A DNA stretch of 38,972 bases, taken from NCBI GenBank assembly GCA_900319695.1, contig ONPN01000022.1, positions 1-38,972 on the forward strand, in the 5' to 3' direction. Shown piece by piece: positions 1 through 38,972 of this stretch. Every line of letters begins with the position of its first letter. The first letter of the stretch is position 1. The notes below the pieces were generated by a model. The model was not told where the DNA came from, did not search any database, and saw only the letters and a list, made by a program, of their open reading frames with translations. This DNA comes from an uncultured Eubacteriales bacterium. Lineage in GTDB: Bacteria > Bacillota > Clostridia > Oscillospirales > Oscillospiraceae. Position numbers and translations under genes: made by a program.

Positions 1-1146
1 GACGGCCTTGATCATGTCGTTGTTCGCGCCGAAGCCGCCGGAGGCGATGACGACCGCCTTGGCGTTGATGGTGTAGTTGGCGTCCGGGCCCTCGGCCTTA
101 ACGCCGCAGACCGCGCCGTGCTCATTGACCAGGATCTCGGTAGCGGGGGTGTCGGTCATGAGCTTGATGCCGCGGTTTTCAAGGTTCTGCTGGAGCAGGG
201 GGACAACGTAAGCGCCGACAGAGACGACCTTGCCCTCGTCGTTGACCGGGCGGTGGATACGCTTGACGGACGCACCGCCGAAGGCGGCCACGTTGTGGAG
301 GATGACGGCGGGATCGAGGGAATCAAGCCATGCGATGGCGTCGACGCTGGACTCGACCAGCTTCTTGACGAGGCTGGGATCGTTCTTTCCGCCGCCGCCG
401 ATCAGGGTATCGAGCTGGAAGAGCTCGGCGGTGTCAAAGTAGCCCTGGGGATCGGCCTGGTAGGCGGCCCACTGCTCGGCGACGATCGCGCCCAGCTCCT
501 GGATGCGCTCGTTATCGGGGAAGTTGGCGACCTTCTTGAGGGTGGCTTCGACGCCCGCGCCCTCTTTGAACTCGTTCTGGTTGCGCCACTCGGTGGGGCC
601 GGCGTTCATGCCGCCGGTGGAGCGGACGGAGTTGCCGCCGGGCATGGCGGTGCTCTCAAGCACGATGACCTCTACGCCCTCGTCAGCGGCGGTGATGGCA
701 GCGGTCATGCCCGCGCCGCCCGCGCCGATGACCACGACGTCGCAGTCAAGGGTCTCTTCGGCCTTCTCGGCGGGAGCCGCGTCGGCAGCGGCCGCGCCCT
801 GGTAGCTTGCGGGATCAAAGCCCATGCTGGTCAGGGCCTCGGTGACGGCGGTCTTGATGGCGGTGCTGGTGACGGTCGCGCCGGTGATGGCGTCGACCTC
901 GACGGTGTTGCCCGCTACCATCGCGCCGGGCAGCTTCTCAACGGCCACGGAGCCGATGCCGGGGGTCTCGTTCTGCTCGAGGACGTTGACCTCATAGATA
1001 GTGGTCTCGTCGGCCTTGACCTCGACGACCACGTCGCCGTCGATGCCCTGGCCCTTGCCGGTTGCGGTCTGGGCGTCGGCATAAGCCGGGACGACCAGCG
1101 TCATGAGCATCATGACAGCGAGGAAAATGGACAATGCTTTCTTCAT
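1..1146 (-). CDS. FMN-binding / FAD-dependent reductase (fumarate- or urocanate-reductase-like), C-terminus cut by window edge
   Basis: The open frame runs off the left edge, leaving the first 382 residues. Residues 1-24 form a signal peptide (MKK, hydrophobic core, AYA cleavage-like site). One FMN_bind domain follows at about 28-110, with the flavinylation motif DAITGATVTS, then an Ala-rich linker. An FAD_binding_2 domain starts near residue 133 (VVVIGAGGAGMTAA). In this family the FMN is attached covalently to the motif Thr by ApbE, and the FAD domain reduces an alpha,beta-unsaturated carboxylate outside the membrane. The catalytic C-terminal half is missing, so the substrate cannot be judged. 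ATG 1146 is chosen for the AGGAGG six bases upstream. The gene has its own consensus promoter, and a terminator separates it from the larger paralogue upstream. Its FMN domain is nearly identical in DNA to domains of that paralogue. Confidence 0.9.
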   Translation of the reverse strand, partial: MKKALSIFLAVMMLMTLVVPAYADAQTATGKGQGIDGDVVVEVKADETTIYEVNVLEQNETPGIGSVAVEKLPGAMVAGNTVEVDAITGATVTSTAIKTAVTEALTSMGFDPASYQGAAAADAAPAEKAEETLDCDVVVIGAGGAGMTAAITAADEGVEVIVLESTAMPGGNSVRSTGGMNAGPTEWRNQNEFKEGAGVEATLKKVANFPDNERIQELGAIVAEQWAAYQADPQGYFDTAELFQLDTLIGGGGKNDPSLVKKLVESSVDAIAWLDSLDPAVILHNVAAFGGASVKRIHRPVNDEGKVVSVGAYVVPLLQQNLENRGIKLMTDTPATEILVNEHGAVCGVKAEGPDANYTINAKAVVIASGGFGANNDMIKAV

Positions 1147-1212
1147 ACTGTGCCTCCTGTTCAAAAATTTCCGTTTACCAAAGGTTGAATCCCCTTCAAT
1201 AACACTGTGAAA

Positions 1213-1241
1213 ATTATATCATCTCAGACTCTCAGCGTCAA
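1213..1241 (-). promoter_or_regulatory. Sigma-A promoter of the left-edge reductase
   Basis: On the minus strand TTGACG (1236-1241), a 17-base spacer and a perfect TATAAT (1213-1218) lie about 65 bases upstream of the ATG at 1146. The gene is therefore transcribed separately from its upstream paralogue. Confidence 0.85.
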
Positions 1242-1262
1242 TTGAGAATGCTTCCAAAACTG

Positions 1263-1296
1263 AAAAACTCCCGACAGCTTTTTACGCTGTCGGGAG
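1263..1296 (-). terminator. Intrinsic terminator after the seven-flavin reductase
   Basis: A perfect 11-bp stem (1268-1278 with 1286-1296) and a 7-base loop are followed on the minus strand by five T (1263-1267). It lies 18 bases past the stop codon at 1314. Confidence 0.9.
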
Positions 1297-1313
1297 TCGA
1301 AATCAAGTATTTC

Positions 1314-4300
1314 TTACGCGGCCATGTCCAGCGCCTGAGCGACGGCGGTCTTGATCGCGTCGGAGGTGATCGTCGCGCCGGAGACGCCGTCCACATCGGG
1401 GGAGCCCGCCTCGACGATGCGCCCAGGCAGCCACTCGACCGCCACCGCGCCGACGCCCACGGTCTCGCTGTGCTCGAGTACCTTCACGTCGGTGACGACG
1501 CCGTCCTCCACCATGACCTCAAGCACGATGGGGCCGTTCTTGCCGTCGGCCGTGATCTGCACAATGACAGGGCCTTCGGGGTAACCGTTCTTTGCAACAT
1601 CAACAGCGGCCTCGACGGCGGTCTTGATCGCGTCGGAGGTAATGGTCGCGCCGGAGACGCCGTCCACGTTGGCGGAGCCCGCCTCGACGATGCGGCCTGG
1701 CAGCCACTCGACCGCCACCGCGCCGACGCCCACGGTCTCGCTGTGCTCGAGTACCTGTACGTCAGTGATGGCGTCGCCGTCCACGGTGACCTCAAGCACG
1801 ATGGGGCCGTTGCGGCCGTCCACCGTCACCTGGACGATCTCTGGCTCGTCAGGCTCGGCTTCCTCAGCGGGAGTCTCTTCCGCAGGGGCTGCCTCTTCAA
1901 CCGCCGCGGGCGTCTCGGTAAAGGCGTGGGCGGGGTCGTTCCGGAGGGCCCAGGCGACGGCGGCCTTGATCGCGTCGGAGGTGATGGTTGCGCCGGAGAC
2001 GCCGTCCACGTCAATGGAGTTTGCCTCCACAATGCGGCCCGGCAGCCAATCCACAGCGACGGAGCCGACGCCCTTGGTCTCGTTTTGCTCGATCACGTTG
2101 ACCTCATAGATGGTGTTGCGGTCGGCGAGGACCTCCACCGCCACGTCGCCATTTTTGCCGATGCTGCGGCCGGTGGTGCGCACGGGCTCACCCGGCTCAA
2201 GGACCTCGGGCTCTTCGGCGGGGGCGGGAGCTTCAGGCTCTTCGGTCTTGCCGAAGGGTGTTTCGCGCAGGGCCCAGGCGGCTGCGGCGCGGATCGCGTC
2301 GGAGGTGATCGTCGCGCCGGAGACGGCGTCGACGTCCACGGAGTTGGCCGCGACGATGGCGGCCGGGATCTCGTCCACGGCGCGCGTGCCGATGGACGGG
2401 GTCTCATTCTGCTCGGTGACGGTGACGGAATAGATGGTGTCGGCGTCGGCCACGACCTCGACCGTCACGTCGCCCACCTTGCCGAGGCTTCTGCCGTAGG
2501 CGGTGACTTTGCCGTCCTCACCGGTGACGGCCTCGGGCAGCGCCGCCTTGGGGGCAGGCTTGGCAAAGTCGGTGGCGCTCTGGCCGGCGATGCGGCCGAA
2601 GACGATGAAGTCGCACACAGCGTTGCCGCCCACGCGGTTGCCGCCGTGGATGCCGCCCGTGGTCTCGCCGCAGGCAAACAGGCCCGGGATTACGTTGCCG
2701 TCGGTGTCAATGACCTCGGCCTTTGTGTCGATCTTGATGCCGCCCATGGTGTGGTGGATGCCCGGGGCGATTTTGATCGCGTAGAACGGAGCGGTGTCCA
2801 GCTTCTCCATGCCGTTGTTTCGGCCGAAGTCAGCGTCCTCGCCCTTCTCAACGGACTCGTTCCACTTGTTCATCGTGTCGACGAAGTTCTGGACAGCCTC
2901 GCCCTCGAGGCCCATGGCCTTCGCCAGTTCCTCATAGGTCTCGCCGGTCAGCGTGTAGCCGCCGTCGATGAACTTCTTTGTCAGGGCCAGGTGATCCACC
3001 AGGTTCTGATCAAAGACGATGTAGCAGTAGCCGTCCGGCTGCTTGAGCTCCGCCTGGGAGACCACGTCGCGGCCCGCCAGGTCGTTCACAAAGCGCTTGC
3101 CCTCGGTGTTCACGATCACCGCGCCGTAGCTGCGCAGGGACTCGGACACCAGCAGGCCGTTGGACTGGATGACCGTCGGGTGGAGCTGGATCTGCTCCAT
3201 GTCCACGGTGTCCGCCCCGACCGCCTGGGCCATCGCAATGCCGTCGCCCTGGGCGCCCGCATGGTTCGTGGTGACGGCGTTGGCAAGAGAGGGATCGTAG
3301 CTTGCCATAAGCTCGAAGTTTGCGCCGAAGCCGCCGGTCGCGAGGACCACAGACTTGGCCTTGATGGTGTAGATATGATCGTCGTCCTCGGCCTTGACGC
3401 CCACGGCCTTCCCGTTCTCCATCAGGATCTCGGTGGCCTTGGTGTTCACGCGCACGTCGATGCCGAGCTCCTCCGCCTTGGCGGAGAGCTTCGCGACGAG
3501 GTAGCTGCCGACGGCCTGGCCGTCAGCGGGCTGGTGCAGGTACTGGTGCTGGGTGCCGCCGGTGGCCTTGACCTTGCTCAGCGGGGCGTCGATGGAGAAG
3601 AGCCAGTCGACCGCCTCGGCGCTGTTCTCGGCCAGGGTGCGGACCAGATCGGGATTGGCGAGGTCATGGCCCAGGCGCAGGGTATCGTCGACAAAGTTGT
3701 CCACGGTGTTGCCCTCGAGGCCGAGCTCGGCCTGAACCTTGGTGTCCGCCGCGTTCATGCCGCCCTCGGCGCGCAGGCTGTTGCCGCCGACGAAGGGCAT
3801 CTTCTCAAGCAGGATGACGTCCATGCCCTGCTGCGTCGCCATGACGGAGGCCGTCAAGCCAGCGCCGCCCGCGCCGACCACGACCACGTCGCAGTCAAGC
3901 TCGACGGCTTCCTTCTCCTTGGGGGCAGCCTCAGAAGCGACAGCGCCCTGGTAGCTTGCGGGATCAAAGCCCATGCTGGTCAGGGCCTCGGTGACGGCGG
4001 TCTTGATGGCCGTGCTGGTGACCGTCGCGCCGGTGATGCCGTCGACCTCGATGGAGTTTGCTTCGACGATCGCGCCGGGCAGCTTCTCAACCGCCACGGA
4101 GCCGATACCCGGGGTCTCGTTCTGCTGGGTCACGGTGACCTCATAGATGGTGTTCGCGTCGGCCTTGACCTCGACAACGACGTCGCCGTCGATGCCGGTG
4201 CCTTTGCCGCTCGCGGTCTGCACGTCAGCGGGGGCCGCGGCGGCAGCGCCCTGGTAGCTTGCGGGATCAAAGCCCATGCTGGTCAGGGCCTCGGTGACGG

Positions 4301-5003
4301 CGGTCTTGATGGCGGTCGTGGTGACCGTCGCGCCGGTGATGCCGTCGACCTCGATGGAGTTTGCCTCGACGATCGCGCCGGGCAGCTTCTCAACCGCCAC
4401 GGAGCCGATGCCCGGGGTCTCGTTCTGCTGGGTGACAACGACTTCGTAGATAGTGCCCTCGTCGGCGGTGACCTCGACAACGACGTCGCCGTCGATGCCC
4501 TGGCCCTTGCCGCTCGCGGTCTTCTTGCCGTCTTCGGCGGCCTTGGGCTCGGGAGTGGGCTCCGGCGTGGGTTCGGGCGTCGGCTCGACATAGCCGAAGT
4601 GCGCCGGGTCAAAGCCCGCGCTCGTCAGCGCCTCGCAGACGGCGGCCTTGATGGCGCCGCTTGTCACCGTGGCGGAGGCTACGTCGTCCACCGCGACGGA
4701 GTTTGCCTCGACGATGGCGCCGGGGATCGCGTCCACGGCCAGGGTGCCGATGCCCTCGGTCTCGGTGTGCTCCTGCACACGGACAAGATAGATTTTGTCG
4801 GCGTCGCAGGTGACTTCGACGACCACGTCGCCGACCTTGCCCGTGCCGGTTCCGGTGACGGTGACGGCGGTCTTGGGTACGCCCTTGAGCGCGGGGTCAC
4901 GGAGATTCTTGACGACGACGATGTTGATGAGCAGCACCGCCACGAGCGCCAGAATCAGAACCACATCAAACTTGCTGAACTTTCTTTCCAGTTCGGGTTT
5001 CAT
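1314..5003 (-). CDS. Membrane-anchored FAD reductase with seven FMN-binding domains
   Basis: This 1229-residue protein is unusually large for its family; one FMN_bind domain plus one FAD domain (about 600 aa) is typical. An N-terminal membrane anchor (about 13-33) leads out of the cell. FMN_bind domains lie at about 45-125, 162-245 and 263-345, then an FAD_binding_2/flavocytochrome c core at about 370-810, then FMN_bind domains at 834-912, 942-1022, 1057-1135 and 1147-1228. Acidic, Pro- or Ala-rich linkers separate them, including a (PTPE)n stretch near 141-152. Six domains keep the flavinylation motif Dxx(S/T)GAT; the first reads DDVASAT. The core keeps fumarate-reductase residues: HPT at 608, R624, RD at 645, HHTMGG at 750 and NRVGGNAV near 789. 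The likely role is terminal electron transfer to an unsaturated carboxylate, with the flavins as an electron wire. The substrate is unknown. ATG 5003 has GGAGG seven bases upstream. Confidence 0.93.
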   Translation of the reverse strand: MKPELERKFSKFDVVLILALVAVLLINIVVVKNLRDPALKGVPKTAVTVTGTGTGKVGDVVVEVTCDADKIYLVRVQEHTETEGIGTLAVDAIPGAIVEANSVAVDDVASATVTSGAIKAAVCEALTSAGFDPAHFGYVEPTPEPTPEPTPEPKAAEDGKKTASGKGQGIDGDVVVEVTADEGTIYEVVVTQQNETPGIGSVAVEKLPGAIVEANSIEVDGITGATVTTTAIKTAVTEALTSMGFDPASYQGAAAAAPADVQTASGKGTGIDGDVVVEVKADANTIYEVTVTQQNETPGIGSVAVEKLPGAIVEANSIEVDGITGATVTSTAIKTAVTEALTSMGFDPASYQGAVASEAAPKEKEAVELDCDVVVVGAGGAGLTASVMATQQGMDVILLEKMPFVGGNSLRAEGGMNAADTKVQAELGLEGNTVDNFVDDTLRLGHDLANPDLVRTLAENSAEAVDWLFSIDAPLSKVKATGGTQHQYLHQPADGQAVGSYLVAKLSAKAEELGIDVRVNTKATEILMENGKAVGVKAEDDDHIYTIKAKSVVLATGGFGANFELMASYDPSLANAVTTNHAGAQGDGIAMAQAVGADTVDMEQIQLHPTVIQSNGLLVSESLRSYGAVIVNTEGKRFVNDLAGRDVVSQAELKQPDGYCYIVFDQNLVDHLALTKKFIDGGYTLTGETYEELAKAMGLEGEAVQNFVDTMNKWNESVEKGEDADFGRNNGMEKLDTAPFYAIKIAPGIHHTMGGIKIDTKAEVIDTDGNVIPGLFACGETTGGIHGGNRVGGNAVCDFIVFGRIAGQSATDFAKPAPKAALPEAVTGEDGKVTAYGRSLGKVGDVTVEVVADADTIYSVTVTEQNETPSIGTRAVDEIPAAIVAANSVDVDAVSGATITSDAIRAAAAWALRETPFGKTEEPEAPAPAEEPEVLEPGEPVRTTGRSIGKNGDVAVEVLADRNTIYEVNVIEQNETKGVGSVAVDWLPGRIVEANSIDVDGVSGATITSDAIKAAVAWALRNDPAHAFTETPAAVEEAAPAEETPAEEAEPDEPEIVQVTVDGRNGPIVLEVTVDGDAITDVQVLEHSETVGVGAVAVEWLPGRIVEAGSANVDGVSGATITSDAIKTAVEAAVDVAKNGYPEGPVIVQITADGKNGPIVLEVMVEDGVVTDVKVLEHSETVGVGAVAVEWLPGRIVEAGSPDVDGVSGATITSDAIKTAVAQALDMAA

Positions 5004-5130
5004 GGCAATTCCTCCAGAAAAGTAAAAGTACGGGGGAACAGAACAGATGTTAATACTTATAAAAGTTTACAGGAAATGCGCAAATTTTGCAAGAGGAAAT
5101 GTGCAAAACTGCAAAAAATGACGGACATGA

Positions 5131-5180
5131 AACGTGCCCGTTACGGTTTGCTGACAATTTGCAAAACCGTCGGGCACGTT
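5131..5180 (-). terminator. Long hairpin after tadA, probable terminator
   Basis: Two arms (5131-5150 and 5161-5180) pair almost perfectly, with one small bulge. The hairpin touches the tadA stop codon. The T-run on the minus strand (5113-5118) is about a dozen bases downstream, so it is not a textbook terminator. Confidence 0.5.
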
Positions 5181-5629
5181 TATCGTTTATCTTTAAAAAA
5201 GTCTCTCAGCAGTTCGGCGCAGTCCTCGCGCAGAACGCCCGGATAGACTGCCGGGCGGTGGCCGTAGCGCTCGGCAAAGAGGTCGATGACGCTGCCGCAG
5301 GACCCGGAGAGGCTTTCCCGCGCGCCGAAGACAACGGTCGGGACACGGGAATTGATGATAGCCCCGGCGCACATAGGGCAGGGCTCGAGCGTGACATAGA
5401 GCGCGCAGCCCTCGAGCCGCCAGCCGCCGAGACTGCGGCAGGCCTCGCGGATGGCCTCGAGCTCCGCGTGGGCGGTGGCGTCGCCGCTCTCCTCGCGCCG
5501 GTTGCGCCCCCTGCCGATGACGCGGCCCGCGCCGTCGACCACGACGGCCCCGACCGGCACCTCGCCGTGCGTCGCCGCCTCCCGGGCAAGCTCAAGGGCG
5601 AGGGACATATAGGTTTCGCGTTCGGTCAA
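5180..5629 (-). CDS. tadA: tRNA-specific adenosine deaminase TadA
   Basis: TadA deaminates A34 of tRNA-Arg(ACG) to inosine in the cytoplasm. The 149 residues match the family's length. The zinc and catalytic signature is complete: H54-A-E56, where E56 is the proton shuttle, and P83-C84-x2-C87. The body shows the cytidine-deaminase fold (GEVPVGAVVVD). The gene sits alone between a hairpin and a dispersed repeat. Other deaminases share the fold, but length and motif context favour TadA. Confidence 0.93.
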   Translation of the reverse strand: MTERETYMSLALELAREAATHGEVPVGAVVVDGAGRVIGRGRNRREESGDATAHAELEAIREACRSLGGWRLEGCALYVTLEPCPMCAGAIINSRVPTVVFGARESLSGSCGSVIDLFAERYGHRPAVYPGVLREDCAELLRDFFKDKR

Positions 5630-5647
5630 CAGATCGCCTCCCGGCTT

Positions 5648-5761
5648 AGAGTGTGGAGTGTGAAGAGTGGAGTTAAGGAGCGCCTTCGGCGCAATTTATA
5701 ATTATGATCGTCCCCGAAGGGGACACCATAACTTCACTCTTCACTCTTCACTCTCCACTCT
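5648..5761. repeat. Dispersed intergenic palindromic repeat, copy 1
   Basis: A 114-bp block starts with agagtgtggag units and ends with their complement (ctctccactct). Inside are two short hairpins, gcgcc-ttc-ggcgc and gtcccc-gaa-ggggac. The same design recurs at 9149-9311 and 13851-13930. It has no coding potential and looks like a non-autonomous MITE-like or REP-like element. Confidence 0.75.
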
Positions 5762-5762
5762 G

Positions 5763-5799
5763 AAAAAACGGGGCTGCGAAAGATAGACCTTCGCAGCCC
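5763..5799 (-). terminator. Intrinsic terminator of pta
   Basis: A perfect 10-bp stem (5771-5780 with 5790-5799) and a 9-base loop are followed by CG and six T on the minus strand (5763-5768), 19 bases past the pta stop. Confidence 0.92.
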
Positions 5800-5817
5800 T
5801 TCGTGTGTTGAACGGAC

Positions 5818-6816
5818 TCAGACGAGCGCCGCGGTGATGAGGCTCATCTTATAGACTTCTTCGGCGTTGCAGCCGCGGGAGAGGTCGTTGATGGGGGCGT
5901 TCAGGCCCTGCAGAATGGGGCCGTAGGCCTCGTAGCCGCCGAGACGCTGGGCGATCTTGTAGCCGATATTGCCGGACTGGATCTCGGGGAAGATGAAGGT
6001 GTTGGCGTAACCGGCGACGGAGCTGCCGGGGAACTTGAGCTGGCCGACCGTGGGGGAGACGGCGGCGTCGAACTGCATCTCACCGTCGCAGGCGAGCTCC
6101 GGATGGGTCTCCTTGACAACGGCGGTGGCGTTGCGCATCAGCTCGGGGCCGGGGCCCTTGCCGGAGCCCTTGGTGGAGAAGGACAGCATGGCGATCTTCG
6201 GGTCGATGCCGAAGACCTTCGCGGTGCGTGCGGTCTCGACGGCGACCTCGGCCACCTGCTGGGCGGCGGTCAGGACGACGTTGCCCTCCTTGTCCTTCTT
6301 GTCCTCATAGGAGATGTTGATGGCGCAGTCGCCCATGGCGATCATCTCGTCGCCGCGGGCCAGAATGAAGCAGGAGGAGACGAGGTTGGAGCCCTTCTTG
6401 GTCTTGATGAGCTGGAGCGCGGGGCGCACGGTGTCGGCGGTGGAGTAGGTCGCGCCGCCGAGCAGGGAGTCGGCCAGACCCTCCTTGACGAGCATGGTGC
6501 CGAAGTAGTTGGACTTGAGGAGCATGGCGCGGGCGTCCTCCGCGGTGGCCTTGCCCTTGCGCAGCGCGACGAAATCGTCGACAAACTTGTCCATATCGGG
6601 GTAGGTCTCGGGGTCGATGATCTCCAGACCCTCGATGTCGAAGCCGCCCTTTGCGGCCGCGGCCTTGACCTCATCGACATTGCCGATGAGCACGGGGGTG
6701 AGGAAGCCGTCCTTCTTCAGGCGCGCGGCGGCCTCAAGGATGCGGGCGTCGGTGCCCTCGGGGAAGACGATCTTGCGGGGATTGGCTTTCAGGATCTCAA
6801 TCAGCTTTTCAAACAT
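5818..6816 (-). CDS. pta: Phosphate acetyltransferase
   Basis: Pta interconverts acetyl-CoA and acetyl phosphate, the step before acetate kinase yields ATP in fermentation. The 332 residues match single-domain clostridial Pta. The N-terminus reads RKIVFPEGTDARILEAA. The C-terminal PTA_PTB region has STKGSGKGP, the conserved MQFDAAVSP segment and FIFPEIQSGNIGYKIAQRL. A longer frame exists, but ATG 6816 is preferred for the GGAGG eight bases upstream. No ackA is adjacent. The gene has its own promoter and terminator. Confidence 0.96.
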   Translation of the reverse strand: MFEKLIEILKANPRKIVFPEGTDARILEAAARLKKDGFLTPVLIGNVDEVKAAAAKGGFDIEGLEIIDPETYPDMDKFVDDFVALRKGKATAEDARAMLLKSNYFGTMLVKEGLADSLLGGATYSTADTVRPALQLIKTKKGSNLVSSCFILARGDEMIAMGDCAINISYEDKKDKEGNVVLTAAQQVAEVAVETARTAKVFGIDPKIAMLSFSTKGSGKGPGPELMRNATAVVKETHPELACDGEMQFDAAVSPTVGQLKFPGSSVAGYANTFIFPEIQSGNIGYKIAQRLGGYEAYGPILQGLNAPINDLSRGCNAEEVYKMSLITAALV

Positions 6817-6873
6817 GGAATTGACCTCCGGAAATATTTTTTTAGTTTTTTGCATACCTGGTTTAACAGAAAA

Positions 6874-6902
6874 AGAATACCACGAACGCCGCCCGATTGC
6901 AA
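6874..6902 (-). promoter_or_regulatory. Promoter of pta
   Basis: Minus strand TTGCAA (6897-6902), a 17-base spacer and TATTCT (6874-6879), 58 bases upstream of the pta ATG. It diverges from the promoter of the XRE gene. Confidence 0.65.
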
Positions 6903-6942
6903 GGGCAAGGGTACAGTTTTCGGCAGTTCGTCAATTCAGATA

Positions 6943-6957
6943 TTTGTACTTTACAAA
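6943..6957. promoter_or_regulatory. Candidate operator of the XRE regulator
   Basis: A perfect 6-3-6 palindrome, TTTGTA-CTT-TACAAA, covers the -35 box (6950-6955) of the XRE-lepA promoter. Position and symmetry fit autorepression by the dimeric XRE protein. This is inferred; no second copy was found. Confidence 0.55.
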
Positions 6958-6978
6958 GTGAGGGCGTACAGATATAAT
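6950..6978 (+). promoter_or_regulatory. Promoter of the XRE-lepA operon
   Basis: TTTACA (6950-6955), a 17-base spacer and a perfect TATAAT (6973-6978). The start codon is at 7014. Confidence 0.85.
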
Positions 6979-7013
6979 ATACAGACTGTTATCAAAAACA
7001 AGGGGCGACGACC

Positions 7014-7336
7014 ATGGACAGGAGCTTTCCCGAAATTCTCTCCTCCCTGCGGAAGGAGCGGAGCATCAACCAGCGCACGGCGGCGGCCGAGCTCGGCATC
7101 AGCCAGGCGCTGCTGAGCCACTATGAAAACGGCGCGCGCGAGCCGGGACTCGGCTTCGTCTGCCGCGCCTGCGACTACTACGGCGTGAGCGCCGACTATC
7201 TGCTGGGCCGCAGCGACAGGCCCGACGCCGCCCGGAGCGCCGCCGACACCGCGGCGGAGTATCTGGACCGCGTGCAGGAGCTCATTCTGGGGGCGCGCGC
7301 CGCCCTCGGCGAATTTGCGGGAAAGGAGCACGGCGC

Positions 7337-7340
<4 letters not shown>
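7014..7340 (+). CDS. XRE-family helix-turn-helix regulator
   Basis: The 108-residue protein has an HTH_3 domain at about 5-65 ([20 protein letters not shown]) and ends that domain with the usual [10 protein letters not shown] helical tail follows and may dimerise. Its last codons overlap the lepA start by four bases (ATGA), so the two are translationally coupled. A palindrome over its own -35 box suggests autoregulation and control of lepA. The ligand and other targets are unknown. Confidence 0.88.
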
Positions 7341-9142
<1,802 letters not shown>

Positions 9143-9148
9143 GAGCGA

Positions 9149-9311
9149 AGTGTGGAGTGTGGAGTGTGGAGTGTGGAGTTATGGAGCGGCTTCGCCGCAA
9201 TTGAAACAGGCTCTTTAATGTTCACTCACACCGTTCAGCCGGGGAGTCAAGTATGATCTGTCCGCGAAGCGGACACCGCAACTCCACTCTCCACTCTTCA
9301 AACTCCACACT
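9149..9311. repeat. Dispersed intergenic palindromic repeat, copy 2 (most complete)
   Basis: A 163-bp element bounded by perfect 10-bp terminal inverted repeats, agtgtggagt (9149-9158) and actccacact (9302-9311). The left end is a run of tandem gtggagt units. Internal hairpins are gcggc-ttc-gccgc and tgtccgc-gaa-gcggaca. The internal sequence shares only the hairpin design with copy 1. It begins seven bases after the lepA stop. Confidence 0.8.
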
Positions 9312-9323
9312 AAAATAAAAGCC

Positions 9324-9352
9324 TTGTCTTTTCCACGTTTCCATAGTATAAT
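9324..9352 (+). promoter_or_regulatory. Promoter of yloU-yloV
   Basis: TTGTCT (9324-9329), a 17-base spacer and a perfect TATAAT (9347-9352), about 60 bases before the yloU ATG. Confidence 0.8.
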
Positions 9353-9412
9353 ATTTAACCGGTTTGCGCGGCTGTGCGCGCATGACCGGAAATCAGGAGA
9401 GGGGGCGCCCCT

Positions 9413-9763
9413 ATGGTCAACATCACCAACGAAAAGGGAACGATCAGCATCACAAGCGAGGTTTTGACTTACCTTGCCGGTGTTGCGGCGACGAGCTGCT
9501 TCGGCGTCAAGGGCATGATCGGACGCAGCAAGGACGGCGGCGCCTGGCAGCTTCTGCGCCGGGAGTCCATGTCCAAGGGCGTCACCGTGCATTTTGACGA
9601 CGACGGCGCCATTTCGCTGGAGCTGCACATCGGCGTGGATCACGGCGTCAACATGAGCGCTGTCGCCAACAGCATTATGAATGAGGTCAGCTACAAGCTC
9701 TCCAAATCCGCGGGCGTACCCGTCCGCCGTGTCGACGTCTACATCGACACGATCATCGGATAA
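9413..9763 (+). CDS. Asp23/Gls24 family protein (YloU)
   Basis: The 116-residue cytoplasmic protein matches the small Asp23/Gls24 family: an N-terminal strand-rich part (NEKGTISITSEVLTYLAGVAA) and a C-terminal VRRVDVYIDTI strand. Members are linked to cell-envelope stress and sit directly upstream of the fatty-acid-kinase-like yloV across Firmicutes, as here (gap 21 bases). The molecular role is not settled. ATG 9413 follows a purine-rich site. Confidence 0.9.
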   Translation: MVNITNEKGTISITSEVLTYLAGVAATSCFGVKGMIGRSKDGGAWQLLRRESMSKGVTVHFDDDGAISLELHIGVDHGVNMSAVANSIMNEVSYKLSKSAGVPVRRVDVYIDTIIG

Positions 9764-9784
9764 GGCAAAGAGAGGGTTAATCAC

Positions 9785-11461
9785 TTGAGAGATATGATAA
9801 ACGCCGCGGCCTTCAAGGAGAGCATCCTGTGTGCCTACGCCGCGCTGCAAGCCAACATGCAGGTCATCAACGACCTGAACGTCTTCCCCGTCCCGGACGG
9901 CGACACCGGCACGAACATGGGGCTTACCATGGAGAAGGCCGCCGTGGAGCTGAGAAAGGGCGAGTTTACCACCGTCACCGCCGCCGCCGACTGTGTGGCC
10001 TCCGCTCTTCTGCGGGCCGCGCGCGGAAACTCCGGCGTCATCCTGAGCCTGCTGTTTCGCGGGATCTCCCGCAAGCTCAAAGGGCTGCACGAGGCCGACG
10101 CAAAGAGCTTTGCCGCCGCCCTGCAGGAGGGCGTCAACGCCGCCTACAAGGCCGTCATGAAGCCCGCCGAGGGGACCATCCTCACGGTCTCGCGCCTGGC
10201 CGCCGAGGCCGCGGTCAAAACCGCGAACGACGAGGCGGGTCTGGAGAAGACCTTTGAAGCCGCGATCGCCGCGGGCGACGAGGCTCTGGCCGACACTCTC
10301 AACCTCAACCCCGTGCTCAAGAAGGCCGGGGTCGTGGACGCGGGCGGTATGGGCTACATGGTCATTCTCAAGGCGATGTTCGCGTCTTTGAGGGGCGAGG
10401 TCTTTGCGCCCCAGGATCAGATGCGCATTGAGGAAGTCGTGAACAACGACGCGCCCAAATACGACGCGAGAGAGAATATCACCTTTGCTTTCGACACGGT
10501 CTACGTTGTGCGCAAGAAGACGCCCGACGTCGATCTGGAACCGCTGCGCGCCTACTTGGGCGGCATCGGCGACAGCCTGGTTATCAGCGATGACGACGAG
10601 ATTTTCAAGGTTCACGTCCACACGGACATCCCGGGCGACGCGCTGAACGAGAGTCAGAAGTACGGTACGCTTGAGATTGCCAAGATCGAGAACATGGTCA
10701 TTCAGGCCAACCAGAACGCGGCCGGCGAAAAGGTCATCAGCACCGATGATCTTGACGATATTGAGAAGGAGCTGGAAGAGCCTGAGTATGCCGCCCCCGA
10801 AAAGCAGTTCGGCGCGGTGGTCGTGGCCGCGGGCGAGGGCATGCAGCGCCTGTTCCGGGAGCTCGGCGCGGACCGCGTTGTCACCGGCGGCCAGACCATG
10901 AACCCCTCCACCGACGATATTCTGCGGGAGATCAACAAGACCCCGGCCGAGACGGTGTTCGTGCTGCCGAACAACAAGAACATCATCATGGCCGCCGAGC
11001 AGACCGCGGAGCTTGTCAAGGACAAGCGCGTCATCGTCATCCCGACCAAGACCGTGCCCCAGGGCATTTCGGCTCTTCTCAACTTCAACATTGACGAAAA
11101 CGAGGAGCCCATCGTCTCCGCCATGAAGGAGGCCGCCGCAAACGTCCACACCGCCATGATCACCTATGCCGCGCGCGACTCGGACTTTGACGGGCACGAC
11201 ATCCACGCGGGCGAATACCTGGCCCTGCTGGACGGCGCTCTCCTCGGCAGTTACGCCGACGAGAAGACCCTGATCGACGAGCTGGGCGGCGCTTTCGGAA
11301 AGTATGCGCCCGAACTCATCACCGTCTACTACGGCGAAGGCGTAAAGGCCGAGGCGGCCGAGGCGACTGCCGCGGCGCTCACGGATCTCTTCCCCGACGC
11401 GGAGCTGAGCGTGGTGGACGGCGGCCAGCCGGTCTACTACTACATGATCAGCGTGGAATAA
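9785..11461 (+). CDS. DAK2-domain fatty acid kinase subunit (YloV/FakA-like)
   Basis: FakA phosphorylates fatty acids held by FakB (DegV) partners, feeding exogenous fatty acids to phospholipid synthesis. The 558 residues are close to FakA's length. The N-terminal DhaL/DAK2 nucleotide domain has VFPVPDGDTGTNM near 37-49 and a GNSGVILS loop. The middle and C-terminal FakA domains follow (MNPSTDDIL, VLPNNKNI). The chosen start is a TTG (9785) with AGAGGG upstream; the in-frame ATG at 9794 is the alternative. No fakB is visible in the window. A terminator follows. Confidence 0.9.
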   Translation: MRDMINAAAFKESILCAYAALQANMQVINDLNVFPVPDGDTGTNMGLTMEKAAVELRKGEFTTVTAAADCVASALLRAARGNSGVILSLLFRGISRKLKGLHEADAKSFAAALQEGVNAAYKAVMKPAEGTILTVSRLAAEAAVKTANDEAGLEKTFEAAIAAGDEALADTLNLNPVLKKAGVVDAGGMGYMVILKAMFASLRGEVFAPQDQMRIEEVVNNDAPKYDARENITFAFDTVYVVRKKTPDVDLEPLRAYLGGIGDSLVISDDDEIFKVHVHTDIPGDALNESQKYGTLEIAKIENMVIQANQNAAGEKVISTDDLDDIEKELEEPEYAAPEKQFGAVVVAAGEGMQRLFRELGADRVVTGGQTMNPSTDDILREINKTPAETVFVLPNNKNIIMAAEQTAELVKDKRVIVIPTKTVPQGISALLNFNIDENEEPIVSAMKEAAANVHTAMITYAARDSDFDGHDIHAGEYLALLDGALLGSYADEKTLIDELGGAFGKYAPELITVYYGEGVKAEAAEATAAALTDLFPDAELSVVDGGQPVYYYMISVE

Positions 11462-11474
11462 CGCACAAATAAAC

Positions 11475-11513
11475 GCACCGGAAGCTTGCCGCAGCAGGCT
11501 TCCGGTGCTTTTT
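11475..11513 (+). terminator. Intrinsic terminator after yloV
   Basis: A perfect 11-bp stem (11475-11485 with 11498-11508), a 12-base loop and five T. It lies between convergent yloV and galU and could act weakly on both. Confidence 0.9.
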
Positions 11514-11525
11514 ATCTGCTTTTCT

Positions 11526-12413
11526 TTACTTTGCTTCTCTCTTGAGTATCTCCGCTTTGTCGATGATGAACTGTCTGAGCCAGTCGCCCGCCTCTTTATT
11601 TTGCAGGGCAAAGTCGATGGTCGATTCCAGATAGCCCTTGAGATTGCCGGTGTCGTAGCGCCGACCCTCAAAGTCCACGGCGCACATCTTCTCGCGGCGG
11701 CAGAGGACTCGCATGGCGTCGGTGAGCTGGATCTCATTGTTGCGGCCGGGCTGTGTCTTCTCCAGAATTTCAAATATTGCGGACGAGAGCACATAGCGGC
11801 CCATGATCGCGTAGTCGGAGAGTTTTTCGTAGATGGACGGTTTCTCGTTCATGTCGCTGATGCGATAGACGCGCTCGCTCAGCTGCTCCTCAAATTTGAC
11901 CGAGGAGTACTTGCAGATTTCCTCGCCCGGGAACTGGCGCACCGCGATGGCGCTGCAGCCGTTCTGTTCCGCCGCGTTGACCAGCTGCTTGAGTACCGGC
12001 GTCTCGCTGAGCATAATGTCGTCGCCCAGGAGGATACCGAACGGCTCGTCCCCGACAAAACTCTTGGCCCGCCAGATCGCGTGGCCAAGGCCCTTGGTCT
12101 CCTTCTGGCGCACGAAGAACACATCCGCCATGTCTGCCACCTCGCGCACGGTGCGGGCCTCCTTGACCTTGCCATCGGCCAGGAGGCGCTGCTCCAGGTC
12201 GGGCGCATAGTCGAAGTAGTCCTCGATGGGGGATTTTCCGCGGTTGGTGATGATCAGGATCTGCTCGACCCCGGCGGCGACCGCCTCTTCTACGATGTAC
12301 TGCAGGACGGGCTTATCCACCAGCGGCAGCATCTCCTTAGGGATGCTCTTGGTATTGGGCAGCAGGCGGGTGCCGAGTCCCGCCGCGGGGATGATCGCTT
12401 TCCGGACTTTCAT
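11526..12413 (-). CDS. galU: UTP-glucose-1-phosphate uridylyltransferase
   Basis: GalU makes UDP-glucose for glycans and glycolipids. The 295 residues are standard. The nucleotidyltransferase signature AAGLGTRLLPNTKSIPKEMLP opens the protein, with the conserved DKPVLQYIVEEA and GLGHAIWRAK segments. Its ATG overlaps the queT stop by four bases, so it is probably translated from the queT message. That places it under the leader upstream of queT, an unexpected partner for sugar-nucleotide synthesis. Confidence 0.95.
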   Translation of the reverse strand: MKVRKAIIPAAGLGTRLLPNTKSIPKEMLPLVDKPVLQYIVEEAVAAGVEQILIITNRGKSPIEDYFDYAPDLEQRLLADGKVKEARTVREVADMADVFFVRQKETKGLGHAIWRAKSFVGDEPFGILLGDDIMLSETPVLKQLVNAAEQNGCSAIAVRQFPGEEICKYSSVKFEEQLSERVYRISDMNEKPSIYEKLSDYAIMGRYVLSSAIFEILEKTQPGRNNEIQLTDAMRVLCRREKMCAVDFEGRRYDTGNLKGYLESTIDFALQNKEAGDWLRQFIIDKAEILKREAK

Positions 12414-12949
12414 GATTTTTGATTGACTCTGTCGATAAATTCACGCACGCTCTTGATCTTCGGCAGCTGGCACAGCAGCGTGTAGCCGATCAGATACAGC
12501 ACGCCCGCTTCGCCGACGCCGACGGTCAGGGCGTTAAAGCCGTAGGACTTGAGGGGAGAGGCAAACTCCTGGATCTCATAGCCCCAGGTGAGCACCGCGC
12601 CCACGATCACCGCGTTGAAGATCACCGGCATAAAGCAGCCCAGCAGACGGTTTTTGACGGTGTTGCCTTTTTTCCCGAACCAAGCTGTTGTAAGGCCTGC
12701 CAAAAGGGTTGCCAGAGAGCCGAACACGATATCCAGGACACTGCCGGTGTAGAGATTGGCCAGCACGCAGCCGAGCGTGATGCCCAGGACGCTGCCCGGC
12801 ATCAGAAAGGGCAGAGCAGTCAGTGCTTCGCTCACGCGAAACTGGAGCGGGCCATAGCTGATGGGCGCGAGGGCAATGGTCAGCGCCGCGTACAGGGCGG
12901 CAATGACGGCGTTTACGGCCAGGAACAGGGTGGTGTTTTTCTTGTGCAT
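12410..12949 (-). CDS. queT: QueT-type queuosine-precursor transporter (ECF S component)
   Basis: The 179-residue membrane protein has about five or six hydrophobic segments and the QueT-family ISYGPLQFRVSEALTALPFL stretch. QueT proteins are S components of ECF transporters importing preQ1 or a related precursor. The energising ECF subunits are not nearby, as usual for group II ECF systems. A structured leader with a preQ1-riboswitch-like core lies upstream. queH, which acts later in queuosine salvage, is the next gene upstream. Confidence 0.9.
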   Translation of the reverse strand: MHKKNTTLFLAVNAVIAALYAALTIALAPISYGPLQFRVSEALTALPFLMPGSVLGITLGCVLANLYTGSVLDIVFGSLATLLAGLTTAWFGKKGNTVKNRLLGCFMPVIFNAVIVGAVLTWGYEIQEFASPLKSYGFNALTVGVGEAGVLYLIGYTLLCQLPKIKSVREFIDRVNQKS

Positions 12950-12974
12950 GTTTCGGATACCTCCATTTTTTATT

Positions 12975-13075
12975 TATCCGCACGGAGGCACCGACTGACG
13001 GCGGGAATGCACGCTCCCGCCGAGCCCATTTTTTATGCCGCCGTCCGGCGCGGCAGGGTGTGGAAACCTGCCGTT
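12975..13075 (-). ncRNA. Probable preQ1 riboswitch in the queT leader
   Basis: Minus-strand features, in order: a stem GGCAG/CTGCC with loop GTTTCCACACC (13052-13072), close to the preQ1 aptamer loop; a small GC hairpin; an A-rich ATAAAAAATGGG stretch (13025-13036) that could form the pseudoknot strand; another strong hairpin; and an A-rich stretch running into the queT GGAGG. The extra hairpins do not fit compact class I and are nearer to class III, known from Ruminococcaceae. The downstream gene supports the call; no model was run. Confidence 0.55.
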
Positions 13076-13082
13076 GTTTATA

Positions 13083-13111
13083 ATTTTACTATTCGTTTTT
13101 GGCTCCCTCAA
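13083..13111 (-). promoter_or_regulatory. Candidate promoter of queT-galU
   Basis: Minus strand TTGAGG (13106-13111), a 17-base spacer and TAAAAT (13083-13088), just upstream of the putative riboswitch. The -35 box lies inside a palindromic repeat. Confidence 0.55.
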
Positions 13112-13145
13112 AGAGGGAGCAGTCCGGCCGACCTTCGGCCGGACT
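13102..13145. repeat. Two adjacent perfect palindromes
   Basis: gctccctc-aaa-gagggagc (13102-13120) and agtccggcc-gaccttc-ggccggact (13121-13145) lie between queH and queT. On the minus strand A, not T, follows the second, so they do not look like a queH terminator. They resemble a REP-like intergenic unit. Confidence 0.65.
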
Positions 13146-13156
13146 GAGAGAGTCTG

Positions 13157-13777
13157 TCAGACCTGTGCCTCTCTCCGGCGCAGGCTGTATTCACAGCCGC
13201 AGTAGAGTTGGCGGTAGACATGGTACTGCTCGCACAGCTCGATGGAGCGGTTTTCGCCGTCGTGCTTTTTGAAGTCCGAGGGCAGCCAGCGCGCCCCGGT
13301 CTTCGCCGCGATTTCCTCCGCCAATGTGTTTATGCGCACGGCGTCCTTGTGGCGCGAGAGCGTCAGCGTGGTGCAGAAGTAGTCGAAGCCCCGTTCCGCC
13401 GCGAGCTTCGCCGTTTCCTCCAGGCGCAGGCGAAAGCACTCGGTGCATCTCCTGCCGCCCTCCGGCTCATTTTCGAGGCCGATCACGCGCGCGGCGTAAT
13501 CCTCGCTCCGCCAGGGCTCCAGCAGGATGCTCACGCGATTCTCAAGGCCCATGTCCCGCACGAGCTTTTGAAGCGTCTCCCGGCGCTTTTCAAACTCGGC
13601 CTCGGGGTAGATATTGGGGTTATACCACAAAAGCGTGAGCTCAAAATACTGTGTCAGGTATTCCAGCACGGCGCTCGAGCAAGGGCCGCAGCAGACATGC
13701 AGCAGCACGCTCGGACGGCGCTCCCCCTGTTTTTCAATGATGCGGTCCAGTTCCCGCTGATACTGTCGTCTGTTCAT
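13157..13777 (-). CDS. queH: Epoxyqueuosine reductase QueH
   Basis: QueH reduces epoxyqueuosine to queuosine in tRNA and is the non-homologous replacement for QueG. The 206 residues show the family cysteines: VCCGPCSS near 28-35, RCTECF, and YCGC close to the C-terminus. These hold an Fe-S cluster and an adjacent metal. SRHKDAVRIN is also typical. The frame opens 42 codons earlier, but ATG 13777 is chosen because the homologous part begins there; no strong ribosome binding site is seen. Confidence 0.93.
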   Translation of the reverse strand: MNRRQYQRELDRIIEKQGERRPSVLLHVCCGPCSSAVLEYLTQYFELTLLWYNPNIYPEAEFEKRRETLQKLVRDMGLENRVSILLEPWRSEDYAARVIGLENEPEGGRRCTECFRLRLEETAKLAAERGFDYFCTTLTLSRHKDAVRINTLAEEIAAKTGARWLPSDFKKHDGENRSIELCEQYHVYRQLYCGCEYSLRRREAQV

Positions 13778-13819
13778 AATGGCATCATAACACAGGAAGC
13801 GAAAAAAAGCCAGCATCAC

Positions 13820-13849
13820 TTGACGTAATGAACGAATGTGGGGTAAAAT
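13820..13849 (+). promoter_or_regulatory. Promoter of the dCMP deaminase gene
   Basis: TTGACG (13820-13825), an 18-base spacer and TAAAAT (13844-13849). The dispersed repeat copy 3 begins two bases further on, so it would be transcribed as the 5' leader. Confidence 0.6.
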
Positions 13850-13850
13850 C

Positions 13851-13930
13851 AGTGTGGAGAGAGCGTGTTTCAATCGTTCGCGGAGCGGACACCTTAACTC
13901 CACTCTTCACTCTCCAAACTCCACTCTTCA
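13851..13930. repeat. Dispersed intergenic palindromic repeat, copy 3 (shortened)
   Basis: It opens with agtgtggaga, contains a gttcgc-gga-gcggac hairpin, and closes with two actccactctt units. At 80 bp it is about half of copy 2. It occupies the 5' leader of the dCMP deaminase gene and ends about 10 bases before its ribosome binding site. Confidence 0.65.
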
Positions 13931-13949
13931 ATCTACCGGAGGTTTTCGC

Positions 13950-14438
13950 ATGGACGGCAGGACCAACAAGCAGAATTATTATCTGGACATCGCCGACGCG
14001 GTGCTGGAGCGCTCCACCTGCCTCCGGCGCAAGTACGGCGCGATCATCGTGCGCAATGACGAGATCATCTCCACCGGCTACAACGGTGCGCCGCGCGGGC
14101 GGAAAAACTGCTCCGACCTCGGCGGCTGCATGCGCGAGAAGCTGGGCATCCCCTCGGGCGAGCGATATGAGCTCTGCCGCTCCGTTCACGCGGAGGCCAA
14201 CGCCATCATCTCCGCCTCCCGCCGCGACATGATCGGCGCGACCATCTACCTCGTCGGCCGCAGCGCCAAGACAAATGAGCTGCTGTCCGACGCGATGAGC
14301 TGCTCCATGTGCAAGCGGCAGATCATCAACGCCGGCATTGAGAAGATCGTCATTCGCACGAGCCCCACCGAGTACCGGGTCATCCCCGTCTCCGATTGGG
14401 TGGAGAACGACGATTCGATTTTTAATCTGATCGGATAA
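13950..14438 (+). CDS. Deoxycytidylate deaminase (ComEB-like)
   Basis: The enzyme converts dCMP to dUMP for thymidylate synthesis. The 162 residues show the zinc site CRSVHAEANAI and MSCSMCKRQI, plus TGYNGAPRG typical of dCMP deaminases. The frame is open 38 codons further upstream into the repeat; ATG 13950 is chosen for the GGAGG seven bases upstream and for family length. In Bacillus this gene is comEB, but no competence genes are near. Confidence 0.93.
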   Translation: MDGRTNKQNYYLDIADAVLERSTCLRRKYGAIIVRNDEIISTGYNGAPRGRKNCSDLGGCMREKLGIPSGERYELCRSVHAEANAIISASRRDMIGATIYLVGRSAKTNELLSDAMSCSMCKRQIINAGIEKIVIRTSPTEYRVIPVSDWVENDDSIFNLIG

Positions 14439-14454
14439 AAGAATCGCACAAGAA

Positions 14455-14491
14455 AACGCGGGCCCTTGATCGGGGCTCGCGTTCCCGTTTT
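14455..14491 (+). terminator. Terminator after dCMP deaminase
   Basis: Arms 14455-14465 and 14473-14483 pair over 11 bp with one G-U, followed by CCCGTTTT. Confidence 0.65.
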
Positions 14492-14501
14492 AAACAGCCT
14501 C

Positions 14502-14659
14502 ATACTGGTCTCCCATAAAACGGCTTAAAGCCGTTTTATAGCGCCAAAGGCGCGTCGGAGACCTATGAGACGTGTTTTGTGCCCAGGGGCACAATACTGG
14601 CAGCGCGCTTTGCGCGATGCCTTTTTGTTAAAACGAACCGTTTTAACAAAAAACAGTAT
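14502..14659. repeat. Compound palindromic element with five hairpins
   Basis: Bounded by atactg (14502-14507) and cagtat (14654-14659). Inside are consecutive palindromes: aaaacggcttaaagccgtttt, gcgccaaaggcgc, gtgcccaggggcac, a gcgcgctttgcgc-type hairpin and ttaaaacgaaccgttttaa. It lies between convergent genes, its right end touches the ychF stop codon, and it has no coding potential. Confidence 0.7.
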
Positions 14660-15732
14660 CAGATATTGAAGCGGAAGTTGGTGATGTCGCCGTCCTGCAT
14701 GACGTAGTCCTTGCCCTCGAGACGGAACAGCCCTTTTTCCTTGGCCGCCGCCATGGTGCCGCAGGCTTTGAGATCCTCAAACGCCACGATTTCGGCCCGG
14801 ATGAAGCCGCGCTCGATATCCGTGTGGACCTTGCCCGCCGCCTTCGGGGCCTTCGTGCCGCGGACGATGGTCCAGGCGTGCACGTCGTCCTCGCCCGCGG
14901 TGAGGAAGGAGATGTAGCCTAACAGGTCATAGGAGGTTTTAATAAGGCGGTCAAGTCCCGTCTCGGTAAGGCCGAGGTCGGCCATGAAGAGCTGGGCTTC
15001 CTCGGGCTCGAGTCCCGCGATGTCCTCTTCAAACTTTGCCGCCACCGGCAGCACCGCCGCGCCGCGAGCCTCGGCAAAGCCCTTGAGCGCCTGGAAGTTT
15101 GCGTTCCCGGCGAGGTCGGCCATGCCCGCCTCGTCGAGGTTTGCGACGTAGATGACGGGCTTGACGCTCAGCAGGCCGCCGTCGACCAGAATGTCCTTGT
15201 CCTCGTCGCCGAAGGGGAAGTCGCGCGCGGGCTTCTCGGCCTCGAGATGTGCGATCAGCTGCTCGCACATTTCAACCTCGCGCTTGTACTTCTTTTCGCC
15301 GCTCTTGGCGTTCTTCTTCGCGCGGTCAAGGCGGCGCTCCACGATCTCCATATCGGCGAGGATGAGTTCAAGGTCAAAGGACTCCGCGTCGCGGAGAGCG
15401 TCGGCGGGCTCGAGGAAGACGCTGTCGTCGTCGAAGCATCTGACGACCTCCACCAGCGCGTCCACCATGCGGATGGCCTGGAAGACCTCGCGTCCCTTGC
15501 CGCCGGAGGCCACGCCCGGCACGTCCACGAACTCGATGGTGGCGGGGGTGTACTTTTTGGGGTGGTAGTACTCGGCCAGCCAGTCGAGCCGCTCGTCCGG
15601 CACCTTGGCGGTGCCGATGTTGGGCTTGGCCCCCGCGTTGGTATAGCTGCCCGTCTCAGCCTGGGAGCCGGTCAGCGCGTTAAACAGAGTCGTCTTGCCG
15701 ACATTCGGCAGACCCACGATTCCTAATTTCAT
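14659..15732 (-). CDS. ychF: Redox-regulated ATPase YchF (OLA1 family)
   Basis: YchF is a ribosome-associated Obg-family P-loop protein that prefers ATP. The 357 residues are standard. GLPNVGKTTLFNALTG is the P-loop, DVPG the switch II motif, and the nucleotide-base motif reads NLDE instead of NKxD, as in YchF. The C-terminal TGS-like domain has HTDIERGFIRAEI. AAAGGAG lies upstream of ATG 15732. The mobile element ends about 90 bases upstream, and no clear promoter is visible in that gap. Confidence 0.96.
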   Translation of the reverse strand: MKLGIVGLPNVGKTTLFNALTGSQAETGSYTNAGAKPNIGTAKVPDERLDWLAEYYHPKKYTPATIEFVDVPGVASGGKGREVFQAIRMVDALVEVVRCFDDDSVFLEPADALRDAESFDLELILADMEIVERRLDRAKKNAKSGEKKYKREVEMCEQLIAHLEAEKPARDFPFGDEDKDILVDGGLLSVKPVIYVANLDEAGMADLAGNANFQALKGFAEARGAAVLPVAAKFEEDIAGLEPEEAQLFMADLGLTETGLDRLIKTSYDLLGYISFLTAGEDDVHAWTIVRGTKAPKAAGKVHTDIERGFIRAEIVAFEDLKACGTMAAAKEKGLFRLEGKDYVMQDGDITNFRFNI

Positions 15733-15799
15733 TTTCCATCTATCTCCTTTAAAAAATCCAGTGTTTTCAATGCTTTACGGGTTTTGCGATTTTGGCCTC

Positions 15800-15817
15800 T
15801 ACGCCATTTTTACGCCA
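15800..15817. repeat. Short direct repeats at the element end
   Basis: tacgcca occurs at 15800-15806 and 15811-15817, eleven bases apart, next to the integrase stop. Placement suggests arm-type integrase sites near the attachment site, but the other end of the element is outside the window. Confidence 0.3.
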
Positions 15818-15819
15818 AA

Positions 15820-17001
15820 TCAAACGGCTATACTCCGTTCAAACGCCTGCACGGCACCTGTGAGTGACTCGTCCGTGACATGGACATATCTGTCCATTGT
15901 CGTTTTGATGCTCGCATGACCAAGCAATTTCTGAAGTATCTTCGGCTGCATCCCACTCTCAATCGCGCGGGTTGCGTAGGTGTGCCGGAGCGCGTGCATA
16001 CAAAACCGTTCGATTCCAGCCTCGTCACAAAGTTTATAAAGATGCGTATCATAAGAGCTGTTCTTGGCAGGTTCTCCTGTGCGAAAATTTATAAACACAA
16101 GATCCCGCATTAAGAGGTATCTGGTATCACCGGTTCGCAAATCGACGTACTCCAATACCTGTGAGAGCAATTCTGATTCTTTCCTTGTCTCTCGCTCATT
16201 GTACGCTGCCCTTAAAACTTCATAGGCTCTGTTCGTGAGAGGGATTGTACGATAGCTGTGCTTCGTCTTGGGAGGCCCCGCCCGCCAGTAGCCGTCTCCG
16301 TGGCGGTACTCCAAGGATTTGTTCACTGTGAGCGTCCGCTTCTTCCAGTTGATCGAATCCCACGTCAGGCCAATCATTTCCGCGGTTCTCAGCCCGGTCT
16401 CCAACAGCAGCACATATTGCCGATAATTATGAGAACGCTTCGCTACCTCAAGAAAAAGCTTCTGCTCCTCGACGGTAAGAAAATGAATGTCATCTACCGC
16501 ACGGACGGGCTTCGTGTATCTGACACCATCCATCGGATGCTTCATAATAATATCGTTCATCACGGCAGCACGAAACATCGTGCCGATCGCAATATATGTC
16601 TGACGTATGGTGGAGCCCGCATAGACAGGTTCCATACGGTTGAGTATTGCCTTGCAGTGCATAGGCTTGACATCCGCGATCTTCATTTTGCCAATGACAG
16701 GCTGCGCATTGATAAGGTATCTCTCTGAATAATTTCTCCGCGTGTTGGGAGCAAGATCGCAGATGAGATTGTCCATCCAAAAACGATACCACTGATCGAC
16801 CGTCATATCCTCCGCTTTGGGAATACGACCATGCTTATCCTCATAGATCGCGTCGGCAAGCCAGTTGCGCGCTTCGGGAAGCGTTTCAAAATATTTCTCA
16901 GGGCGAGAGCCGTCTTTTGCATTATATCTGGCTGAGTAAAGACCGTCCTTTCTCTGGTAGATTCCTGTTCCGCATTCTCTACCTTTTAGATTTTTGCCCA
17001 T
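15820..17001 (-). CDS. Tyrosine site-specific integrase
   Basis: The 393-residue recombinase of the Tn916/phage integrase type should integrate and excise the element. The N-terminal arm-binding domain spans about 10-60 ([17 protein letters not shown]), the SAM-like core-binding domain about 68-165, and the catalytic domain 170-393. Catalytic residues visible are R205, H337-x2-R340, H362 and the nucleophile Y372. The start has AAGGAG upstream. The gene lies at the element's left end, reading outwards towards ychF, with an excisionase-like gene behind it and a terminator between them. Confidence 0.95.
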
Positions 17002-17029
17002 TACATTGACTCCTTTCTCTTTTTATTTG

Positions 17030-17056
17030 AAAAAAGAGTCCAATACAACTGGACTC
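17030..17056 (-). terminator. Terminator between xis and int
   Basis: A perfect 7-bp stem, gagtcca (17036-17042) with tggactc (17050-17056), is followed by six T on the minus strand (17030-17035). It sits 43 bases past the excisionase gene and would limit read-through into int. Confidence 0.75.
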
Positions 17057-17098
17057 ATTGTAACATACATCGCTCTTTTTCTCAATAGTGTTAGGGCG

Positions 17099-17299
17099 CT
17101 AAATCATGAGCTTGTTATGGATGTACTCTTCAAACTCCTTGCGCTTTACCAATTTTCGACTGCCGACGAAGAGAACAAAGGGACAATTCGGTTGTTTCAA
17201 CAGATTGTCGATCTTGTTAATGCCGATACTGCTGTACTCGGCAGCTTCCCTGATAGTCATTGTTACTTTCAAATTAATCGGTACTTTTTCTTCAATCAT
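17099..17299 (-). CDS. Excisionase-like small winged-helix protein
   Basis: The 66-residue protein has MTIREAAEYSSIGINKIDNLL, then GSRKLVKRKEFEEYI, the excisionase/MerR-like layout of Tn916 Xis. It should bend DNA and steer the integrase towards excision. The frame opens earlier, but ATG 17299 is chosen for the GAGGTG just upstream and for family length. It precedes int in the usual order. Confidence 0.85.
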   Translation of the reverse strand: MIEEKVPINLKVTMTIREAAEYSSIGINKIDNLLKQPNCPFVLFVGSRKLVKRKEFEEYIHNKLMI

Positions 17300-17323
17300 C
17301 AGATTCACCTCGCACCTCGACAA

Positions 17324-17361
17324 CAAAAATGCTCTCTGGCACACAATGCACCGGAGAGCAT
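17324..17361 (-). terminator. Terminator in the xis leader
   Basis: Arms 17329-17339 and 17351-17361 (11 bp, one G-U) are followed by T on the minus strand (17324-17328). It lies between a promoter-like sequence and the xis start, so it may act as an attenuator rather than a simple operon end. Confidence 0.75.
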
Positions 17362-17381
17362 CTTTTAATATTTGCAGTTTA

Positions 17382-17411
17382 ATAATAGCACATGACAAAT
17401 TGCGGAGTCAA
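17382..17411 (-). promoter_or_regulatory. Promoter upstream of xis
   Basis: Minus strand TTGACT (17406-17411), an 18-base spacer and TATTAT (17382-17387). The xis-leader terminator follows at once, so unaided transcripts would be about 50 bases long. Confidence 0.5.
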
Positions 17412-17500
17412 GAGCAACAGGACGTGAGTTTCTTGGCAAAAATAGAGCAATAATAGTGCAACACTAAGAGAGTGGTTCTGCAAGCCCTATATTTGCTGGA

Positions 17501-17992
17501 TTATTCCCAGCCACCTCCCTCCGCAAAGGAAACCATTTCTGCAAGCCTTTCTACAGCCTTGTCCCGAAGTCTTCTCGCCGTCCAGACAGAAATGTTCATA
17601 GTTGCTGCCGTTTCGCTCAAACGCTGTTTTTCAATATACATACGCCGCAAGACCATTTCTTCATTTGTTGTAAGAAGCCCAAGGTAGTAATCCACACGTT
17701 TGATCTTCTGCTCAAGCGGCAGAAGTCGGGCCAATATTTGACCTCTTATCTCAGAGTTCGCCCGCTCTGCAGCGTACTGATAGTTCATCGCAATATAAAG
17801 CGTCTTGTTTGAAACAGTACCGTTCGGTACCCCGCCGCCATCTCCATGAGCATAATTCATAGCCTCCAGCATATCCTCCGGTGTAACAGTAGTCGGGTGC
17901 TCAAGCTCATAACGTAGGATGCTGATCTTCCGCATCATGTCGGGATAGTCGTTAAGAACATGTAAAACTCGTTCATGGTCTGTTTTGTTCAC
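17501..17992 (-). CDS. Sigma-region-4-like / ArpU-like DNA-binding regulator
   Basis: The 163-residue protein is helical, and its last third resembles sigma-70 region 4: LTTNEEMVLRRMYIEKQ, then SETAATMNISVWTARRLRDKA. No region 2 is present in this polypeptide. Such proteins regulate late or transfer genes in phages and integrative elements. The start is a GTG (17992) with GGAGG seven bases upstream. It has its own promoter with a leader of about 210 bases. A region-2-like protein is encoded 19 kb away in the same element. Confidence 0.7.
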   Translation of the reverse strand: MNKTDHERVLHVLNDYPDMMRKISILRYELEHPTTVTPEDMLEAMNYAHGDGGGVPNGTVSNKTLYIAMNYQYAAERANSEIRGQILARLLPLEQKIKRVDYYLGLLTTNEEMVLRRMYIEKQRLSETAATMNISVWTARRLRDKAVERLAEMVSFAEGGGWE

Positions 17993-18208
17993 TTCTAAAC
18001 CTCCAATTTATGAAAATAGTATTTGAAAAGAACCATTTCAGGTGGAGATCTGCAAAGAACGAGTAATCGTGGCGATAGCAGAGTATCCATGGTATTACCG
18101 CAAAAAAGCGGTCACCGATCAGATAGAGAGAAAATGTGATAGTTTGTTATCTTCCTAAAAAGCATGTGGATCGGCTGGTGCAGGAAAAGCGTTAAATAAT
18201 ATTTTTAT

Positions 18209-18237
18209 ATTATAATTATATACTTCTAAAATTTCAA
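18209..18237 (-). promoter_or_regulatory. Promoter of the sigma-like gene
   Basis: Minus strand TTGAAA (18232-18237), a 17-base spacer and TATAAT (18209-18214), inside an AT-rich patch just past the operon terminator. Confidence 0.7.
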
Positions 18238-18249
18238 TATTTTGCGTTG

Positions 18250-18287
18250 AAAAGCAGCCCCTGCTGCGCATGAACGCAACAGGGGCT
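18250..18287 (-). terminator. Terminator of the long E1/JAMM-primase operon
   Basis: Arms 18256-18268 and 18275-18287 (13 bp, one G-U) are followed on the minus strand by GCTTTT. It ends the operon eight bases past the last gene. Confidence 0.85.
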
Positions 18288-18295
18288 AAGACTAT

Positions 18296-19270
18296 TTACG
18301 CTGCTCTTTGAAATCGGATGCCGTTGGCGCGGAGGGAGAGCTCCTGGGACAGGAGCTTGAGGGACTCAAACTCTTCGTCCAGTCCGTCCAGCTCGCGGCG
18401 GAGCACCTGTTCATAGTGGCGCTTCTTCCCCTCCAGGGCGCCGATCTTCATGACCCAGCGCTCCATGATGGCGGGGCTTTGGCTGCCGCTCTTGATGAGG
18501 TAGTCCGCACGCTCCTGGTATTCCGCGATCTCCTTCTTCACCGCGGCGTAGAATTCCTCGGTCATCTTATCCCGCTGCTTGGCATCGTCTATGATATAGA
18601 TGGAGTTTGCCATGAGGCGGGCTTTCGTTCTGTTGAGGCTGCTGAGGGCCTCCATGAAGTCCTCAAAGATATCCACCTTCTCCATGCTGTGCCGGGGGAC
18701 GAAGTAGAGATGTCCGTTGACGCTCATCTTCGTGGCCTCCAGCCCGCGGATGTAGTTGAGGCAGATGGTCTCGATCTGCTTGCGGTTGGCGCAGACCTGA
18801 TACAGCTCGAACAGCTCCTCGGCGCGGCGGCAGTAGGCGGCCGCGTCCACATCGCTGTCATAGGCCAGATTGTCATAGCTGAACAGGCCGCTCTCTTTGT
18901 CGAAGCTGATGTTCGCCAGCTTCTCATACTGATTGGTCTCGCGGTTCAGCGTCTCCTTAACCAGCTCCCTGGACAGGACGCGCGCGGTGTGCTCATTGTC
19001 GCGGCAATAGATCCGGTAGATCTGCTGCATGCCGCCGTGCTTGACCACGATACGCTCCTTAATGTCCCCGGTGGCGCTCTTGAAGGCGTCGGAGGCGGAG
19101 ACGCGGCGGTCGCCGGCGTAGTAGATGCCCATGCCCGTGCAGAGCTCGGTCAGCTTTTCCTTGTCGATCAGGATGTCGGAGAGGGAAAAATACAGGAGCT
19201 TGCCCAGCATGTTGTTCTTGTCGCCGGACGCTACGCCCAGCATGTCGTTCATGGAAATAACGTCGCTCAT
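18296..19270 (-). CDS. Unknown protein at the end of the element operon
   Basis: I do not recognise this 324-residue protein with confidence. It appears soluble. It has an N-terminal mixed region (LLYFSLSDILIDKEKLTELC), a central domain with HGGMQQIYRIYCRD and HLYFVPRH, and a C-terminal helical, coiled-coil-like tail from about 225. The frame opens with a TTG at 19276, but ATG 19270 lies eight bases after AGGAGG and is preferred. It is the last gene of the operon that encodes primase and Rad52, so a role in element DNA metabolism is plausible but unproven. It ends in Ala-Ala. Confidence 0.8.
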   Translation of the reverse strand: MSDVISMNDMLGVASGDKNNMLGKLLYFSLSDILIDKEKLTELCTGMGIYYAGDRRVSASDAFKSATGDIKERIVVKHGGMQQIYRIYCRDNEHTARVLSRELVKETLNRETNQYEKLANISFDKESGLFSYDNLAYDSDVDAAAYCRRAEELFELYQVCANRKQIETICLNYIRGLEATKMSVNGHLYFVPRHSMEKVDIFEDFMEALSSLNRTKARLMANSIYIIDDAKQRDKMTEEFYAAVKKEIAEYQERADYLIKSGSQSPAIMERWVMKIGALEGKKRHYEQVLRRELDGLDEEFESLKLLSQELSLRANGIRFQRAA

Positions 19271-19283
19271 TTTCAAATCCTCC

Positions 19284-19523
19284 TTACCAGTTTCTCAGCA
19301 CTTCATCCAGCTTGTCATAGCGCCCCTGACACAGCAGGCCGCACTCATAGTGGAAATTGATGTCCGTCAGCCGGTACTCGATGAGCTCCATAGCATGACG
19401 GTCGCCCTTCTTTCGCGCGGTCTCATGCCTGCGAAACAGGCTCTGCATGATGGTGGGCGTCAGGCAGTATTCATTCCTGCGGTTGACCGCGCGGACGCGG
19501 TCCATTTCTTTATCTGTAAGCAT
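19284..19523 (-). CDS. Small unknown protein
   Basis: The 79-residue, charged, mostly helical protein is not recognised (DKEMDRVRAVNRRNEYCLTP at the start). AAGGAG lies six bases before ATG 19523. It is tightly packed between the primase gene and the 324-residue gene, with gaps of 9 and 13 bases, which supports it being real. Confidence 0.7.
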   Translation of the reverse strand: MLTDKEMDRVRAVNRRNEYCLTPTIMQSLFRRHETARKKGDRHAMELIEYRLTDINFHYECGLLCQGRYDKLDEVLRNW

Positions 19524-19532
19524 GTTTTCTCC

Positions 19533-20594
19533 TTATGCCGCGGCGCGGGCGTGGTAATAATCGTCCACGCCCTTGTACGCCGGGCTCCATACATATTTGG
19601 AATAGCGGATGTTCGGCAGGCTGCCGAGTTCCTTTCGGATCTCCAGCACCGCGTTTCGGACATGGGGATTCGTATTCTGGTCCATGTCCATCGCCTCCAC
19701 CAGCTCCGTGACGCCGAGCTCCTTCACCGTCTCTTTGAGACCGTGGATCGCGTTGACGCCGCCGATACAGACGAACAGCGCGTCGTTGTCCAGAAAACTC
19801 GCCACGTCGCCCTTGAGGGGGCCTTCCGTCAGATATGCCCGTTTGCTCGCGGTGTTGCCGGTCACATGAATCCAGGAATAGCTGCGTGTGCCGTTGGGCA
19901 TGCCCCGGCTGGAGAGCCAGCGGTACTTGCGGTCCGGGTCGGCCTCATCGTCGAGGCGGATCTTTAAACCCTGGATCAGCCCGTCTTTGTTGCGGACGGG
20001 GATCAGGAAGCCGCTCGGCCCGGTGACCGTCCACTCGCCGTAGCGGGTGCGGAAGCCGGGGATGCCCTCCAAATCGTGGCCGCAGCCTTTGAGCAGGCTT
20101 GCCAGAAGTCTGCGTCCGGCGTCCGTCTCCGGCATGGACCGGTACTCGTTCCGTTCGATCCGTTCCTCCGAAAGGCCGCGGCCGAGCAGGTTTTCCCGGT
20201 GCCGGTCAGACAGCGTCAGCAGGTGCAGCATGTCCGTGTAGATCTCGCTGCGCTCCGCAAGAGCGCGGGGCGCGGCCTCTGTATATTGGGAGTCGGGCTG
20301 CTTCGGCATGGGATAGACATTGCCGCCCTCCTCAAGTTCCCGAAACGCCTCCAGATTGTCCAGCCCCTTCACACGGGCATACAGCGTGACGCTGTTGCCG
20401 TGCGCGCCGCAGAGGACGCAGCGGTATTGATCGGTGGAGGTGTTCAGAAACAGATGGTATCTTCCCACACCGTGGTCACCGCAGAAGGGGCAGCTCGCCT
20501 CAACCTCGCCCCGGTGAAGGGTACGGGGGTTGAGGACAAGCCCGCACCTGTGAGCCGTGTCTACGATGGGGATTTTCTTATAGGCGCGGCCCAT
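19533..20594 (-). CDS. Primase-like protein with CHC2 zinc finger and Toprim domain
   Basis: The 353-residue protein probably makes primers for element replication. A zinc-ribbon of the CHC2 type lies at about 30-75 with C35-x2-C38 and C59-x2-C62. The middle (about 110-220) is primase-like. A Toprim-type region follows with E257 (LTEGPLKGDVA) and the acidic motif AMDMD at 301-305. It is half the length of DnaG and lacks a helicase-binding tail, as in plasmid and phage primases. It is encoded next to an SbcC-like ATPase and a Rad52-like protein. It ends in Ala-Ala-Ala. Confidence 0.85.
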   Translation of the reverse strand: MGRAYKKIPIVDTAHRCGLVLNPRTLHRGEVEASCPFCGDHGVGRYHLFLNTSTDQYRCVLCGAHGNSVTLYARVKGLDNLEAFRELEEGGNVYPMPKQPDSQYTEAAPRALAERSEIYTDMLHLLTLSDRHRENLLGRGLSEERIERNEYRSMPETDAGRRLLASLLKGCGHDLEGIPGFRTRYGEWTVTGPSGFLIPVRNKDGLIQGLKIRLDDEADPDRKYRWLSSRGMPNGTRSYSWIHVTGNTASKRAYLTEGPLKGDVASFLDNDALFVCIGGVNAIHGLKETVKELGVTELVEAMDMDQNTNPHVRNAVLEIRKELGSLPNIRYSKYVWSPAYKGVDDYYHARAAA

Positions 20595-20606
20595 GGGCGC
20601 CGTTCC

Positions 20607-22469
20607 TTATGCCGCCATGGGCATTTCGTTTAAAATGGGTTTCACCGCCCGGATATTCAGATCGGCGTTTCGGACACACTTGGCCATAAGCACCTGTCCT
20701 GTGGGCCTGACGTTGTTGAGATCGTCCACCGACTCCATGTTGTCCACAAAGACGGGATAGTTTCGCCCGGTCAGGCGCTTCATAAGCTCGGAGACCTCCA
20801 TGCCGGCGCGGATCTTCTCCGAGAGGGAGAGCCGGTCGTAACGGCGGCCTCTGTACTCGAAACGGAACACGTCCTTCACCTCGCCCGTGCTTTTCACCAC
20901 GTCGTAGAGGGAGATGGACACACGGTTCATCTGCAGCTCCGCGAGGGTGAGCTCCACGCGCTTGGCGATGTACTGCAGCAGGCAGCCGACGGCCTCCTTC
21001 TGTTCGGCGATCTGCTTTTGCGCCGCCTGGATCTTGGCCTCAAATTCTTCCTCCGCGGGGATGACCGTGTTCTTCAGGGCGGAGAGCTCCGCCTCGATCT
21101 GCCGCAGCTCCTCGCCGCAGGCTTTCATCCGGTCATATTCCTCAGCACTGAGATTCCCGTACTCCAGATCGGAGGTGAGCGTCTGCATTCGCGTGCGAAG
21201 CTCCTCCAACTGATTCCGGCGCTGCGCGGAGGCGCGGCTGCCGCTTTCCAGCACCCTGCCGCGCTCCTCGGTGAGCTCACGGACAGACTGCTCCAGCTTT
21301 GCCACGTCCTCCTCCTTGAATTTCTGAAACGTCTCCTTGGATTGGGCGTCCATTGCCTTCAGCTCCTCCAGTTGCGCGCGCTGCTCCTTGCCCTCGGCAA
21401 CGATGCCGCTGACGCTCTGCTGGAAAGCCTTGCGCACGACGGGAACGTCTTCCTCGGACACCGCGCGTCGGCAGGTAGGACAGACGAAGCCGGGGACGAT
21501 GGCCTTGCCCGCGCTGACTTCGGCGTTATACTTCGCGCCGAGAGCTTTCACGCGCTCGGTCGCCGCCGCGATCGCCTGCGTAAACTTGGATTCATAGACG
21601 CTTGCCGAGCGTTCCGCCAGCTTTCGCGCCTGCTCATAGAGCCGCGCGTCCAGCTCATCCAGCCCGCTCTCGTCGCTGTTGTCATTGAAGAGTTCGCTGT
21701 ACTGGGCGCTCAGATCGGTGAGGGTGCTCTCCAGCTCAGCGGTGTCGATCCCGGCGTAGCGTTTTGCCTCCAGCGCCTGTTTTTCTTCCTGAATGCTGCT
21801 GCGCTTTGCTTCCAGCTCCGCGCGCCTGGTCTGTCCGGTCTTCTGCTGTGAGAGGGCCAGATCCTGCTGACCCTGGAGATAGATCACAGAGTTCTCCAGC
21901 TCCCGGATATCCTTCCGAAGCTGTTTGACGCGCCCCTCAGGGGACAGAAGCGTTTCCGCCGGAAGCCTCTGCCGGATGGGGTCGGACAGCTCCGCGAGCA
22001 CCTTTTCCTGCGGAATCATCGGGAGATAACGCTGCAGGAGATTCTTCCCGTCCTCGCCCAGCTCCTCAATGAAGTACAGGGGGTTGAAGATCGAGAGGAA
22101 CACGTCCTTTTCGCCGAACATCTCCGTCAGATCAAGCTGGCGAAGCTCCTGACCGTCATAGACGATCCCGGTCCTGCTGCCATTGTGGCTGCGCGTCAAC
22201 TCGTGCGAAACGCCCTTGTCGTCCATGAAGCGCATGGTGACGAAAAGCTCCGGATCGCTCTCGCTGTGCAGCCGGTCGATGTTCCGCTCCGCGAAGAACG
22301 GGAGGCCGGTGACAGCGTAGGCGATGGCGTCCGCGATGCTGGACTTGCCGCGGCCGTTGCCGCCGGTGATGACCGTGGGATTGCCGAAGCTCAACTTCGT
22401 GGGCTGCGCGAACGACTTGAAGCCGGACAGACGAAGTCCTGTGATCTGAAAACCGCTGATCTTTTCCAT
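20607..22469 (-). CDS. SbcC/Rad50-like coiled-coil ATPase
   Basis: The 620-residue P-loop ATPase has the SMC/Rad50 plan. Walker A GGNGRGKS is at 36-43. A first coiled coil (about 170-320), a zinc-hook-like CPTC at 330-333 and a second coiled coil (about 345-500) follow. A degenerate ABC signature (LSLSEKIRAG near 547-556) and a Walker B-like VFVDNMES come next, where the usual catalytic Glu after Asp is Asn. Rad50/SbcC proteins act with a nuclease on DNA ends; no sbcD is seen. Its place next to the Rad52-like gene suggests a recombination or end-processing role for the element. AAGGAG lies six bases before the ATG. Confidence 0.88.
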   Translation of the reverse strand: MEKISGFQITGLRLSGFKSFAQPTKLSFGNPTVITGGNGRGKSSIADAIAYAVTGLPFFAERNIDRLHSESDPELFVTMRFMDDKGVSHELTRSHNGSRTGIVYDGQELRQLDLTEMFGEKDVFLSIFNPLYFIEELGEDGKNLLQRYLPMIPQEKVLAELSDPIRQRLPAETLLSPEGRVKQLRKDIRELENSVIYLQGQQDLALSQQKTGQTRRAELEAKRSSIQEEKQALEAKRYAGIDTAELESTLTDLSAQYSELFNDNSDESGLDELDARLYEQARKLAERSASVYESKFTQAIAAATERVKALGAKYNAEVSAGKAIVPGFVCPTCRRAVSEEDVPVVRKAFQQSVSGIVAEGKEQRAQLEELKAMDAQSKETFQKFKEEDVAKLEQSVRELTEERGRVLESGSRASAQRRNQLEELRTRMQTLTSDLEYGNLSAEEYDRMKACGEELRQIEAELSALKNTVIPAEEEFEAKIQAAQKQIAEQKEAVGCLLQYIAKRVELTLAELQMNRVSISLYDVVKSTGEVKDVFRFEYRGRRYDRLSLSEKIRAGMEVSELMKRLTGRNYPVFVDNMESVDDLNNVRPTGQVLMAKCVRNADLNIRAVKPILNEMPMAA

Positions 22470-22487
22470 GTTTTTCTCCTTTCCCGC

Positions 22488-23405
22488 TTACGCGGCCTGA
22501 TCCAGAATCTCGAAGCTCTCCAGATAGTAGAACACGACGGAGTCCTTCTGCTTGAGGGTCTTGCGGACGTTGTAGAGTCTGGCGTCACGGCGAAGCTCCG
22601 GGTGGGTGCCACGGGTGTAAGCCAGCAGCTTCTTTCCGTCCGGGTCCTGAAGCATGAGGCTGGTGTTTTCGCCGCTCATGCCCTTCTGCACCTTGACGTC
22701 CGTCACGGTGTATTCCCAGGCGTGAGACTCCGGCGCTTTCCTGTACTGCGCGAGATCCACGACCTTGCCGCCCTTTTCTTCTTTCTCGGCGGCCTTCTCC
22801 TGTGGTTTAGACGTCGGCTGTGCAGGCCCAGCTTTTTCCTCGGTACCGCCGGGCGCTCTCTGTGGGGTGAGCAGAGACTGCACGCCGCCGGGCGCGGCGG
22901 CCTTGAGCTTCAGCTTGGCCAGCATGTCCATGTAGGCTTTGTCCAGCTTGGGACGCTCGGAGGGCTTGATGATATAGCTCTTGCCCTTCTTTTCGATCCC
23001 GACAAAGACCGTGTCCATGTTGTACAGGACGCGGCCGATGCCCCACTGGACGGCGGCGCGCTTCATGGAATCGCTGAGTCCGCCCTTGACCGGCTCAATA
23101 TCCGAGTCCTCGGCCCCGTCCCATTTGGTGATGAAGCCGCGGCCCTCGAAGTAGATGGAGATACCACAAATCTGCGCCTCCCGCTTGCCGGTGCCGTGCC
23201 AGGGCTGGTACTCGTTGTACCAGTTCTGCGGGCCGACGACCTCATCCAGCCGGTTCTGGATCGCGCGGTTCGTCACATAGGGAACCGCGATACCCTGCAT
23301 GCTGCTCTCAAAGGCCATCTGAATCCGCCATTCCAGATCCTCCGCGGCGAAGGGCATGGCCAGCGCCGCCTGGATCTCATTCGCCGTCTTCTTCGTTTCT
23401 TCCAT
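22488..23405 (-). CDS. Rad52/Rad22-family single-strand annealing protein
   Basis: The 305-residue protein carries the Rad52-type annealing domain over its first 170 residues: NRLDEVVGPQNWYNEYQPW, CGISIYFEGRGFITKWDG, and the hallmark KGGLSDSMKRAAVQWGIGRVLYN. Such proteins anneal complementary single strands in phage and plasmid recombination. A Pro/Ala/Glu-rich linker (about 185-230) and a small C-terminal domain follow. ATG 23405 is chosen for the GGGAGG seven bases upstream; the gene starts 29 bases inside the end of the E2-like gene. It ends in Ala-Ala. Confidence 0.9.
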   Translation of the reverse strand: MEETKKTANEIQAALAMPFAAEDLEWRIQMAFESSMQGIAVPYVTNRAIQNRLDEVVGPQNWYNEYQPWHGTGKREAQICGISIYFEGRGFITKWDGAEDSDIEPVKGGLSDSMKRAAVQWGIGRVLYNMDTVFVGIEKKGKSYIIKPSERPKLDKAYMDMLAKLKLKAAAPGGVQSLLTPQRAPGGTEEKAGPAQPTSKPQEKAAEKEEKGGKVVDLAQYRKAPESHAWEYTVTDVKVQKGMSGENTSLMLQDPDGKKLLAYTRGTHPELRRDARLYNVRKTLKQKDSVVFYYLESFEILDQAA

Positions 23406-24090
23406 AGATACCTCCCACAAAGTCTCCCAAGGTTTTCCCGTTGGGGATGAGGACGTCCGTGTAGTAATAGGCCGGGTCCTTGTCCTTCAGATGCTCCATC
23501 AGCTCTGTATGCCCCAGCTTCAGCTTGTTGCGGCCGGGCGAATACATGTCGTCGTTGTCCGGGATACCCAGCAGATAGCGCGGGAAATTCACCAGCGCCG
23601 ACTGCTTTTTATAGCGCGGCAGCACATTGTTCCCCGTGCATACGCGGGAATCCTCGTAGACGTTGGAAAAAGGATAATGATACATGAGCGAGGCAGGCGT
23701 CGGTTTTTCATCCGCCACCACGCCGAGGGTGCAGCCAGCCACTCTGCCGGTATCCAGCAGACGAATGCCGAACACCAGGCGCGGGATTGGGAAATTGAGG
23801 TACTCCGCATCCTTGTAGGTCATGTCCGCCCGCAGCGCCGGGTTCCAGAGAACGAAGGTTTTCTCTCCTTTCCCGATAGTGACGGACAGACAATGCTCCG
23901 GGAGCAGTCCGGTCTCAACCGTTTCGCTGTTCCTGTAACTCTCATTGAGCATGAAATACAGGTCGACGGGAGAGATCTCCTTAAAGGAAATTGCCCCGTC
24001 GCGCTTGCGTTCCTCCACAATGATCTTGCCCGAATGGGGAGAGATGCGGAGGCAAATGTCGTTGCCGTAATCTGTGTTTTCCGCTGCCAT
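23377..24090 (-). CDS. E2-like protein of the PRTRC protein B family (Prok-E2 family D)
   Basis: The 237-residue protein matches the PRTRC-B / Prok-E2_D layout by my recognition of conserved segments: TFVLWNPALR, IPRLVFGIRL, the PTPASLMYHYPFSNVY stretch, then VCTGNN. C151 is the candidate thioester cysteine. In this superfamily E2-like proteins accept a ubiquitin-like modifier or substrate adenylate from a ThiF-type E1. Both a ThiF E1 and a JAMM peptidase are encoded four to five genes upstream in the same operon. ATG 24090 shares its A with the previous stop (TAATG), and GGAGG lies in the end of that gene. A start seven codons earlier is possible but less likely. Confidence 0.75.
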   Translation of the reverse strand: MAAENTDYGNDICLRISPHSGKIIVEERKRDGAISFKEISPVDLYFMLNESYRNSETVETGLLPEHCLSVTIGKGEKTFVLWNPALRADMTYKDAEYLNFPIPRLVFGIRLLDTGRVAGCTLGVVADEKPTPASLMYHYPFSNVYEDSRVCTGNNVLPRYKKQSALVNFPRYLLGIPDNDDMYSPGRNKLKLGHTELMEHLKDKDPAYYYTDVLIPNGKTLGDFVGGIYGRNEEDGE

Positions 24091-24653
24091 TACGCGGCCT
24101 CCTCCATACAATGTTTCGGAAGAGAAACGATCTTGTCCGACCGTTTCTCTATAATCTGTTTCATGTGTTCGTTTTCCCGGATAAGGTAGTGCATCAGGTC
24201 TGTGAGCGCGATCACCAATCCCCCGGGCTCCCAGTATCCCTCCGCAAATTCAAGCTGAATCTGCGGGCTGTTGCCTTCATAACGGATCGTCATGTCAAAG
24301 ATCCCGCAGTTGCGGTCAGACAGGAAAAAGGTGACGATGTCCTCAAATCTCCTTCTGACAGCCTGAACCGAACAGGGATGCGCCTCCATGAGCTTTGCGC
24401 TGAATTCGAGATATTCATCGAAAACAGTATCATAGATACACATAAGTTCTGACCCGCTCATCTCATCATATTCCGAGTAGCAGTCATCAAAAATTTCTTC
24501 TATAGAATAGTAGATGAATTCCAGAATCTGTTCCGTCGAAAACTGTGTCTCGCCCGCGACAAGCCGCGCCGCCCGTTCCGGTCTGTACATCTGCACAAAG
24601 CGCAACAGTCTCAGGACGCCGAGAATGTCGTACTCATAATCGTTGTCGTACAT
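24090..24653 (-). CDS. Unknown acidic protein
   Basis: This 187-residue, very acidic protein is not recognised. The N-terminal half is helical (LGVLRLLRFVQMYRPERAARL) and the second half has strand-like segments (CGIFDMTIRYEGNSPQIQLEF). It overlaps the E2-like gene by one base, so the two are translationally coupled. A role as an E2 partner or target is speculation. It ends in Ala-Ala. Confidence 0.75.
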   Translation of the reverse strand: MYDNDYEYDILGVLRLLRFVQMYRPERAARLVAGETQFSTEQILEFIYYSIEEIFDDCYSEYDEMSGSELMCIYDTVFDEYLEFSAKLMEAHPCSVQAVRRRFEDIVTFFLSDRNCGIFDMTIRYEGNSPQIQLEFAEGYWEPGGLVIALTDLMHYLIRENEHMKQIIEKRSDKIVSLPKHCMEEAA

Positions 24654-24662
24654 AGGCAGCCC

Positions 24663-24962
24663 TCAGAAAAAAGCGCGCTTCTCCCGAGGCGAGGCATGGA
24701 TGAGCTTGAGCATCTTGTTGAAGCCCTTTTGCCAGCCCTGTTCCATACCCCTGTAATGATCTTCCGACCACGCCATGGCGGTATTACACAGGTCGAAAGC
24801 GTTCAGATCCAGCTTTGTGAGGTCGATGGTCTCGCCTCTGCGCAGCCTGTCGAACACTTCCGTTTGCAGATATTCGCTGTGCTGCGGCGTTTCGCAGTAC
24901 GGGATCTTTTCCGGGACGGAATAGAGAAGCTCCGTGAAAATCTCAGGATGAAATTCAAGCAT
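24663..24962 (-). CDS. Small unknown protein
   Basis: A 99-residue protein starting MLEFHPEIFTELLYSVPEK, not recognised. Its ATG overlaps the previous stop by eight bases (ATGCTTGA), a coupling signal that supports this start over the longer frame, which is a shadow of the upstream gene. Confidence 0.7.
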   Translation of the reverse strand: MLEFHPEIFTELLYSVPEKIPYCETPQHSEYLQTEVFDRLRRGETIDLTKLDLNAFDLCNTAMAWSEDHYRGMEQGWQKGFNKMLKLIHASPREKRAFF

Positions 24963-25494
24963 GGCTTTCCCCCAGATCGACGACGCGAACCACGCAGATG
25001 GCGTAATCCGCCACATGGCTGATGATGTGCTGTTCCTCCGCTTCAGAGATAAACGCCTTGCCCTGCTGGGTGTAGTACACGCCGTAATCCGGCAGCACGA
25101 TGCCGCCCTCCGCGAGCACCTTCCAGGCCAGGTGGAACATGAGCGATTCATTTTCCTTGTCGATGACAATCGGAATAACATGCTCGCCGGTGTCCGCCTT
25201 CTCAATCTCCTTGACCAGAAAACCGAGGTGGAAGTCCGTGGCCTTCTGCTGCGAGTGCTGGGCCTCGGCATAGAGATTGAGGAAGTTCAGGGGATCTTCT
25301 CTTCCCAGAACGATGCCGAAGGCGTTTTTGATCTCGCTGTCCCAGGCCTTCTGTACGGGGAAAAAGCTCCCGTAGTATTTGCCCAGGTACTTGGTGAGCA
25401 GGCCGGTCACGGTTGCCCACACCTGTGTTTTGAGGCTGTCGCCGTTCTGTCTCTCATCGACCGGAACGACGACCGCCAGGTTGTTGGATTTCAT
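24955..25494 (-). CDS. Unknown protein
   Basis: The 179-residue protein is not recognised. It looks soluble, with mixed helices and strands (NNLAVVVPVDERQNGDSLKT at the start, HVIPIVIDKENESLMFHLAW in the middle). AGGAGG lies five bases before ATG 25494. It is nine bases behind the methyltransferase gene in the same operon. Confidence 0.75.
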   Translation of the reverse strand: MKSNNLAVVVPVDERQNGDSLKTQVWATVTGLLTKYLGKYYGSFFPVQKAWDSEIKNAFGIVLGREDPLNFLNLYAEAQHSQQKATDFHLGFLVKEIEKADTGEHVIPIVIDKENESLMFHLAWKVLAEGGIVLPDYGVYYTQQGKAFISEAEEQHIISHVADYAICVVRVVDLGESHA

Positions 25495-25503
25495 AGTGTC
25501 CTC

Positions 25504-26898
25504 CTATGTCAGTGACTTGAAGCCCTGGGGCGTCAGAATGTTGAAGATCATCTTGTTTGTGACGACCTCCCGGATCTCCGCGCCCATGTGCCTTCCCTCC
25601 GTGCTGAACTTGTCCTCGCTTTCCGTATGGACGACTTTGACGATGCGACCCTTGATGATATGCGGATGCTCGCACTCGATGAGGCCGTTGATCATGCCGG
25701 AGCCGCCGATCAGACCGATCTGCCCGATGGAGAGCGGCAGAAGCGGATGCTTTACGCCGCTGTCGAGCTCGCTGCGGGCCATGAGCTGTTCAAAGCTGTT
25801 CGACCGGCGAAGCTGCTGTTCCAGCTCCCGCTCGTTGAAGATCTCGCCCTTGAAAACAGAGACCTCCGTCTGTACAGCGGGCAGCGCATAGCGCCCCTCC
25901 GAAAGCTCAGCGAGGCTTGGGATCGTTTCGGGACTCACGGCGTAGCGTTCCAGCCAGAGACTGTCGCCGGGCTCCGCCGCCTTGCGCTTGCGGACGCCCA
26001 TGACGGCTACCTGGCGGAAGCGTTTGAACTCCGCGTCCGTGAAGCGCCAGACCGTGAGATCCTCGAAGTTATCCACCAGCACCCGGCAGATGTCCGGGGT
26101 GAGACGGTAATACGGGATCACATAGATCAGCAGGCCGCCCAGCATGAGGGTATGGATGCTCTCAATCAGGAAGCGCTTCTCATGGCGGGATTTGCCGCCA
26201 TTGTTGTTCAAAACGGACAGATACGGGGGATTCAGAAAAAGCAGATGGAAGACGTCATGGCTGACGGTGCTGTGGAAGAAGCTGCCGAAACCCACGCGAT
26301 GGAGCCGCGTCTGGGCCTCCTCAGCCCTGCTTTGATCCAGCTCCACGCCGTAGGTATAGCAGTTGTTCCCCTGGGCGAGCTGCCGGAGGGCCTTGCCGCA
26401 ACCGCAGCAGGGGTCCAGCAGGTTGGTGGTGACGCCGTCGGGAAAGGTAATGCCCCGGAGCATCAGGTCGATGTTGTCCGGGTCCGTGGGATAGTAGCCC
26501 AGCTTGATCTGGTTCATGAGGCGGCCCACCACAGCGGCGTTGACGGTATCTCCCGCGGGGATGCGCGCAGCAAAGCCCTGCAACACGTCATAGACGCTTT
26601 TGTAGTTGGTACTCATAAGATCAAAGCGGGCAAGCCCCCGGCCGAGCTTACCGGCCAGACCGGCAAGCTCGTATTCCTCCACTTCCATCAGCAGCAGTCT
26701 CGCATCGTAGAGCGCCTTTTCGAGAGCGCCCTTTGCTTTCTTCAGCTCCAGATAACTGTCCTTCGCGGCGGCCATATCCGCCTGCCGGTACTTCTCCACC
26801 TTGGCGCGGCTCATCACCATCGCCTTGGACTGCCGGAGGATGCTGTTTCTGAGCTCCGCCAGCCGTTCGACAACGTAGTATTTCTCCTGCGCTTCCAT
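25504..26898 (-). CDS. N6-adenine-type DNA methyltransferase (DUF6094-like)
   Basis: In this 464-residue SAM-dependent methyltransferase, motif I reads DPCCGCGKA (162-170), the SAM-binding acidic residue lies in YGVELDQ, and the catalytic motif NPPY is at 223-226. An N-terminal helical region (1-90) and a C-terminal domain surround the core. The overall look matches the DUF6094 methyltransferases of clostridial mobile elements. No restriction enzyme gene lies next to it, so it may be a solitary methylase protecting or marking element DNA. It is three bases from the preceding stop. Confidence 0.85.
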   Translation of the reverse strand: MEAQEKYYVVERLAELRNSILRQSKAMVMSRAKVEKYRQADMAAAKDSYLELKKAKGALEKALYDARLLLMEVEEYELAGLAGKLGRGLARFDLMSTNYKSVYDVLQGFAARIPAGDTVNAAVVGRLMNQIKLGYYPTDPDNIDLMLRGITFPDGVTTNLLDPCCGCGKALRQLAQGNNCYTYGVELDQSRAEEAQTRLHRVGFGSFFHSTVSHDVFHLLFLNPPYLSVLNNNGGKSRHEKRFLIESIHTLMLGGLLIYVIPYYRLTPDICRVLVDNFEDLTVWRFTDAEFKRFRQVAVMGVRKRKAAEPGDSLWLERYAVSPETIPSLAELSEGRYALPAVQTEVSVFKGEIFNERELEQQLRRSNSFEQLMARSELDSGVKHPLLPLSIGQIGLIGGSGMINGLIECEHPHIIKGRIVKVVHTESEDKFSTEGRHMGAEIREVVTNKMIFNILTPQGFKSLT

Positions 26899-26901
26899 GC
26901 C

Positions 26902-27606
26902 TTACGCGGCCTTCTGCGCGATGGTTTCCGTGGCGAAGTCGAAGACGGGCACGTTCTCTTCCGGCGTACCGGGGATCAGGCGCAGGGTATAGCCCGCCTC
27001 CCGCGACAGCTTGAAAAGGCCGACGATGCGGTTGAGCTCTTCGTCTTCCTCTTTTGCCGCGGAATCCGTTTCCTCTTCTTCAAGGGGAGGCTCCATGGGA
27101 TCGTCGTCCACCACGCTTTTCCTGTAGAACGGTTCAAAGTCCGCGTCCAGCACCTCGCCCTCCGCGGGCTTTGCGAAGAGCTTTGCGCGAAGGGAGCGGA
27201 AGAAGGAAGCAATGAGCATCCCCAGCAGGCTTGCATGGACGCGGGGCAGGTGGATGATCTCTTCGGCCTTGGCCTCATCCACGTCGCTCAGGGCCACGGT
27301 CAGCTTGCCCGTCTCCACATAGGCGGCGGAGAGGAAGCAGCTCACAGCCAGCGACTCGGAGGCATAGACCTCCGGGGCGTCGATCCGCTTCGCTGCGGCG
27401 CGGACGCAGACGACCGCGGCGGATTCAATCTCCCCGATGCTGATGTCATCGGCATAGACGGTGCCGGCGCTGATAACGCCTTTGCCGCTGATGCTTTTGG
27501 CCTTGACACCATAGACCACCTTCAGGCAGCCGTCTACGACCAGGTTTTCGGTCACCAGGGATTCGTACTTTACGGTTTCTCCCGCGGGGATATATACAGT
27601 TTTCAT
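26902..27606 (-). CDS. Beta-helix-like (bactofilin-like) protein with acidic tail
   Basis: The first 110 of 234 residues show short repeated strands with frequent Val, Gly and Ala (ESLVTENLVVDGCLKVV, ISGKGVISAGTVYADDISIG), the look of a right-handed beta-helix such as bactofilin or FapA. A hydrophobic helix at about 128-145 and a long acidic stretch (about 165-195) follow. There is no signal peptide. The function is unknown. It lies between ThiF and the methyltransferase with gaps of 13 and 3 bases. It ends in Ala-Ala. Confidence 0.7.
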   Translation of the reverse strand: MKTVYIPAGETVKYESLVTENLVVDGCLKVVYGVKAKSISGKGVISAGTVYADDISIGEIESAAVVCVRAAAKRIDAPEVYASESLAVSCFLSAAYVETGKLTVALSDVDEAKAEEIIHLPRVHASLLGMLIASFFRSLRAKLFAKPAEGEVLDADFEPFYRKSVVDDDPMEPPLEEEETDSAAKEEDEELNRIVGLFKLSREAGYTLRLIPGTPEENVPVFDFATETIAQKAA

Positions 27607-27619
27607 GATGATCTTCCTT

Positions 27620-28387
27620 TCATGCCGATTTTTTCTTTATGGTTTGTTTTTGCAGAACGGTCTGCATCCTCACGGTATTGGTGGAGAAATCCGTCTGTCG
27701 GACAAGGCTCTCCCCGTGGGTCAGGATGTTGTAAACCATATCTACCACGGCGGTGGCCGCAGTGATGTTGGCCGCCATGCTCTGGGGATTGGACTGGGCC
27801 GCCTCGGCGCAGGAGAGCTCCGTGGGGAACTTGTCCGTTGCCTTCAGAAGCTCCGGGTATACGCCGCCGATGGGCTTAAAAAACGTATGCCCGTTTTTCC
27901 TCACACCGCAGACCACCTGACCGGAGAACTCGCCGTTGCCGCTGTCGATGTAGATGAGGTCCTTCGCCTGACAAAACGCCTGGTGGCAGAGCTGCCGGGA
28001 CTTGTTGTTGTCCACGGCGCCGATCAGGATCACCATCTCCTTGACAAAGCGGTAAATGTGCGGGTCAAGCTGCCATTCTCTCGGTGTGATGAGCGCCTTG
28101 AGCACTTCGAGATTTTCCACGAAGTTCGGGACATACTCGGCCTCCATGCCAAAGACGGAGGCGTAGCGCTCCGCCAGGACGCGGGCCTTGTTCTCGCCCA
28201 GATCGGCGGGGGAAAAGTTTTGCCGGATCAAATTCTTCTGCTCCACGATGTCACCGTCGCAGAGGATGAACCTCGCCGGACGGCCCAGCGCGTACAGCAG
28301 GCGGTAGAGGTGCGGCGCGATATGCCCGCCCGTGCCGCCGGCGCCGAGCATCACAATCTTGACCGGTACGTCAATGGGATACTTCAT
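27620..28387 (-). CDS. ThiF/MoeB-family E1-like adenylating enzyme
   Basis: The 255-residue E1-like enzyme should adenylate the C-terminus of a ubiquitin-like protein. The Rossmann loop is GAGGTGG (15-21). The ATP-binding residues D44, N52, R55 and K67 lie in LCDGDIVEQKNLIRQNF and GENKA, D126 in GAVDNN, and C193 is the candidate catalytic cysteine (ELSCAEAAQ). It resembles the ThiF of PRTRC cassettes. ATG 28387 is chosen although the frame opens 25 codons earlier, because the fold begins there and GAGG precedes it. It overlaps the JAMM gene by 17 bases. Confidence 0.9.
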   Translation of the reverse strand: MKYPIDVPVKIVMLGAGGTGGHIAPHLYRLLYALGRPARFILCDGDIVEQKNLIRQNFSPADLGENKARVLAERYASVFGMEAEYVPNFVENLEVLKALITPREWQLDPHIYRFVKEMVILIGAVDNNKSRQLCHQAFCQAKDLIYIDSGNGEFSGQVVCGVRKNGHTFFKPIGGVYPELLKATDKFPTELSCAEAAQSNPQSMAANITAATAVVDMVYNILTHGESLVRQTDFSTNTVRMQTVLQKQTIKKKSA

Positions 28388-29678
28388 CGTCCAGATCCTC
28401 AAACATGCTCTTCCGTCTGGAGGCCAGACGGGACTCCTTCTTCTTGCAGGTGACATGCTCATGCCAGTCCTTCGGATACTCCCGCTCCAGCCCCTCGATT
28501 ACCGTCGCCGGGTCGATGGGGACGAAGCTCCCGCCGCAGAAGATGCGCGCCTTGATTTCCGGGAAGAAATGGTCGAGCTCGCCGAGCACCAGATACAGGC
28601 CCGTCTCGCTCTCATCCCAGTCGTCCTCCGCCGAGAAGAACGCCTCCATGCTGTTGTGGCTGTGGATATCCGCGTAACGGATGAAGCGGCTCTCATCGTC
28701 GTAGGGGCAGTCCCGAAGATCGGCGTCCAGATGGGATTTCTGCACCGTCTGCTTGGGGACATAGGCGAAAAACTCCTGCTCCAGCTTGCCCCAGTAGATC
28801 AGGGCCAACGCCTCATACTCCTCATGTTCCTGCATGAAGGAGCGGAAGAAGGCGATGATCTGCCCGATCAGGGACAGCGGGATCAGGGGCAGAGCCGGGA
28901 TAAACCCGGCCCTTGCCGACTGAAACTCAGTCACTTTGTTTTTTGGGGCAATAAACTCACCCTGTTCTGTCTTCCTCATCTCATAGAATTTGCCGTCATT
29001 CGCGGGGAATAGGCAAATCACTTTGTCCGACTTCCGGGCCTCCTCGGCGCTGCCGAAAACGCCCTTGTATGCCGCGTTGCCCTTCGATTTCATGGTGACT
29101 CTGGGCTTCACGAAGCAGTCCGGATTCTTGTCCTTGGATTTCCTCAGCATCTCAAGGAATTCGCGGGAACGCTCCACGCTCTCCTTCATGGAGGCGATGG
29201 TCGTGCCCTCCGGGTCCTTCACATCCTTGCGGATCGTGCCGTACTCGATGCTCCAGGTGACGTACTTGCCCGCCTCCAGATCCGTGAAGTCCTCGGACTT
29301 GCGGATGCGAAGCTCCTCAAAGGTCATGGAGGTGTCCTCGATGGTCTCCTTCGCGCCCTTGTGGTAGAAGATGGGCAGCTTGTCATAGAGCCCCTTCTGG
29401 GTGTTCTCCTGGGTCTTGGCCTCGACCGCGGCAGAGATCGGATCGGGAATCTCTTCCTTCTTCTCCGGCTTTGCCTTCGGTGCTTTCTTCTCCGGCGCGG
29501 GCGGGGGCGTTTCCGCTGCCTTCTGCTCCGCGGGGGCCTCCTGCTTCTCGGCTGTCGGTTCCTGCACGGGTTCCGGGGTCTCAAAGGGATTCTCGCTGCT
29601 TGCTCCACCGCCGAAGATCGCCTCAATGTCAAGGCCGTCGTCCTCCAGTTCGGTGAATACGCTGTCGCTTTCGTTCAT
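28371..29678 (-). CDS. JAMM/MPN+ metallopeptidase with N-terminal extension
   Basis: The JAMM zinc motif is complete in the last third of this 435-residue protein: H339-S-H341-x7-S349-x2-D352, with E287 or E289 as the upstream catalytic Glu. Such peptidases release ubiquitin-like proteins or process their C-termini. A disordered Pro/Ala/Glu-rich stretch (25-85) and an unrecognised domain (about 90-250) precede it. Only a short hydrophobic patch (258-275) is seen, not a clear membrane segment. It is the first gene of the operon, behind a leader ORF and terminator. ATG 29678 has GAGGAG six bases upstream. It overlaps the E1 gene. Confidence 0.88.
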   Translation of the reverse strand: MNESDSVFTELEDDGLDIEAIFGGGASSENPFETPEPVQEPTAEKQEAPAEQKAAETPPPAPEKKAPKAKPEKKEEIPDPISAAVEAKTQENTQKGLYDKLPIFYHKGAKETIEDTSMTFEELRIRKSEDFTDLEAGKYVTWSIEYGTIRKDVKDPEGTTIASMKESVERSREFLEMLRKSKDKNPDCFVKPRVTMKSKGNAAYKGVFGSAEEARKSDKVICLFPANDGKFYEMRKTEQGEFIAPKNKVTEFQSARAGFIPALPLIPLSLIGQIIAFFRSFMQEHEEYEALALIYWGKLEQEFFAYVPKQTVQKSHLDADLRDCPYDDESRFIRYADIHSHNSMEAFFSAEDDWDESETGLYLVLGELDHFFPEIKARIFCGGSFVPIDPATVIEGLEREYPKDWHEHVTCKKKESRLASRRKSMFEDLDDEVSH

Positions 29679-29698
29679 GATCGCTCCTCTTTCCGGAC

Positions 29699-29737
29699 AA
29701 AAAAAGACCGCAACCGCCCAAAGGCAATTACGATCTT
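29699..29737 (-). terminator. Leader terminator (attenuator) of the E1/JAMM operon
   Basis: On the minus strand AAGATCGTAATTGCC (29737-29723) pairs over all 15 positions, four of them G-U, with GGCGGTTGCGGTCTT (29718-29704), with a 4-base loop, followed by five T. It ends 20 bases before the JAMM start codon, so every transcript must read through it to express the operon. Confidence 0.88.
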
Positions 29738-29749
29738 CTTTGTCCTATA

Positions 29750-29785
29750 TTATTTTTCAGTTCGTCCAGTTGAGCGAAGGCGCAA
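29750..29785 (-). CDS. Candidate leader peptide of the attenuator
   Basis: A perfect AAGGAGGTG lies four to five bases before a TTG opening an 11-residue frame, MRLRSTGRTEK, which ends 12 bases before the terminator stem. Start codon and frame are uncertain. A GTG inside the ribosome binding site opens a 20-residue frame, and an ATT opens a nine-residue one. A ribosome stalled or released here could alter folding of the terminator. The RLR tripeptide resembles the arrest motif of ErmD-type leaders, which may be chance. Confidence 0.45.
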   Translation of the reverse strand: MRLRSTGRTEK

Positions 29786-29858
29786 TACACCTCCTTACAG
29801 ACAGTCTTATTTCCTAACCTGCTTCGCCCTAACTTGCATCTCCCTGAAATACGGGTTT

Positions 29859-29886
29859 ATTGTAGCATGTAACGGGGCGGTTTGAA
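29859..29886 (-). promoter_or_regulatory. Candidate promoter of the E1/JAMM operon
   Basis: Minus strand TTCAAA (29881-29886), a 16-base spacer and TACAAT (29859-29864). The -35 is weak, suggesting an activator or tight control. Two operator-like palindromes lie directly upstream. Confidence 0.45.
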
Positions 29887-29889
29887 CAG

Positions 29890-29926
29890 GTGTAAGTGTT
29901 ACACATAGAGGTGTAACCGCTACACC
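29890..29926. promoter_or_regulatory. Tandem palindromic operators
   Basis: GTGTAA-GTG-TTACAC (29890-29904) and GGTGTA-ACCGC-TACACC (29910-29926) share the half-site GTGTA. Their centres are about 21 bases apart, two helical turns, just upstream of the operon's -35 box. The binding protein is unknown. Confidence 0.6.
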
Positions 29927-30205
29927 TGCGCGATTTCCTGGGCCGTTGGCCGTTCAAAATGATATCCGGCGCTCTTTAGAGCCACGGTACCGCGATCATA
30001 GTTTTCCCGCTCCATCAGCACATAGCCCGTGTTAAAGGTTGAAACCGCAAACATGCTGATCCCAGTATTCGTCAACACTTTTGCGATCCGTGAGAGAATA
30101 CCAACAAGTCCAAAATCAAGCTCCCCAACAATATGAGAGGTTTTCTATCCATCCTCACGTTCAATAACAAACTTTATGCTGAAGGAATAATAGATTAGCC
30201 ATGGA
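29920..30205 (-). pseudogene. Broken ACT-domain protein
   Basis: Read on the minus strand, the frame encodes an ACT domain (GELDFGLVGILSRIAKVL, then GISMFAVSTFNTGYVL). A TAG at 30145-30147 interrupts it right before this, where relatives have Trp (REDG-stop-K). The N-terminal part is missing and merges into the promoter of the next gene. It ends inside the operator region. Homologues are small metabolic ligand-binding proteins of Clostridia, unrelated to the element. Confidence 0.75.
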
Positions 30206-30236
30206 ACAGGGCTTGTTCGTGTTTTTTCAACACTTC

Positions 30237-30265
30237 TTGACATTAGTTGTGACATCAATTATAGT
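30237..30265 (+). promoter_or_regulatory. Promoter of the DAC-like sensor gene
   Basis: Consensus TTGACA (30237-30242), a 17-base spacer and TATAGT (30260-30265), 35 bases before ATG 30301. Confidence 0.85.
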
Positions 30266-30300
30266 GAATGATAAGATTATTTCAAAGCGTGGAGGACACC

Positions 30301-31758
30301 ATGGCTCAAAAAGCAGAGAATATCCCCGCATGGGCGGCGATTAAATGGAAAGGGAATAAGCGTGGCCTCGACGAATTCAAGGCTTTCATCAAGGACAAGT
30401 TATTGCCGATCTTGGGAATAAAGAGTGAAAATCCCCAGGTTTCCGATATAGCGCGTCAAGAGCGCATCACAATGAGCGCGGGCAGAGACGGGAAGTACCG
30501 AGTCGATTTCTCTTCAGGAAAGCGCGCGGTGTACATCGACCCTGTCCCTACGGAGTTGACGGGCTTCACCAAGAATATGGGTGCCGAGATCATTAATGCC
30601 TTTCTGGAGATCTCCTGCTTTTATGTAGACAACAATACAATTCGCAATCGTTATCCCAATGAGGTCACCTATGAGAAAGTTGTGGATGCAGCCATCGAGA
30701 ACGGCATTTGTCGCTACATCGCTGGGTCCAATTTTGAGAGTTTTATCCGGCTTGTTAGCAGCTTGGAGACTTGGGCAGTGAAGACCTATGAGGGGAAAAA
30801 GGTCAGTTTCGGTTTCATATTTGATCCATTGCGGGAGGACGGAATTCCCTTGGGTAAAGACAAGTCGTGGCTGGATTTCCTCCAGAACGACTATGCTGCC
30901 CCACTTAGTGACGGCATCCATTCCCTTATTGAGCTGAACAAGAACTGCGAGCCTTGTGGCTATCTCTCCTTGACCCAGGATGGCAGGGTGAAAGGCTATA
31001 AGTTGGACAACGATGCACCATATCGCTTTGCTCAGGTGATTCAGACCTATGTTACTGGCAACAGGGTAGGCGTCTTTCTGCTCAACAACGGAGACATCGT
31101 TTTGGCAAAAGGCGGGGCCGTCAGAGTGATCAAGCGTAATCTCAAATGGCTCAACATCAGCTTTGAGGCTTTCACCGGCTTTATTACTGTCGAGTTGAAC
31201 AAAAAAATTGGCAAGAAGCTGCTTAAGTCCATATACGCCTCTGTTCTTGACGTGTCTTTTTCCCATACAGGTGGCATCATCGCCTGGGTTCAGAACGAAG
31301 GAAAATGGAATGAGCTAACCGCGTCCGAAGTTGGCAAGGAGGCCGTCATCGATCCCTGCGATAATCTGTGTATTAATACCGACGACAAGATCATGGAGAC
31401 GATGAAAAAAGCGCGGGGAAAAATGCAGGAAAAAGAAGAAAAGGAGTTTGAGAAAGAGATTGAGATGCGCCTGCTCAAGCGGAAGGTAGTCAAGGCCTTG
31501 GTGGGTGACGAGACCTTTCCCAAGATAGACAGGAAGCTTAGGGCTGAACTAATCGCCATGGATGGAGCTTGTGTTGTCGACTGGAAAGGGAGAGTTTGCG
31601 CGGTGGGTGCCATAATTCAGAACGACAGCGGTTCCGCTGGCGGAGGCAGGACCGCCGCGGCAAAAAAGCTATCCAAGTACGGCTTTGCGGTCAAGGTCTC
31701 CACAGACGGCTATATCGAGGCCTTTGTGAAGGAAAAGAACGTGTATTCAGTCAAATGA
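30301..31758 (+). CDS. Protein with degenerate diadenylate-cyclase-like (DAC) nucleotide-binding domain
   Basis: The C-terminal part of this 485-residue protein matches the DAC fold in order: GGIIAWV (about 335-341), the DGA motif in LIAMDGACVVD (421-423), then GGGRTAAAKKLSKYG and VKVSTDGYIEAF. In active DisA/CdaA enzymes the second motif is GTRHRAA. Here the RHR is lost (GGGRTAA), so a nucleotide sensor of the DACNV-like type is more likely than a c-di-AMP synthase. A charged helical insert (about 360-400) splits the domain. The N-terminal 280 residues are unrecognised. ATG 30301 has GGAGG five bases upstream; the longer frame lacks a site. The gene is monocistronic, with its own consensus promoter and a base composition unlike its neighbours. 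Confidence 0.7.
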   Translation: MAQKAENIPAWAAIKWKGNKRGLDEFKAFIKDKLLPILGIKSENPQVSDIARQERITMSAGRDGKYRVDFSSGKRAVYIDPVPTELTGFTKNMGAEIINAFLEISCFYVDNNTIRNRYPNEVTYEKVVDAAIENGICRYIAGSNFESFIRLVSSLETWAVKTYEGKKVSFGFIFDPLREDGIPLGKDKSWLDFLQNDYAAPLSDGIHSLIELNKNCEPCGYLSLTQDGRVKGYKLDNDAPYRFAQVIQTYVTGNRVGVFLLNNGDIVLAKGGAVRVIKRNLKWLNISFEAFTGFITVELNKKIGKKLLKSIYASVLDVSFSHTGGIIAWVQNEGKWNELTASEVGKEAVIDPCDNLCINTDDKIMETMKKARGKMQEKEEKEFEKEIEMRLLKRKVVKALVGDETFPKIDRKLRAELIAMDGACVVDWKGRVCAVGAIIQNDSGSAGGGRTAAAKKLSKYGFAVKVSTDGYIEAFVKEKNVYSVK

Positions 31759-31848
31759 ATCAAGGAATGGCAGGTATAAGGTTTGGTGGAGCAGCATATA
31801 CTGGATAAGCGTGTTGCTTGCGGGAGTATAGTTGAAGTAAAAAAGCAG

Positions 31849-31877
31849 TTGACAAATGATTTTCCAAAGAGTATAAT
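31849..31877 (+). promoter_or_regulatory. Perfect consensus promoter of a small transcript
   Basis: TTGACA (31849-31854), a 17-base spacer and TATAAT (31872-31877), both boxes exact. The predicted transcript runs to the terminator at about 32029, roughly 145 bases. Confidence 0.88.
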
Positions 31878-31904
31878 GCACTGCAACATGTGAAAGGTGG
31901 CGTC

Positions 31905-32000
31905 GTGATACTGTCATGCGCGCCAGATTGTTTGATCCTACTATGTGATTGGATGGATCATACGAGCACGGCAGGTTCTACACCTGTACAGAAAGCCTGA
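31905..32000 (+). CDS. 31-residue leader ORF or small peptide
   Basis: GTG start with AAAGGTGG just upstream, stop at 31998-32000. The peptide has three Cys, a hydrophobic CLILLCDWM centre and ends TPVQKA. Its last codons lie in the 5' arm of the terminator, so translation to the end would block that hairpin, as in leader-peptide attenuation. It could instead be part of a non-coding small RNA. Confidence 0.45.
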   Translation: MILSCAPDCLILLCDWMDHTSTAGSTPVQKA

Positions 32001-32029
32001 GGCATTGAGTCCTTTGGCTTTCTTTTTTT
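31990..32029 (+). terminator. Intrinsic terminator of the small transcript, possible attenuator of the GNAT operon
   Basis: agaaagcc (31990-31997) pairs with ggctttct (32016-32023); pairing extends inwards with one T-T mismatch, and seven T (32023-32029) follow. Confidence 0.85.
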
Positions 32030-32110
32030 GCTTGTTCGGCTCAAAACATGACTGCGAACTCTGATTATTCCTATATTCGGCAAATGATTGCCTCCTAAAA
32101 GGTTGTTGTA

Positions 32111-32139
32111 TTGCTTCTTTCTCTGTCTTGCGATATACT
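32111..32139 (+). promoter_or_regulatory. Possible second promoter of the GNAT operon
   Basis: TTGCTT (32111-32116), a 17-base spacer and TATACT (32134-32139), only 15 bases before ATG 32154. Confidence 0.45.
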
Positions 32140-32153
32140 TAAGTTGGGAAGAG

Positions 32154-32627
32154 ATGTTGTCCTTTGACATACGGCTTTTTCCCTATGGAAGTCTCACCAG
32201 TACCAAAAAGCAAATTCCCGTTATAATTGAACTAACAACACGTACTCAACTTGATACTGTCCATACAGATCCAAAATGGCAGACCGATTGGTCATCTGAG
32301 TATCTTGCCGATCCAACGATTGACAAGTATGCTGTTACAATGGAAGACTGGGAACTGATTGCGCTTGGCGCATATCAGGTTCAAGATCGTAAATACTATG
32401 GAATCGGTCAGCTTCTTATTGCCTTTGGCATCAAATATTCTATTGACAAAGGATGTCTTGGCGTAGTTGCATTTGAGGCAAAAATAGACGATCTCGCGCG
32501 TCATTATGAGAGAGATTTTCATGCCATACGTATCCCGTCCCTTGGTGAGGGGGTGAAGCGGTACATGCTGGCGGATGAACTTGCATGGGAAATGCTGTCG
32601 AACTATTTGGAGGAGGTTACAGAATGA
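32154..32627 (+). CDS. GNAT-like N-acetyltransferase
   Basis: The GNAT core is suggested by ALGAYQV, the acetyl-CoA-loop-like YYGIGQLLIAFGIKYSIDKG, LGVVAFEA and the closing YERDFHAI. The usual Q/RxxGxG/A loop reads YYGIGQ. The 157-residue length fits a single GNAT domain. The substrate is unknown; GNATs here could act as resistance enzymes, tRNA-targeting toxins or protein modifiers. ATG 32154 is preferred over the upstream frame start because a GGGAAG site precedes it. It overlaps the next gene by four bases. Confidence 0.6.
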   Translation: MLSFDIRLFPYGSLTSTKKQIPVIIELTTRTQLDTVHTDPKWQTDWSSEYLADPTIDKYAVTMEDWELIALGAYQVQDRKYYGIGQLLIAFGIKYSIDKGCLGVVAFEAKIDDLARHYERDFHAIRIPSLGEGVKRYMLADELAWEMLSNYLEEVTE

Positions 32628-32821
32628 ATCCACATGATGATCCTCAATTTGTAATTGATGACCTCGCCGCCAAGGCGGGCGGATACTTTGCTATGCCCTC
32701 AAAAGAGGAAATAGCGTTTACAGATCTTTTCTTTCACATTTGCAATCAATTTGGCATTCATTATGCAAGCGCTACGCCGAAGGCACGTTTTTTTGTGGAT
32801 GAAGTTACCCAGGTGACTTAG
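32624..32821 (+). CDS. Small protein coupled to the GNAT gene
   Basis: The 65-residue protein is not recognised. ATG 32624 overlaps the GNAT stop (ATGA), and GGAGGAGG lies seven bases upstream, so the pair is translationally coupled. In GNAT toxin-antitoxin pairs the antitoxin is a ribbon-helix-helix protein, usually upstream. This protein is downstream and shows no clear RHH motif, so that reading is weak. Confidence 0.65.
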   Translation: MNPHDDPQFVIDDLAAKAGGYFAMPSKEEIAFTDLFFHICNQFGIHYASATPKARFFVDEVTQVT

Positions 32822-32932
32822 GCTCACATGCACGGAGAAAAGGCAGAGCCCAGCTTTTCCACTATTGTTAAGTCTGGTATCTCTGCATAATGAAACGATA
32901 AAGACTGTCAAATTACATCTAAAACGCGAATC

Positions 32933-32961
32933 GGCCGGTACCGCAAAATGCAGTACCGGCC
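32933..32961. other. Perfect hairpin without T-tract
   Basis: ggccggtac (32933-32941) and gtaccggcc (32953-32961) with an 11-base loop. It lies between the convergent GNAT operon and the broken small gene and may act as a weak bidirectional terminator. Confidence 0.5.
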
Positions 32962-32966
32962 TTGCA

Positions 32967-33196
32967 TCATATTTTGTTCATTTCACTTTTTGTCAGGACA
33001 TCGATTATGATCTTTGCGCCGAGCTTAAAGGCCGTAATATAGTTTTCACAGTCTATTATACTTGTGAGTTCATCTCTGCATTTCAGGTAGTCCTCGAAAA
33101 GCTGGTTCGTGAAAGGGCCTCGGCGTACTGACGGTTGTGGATAAGCGGCCTTTCAATCTGAAGATCGTTTTTCCAGAGTTCCTCCAAAATTTGCAT
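32967..33196 (-). pseudogene. Frameshifted DUF6809-like small gene
   Basis: ATG 33196 has a strong GGAGGAG site and opens MQILEELWKNDLQIERPL, but the frame stops after 33 codons. Another frame continues with FTNQLFEDYLKCRDELTSI and ITAFKLGAKIIIDVL, the C-terminal half of the DUF6809 type common in clostridial mobile elements. The span of 230 bases is not a multiple of three. About 15-20 codons seem lost at the junction near 33110-33125. It lies 15 bases behind the VWA gene. Confidence 0.7.
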
Positions 33197-33211
33197 AGCT
33201 CTCCTCCATTC

Positions 33212-34804
33212 TCAAACTGCCAATTCGCTGATCACGCCGCGGACGATATCTTCGCCACAGAGCTGGCTGGTCCTGTAGATCTTCTGGCAGAAGGGCGTCA
33301 GGCTGAATTCCATGCCGGGGCAGCCCATGTCGAGCAGGATACCGGTCACAGTAAAGTTCTTTTCCGCCTGCTTTTGCTGAAAGATTTCCGCAAAGGCTTC
33401 CGGCAGCTCACACTCGCCGTCCGTCAGAAAGACTATGTCGGCGTTCTCAAATCCGCCTTCGCCCATGAGCTTCAGGGCCTCGGTCAGCGGGGTTTCAAAG
33501 TTCGTGCCGCCGCTGAGAAAGGTCTCCGCCGCGCGCAGCTTATCCTCTTGGCCGTATTCTCCCGGAAGAAAAACATCGACCTGTACGCTGGATTGGGACG
33601 CGAAGTGGATCAGCGCGAACTTGCGCTTCCCCTCCTCCGCGATCTCCAGCAGCGTCATGGCCAGCGCTTTCCCCCAGGCGGCGGGATCGCCCTCGGTGGA
33701 CGCGGATTCGTCCAGACAGCAGATGACGTCGCCCATGACCTTGGTGACAGGCTCACGGCGGTGGTACTGTTTGATCTGCCTCTGTTGGTATTTCCGCAGA
33801 AACAGGGGAACCGTCTGCGGCATGGCCAGCATAGAGAGCTCCGAGGTCAGCGCGCGGCTGATGTCATTGCCGAGCTCCAGCGAATAGGTCTCACCCCGGC
33901 CGTAGACGTATCCGTTCTTCCGCCCCTGGGATAATAGCTCCCGAAAGCGGCCGAGATATTTGGACACATCCCGCAGGGCGGGGCTTTTCCGCACTCTTGA
34001 CAGCAGCTCCATGTTCATCGGCGTTCGCTTGCATTCCGCGGGGTCGTCGCTCCAGGAGGAGAGGATTGTGTTGACCTCCTCCGCCCGCTCCTTTGCCGAA
34101 TGTATGGCGGCGGACAGGGCTTCGGACAGCTCGTCCTTTTTCTGAAGCATTGTGTTTTCTACGATTTTGGACACCGCTTCGACCTGCCTCTCCTTTCGCA
34201 CAAGCTGATTTGCCGCCGAAAGGATTTCCTTTTGCAGCGGCTCGGACGGAGCCTTGCCCGAAGGAGTCTGCTCCAGCAGATCGCTCAGCTTTTGGGCCGC
34301 GTCTTCTTCGGCGTGTTCCAGCTTTTCCAGCGTGCTCATGGAGCCCTTGTCTCCGCCGAGATCTGAGAGCAGATCGTCCAGATTTTCCGCCGTGCGGGAG
34401 ATAAACTCGCTTGCCGCCTCGTAGGCCAGCAGCTCGCGACCCTCGCAGACATTCTTCAGCGTCGGGTAGTCCTCCTGCCCGGTCACGCCGTCCAGCAGAC
34501 GGGTGTTGAATTCTCTCGCCGCCGGTGAGAGTTTTTCCTCCGGGTTTCTCCGCTGTGTCAGGGAATAAAAACTCTGAAAAATATCCTGCGACAGCGCGGG
34601 GAAGGATTTGAGTTTTTCTGAGGCAATCGCCTCAACCGTGTCTAGTTCCGTATCCTCCTGCCGCATGTCCGAATAAATGCTGTCGTCCAGCATGGTAGAG
34701 CGGAGCACGCGGTCGGTCTTTTCCTCCTTCCGGCGGGCAAGTGCTTGCAGTCTGTCCCATGAGGCGGACATGACCGCCTCAAAGCTGTGAAAGGGATTGA
34801 TCAT
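33212..34804 (-). CDS. VWA-domain protein, partner of the MoxR ATPase
   Basis: A long helical N-terminal region precedes a C-terminal von Willebrand A domain (about 355-530 of 530) with an intact MIDAS: DESAS at 365-369, the Thr in GGTNFETPL, and the Asp in LTDGE. This is the ViaA/CoxE-like plan in which a VWA protein works with a MoxR-type AAA+ ATPase, here encoded two genes upstream. ATG 34804 is chosen for the GGAGG five bases upstream rather than the frame opening 16 codons earlier. The target of the pair is unknown. Confidence 0.87.
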   Translation of the reverse strand: MINPFHSFEAVMSASWDRLQALARRKEEKTDRVLRSTMLDDSIYSDMRQEDTELDTVEAIASEKLKSFPALSQDIFQSFYSLTQRRNPEEKLSPAAREFNTRLLDGVTGQEDYPTLKNVCEGRELLAYEAASEFISRTAENLDDLLSDLGGDKGSMSTLEKLEHAEEDAAQKLSDLLEQTPSGKAPSEPLQKEILSAANQLVRKERQVEAVSKIVENTMLQKKDELSEALSAAIHSAKERAEEVNTILSSWSDDPAECKRTPMNMELLSRVRKSPALRDVSKYLGRFRELLSQGRKNGYVYGRGETYSLELGNDISRALTSELSMLAMPQTVPLFLRKYQQRQIKQYHRREPVTKVMGDVICCLDESASTEGDPAAWGKALAMTLLEIAEEGKRKFALIHFASQSSVQVDVFLPGEYGQEDKLRAAETFLSGGTNFETPLTEALKLMGEGGFENADIVFLTDGECELPEAFAEIFQQKQAEKNFTVTGILLDMGCPGMEFSLTPFCQKIYRTSQLCGEDIVRGVISELAV

Positions 34805-34863
34805 AGCTGCCTCCGTTTTCAGCAGGCGGGAAGGCCGAAGCCTCCCCGCCATGATTCTGATGT

Positions 34864-35250
34864 TTACTCAAAAGCGCCGGGGTTGAAGTCGTCCGGGATA
34901 CCGAAGCCGTCGCTGCCTTTCTTGCCGTCGGGCTTGGAGTCGCCGAAGTACATGTTGTCCACGACGACCTCCGTGCTGTAGCGCTTGTTGCCCTCCTTAT
35001 CTGTCCAGGGGCGGATCTGCAGGCGGCCGCTGACAACGGCCATGCGGCCCTTGGCGAAATACTTGGCGGCGAAGTCCGCGGTCGAGCGCCAGGCCACGCA
35101 GTCGATGAAGTCCGTCTCCTTCTCGCCGTCCCTGCCGCCGAAGTCGCGGTCGCAGGCCAGCGTGAACGAGGCCACAGAAACGTCAGACTGCGTCGTGCGC
35201 AGCTCCACGTCGCGGGTCAGTCTTCCCATGAGCACAATGTGATTCAACAT
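34864..35250 (-). CDS. ssb: Single-stranded DNA-binding protein
   Basis: The 128-residue OB-fold SSB has LNHIVLMGRLTRDVELR, then FIDCVAWRSTADFAAKYFAKG and SGRLQIRPW. It would coat single-stranded element DNA. The tail is short and ends in IPDDFNPGAFE, not the usual DDxIPF tip, so binding to host SSB partners may be altered. AGGAGG lies eight bases before the ATG. Its place between the MoxR and VWA genes is unusual. Confidence 0.93.
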   Translation of the reverse strand: MLNHIVLMGRLTRDVELRTTQSDVSVASFTLACDRDFGGRDGEKETDFIDCVAWRSTADFAAKYFAKGRMAVVSGRLQIRPWTDKEGNKRYSTEVVVDNMYFGDSKPDGKKGSDGFGIPDDFNPGAFE

Positions 35251-35273
35251 AGTGTTATCCTCCTAAATATTTT

Positions 35274-36650
35274 TCACTGTAATGCTTCCAGCTGCGCCAG
35301 AGGGGCATAGGTAAAGCCTGCCTCCTCATGGGCGTTCTTGCTGATCTGTTCGAGGCCGTCCAGAAGCGACGCCGCCATGGCGGTCTCGCTGTCGCTCTGG
35401 GCGCCGGCCGCCAGCTCCTGCTGACTTCGGTAGAGCCGCACAAGCTCGGCCCGCAGCTTGATGAGGGCCTTGTTGGCGGTGCTGGGCGTTGCGGCTGCCG
35501 ATCTCGCGGCGTGGAAATCCTCTTTCGCGTCCAGCGCCATCTTGGCGAGTTCCTCCACCTTGGCCTGCATCGGATTGACGCAGAGGCGGTTGAGAACGGC
35601 ATCCACGACGGTTCGATCCGCGGGCTTTTGCCAGAGATAGTTTCGCAGCACCAGCATATCCTGCGCCTGCACCTTCCCGTGCCCCTCCAGCCAGGCTTTT
35701 GCCTGGGCCAGCGGTGCGAAATTGAGATACTTGCGGTCGGATACGGTGACGCCGCTTCGACGAAGCTCACAGAGAATGTCGTCGGCCAGCTCGTTGATGC
35801 TGTCCGGCACCTCGACGGTCTTCACCTCCTGTTGCATGGCGAGAAGTTCATCCAGCGTGATCGTGGCGGAAACGCTTCCGCAGGCTCCGCTCTGCTTCTT
35901 TCTGAGAAGCGAAAGCCGGTTCCCGCGATCCTCAATGTCCGCGGTAATGACCTTGATCTGCAGACGGTCATACAATGCCTCCAGACTTTTCTCCTGCGGG
36001 TCCGCAAAGTTCGGAATCTCATTGGACGCTGTGAAGAAGGAGATCACCGGTATGTCGTAGGTATGCCCCTCGTTGGTGTAGCGCCGTTCGTTGAGCGCCG
36101 CCAGCAGAGAATTGAGGATGCCGTCGTTGGCCTTGAAGATCTCATCGAGGAAGACGATGTCCGCCTCCGGTATCTTCCCGGCCGTCTGCACCGTGGGCTC
36201 GCTGGGATGCAGCGCGGCGAAAGCGGCGCGATAGGCGTTGAGCTTGTCCGTAGACCGTTTGACCAGCTCATATGCGCCGTCTGCGTCTCCCGCTCCAGTG
36301 AGCTGACAGAGCTGCGCGTCCAGATCCTCCCTGAGATTCTGATAAGCAGGATCGTCTTTCAGCGCGGCCTCCGGCACGGAGCCGGGGATCAGGCTGGACA
36401 GGTCGATTCGGCCGAAGAGTTGTTCCTCATCGGCCTGCTTGGACATCTGCCGCTCAAACTGCCGCATGCCTGTGATCCGCTGACGGAACAGGTTGATGGA
36501 ATGGCTTTTGGCTTGGCCGGGCTTGCCGAGGATAAAGAGATTGCTGCGGGTCAAAAGGGCAATGGCGATGTTCTCGACCAGCTCCTGCCGCTCCGCAAGC
36601 TCTCCGTTGACCTCCGACATAACAGCCAGCATCTTATCTCGCAAAGTCAT
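35274..36650 (-). CDS. MoxR/RavA-like AAA+ ATPase
   Basis: The 458-residue ATPase has Walker A LGKPGQAKS (41-49), Walker B ADIVFLDEIF with D169-E170, a sensor-1-like FFTASNEIPNF, and a helical C-terminal domain as in RavA. MoxR ATPases act as chaperones that load or remodel complexes with a VWA partner. The partner candidate is the VWA gene beyond ssb. The start has GGAGG about ten bases upstream. Confidence 0.88.
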   Translation of the reverse strand: MTLRDKMLAVMSEVNGELAERQELVENIAIALLTRSNLFILGKPGQAKSHSINLFRQRITGMRQFERQMSKQADEEQLFGRIDLSSLIPGSVPEAALKDDPAYQNLREDLDAQLCQLTGAGDADGAYELVKRSTDKLNAYRAAFAALHPSEPTVQTAGKIPEADIVFLDEIFKANDGILNSLLAALNERRYTNEGHTYDIPVISFFTASNEIPNFADPQEKSLEALYDRLQIKVITADIEDRGNRLSLLRKKQSGACGSVSATITLDELLAMQQEVKTVEVPDSINELADDILCELRRSGVTVSDRKYLNFAPLAQAKAWLEGHGKVQAQDMLVLRNYLWQKPADRTVVDAVLNRLCVNPMQAKVEELAKMALDAKEDFHAARSAAATPSTANKALIKLRAELVRLYRSQQELAAGAQSDSETAMAASLLDGLEQISKNAHEEAGFTYAPLAQLEALQ

Positions 36651-36667
36651 GTATCATCTTCCTCCTT

Positions 36668-36997
36668 TCATGGAAATACAAGATGCTCGCCTTGTTCCAC
36701 ATCATCTCTGTAGATAAACTCACAACAGTTTGTTCCCAGTACCAAATCATCATAATCTCGGATTATGGCAAAGTGACTTTTCTCCGCCAACTCGTCCTTG
36801 CCGGTTCCGGTATCAAAATCGTAGTGATCTACCATGATGTTTGCCCTGTCGCCCAGTGAGTCTACCATCTTGGAAAAATACTCGTCAGCGGCAATCAGCT
36901 CACGGGCGTTATACTCATCGGGATGCCCGCTTTCGTACGCACCCATGCAGAACCTCTTCCCGTCATAAACGGAGAGATAGGAAAACTGTAAGCTCAT
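36668..36997 (-). CDS. Unknown small protein
   Basis: The 109-residue acidic protein is not recognised (SLQFSYLSVYDGKRFCMGAY at the start). ATG 36997 follows GGAGG by five bases; the longer frame is not supported. It lies in the MoxR-SSB-VWA operon. Confidence 0.7.
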   Translation of the reverse strand: MSLQFSYLSVYDGKRFCMGAYESGHPDEYNARELIAADEYFSKMVDSLGDRANIMVDHYDFDTGTGKDELAEKSHFAIIRDYDDLVLGTNCCEFIYRDDVEQGEHLVFP

Positions 36998-37007
36998 GCG
37001 CGCCTCC

Positions 37008-37340
37008 TTATGCGATCCCGAGGCAGTTCCTGCGAACGGTCTCGAAGGGGATGATATTGCCGAGGTCAAGCTCCAGAATCGCGGGGCGTCCGTGGGTCAT
37101 GCCGCAGGACAGCAGCTCCGCTTTCAGCTCGGAGAAGATATGCGTTTTCAACTCGGCTTTGGAAGGGTTGAACCGATCCACCGCCTGCACAAGCCTGAGC
37201 GCAAGCTGCTGATACACGTCCTCACGCTCCATGCGGGTCCTGCGGACGGCCTTGGGGTTTGAGGCCATCACGGCTTCGATGCACCACAGATGTTCTTCCA
37301 CCACGCGATTGCGCTCTGCGATATAGTTGTTGGTTTTCAT
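37008..37340 (-). CDS. Sigma-70 region-2-like protein without region 4
   Basis: Residues 15-80 of 110 look like sigma region 1.2-2: VVEEHLWCIEAVM, then EDVYQQLALRLVQAVDRFNP and KTHIFSELKAELL. There is no room for region 4. The region-4-like protein at 17501-17992 could be its complement, as in the two-part sigma factors of Bacillus. AAGGAG lies eight bases before ATG 37340. Confidence 0.6.
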   Translation of the reverse strand: MKTNNYIAERNRVVEEHLWCIEAVMASNPKAVRRTRMEREDVYQQLALRLVQAVDRFNPSKAELKTHIFSELKAELLSCGMTHGRPAILELDLGNIIPFETVRRNCLGIA

Positions 37341-37386
37341 TTGAACTACTCCTTTGTGTTTTGGGAGGGCAGGTTGCCCTCCAATT

Positions 37387-37902
37387 TTATTTGTCTGCTC
37401 CCACAGGTTTAAATCCATAGACGATTCGGAACCCGCGTTTTGTCTTATAGAAGAAATGCTGCTTGATCCCGTCGTCGATCTCCATAACTTTATGGAGCGC
37501 AATGGGTTCTGGCAGAAGTCCGCTCTCCGGCTCTATCTCGCAGCGCCGCCAAAAGTCGTATGCCGACAATTCGATCTTCTGCTCGTGCCTCAACGCGTAG
37601 CGGCTGGACATGGGCGGGATCTCTTTGCCAAAGGACTTGCAGAGCTGCTCATGGAGATACCATTCGTCTGCGTTAGCAAAACCGTAGACGCGGAGCTCGC
37701 AGGGATTTTTCCGCCTTGGACACCACGCGGGTATTTTGCGCTTGGGATCCTTGCCGCGAAAAAGGCGGGGACGCTTGTAGCCGAGGCAGTAATGCTCGAA
37801 GGGCTGCAGCCGGACGCCTTTCAGGGTTTTTCCAGTCCGCTCACCGTGAAAATTACTGTGCTCACAGCTCGCGCAGGTGGGTTGGGACAGTCGATCTCTC
37901 AT
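37387..37902 (-). CDS. Unknown protein with a cysteine cluster
   Basis: The N-terminal half of this 171-residue protein has CASCEH (10-15), HYC (37-39), WCP (60-62) and a further Cys near 68, suggesting a metal-binding module. The C-terminus is basic. The family is unknown. Its ATG overlaps the previous stop by four bases (ATGA). Confidence 0.7.
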   Translation of the reverse strand: MRDRLSQPTCASCEHSNFHGERTGKTLKGVRLQPFEHYCLGYKRPRLFRGKDPKRKIPAWCPRRKNPCELRVYGFANADEWYLHEQLCKSFGKEIPPMSSRYALRHEQKIELSAYDFWRRCEIEPESGLLPEPIALHKVMEIDDGIKQHFFYKTKRGFRIVYGFKPVGADK

Positions 37903-38189
37903 GGCCTCACCTCACATTCCACCGGCACGATCTCATAGCGGATAAACCACCCGGCGGCATAACCGTCCTGCCAGACTTCCCAATGGTCGGAAGAATATTC
38001 CTCACGAAAGTCCTCCATATTGAATGGAATGACCATCTGCGCCTCTTCTTCCTTGACGAGCGTCCGCAGTCTTTCACGGGCGCGCTCTCGGTCGGTATAA
38101 CCGCCCATCGAAGACGACGACTGAAAGACGCCCTTATCCGCATCAGCGGCGGAATGAAGAACGACATAGACCGTCAGCTTTTCAGGCAC
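37899..38189 (-). CDS. Unknown small protein, GTG start
   Basis: A 96-residue protein: a strand (KLTVYVVLHSA), a charged helix (DRERARERLRTLVKEEE), and WEVWQDGYAAGWFIRYEIVPV at the end. GTG 38189 overlaps the previous stop by eight bases (GTGCCTGA), and AAGGTG lies upstream. The frame's earlier ATG lies deep in the upstream gene and is rejected. Confidence 0.7.
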   Translation of the reverse strand: MPEKLTVYVVLHSAADADKGVFQSSSSMGGYTDRERARERLRTLVKEEEAQMVIPFNMEDFREEYSSDHWEVWQDGYAAGWFIRYEIVPVECEVRP

Positions 38190-38577
38190 TGTGCTTTGCA
38201 CCTTCTTTCCTGCAAATCTCGATAAGCTGATGGCACTGCTCCATTTCAAAGCCGCCGATGTGGGCCATCGTTTCCGGAAGCCCCATCTGCTCCGCAAGCC
38301 AGCGATAGGCTTTGGTGCGGCTCATGCCTTTCTTTTTCCAGAATCCGTCAAAAATCTGATGGGTTTCCATGCGTTTGAGCCGCAGCACCTCGTTGGCCAC
38401 ATCTCCCAGGGGGCGTTTGGTCCCCTTGTGGCAGCCCACACGGGCGTTGCAGTTCTGGCATTGGTACAGCCATTCCTCGGACATACCCAGACGTTCGGCG
38501 GATTGTCCGTAAATACTGCTTGCCGGGACGAGGCGGATCACGCCGCCGCAATACCGGCAGATCTTCGGATGCTTCAG
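38182..38577 (-). CDS. Zinc-finger protein of the DUF3268 type, probable CTG start
   Basis: The protein has a zinc-ribbon: C-x2-C (CRYCGG), a second C-x2-C (CQNCNARVGCHKGT), and the family's RPLGDVANEVLRLKRMETHQIFD. Relatives begin with the first CxxC, so the gene must start upstream of the GTG at 38541. The only placed candidate is a CTG at 38577, six bases after GGAGGG, giving 131 residues. The C-terminal helices (SRTKAYRWLAEQMGLP) may contact DNA. The function is unknown. Confidence 0.75.
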   Translation of the reverse strand: MKHPKICRYCGGVIRLVPASSIYGQSAERLGMSEEWLYQCQNCNARVGCHKGTKRPLGDVANEVLRLKRMETHQIFDGFWKKKGMSRTKAYRWLAEQMGLPETMAHIGGFEMEQCHQLIEICRKEGAKHSA

Positions 38578-38593
38578 TTTGCTCCCTCCTTGC

Positions 38594-38972
38594 TTATGCC
38601 GCCTGCGGTGCCGGATCAGGAGCGTTCCTGACCGTGGCCGGCGCCCGTACGGGCCTTTGTAAGTAGTAGATGTTCTCCGACGCGACCGTCAGCAGACCGC
38701 TCTGCGCGACACCGATGGTAGTCATCCCCTCGGATACCCGCAGGCATTCCATGAGCTGGCGGCTGCGATACCAGAACTCTCCCTTGGGCGCGCCGGTCAG
38801 CGGGATCACGTTCATGCTGTTGACCGCCTTGGCATACTCGCTGTCGCAGCGCGTGTAAAGAAGGTTCCCGTCAAAGCCCAGCATCAGCGTCCCTTCCGGG
38901 TCGATGGAGGCCGTGGCATACAGGGTCTCCCGCAGCTCCTCAATGTCCGCCAGAACGGTAAAACGGTTTTTG
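38594..38972 (-). CDS. Unknown protein, N-terminus beyond the right edge
   Basis: The frame stays open to the edge, leaving 125 C-terminal residues. Strand-rich segments (TLMLGFDGNLLYTRC, GMTTIGVAQSGLLTVAS) suggest a beta-sandwich or barrel. It is not recognised. It ends in Ala-Ala, like several proteins of this element, and precedes the zinc-finger gene by 16 bases. Confidence 0.65.
   Translation of the reverse strand, partial: KNRFTVLADIEELRETLYATASIDPEGTLMLGFDGNLLYTRCDSEYAKAVNSMNVIPLTGAPKGEFWYRSRQLMECLRVSEGMTTIGVAQSGLLTVASENIYYLQRPVRAPATVRNAPDPAPQAA

Follow-up and report, generated by a model that had tools for sequence, protein, structure and literature searches.

Gene organization of the locus

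In the analysed window, a contig of 38,972 nucleotides from an uncultured bacterium of the Oscillospiraceae, a single operon of an integrated element encodes a ThiF-type E1, an E2-like protein and a JAMM peptidase; this operon and every other feature given below are on the minus strand. The JAMM gene (28371..29678) encodes a putative fused precursor consisting of a tail (residues 1-96), a ubiquitin-like domain (97-200) and, in residues 201-435, a candidate JAB-N and the JAMM peptidase domain. The E1 gene (27620..28387) begins at a conserved Met and has the codon of its catalytic Cys193 at 27809-27811. Beside it lie the gene of a conserved protein (26902..27606), which matched no Pfam or NCBIfam family above cut-off although its position is kept in many loci, and a DUF6094 methyltransferase gene (25504..26898; Pfam 3.8e-174). 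Three small conserved proteins are encoded between the methyltransferase and the E2: p5 (24955..25494), p98 (24663..24962), which ends in FF and whose start was picked by comparison, and p7 (24090..24653), judged by eye to be possibly a PRTRC_F-like partner. Look-alikes of p98, also recognized by eye, precede the E2 in Bacilli. The E2 gene (23377..24090; Prok-E2_D/PRTRC_B-like, Pfam Prok-E2_D 1.6e-13; Cys151 codon 23638-23640) adjoins genes for a Rad52-type annealing protein (22488..23420; Pfam 1.9e-15; PHROG 1097, 1e-47), an SbcC/Rad50-like ATPase (20607..22469; AAA_23 1.5e-14), a primase-like protein (19533..20594; PHROG 47, 7.8e-13) and a DUF6744 protein (18296..19276; 2.4e-116). An integrase and a Tn916-type Xis (15820..17398; Phage_integrase 2.2e-30, Tn916-Xis 1.5e-28) mark the end of the element. 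On the other side of the JAMM gene, a VWA protein (33212..34852; 4.4e-8), an SSB (34864..35250; 3.2e-32) and a MoxR-type AAA ATPase (35274..36650; bpMoxR 1.9e-37) are encoded. The contig end cuts a dnaN sliding clamp gene (38594..38972), whose C-terminal 125 residues are 92% identical to the full DnaN of locus L123, itself a match to Pfam DNA_pol3_beta (4.6e-15). The Rad52, SbcC-like ATPase and primase genes confirm the proposal of the first-pass annotation that the cassette lies within a replication and recombination operon.

The block JAMM-E1-methyltransferase-E2-Rad52-SbcC-primase-DUF6744 was found to be syntenic in many gut Clostridia. The genes thus co-occur in other genomes, a point on which the earlier reading had been made to depend. 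Rad52 was located at most 300 bp from the E2 in 64 of 69 cases. Three loci (L044, L081 and L100) have kept the E2, with neither JAMM nor E1 detectable in more than 7 kb upstream. A scan of viral contigs found two loci, and a second scan returned the same two.

Active sites of the JAMM peptidase, E1 and E2

The identities assigned earlier to the E1, E2 and JAMM proteins agreed with their family matches, the E2 being recognized by Pfam Prok-E2_D above cut-off, and the proposed catalytic residues proved to be conserved across relatives. The JAMM motif H339-x-H341-x7-S349-x2-D352 (28623..28664), read from the sequence, occupies columns that are invariant in all 46 rows of the alignment of JAMM relatives. 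The JAB-N domain of Iyer 6d systems has a conserved Arg and a conserved Trp; the same alignment has an invariant Arg N-terminal to the JAB domain (R139 of the model) and no Trp of that stretch among its conserved columns. The catalytic Cys was kept in 66/66 rows of E1 relatives and the E2 Cys in 38/38 rows of E2 relatives. No column of the E2 alignment that is invariant or nearly so holds a His. Searches of solved structures gave five matches with the JAMM profile, all at E 0.12 or worse, and none with two E2 profiles. The 100% obtained when two E2 alignments were compared by hhalign was set aside as support because both contain the window E2 and that of L101 and are therefore not independent. 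By its Prok-E2_D match and invariant Cys, the 23377..24090 protein is E2-like in sequence.

A ThiF-type E1 would also suit a sulphur-carrier system that uses thiocarboxylate chemistry instead of tagging proteins. The E2-like protein with its invariant Cys and the JAMM peptidase make this very improbable, and no rhodanese or sulphur gene was found among the scanned window proteins.

E1/E2/JAMM sets of a similar kind are defence systems, and Bil sits in a defence context. The cassette could accordingly be an anti-phage or anti-plasmid module of the Bil, Bub or type II CBASS kind, carried as cargo. The E1 gave weak, partial PADLOC matches (E1-E2 best 1.6e-7; BilD 0.0028) and the methyltransferase resembles PADLOC mad2 (1.4e-15), which fits this explanation, but PADLOC returned nothing for the E2 or the JAMM at E up to 0.01, and the genes are interleaved with those for Rad52, SbcC, primase and often DnaN in a constant order that would not be expected of exchangeable cargo. 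We consider a defence module quite unlikely. No CD-NTase was present among the scanned operon proteins.

A predicted ubiquitin-like domain fused to the JAMM peptidase

In the AlphaFold2 model of the JAMM protein (pTM 0.54), residues 97-200 (29079..29390) form a separate domain with the order beta-beta-alpha-beta-beta-alpha-beta, which is that of ubiquitin (block pLDDT 81-95), and residues 197-202 are the sole internal segment with pLDDT below 50. This domain was aligned by hhalign with Bacillota modifiers (93.2%, E 2.9e-7, 31 columns) and with PRTRC_C (88.3%, E 2.9e-6, 38 columns), while controls against the E2 profile gave 0.2% and 0.4%. The clostridial domain, the Bacillota modifiers and PRTRC_C were linked as three groups by profile comparison, and the clostridial JAMM profile matched the modifier gene of L110 (24.2 bits). 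Judged by the order of its modelled elements and by profile alignments that cover 31-60 columns of it, the modifier appears to have a ubiquitin fold. No ubiquitin-like match was obtained in NCBIfam with residues 91-206 or with two stand-alone modifiers, nor in Pfam with the whole JAMM protein. A fold search returned no ubiquitin-like fold among the matches listed, which is no evidence against such a fold because these spanned mainly model residues 160-303.

An earlier reading of the locus named no ubiquitin-like modifier. As other candidates for this role, p5, p98 and p7 were rejected; none belongs to a family above cut-off, and p98 and p7 were also discarded because there are loci in which their look-alikes (recognized by eye) lie next to a modifier encoded by a gene of its own. 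A shorter register taken from a MAFFT alignment, in which residues 140-200 would be the entire modifier, was disfavoured by the AlphaFold2 model and hhalign, both of which support a domain starting at residue 97.

The Lys199-Gly200 junction (29079..29084) is, from its conservation and pLDDT, the predicted C-terminus of the modifier and the predicted JAMM cleavage point. Gly200 was invariant in 56/56 aligned rows (51 of them distinct) and Lys199 was kept in 55/56, whereas the residues past the Gly differ in kind and length. The alignment comprised ORFs of at least 330 aa, the shorter clostridial ORFs being cut by contig ends (L077, L080, L085) or broken (L042). In L027, L101-L103, L105, L109-L112, L114 and L115, all outside the clostridial block, the modifier has its own gene, located by the JAMM or E1 gene in Bacillota. 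These proteins end in ..AKG, ..KKG, ..NKG, ..KAG or ..KMG, except that L102 and L105 have a short tail past KG. Modifier-JAMM fusions with a KKG, SKG, TKG or KNG joint occur in L106, L116-L122, L136 and L137. Among the PRTRC_C proteins, Gly is terminal in 6 of 8 (five KG, one RG), and those of L108 and L132 extend past AKG and TKG, respectively. All nine stand-alone modifiers in whose stretch no JAMM was found (L027, L101, L107, L110-L112, L130, L131, L133) have a terminal Gly, and the four with residues past the Gly (L102, L105, L108, L132) all adjoin a JAMM.

The JAMM protein itself thus appears to contain the modifier as its N-terminal domain, and the invariant Gly200 joint together with the separate ...KG-ending genes elsewhere makes it likely that a ubiquitin-like/JAMM fusion serves as the precursor and has to be cleaved. 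Such a fusion would give the clostridial cassette the modifier that it otherwise lacks, with a single, precisely predicted cleavage site. Alternatively, the domain might be a fixed regulatory part of the JAMM protein that is never released, the peptidase removing another modifier. The retention of the fusion in all 56 aligned rows speaks for this, as does the presence of another N-terminal domain, JAB-N, in JAMM proteins of this class (PMC1779556). It is nevertheless unlikely, since the related domain is a stand-alone gene elsewhere, mostly with a free ...KG end, and the joint combines low model confidence with an invariant Gly and variable residues beyond it.

Sliding clamp genes near the cassettes

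Cassettes of this type repeatedly have a clamp gene next to them, in four different arrangements and in two phyla, Bacillota and Pseudomonadota. The order DnaN>MoxR>SSB was found in L123-L126 and E1>DnaN, with DnaN in the E1-methyltransferase interval, in 15 of 53 loci (one weak, 28 bits). The order Rad52>DnaN>two small genes>E2>Ub-JAMM>E1 was present in L118, L121 and L136, and dnaN>PRTRC_E>C>..>B>A>ThiF in Azospira and Sulfuricystis. Among the matches listed, 22 of 40 E2-D plasmids were within the 60 dnaN plasmids, the reference being 344 dnaN records in 72,556 (raw counts irrespective of plasmid size); dnaN was at most 3 kb from the E2 match in 10 of the 22 shared listed plasmids. The L092 genome has a single DnaN. 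Seven stretches around extra clamps included one without any block gene (L127) and one with MoxR only (L128).

A clamp-binding consensus QL[S/D]LF or QxxLF is given in PMC12309361. A QxxPhiF motif was present in the tails of 12 of 19 related modifiers, against a mean of 0.2 and a maximum of 3 in 5000 rounds of shuffling and a background of 6/275; the motif had been spotted before counting and the 19 modifiers are mutually related. None of 17 window proteins contained it, the tail of the window modifier being LDIEAIFG, without Gln.

Gene context backs the earlier suggestion that the conjugation target could be replication proteins, and within these it points towards the sliding clamp as the putative substrate. 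True conjugation to another element protein (Rad52, the SbcC-like ATPase, the methyltransferase or a relaxase) is possible though somewhat doubtful; clamps would then be near merely through the clustering of replication genes in large elements. Rad52 is indeed a very constant direct neighbour of the E2, DnaN is not universal and the window proteins are devoid of the clamp motif, but clamp adjacency in several arrangements across two phyla and the clamp-like motif of most modifier tails argue for the clamp.

Proposed function

At the level of genes and predicted proteins, our comparisons have shown the parts, their conserved active sites, the fusion with its invariant junction, the synteny and the recurrent clamp neighbour. 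We give an even chance to the proposal that the system reversibly tags replication and recombination proteins of the element with a modifier cut from the JAMM protein, perhaps at the clamp. The JAMM protein would carry the modifier as its N-terminal domain and, in cis or in trans, would cut past Gly200 and expose a ...KG C-terminus. The E1 would then adenylate Gly200, take the modifier on Cys193 and hand it to Cys151 of the E2, which would attach it to one or more element proteins at the DNA; the JAMM would also take it off. The likeliest site would be the sliding clamp and its clients, i.e. DnaN, Rad52, SSB and primase of the same element. A more specific version, which we put forward tentatively and with considerable doubt, is a counterpart of PCNA ubiquitylation, in which the JAMM-matured modifier would be put on the element clamp, or on Rad52 or SSB at the clamp, and switch between replication modes (copying versus annealing-based recombination).

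Cassettes of such kind have been on record since 2006 (PMC1779556). Among the papers listed in a literature search outside preprints and most subscription journals, none had a tested function for them and none connected the sliding clamp to systems of the PRTRC type. A specific proposal that can be tested follows from the repeated presence of clamp, Rad52 and SSB genes nearby and from the clamp-binding-like tails of modifiers in many relatives. Should conjugation to replication proteins be demonstrated, ubiquitin-type control of the sliding clamp would go back further, or recur more often, than has been assumed.

Comparison with known systems

The locus is best read as a divergent PRTRC-like (Iyer 6d) system. 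Both have a JAB with an N-terminal domain and the catalytic JAMM motif, a ThiF-type E1 with a catalytic Cys, an E2 of family D in which the Cys is conserved, small partner proteins and a PRTRC_C-like modifier that has Gly at its end, and both are found on mobile elements. The window scores are below the NCBIfam PRTRC equivalog cut-offs (PRTRC_A 43.3 against 101.8, ThiF 101.7 against 144.75 and B 42.4 against 131.45 bits). As defined, PRTRC and Iyer 6d systems have a modifier that stands alone and ends in Gly, whereas in the window the related domain is fused to the JAMM with an invariant Gly at the joint. The downstream His, absolute in this E2 class according to Iyer et al. (PMC1779556), is not conserved in the family of the window E2. 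The window also differs from PRTRC in its fixed order with Rad52, SbcC-like ATPase, primase and DUF6744, plus the clamp. No ParB was seen among its scanned proteins (a subset of the ORFs of an element cut by the contig end); a ParB is encoded somewhere in 12 of 13 genomes, at any distance from the cassette. The first-pass annotation placed PRTRC in proteobacterial elements together with ParB. PRTRC is known there, but the range was too narrow, since Table 1 (row 6d) of Iyer et al. (2006) already includes Bacillus, Bacteroides and cyanobacteria (PMC1779556) and Bacillota plasmids carry related cassettes as well; ParB accompanied 3 of 8 non-Bacillota loci and was absent from the annotated stretch of the other 5.

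The Bacillota plasmid E2-D cassettes (for example in Cytobacillus, Niallia and Halobacillus; L118, L121, L136) share with the window the E2, the Ub-JAMM fusion, the E1, and Rad52 and dnaN in the gene run. They differ in that the E2 precedes Ub-JAMM and E1 and is directly joined to them, in a clamp-binding-like tail motif and, by annotation, in having no methyltransferase between these genes. The maturation of a bacterial modifier by a JAMM has a precedent in BilC acting on BilA, and BilABCD likewise combines E1, E2, JAMM and a JAMM-matured modifier (PMC11354881). Bil consists of other protein families, however, and BilA has two ubiquitin-like domains.

In eukaryotes, the ubiquitylation and SUMOylation of PCNA tie a ubiquitin-type modifier and an E2 to the sliding clamp and Rad52. 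The resemblance of the window to PCNA modification is an analogy by context only; the window has a bacterial beta clamp and a different E2 family. By this analogy, a tagging of the kind that guides the copying of DNA in human cells may exist in bacteria too.

Setting and gene order of the element

The window is contig C63 within a 2.8 Mb assembly. On the left it is chromosomal, with YchF (14659-15732), LepA, PTA and QueH. An integrated element ends at an integrase and a Tn916-type Xis (15820-17398), and its genes lie on the minus strand from there through to the contig end. In order of transcription, a DnaN truncated by the contig end is followed by several small genes, MoxR, SSB and VWA, then by JAMM, E1, a protein of unknown function, the DUF6094 methyltransferase, the small proteins p5, p98 and p7, and E2, and lastly by Rad52, an SbcC-like ATPase, a primase-like protein, p79, DUF6744, a sigma-like protein, Xis and Int.

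The ychF gene directly adjoins the integrase (14659-15820) and is a possible attachment site. The chromosomal part also encodes a protein of 1229 aa (1314-5003) that has an FAD-binding domain and seven FMN-binding stretches. Between VWA and JAMM lies a 496-aa plus-strand ORF (30268-31758) which has no Pfam match and which was found, among the loci searched, only in the nearest relative (L028). The SbcC-like ATPase (20607-22469) and the methyltransferase (25504-26898) resemble, over partial length, PADLOC mad3 (2.8e-11) and mad2 (1.4e-15), respectively. As judged by eye, the last two residues of p98 (24663-24962) and its look-alikes are hydrophobic or aromatic (FF, LF, FI), and some of these proteins end in DDFI.

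Active sites and conservation of the block

The first-pass annotation had recognized JAMM, E1 and E2 genes in the window and had singled out Cys193 of E1 and Cys151 of E2. These identities hold, and the same cysteines occupy their positions in 66 of 66 E1 and 38 of 38 E2 aligned rows. The JAMM motif columns are likewise invariant (46/46 rows). The E2 gave no match to solved structures by sequence.

Of 200 genomes from the family, 7 had a match to E2, as did 6 of 391 from the class; the source genome is counted in both. The gene order was examined in 81 loci picked by E2, with close relatives left in the set: 79 from one scan of named genomes plus L001 and L002 from viral collections. JAMM and E1 adjoin in this order in 55 of the 56 loci showing both, E2 and Rad52 are separated by no more than 300 bp in 64 of 69, and SbcC-primase (49/49) and primase-DUF6744 (45/45) always follow in order. 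Among the 50 loci with over 7 kb of visible sequence upstream of E2, JAMM was present in 46, E1 in 46 (the E1 of locus L060, in one frame with its JAMM, being counted as a miss) and the methyltransferase in 43. Among the 56 loci with over 5.5 kb of visible sequence downstream, Rad52 was present in 48, SbcC in 48, primase in 45 and DUF6744 in 42. Three loci (L044, L081 and L100) contain E2 with JAMM and E1 undetected in more than 7 kb upstream. A different arrangement was seen in L101-L106, which come from one Clostridiales MAG, Paenibacillus, two Robertmurraya, a Thermosipho MAG and Alicyclobacillus.

In L060, a single 741-aa open frame (4745-6967) runs from modifier through JAMM to E1, which could reflect either a genuine triple fusion or an error in the frame. 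An E2 relative, JAMM and E1 are consecutive (58, 84 and 215 bits) in the 217-kb Bacillus phage KLEB27-3 (L113, 3678-6726); no modifier was recognized in this stretch.

A probable modifier fused to its putative processing peptidase

An N-terminal domain sets the clostridial JAMM proteins apart from the JAMMs of L102-L105, which lack it; in L102, L103 and L105, a small gene precedes JAMM. AlphaFold2 (46 sequences) modelled the window protein with a mean pLDDT of 86.9, and we read the listed elements of its N-terminal domain as beta-beta-alpha-beta-beta-alpha-beta, the order of ubiquitin. The relative placing of the two domains is undefined, given a pTM of 0.54, and residues 197-202, which include the Lys-Gly joint, are the only internal segment with pLDDT under 50. 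At this joint, Gly200 is conserved in 56 of 56 rows and Lys199 in 55 (51 distinct rows), the sole exception being the broken frame of L042; the residues that follow vary. Profile comparison by hhalign linked three groups: the clostridial domain matched the other modifiers with 93.2% (E 2.9e-7, 31 columns) and PRTRC_C with 88.3% (E 2.9e-6, 38 columns), while PRTRC_C and the other modifiers matched each other with 90.5% (E 1.3e-6, 60 columns); controls against the E2 profile gave 0.2% and 0.4%. In L106, L116-L122, L136 and L137, JAMM likewise has a domain of this kind fused to its N-terminus, with KKG, SKG, TKG or KNG at the joint.

Stand-alone modifiers elsewhere end in KG or a variant of it (VTGGAKG, VTGAKKG, NFQKKG, SNFKNKG, AYGAAKG, VKAAKAG, FEKMG), those of L102 and L105 having a few residues after KG. 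Of eight canonical PRTRC_C proteins, six have a terminal Gly and two extend beyond it. Gly is terminal in all nine stand-alone modifiers from stretches in which no JAMM was found (L027, L101, L107, L110-L112, L130, L131 and L133), and all four with residues past Gly (L102, L105, L108 and L132) are near a JAMM. These numbers are small and refer to the fetched stretches only; they fit the idea that JAMM would trim the tail beyond Gly. For the clostridial block, the inferred precursor joins the modifier to the very peptidase that would free it. Bil provides a precedent for a bacterial modifier matured by a JAMM (PMC11354881).

A sliding clamp beside the cassettes

The last 125 residues of DnaN, encoded at 38594-38972 on the minus strand, share 92% identity with their counterpart in the element of the nearest relative, whose contig extends the synteny. 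Seven stretches around further clamps were retrieved: MoxR and SSB come after DnaN in L123-L126, and DnaN comes after E1 in L129; of the block genes, MoxR alone was found in L128 and none in L127. DnaN follows E1 in 15 of the 53 loci with the E1-methyltransferase interval visible (that of L062 weakly, 28 bits). Ten DnaN candidates from both arrangements all matched clamp domains in Pfam, L001 and L018 only below the cut-offs. The L092 genome is an exception, with a single DnaN only.

The clamp gene recurs outside the clostridial block. Plasmids of Cytobacillus, Niallia and Halobacillus have the order Rad52, dnaN, two small genes, E2, Ub-JAMM (the modifier-JAMM fusion) and E1; dnaN is found some 2.3 kb ahead of E2 in Alicyclobacillus sp. 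TC and directly upstream of PRTRC_E-C-..-B-A-ThiF in Azospira and Sulfuricystis. At least 22 of 40 listed plasmids with an E2 of the Pfam Prok-E2_D family (44 in all) carry dnaN, as judged among 60 listed of 344 dnaN plasmids, and in at least 10 of those 22, five being near-identical Cytobacillus plasmids, dnaN is within 3 kb of the E2 gene. The base rate is 344 dnaN plasmids in 72,556 records, a set that includes chromosome-sized ones and is not size-matched to the E2 plasmids. In the Lysinibacillus plasmid L116 (16365-19185), E1 overlaps dnaX (gamma/tau), with delta' next in line.

Modifiers outside the clostridial block have N-terminal tails that appear charged by eye and contain QLSLF, QLNLF, QMDLF, QTDIF and similar sequences; the published clamp-binding consensus is given as QL[S/D]LF or QxxLF (PMC12309361). 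Twelve of 19 modifiers had QxxPhiF within their first 60 residues (5000 shuffles: mean 0.2, maximum 3), a count made on related sequences after the motif had been noticed. The background was 6 of 275 ORFs, one apparently a modifier fusion read from a different start. The Halobacillus fusion, read after the count, also contains QTDIF. The tail of the window modifier reads LDIEAIFG, without Gln, and QxxPhiF was found in none of 17 window proteins. Among eight PRTRC_E proteins drawn from L130-L135, L107 and L108 (that of L135 by its end only), those of Rhodoferax, Azospira and Sulfuricystis have ELF as their last residues and two more contain QADLF (Tunicatimonas) or QIRMF (Parabacteroides), sequences that resemble clamp-binding motifs; those of L107, L108 and L131 end differently.

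Proposed role and comparison with known systems

With the parts, their active sites, the fusion, the synteny and the recurrent clamp neighbour established, the best-supported reading is that the system tags replication or recombination proteins of the element reversibly. The precursor would be cleaved at Gly200, and the modifier would be relayed from E1 to E2 and conjugated to a putative substrate protein. The sliding clamp is the likeliest platform for such tagging; no link between systems of this kind and the clamp was found in the literature searched.

E1/E2/JAMM/modifier cassettes of this kind are defined as type 6d by Iyer et al. 2006 (PMC1779556). In contrast to PRTRC and type 6d, the window locus has neither a free modifier nor the conserved downstream His, and it scores below the PRTRC cut-offs. 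On these three grounds, it is a variant of the type 6d kind and not a PRTRC member.
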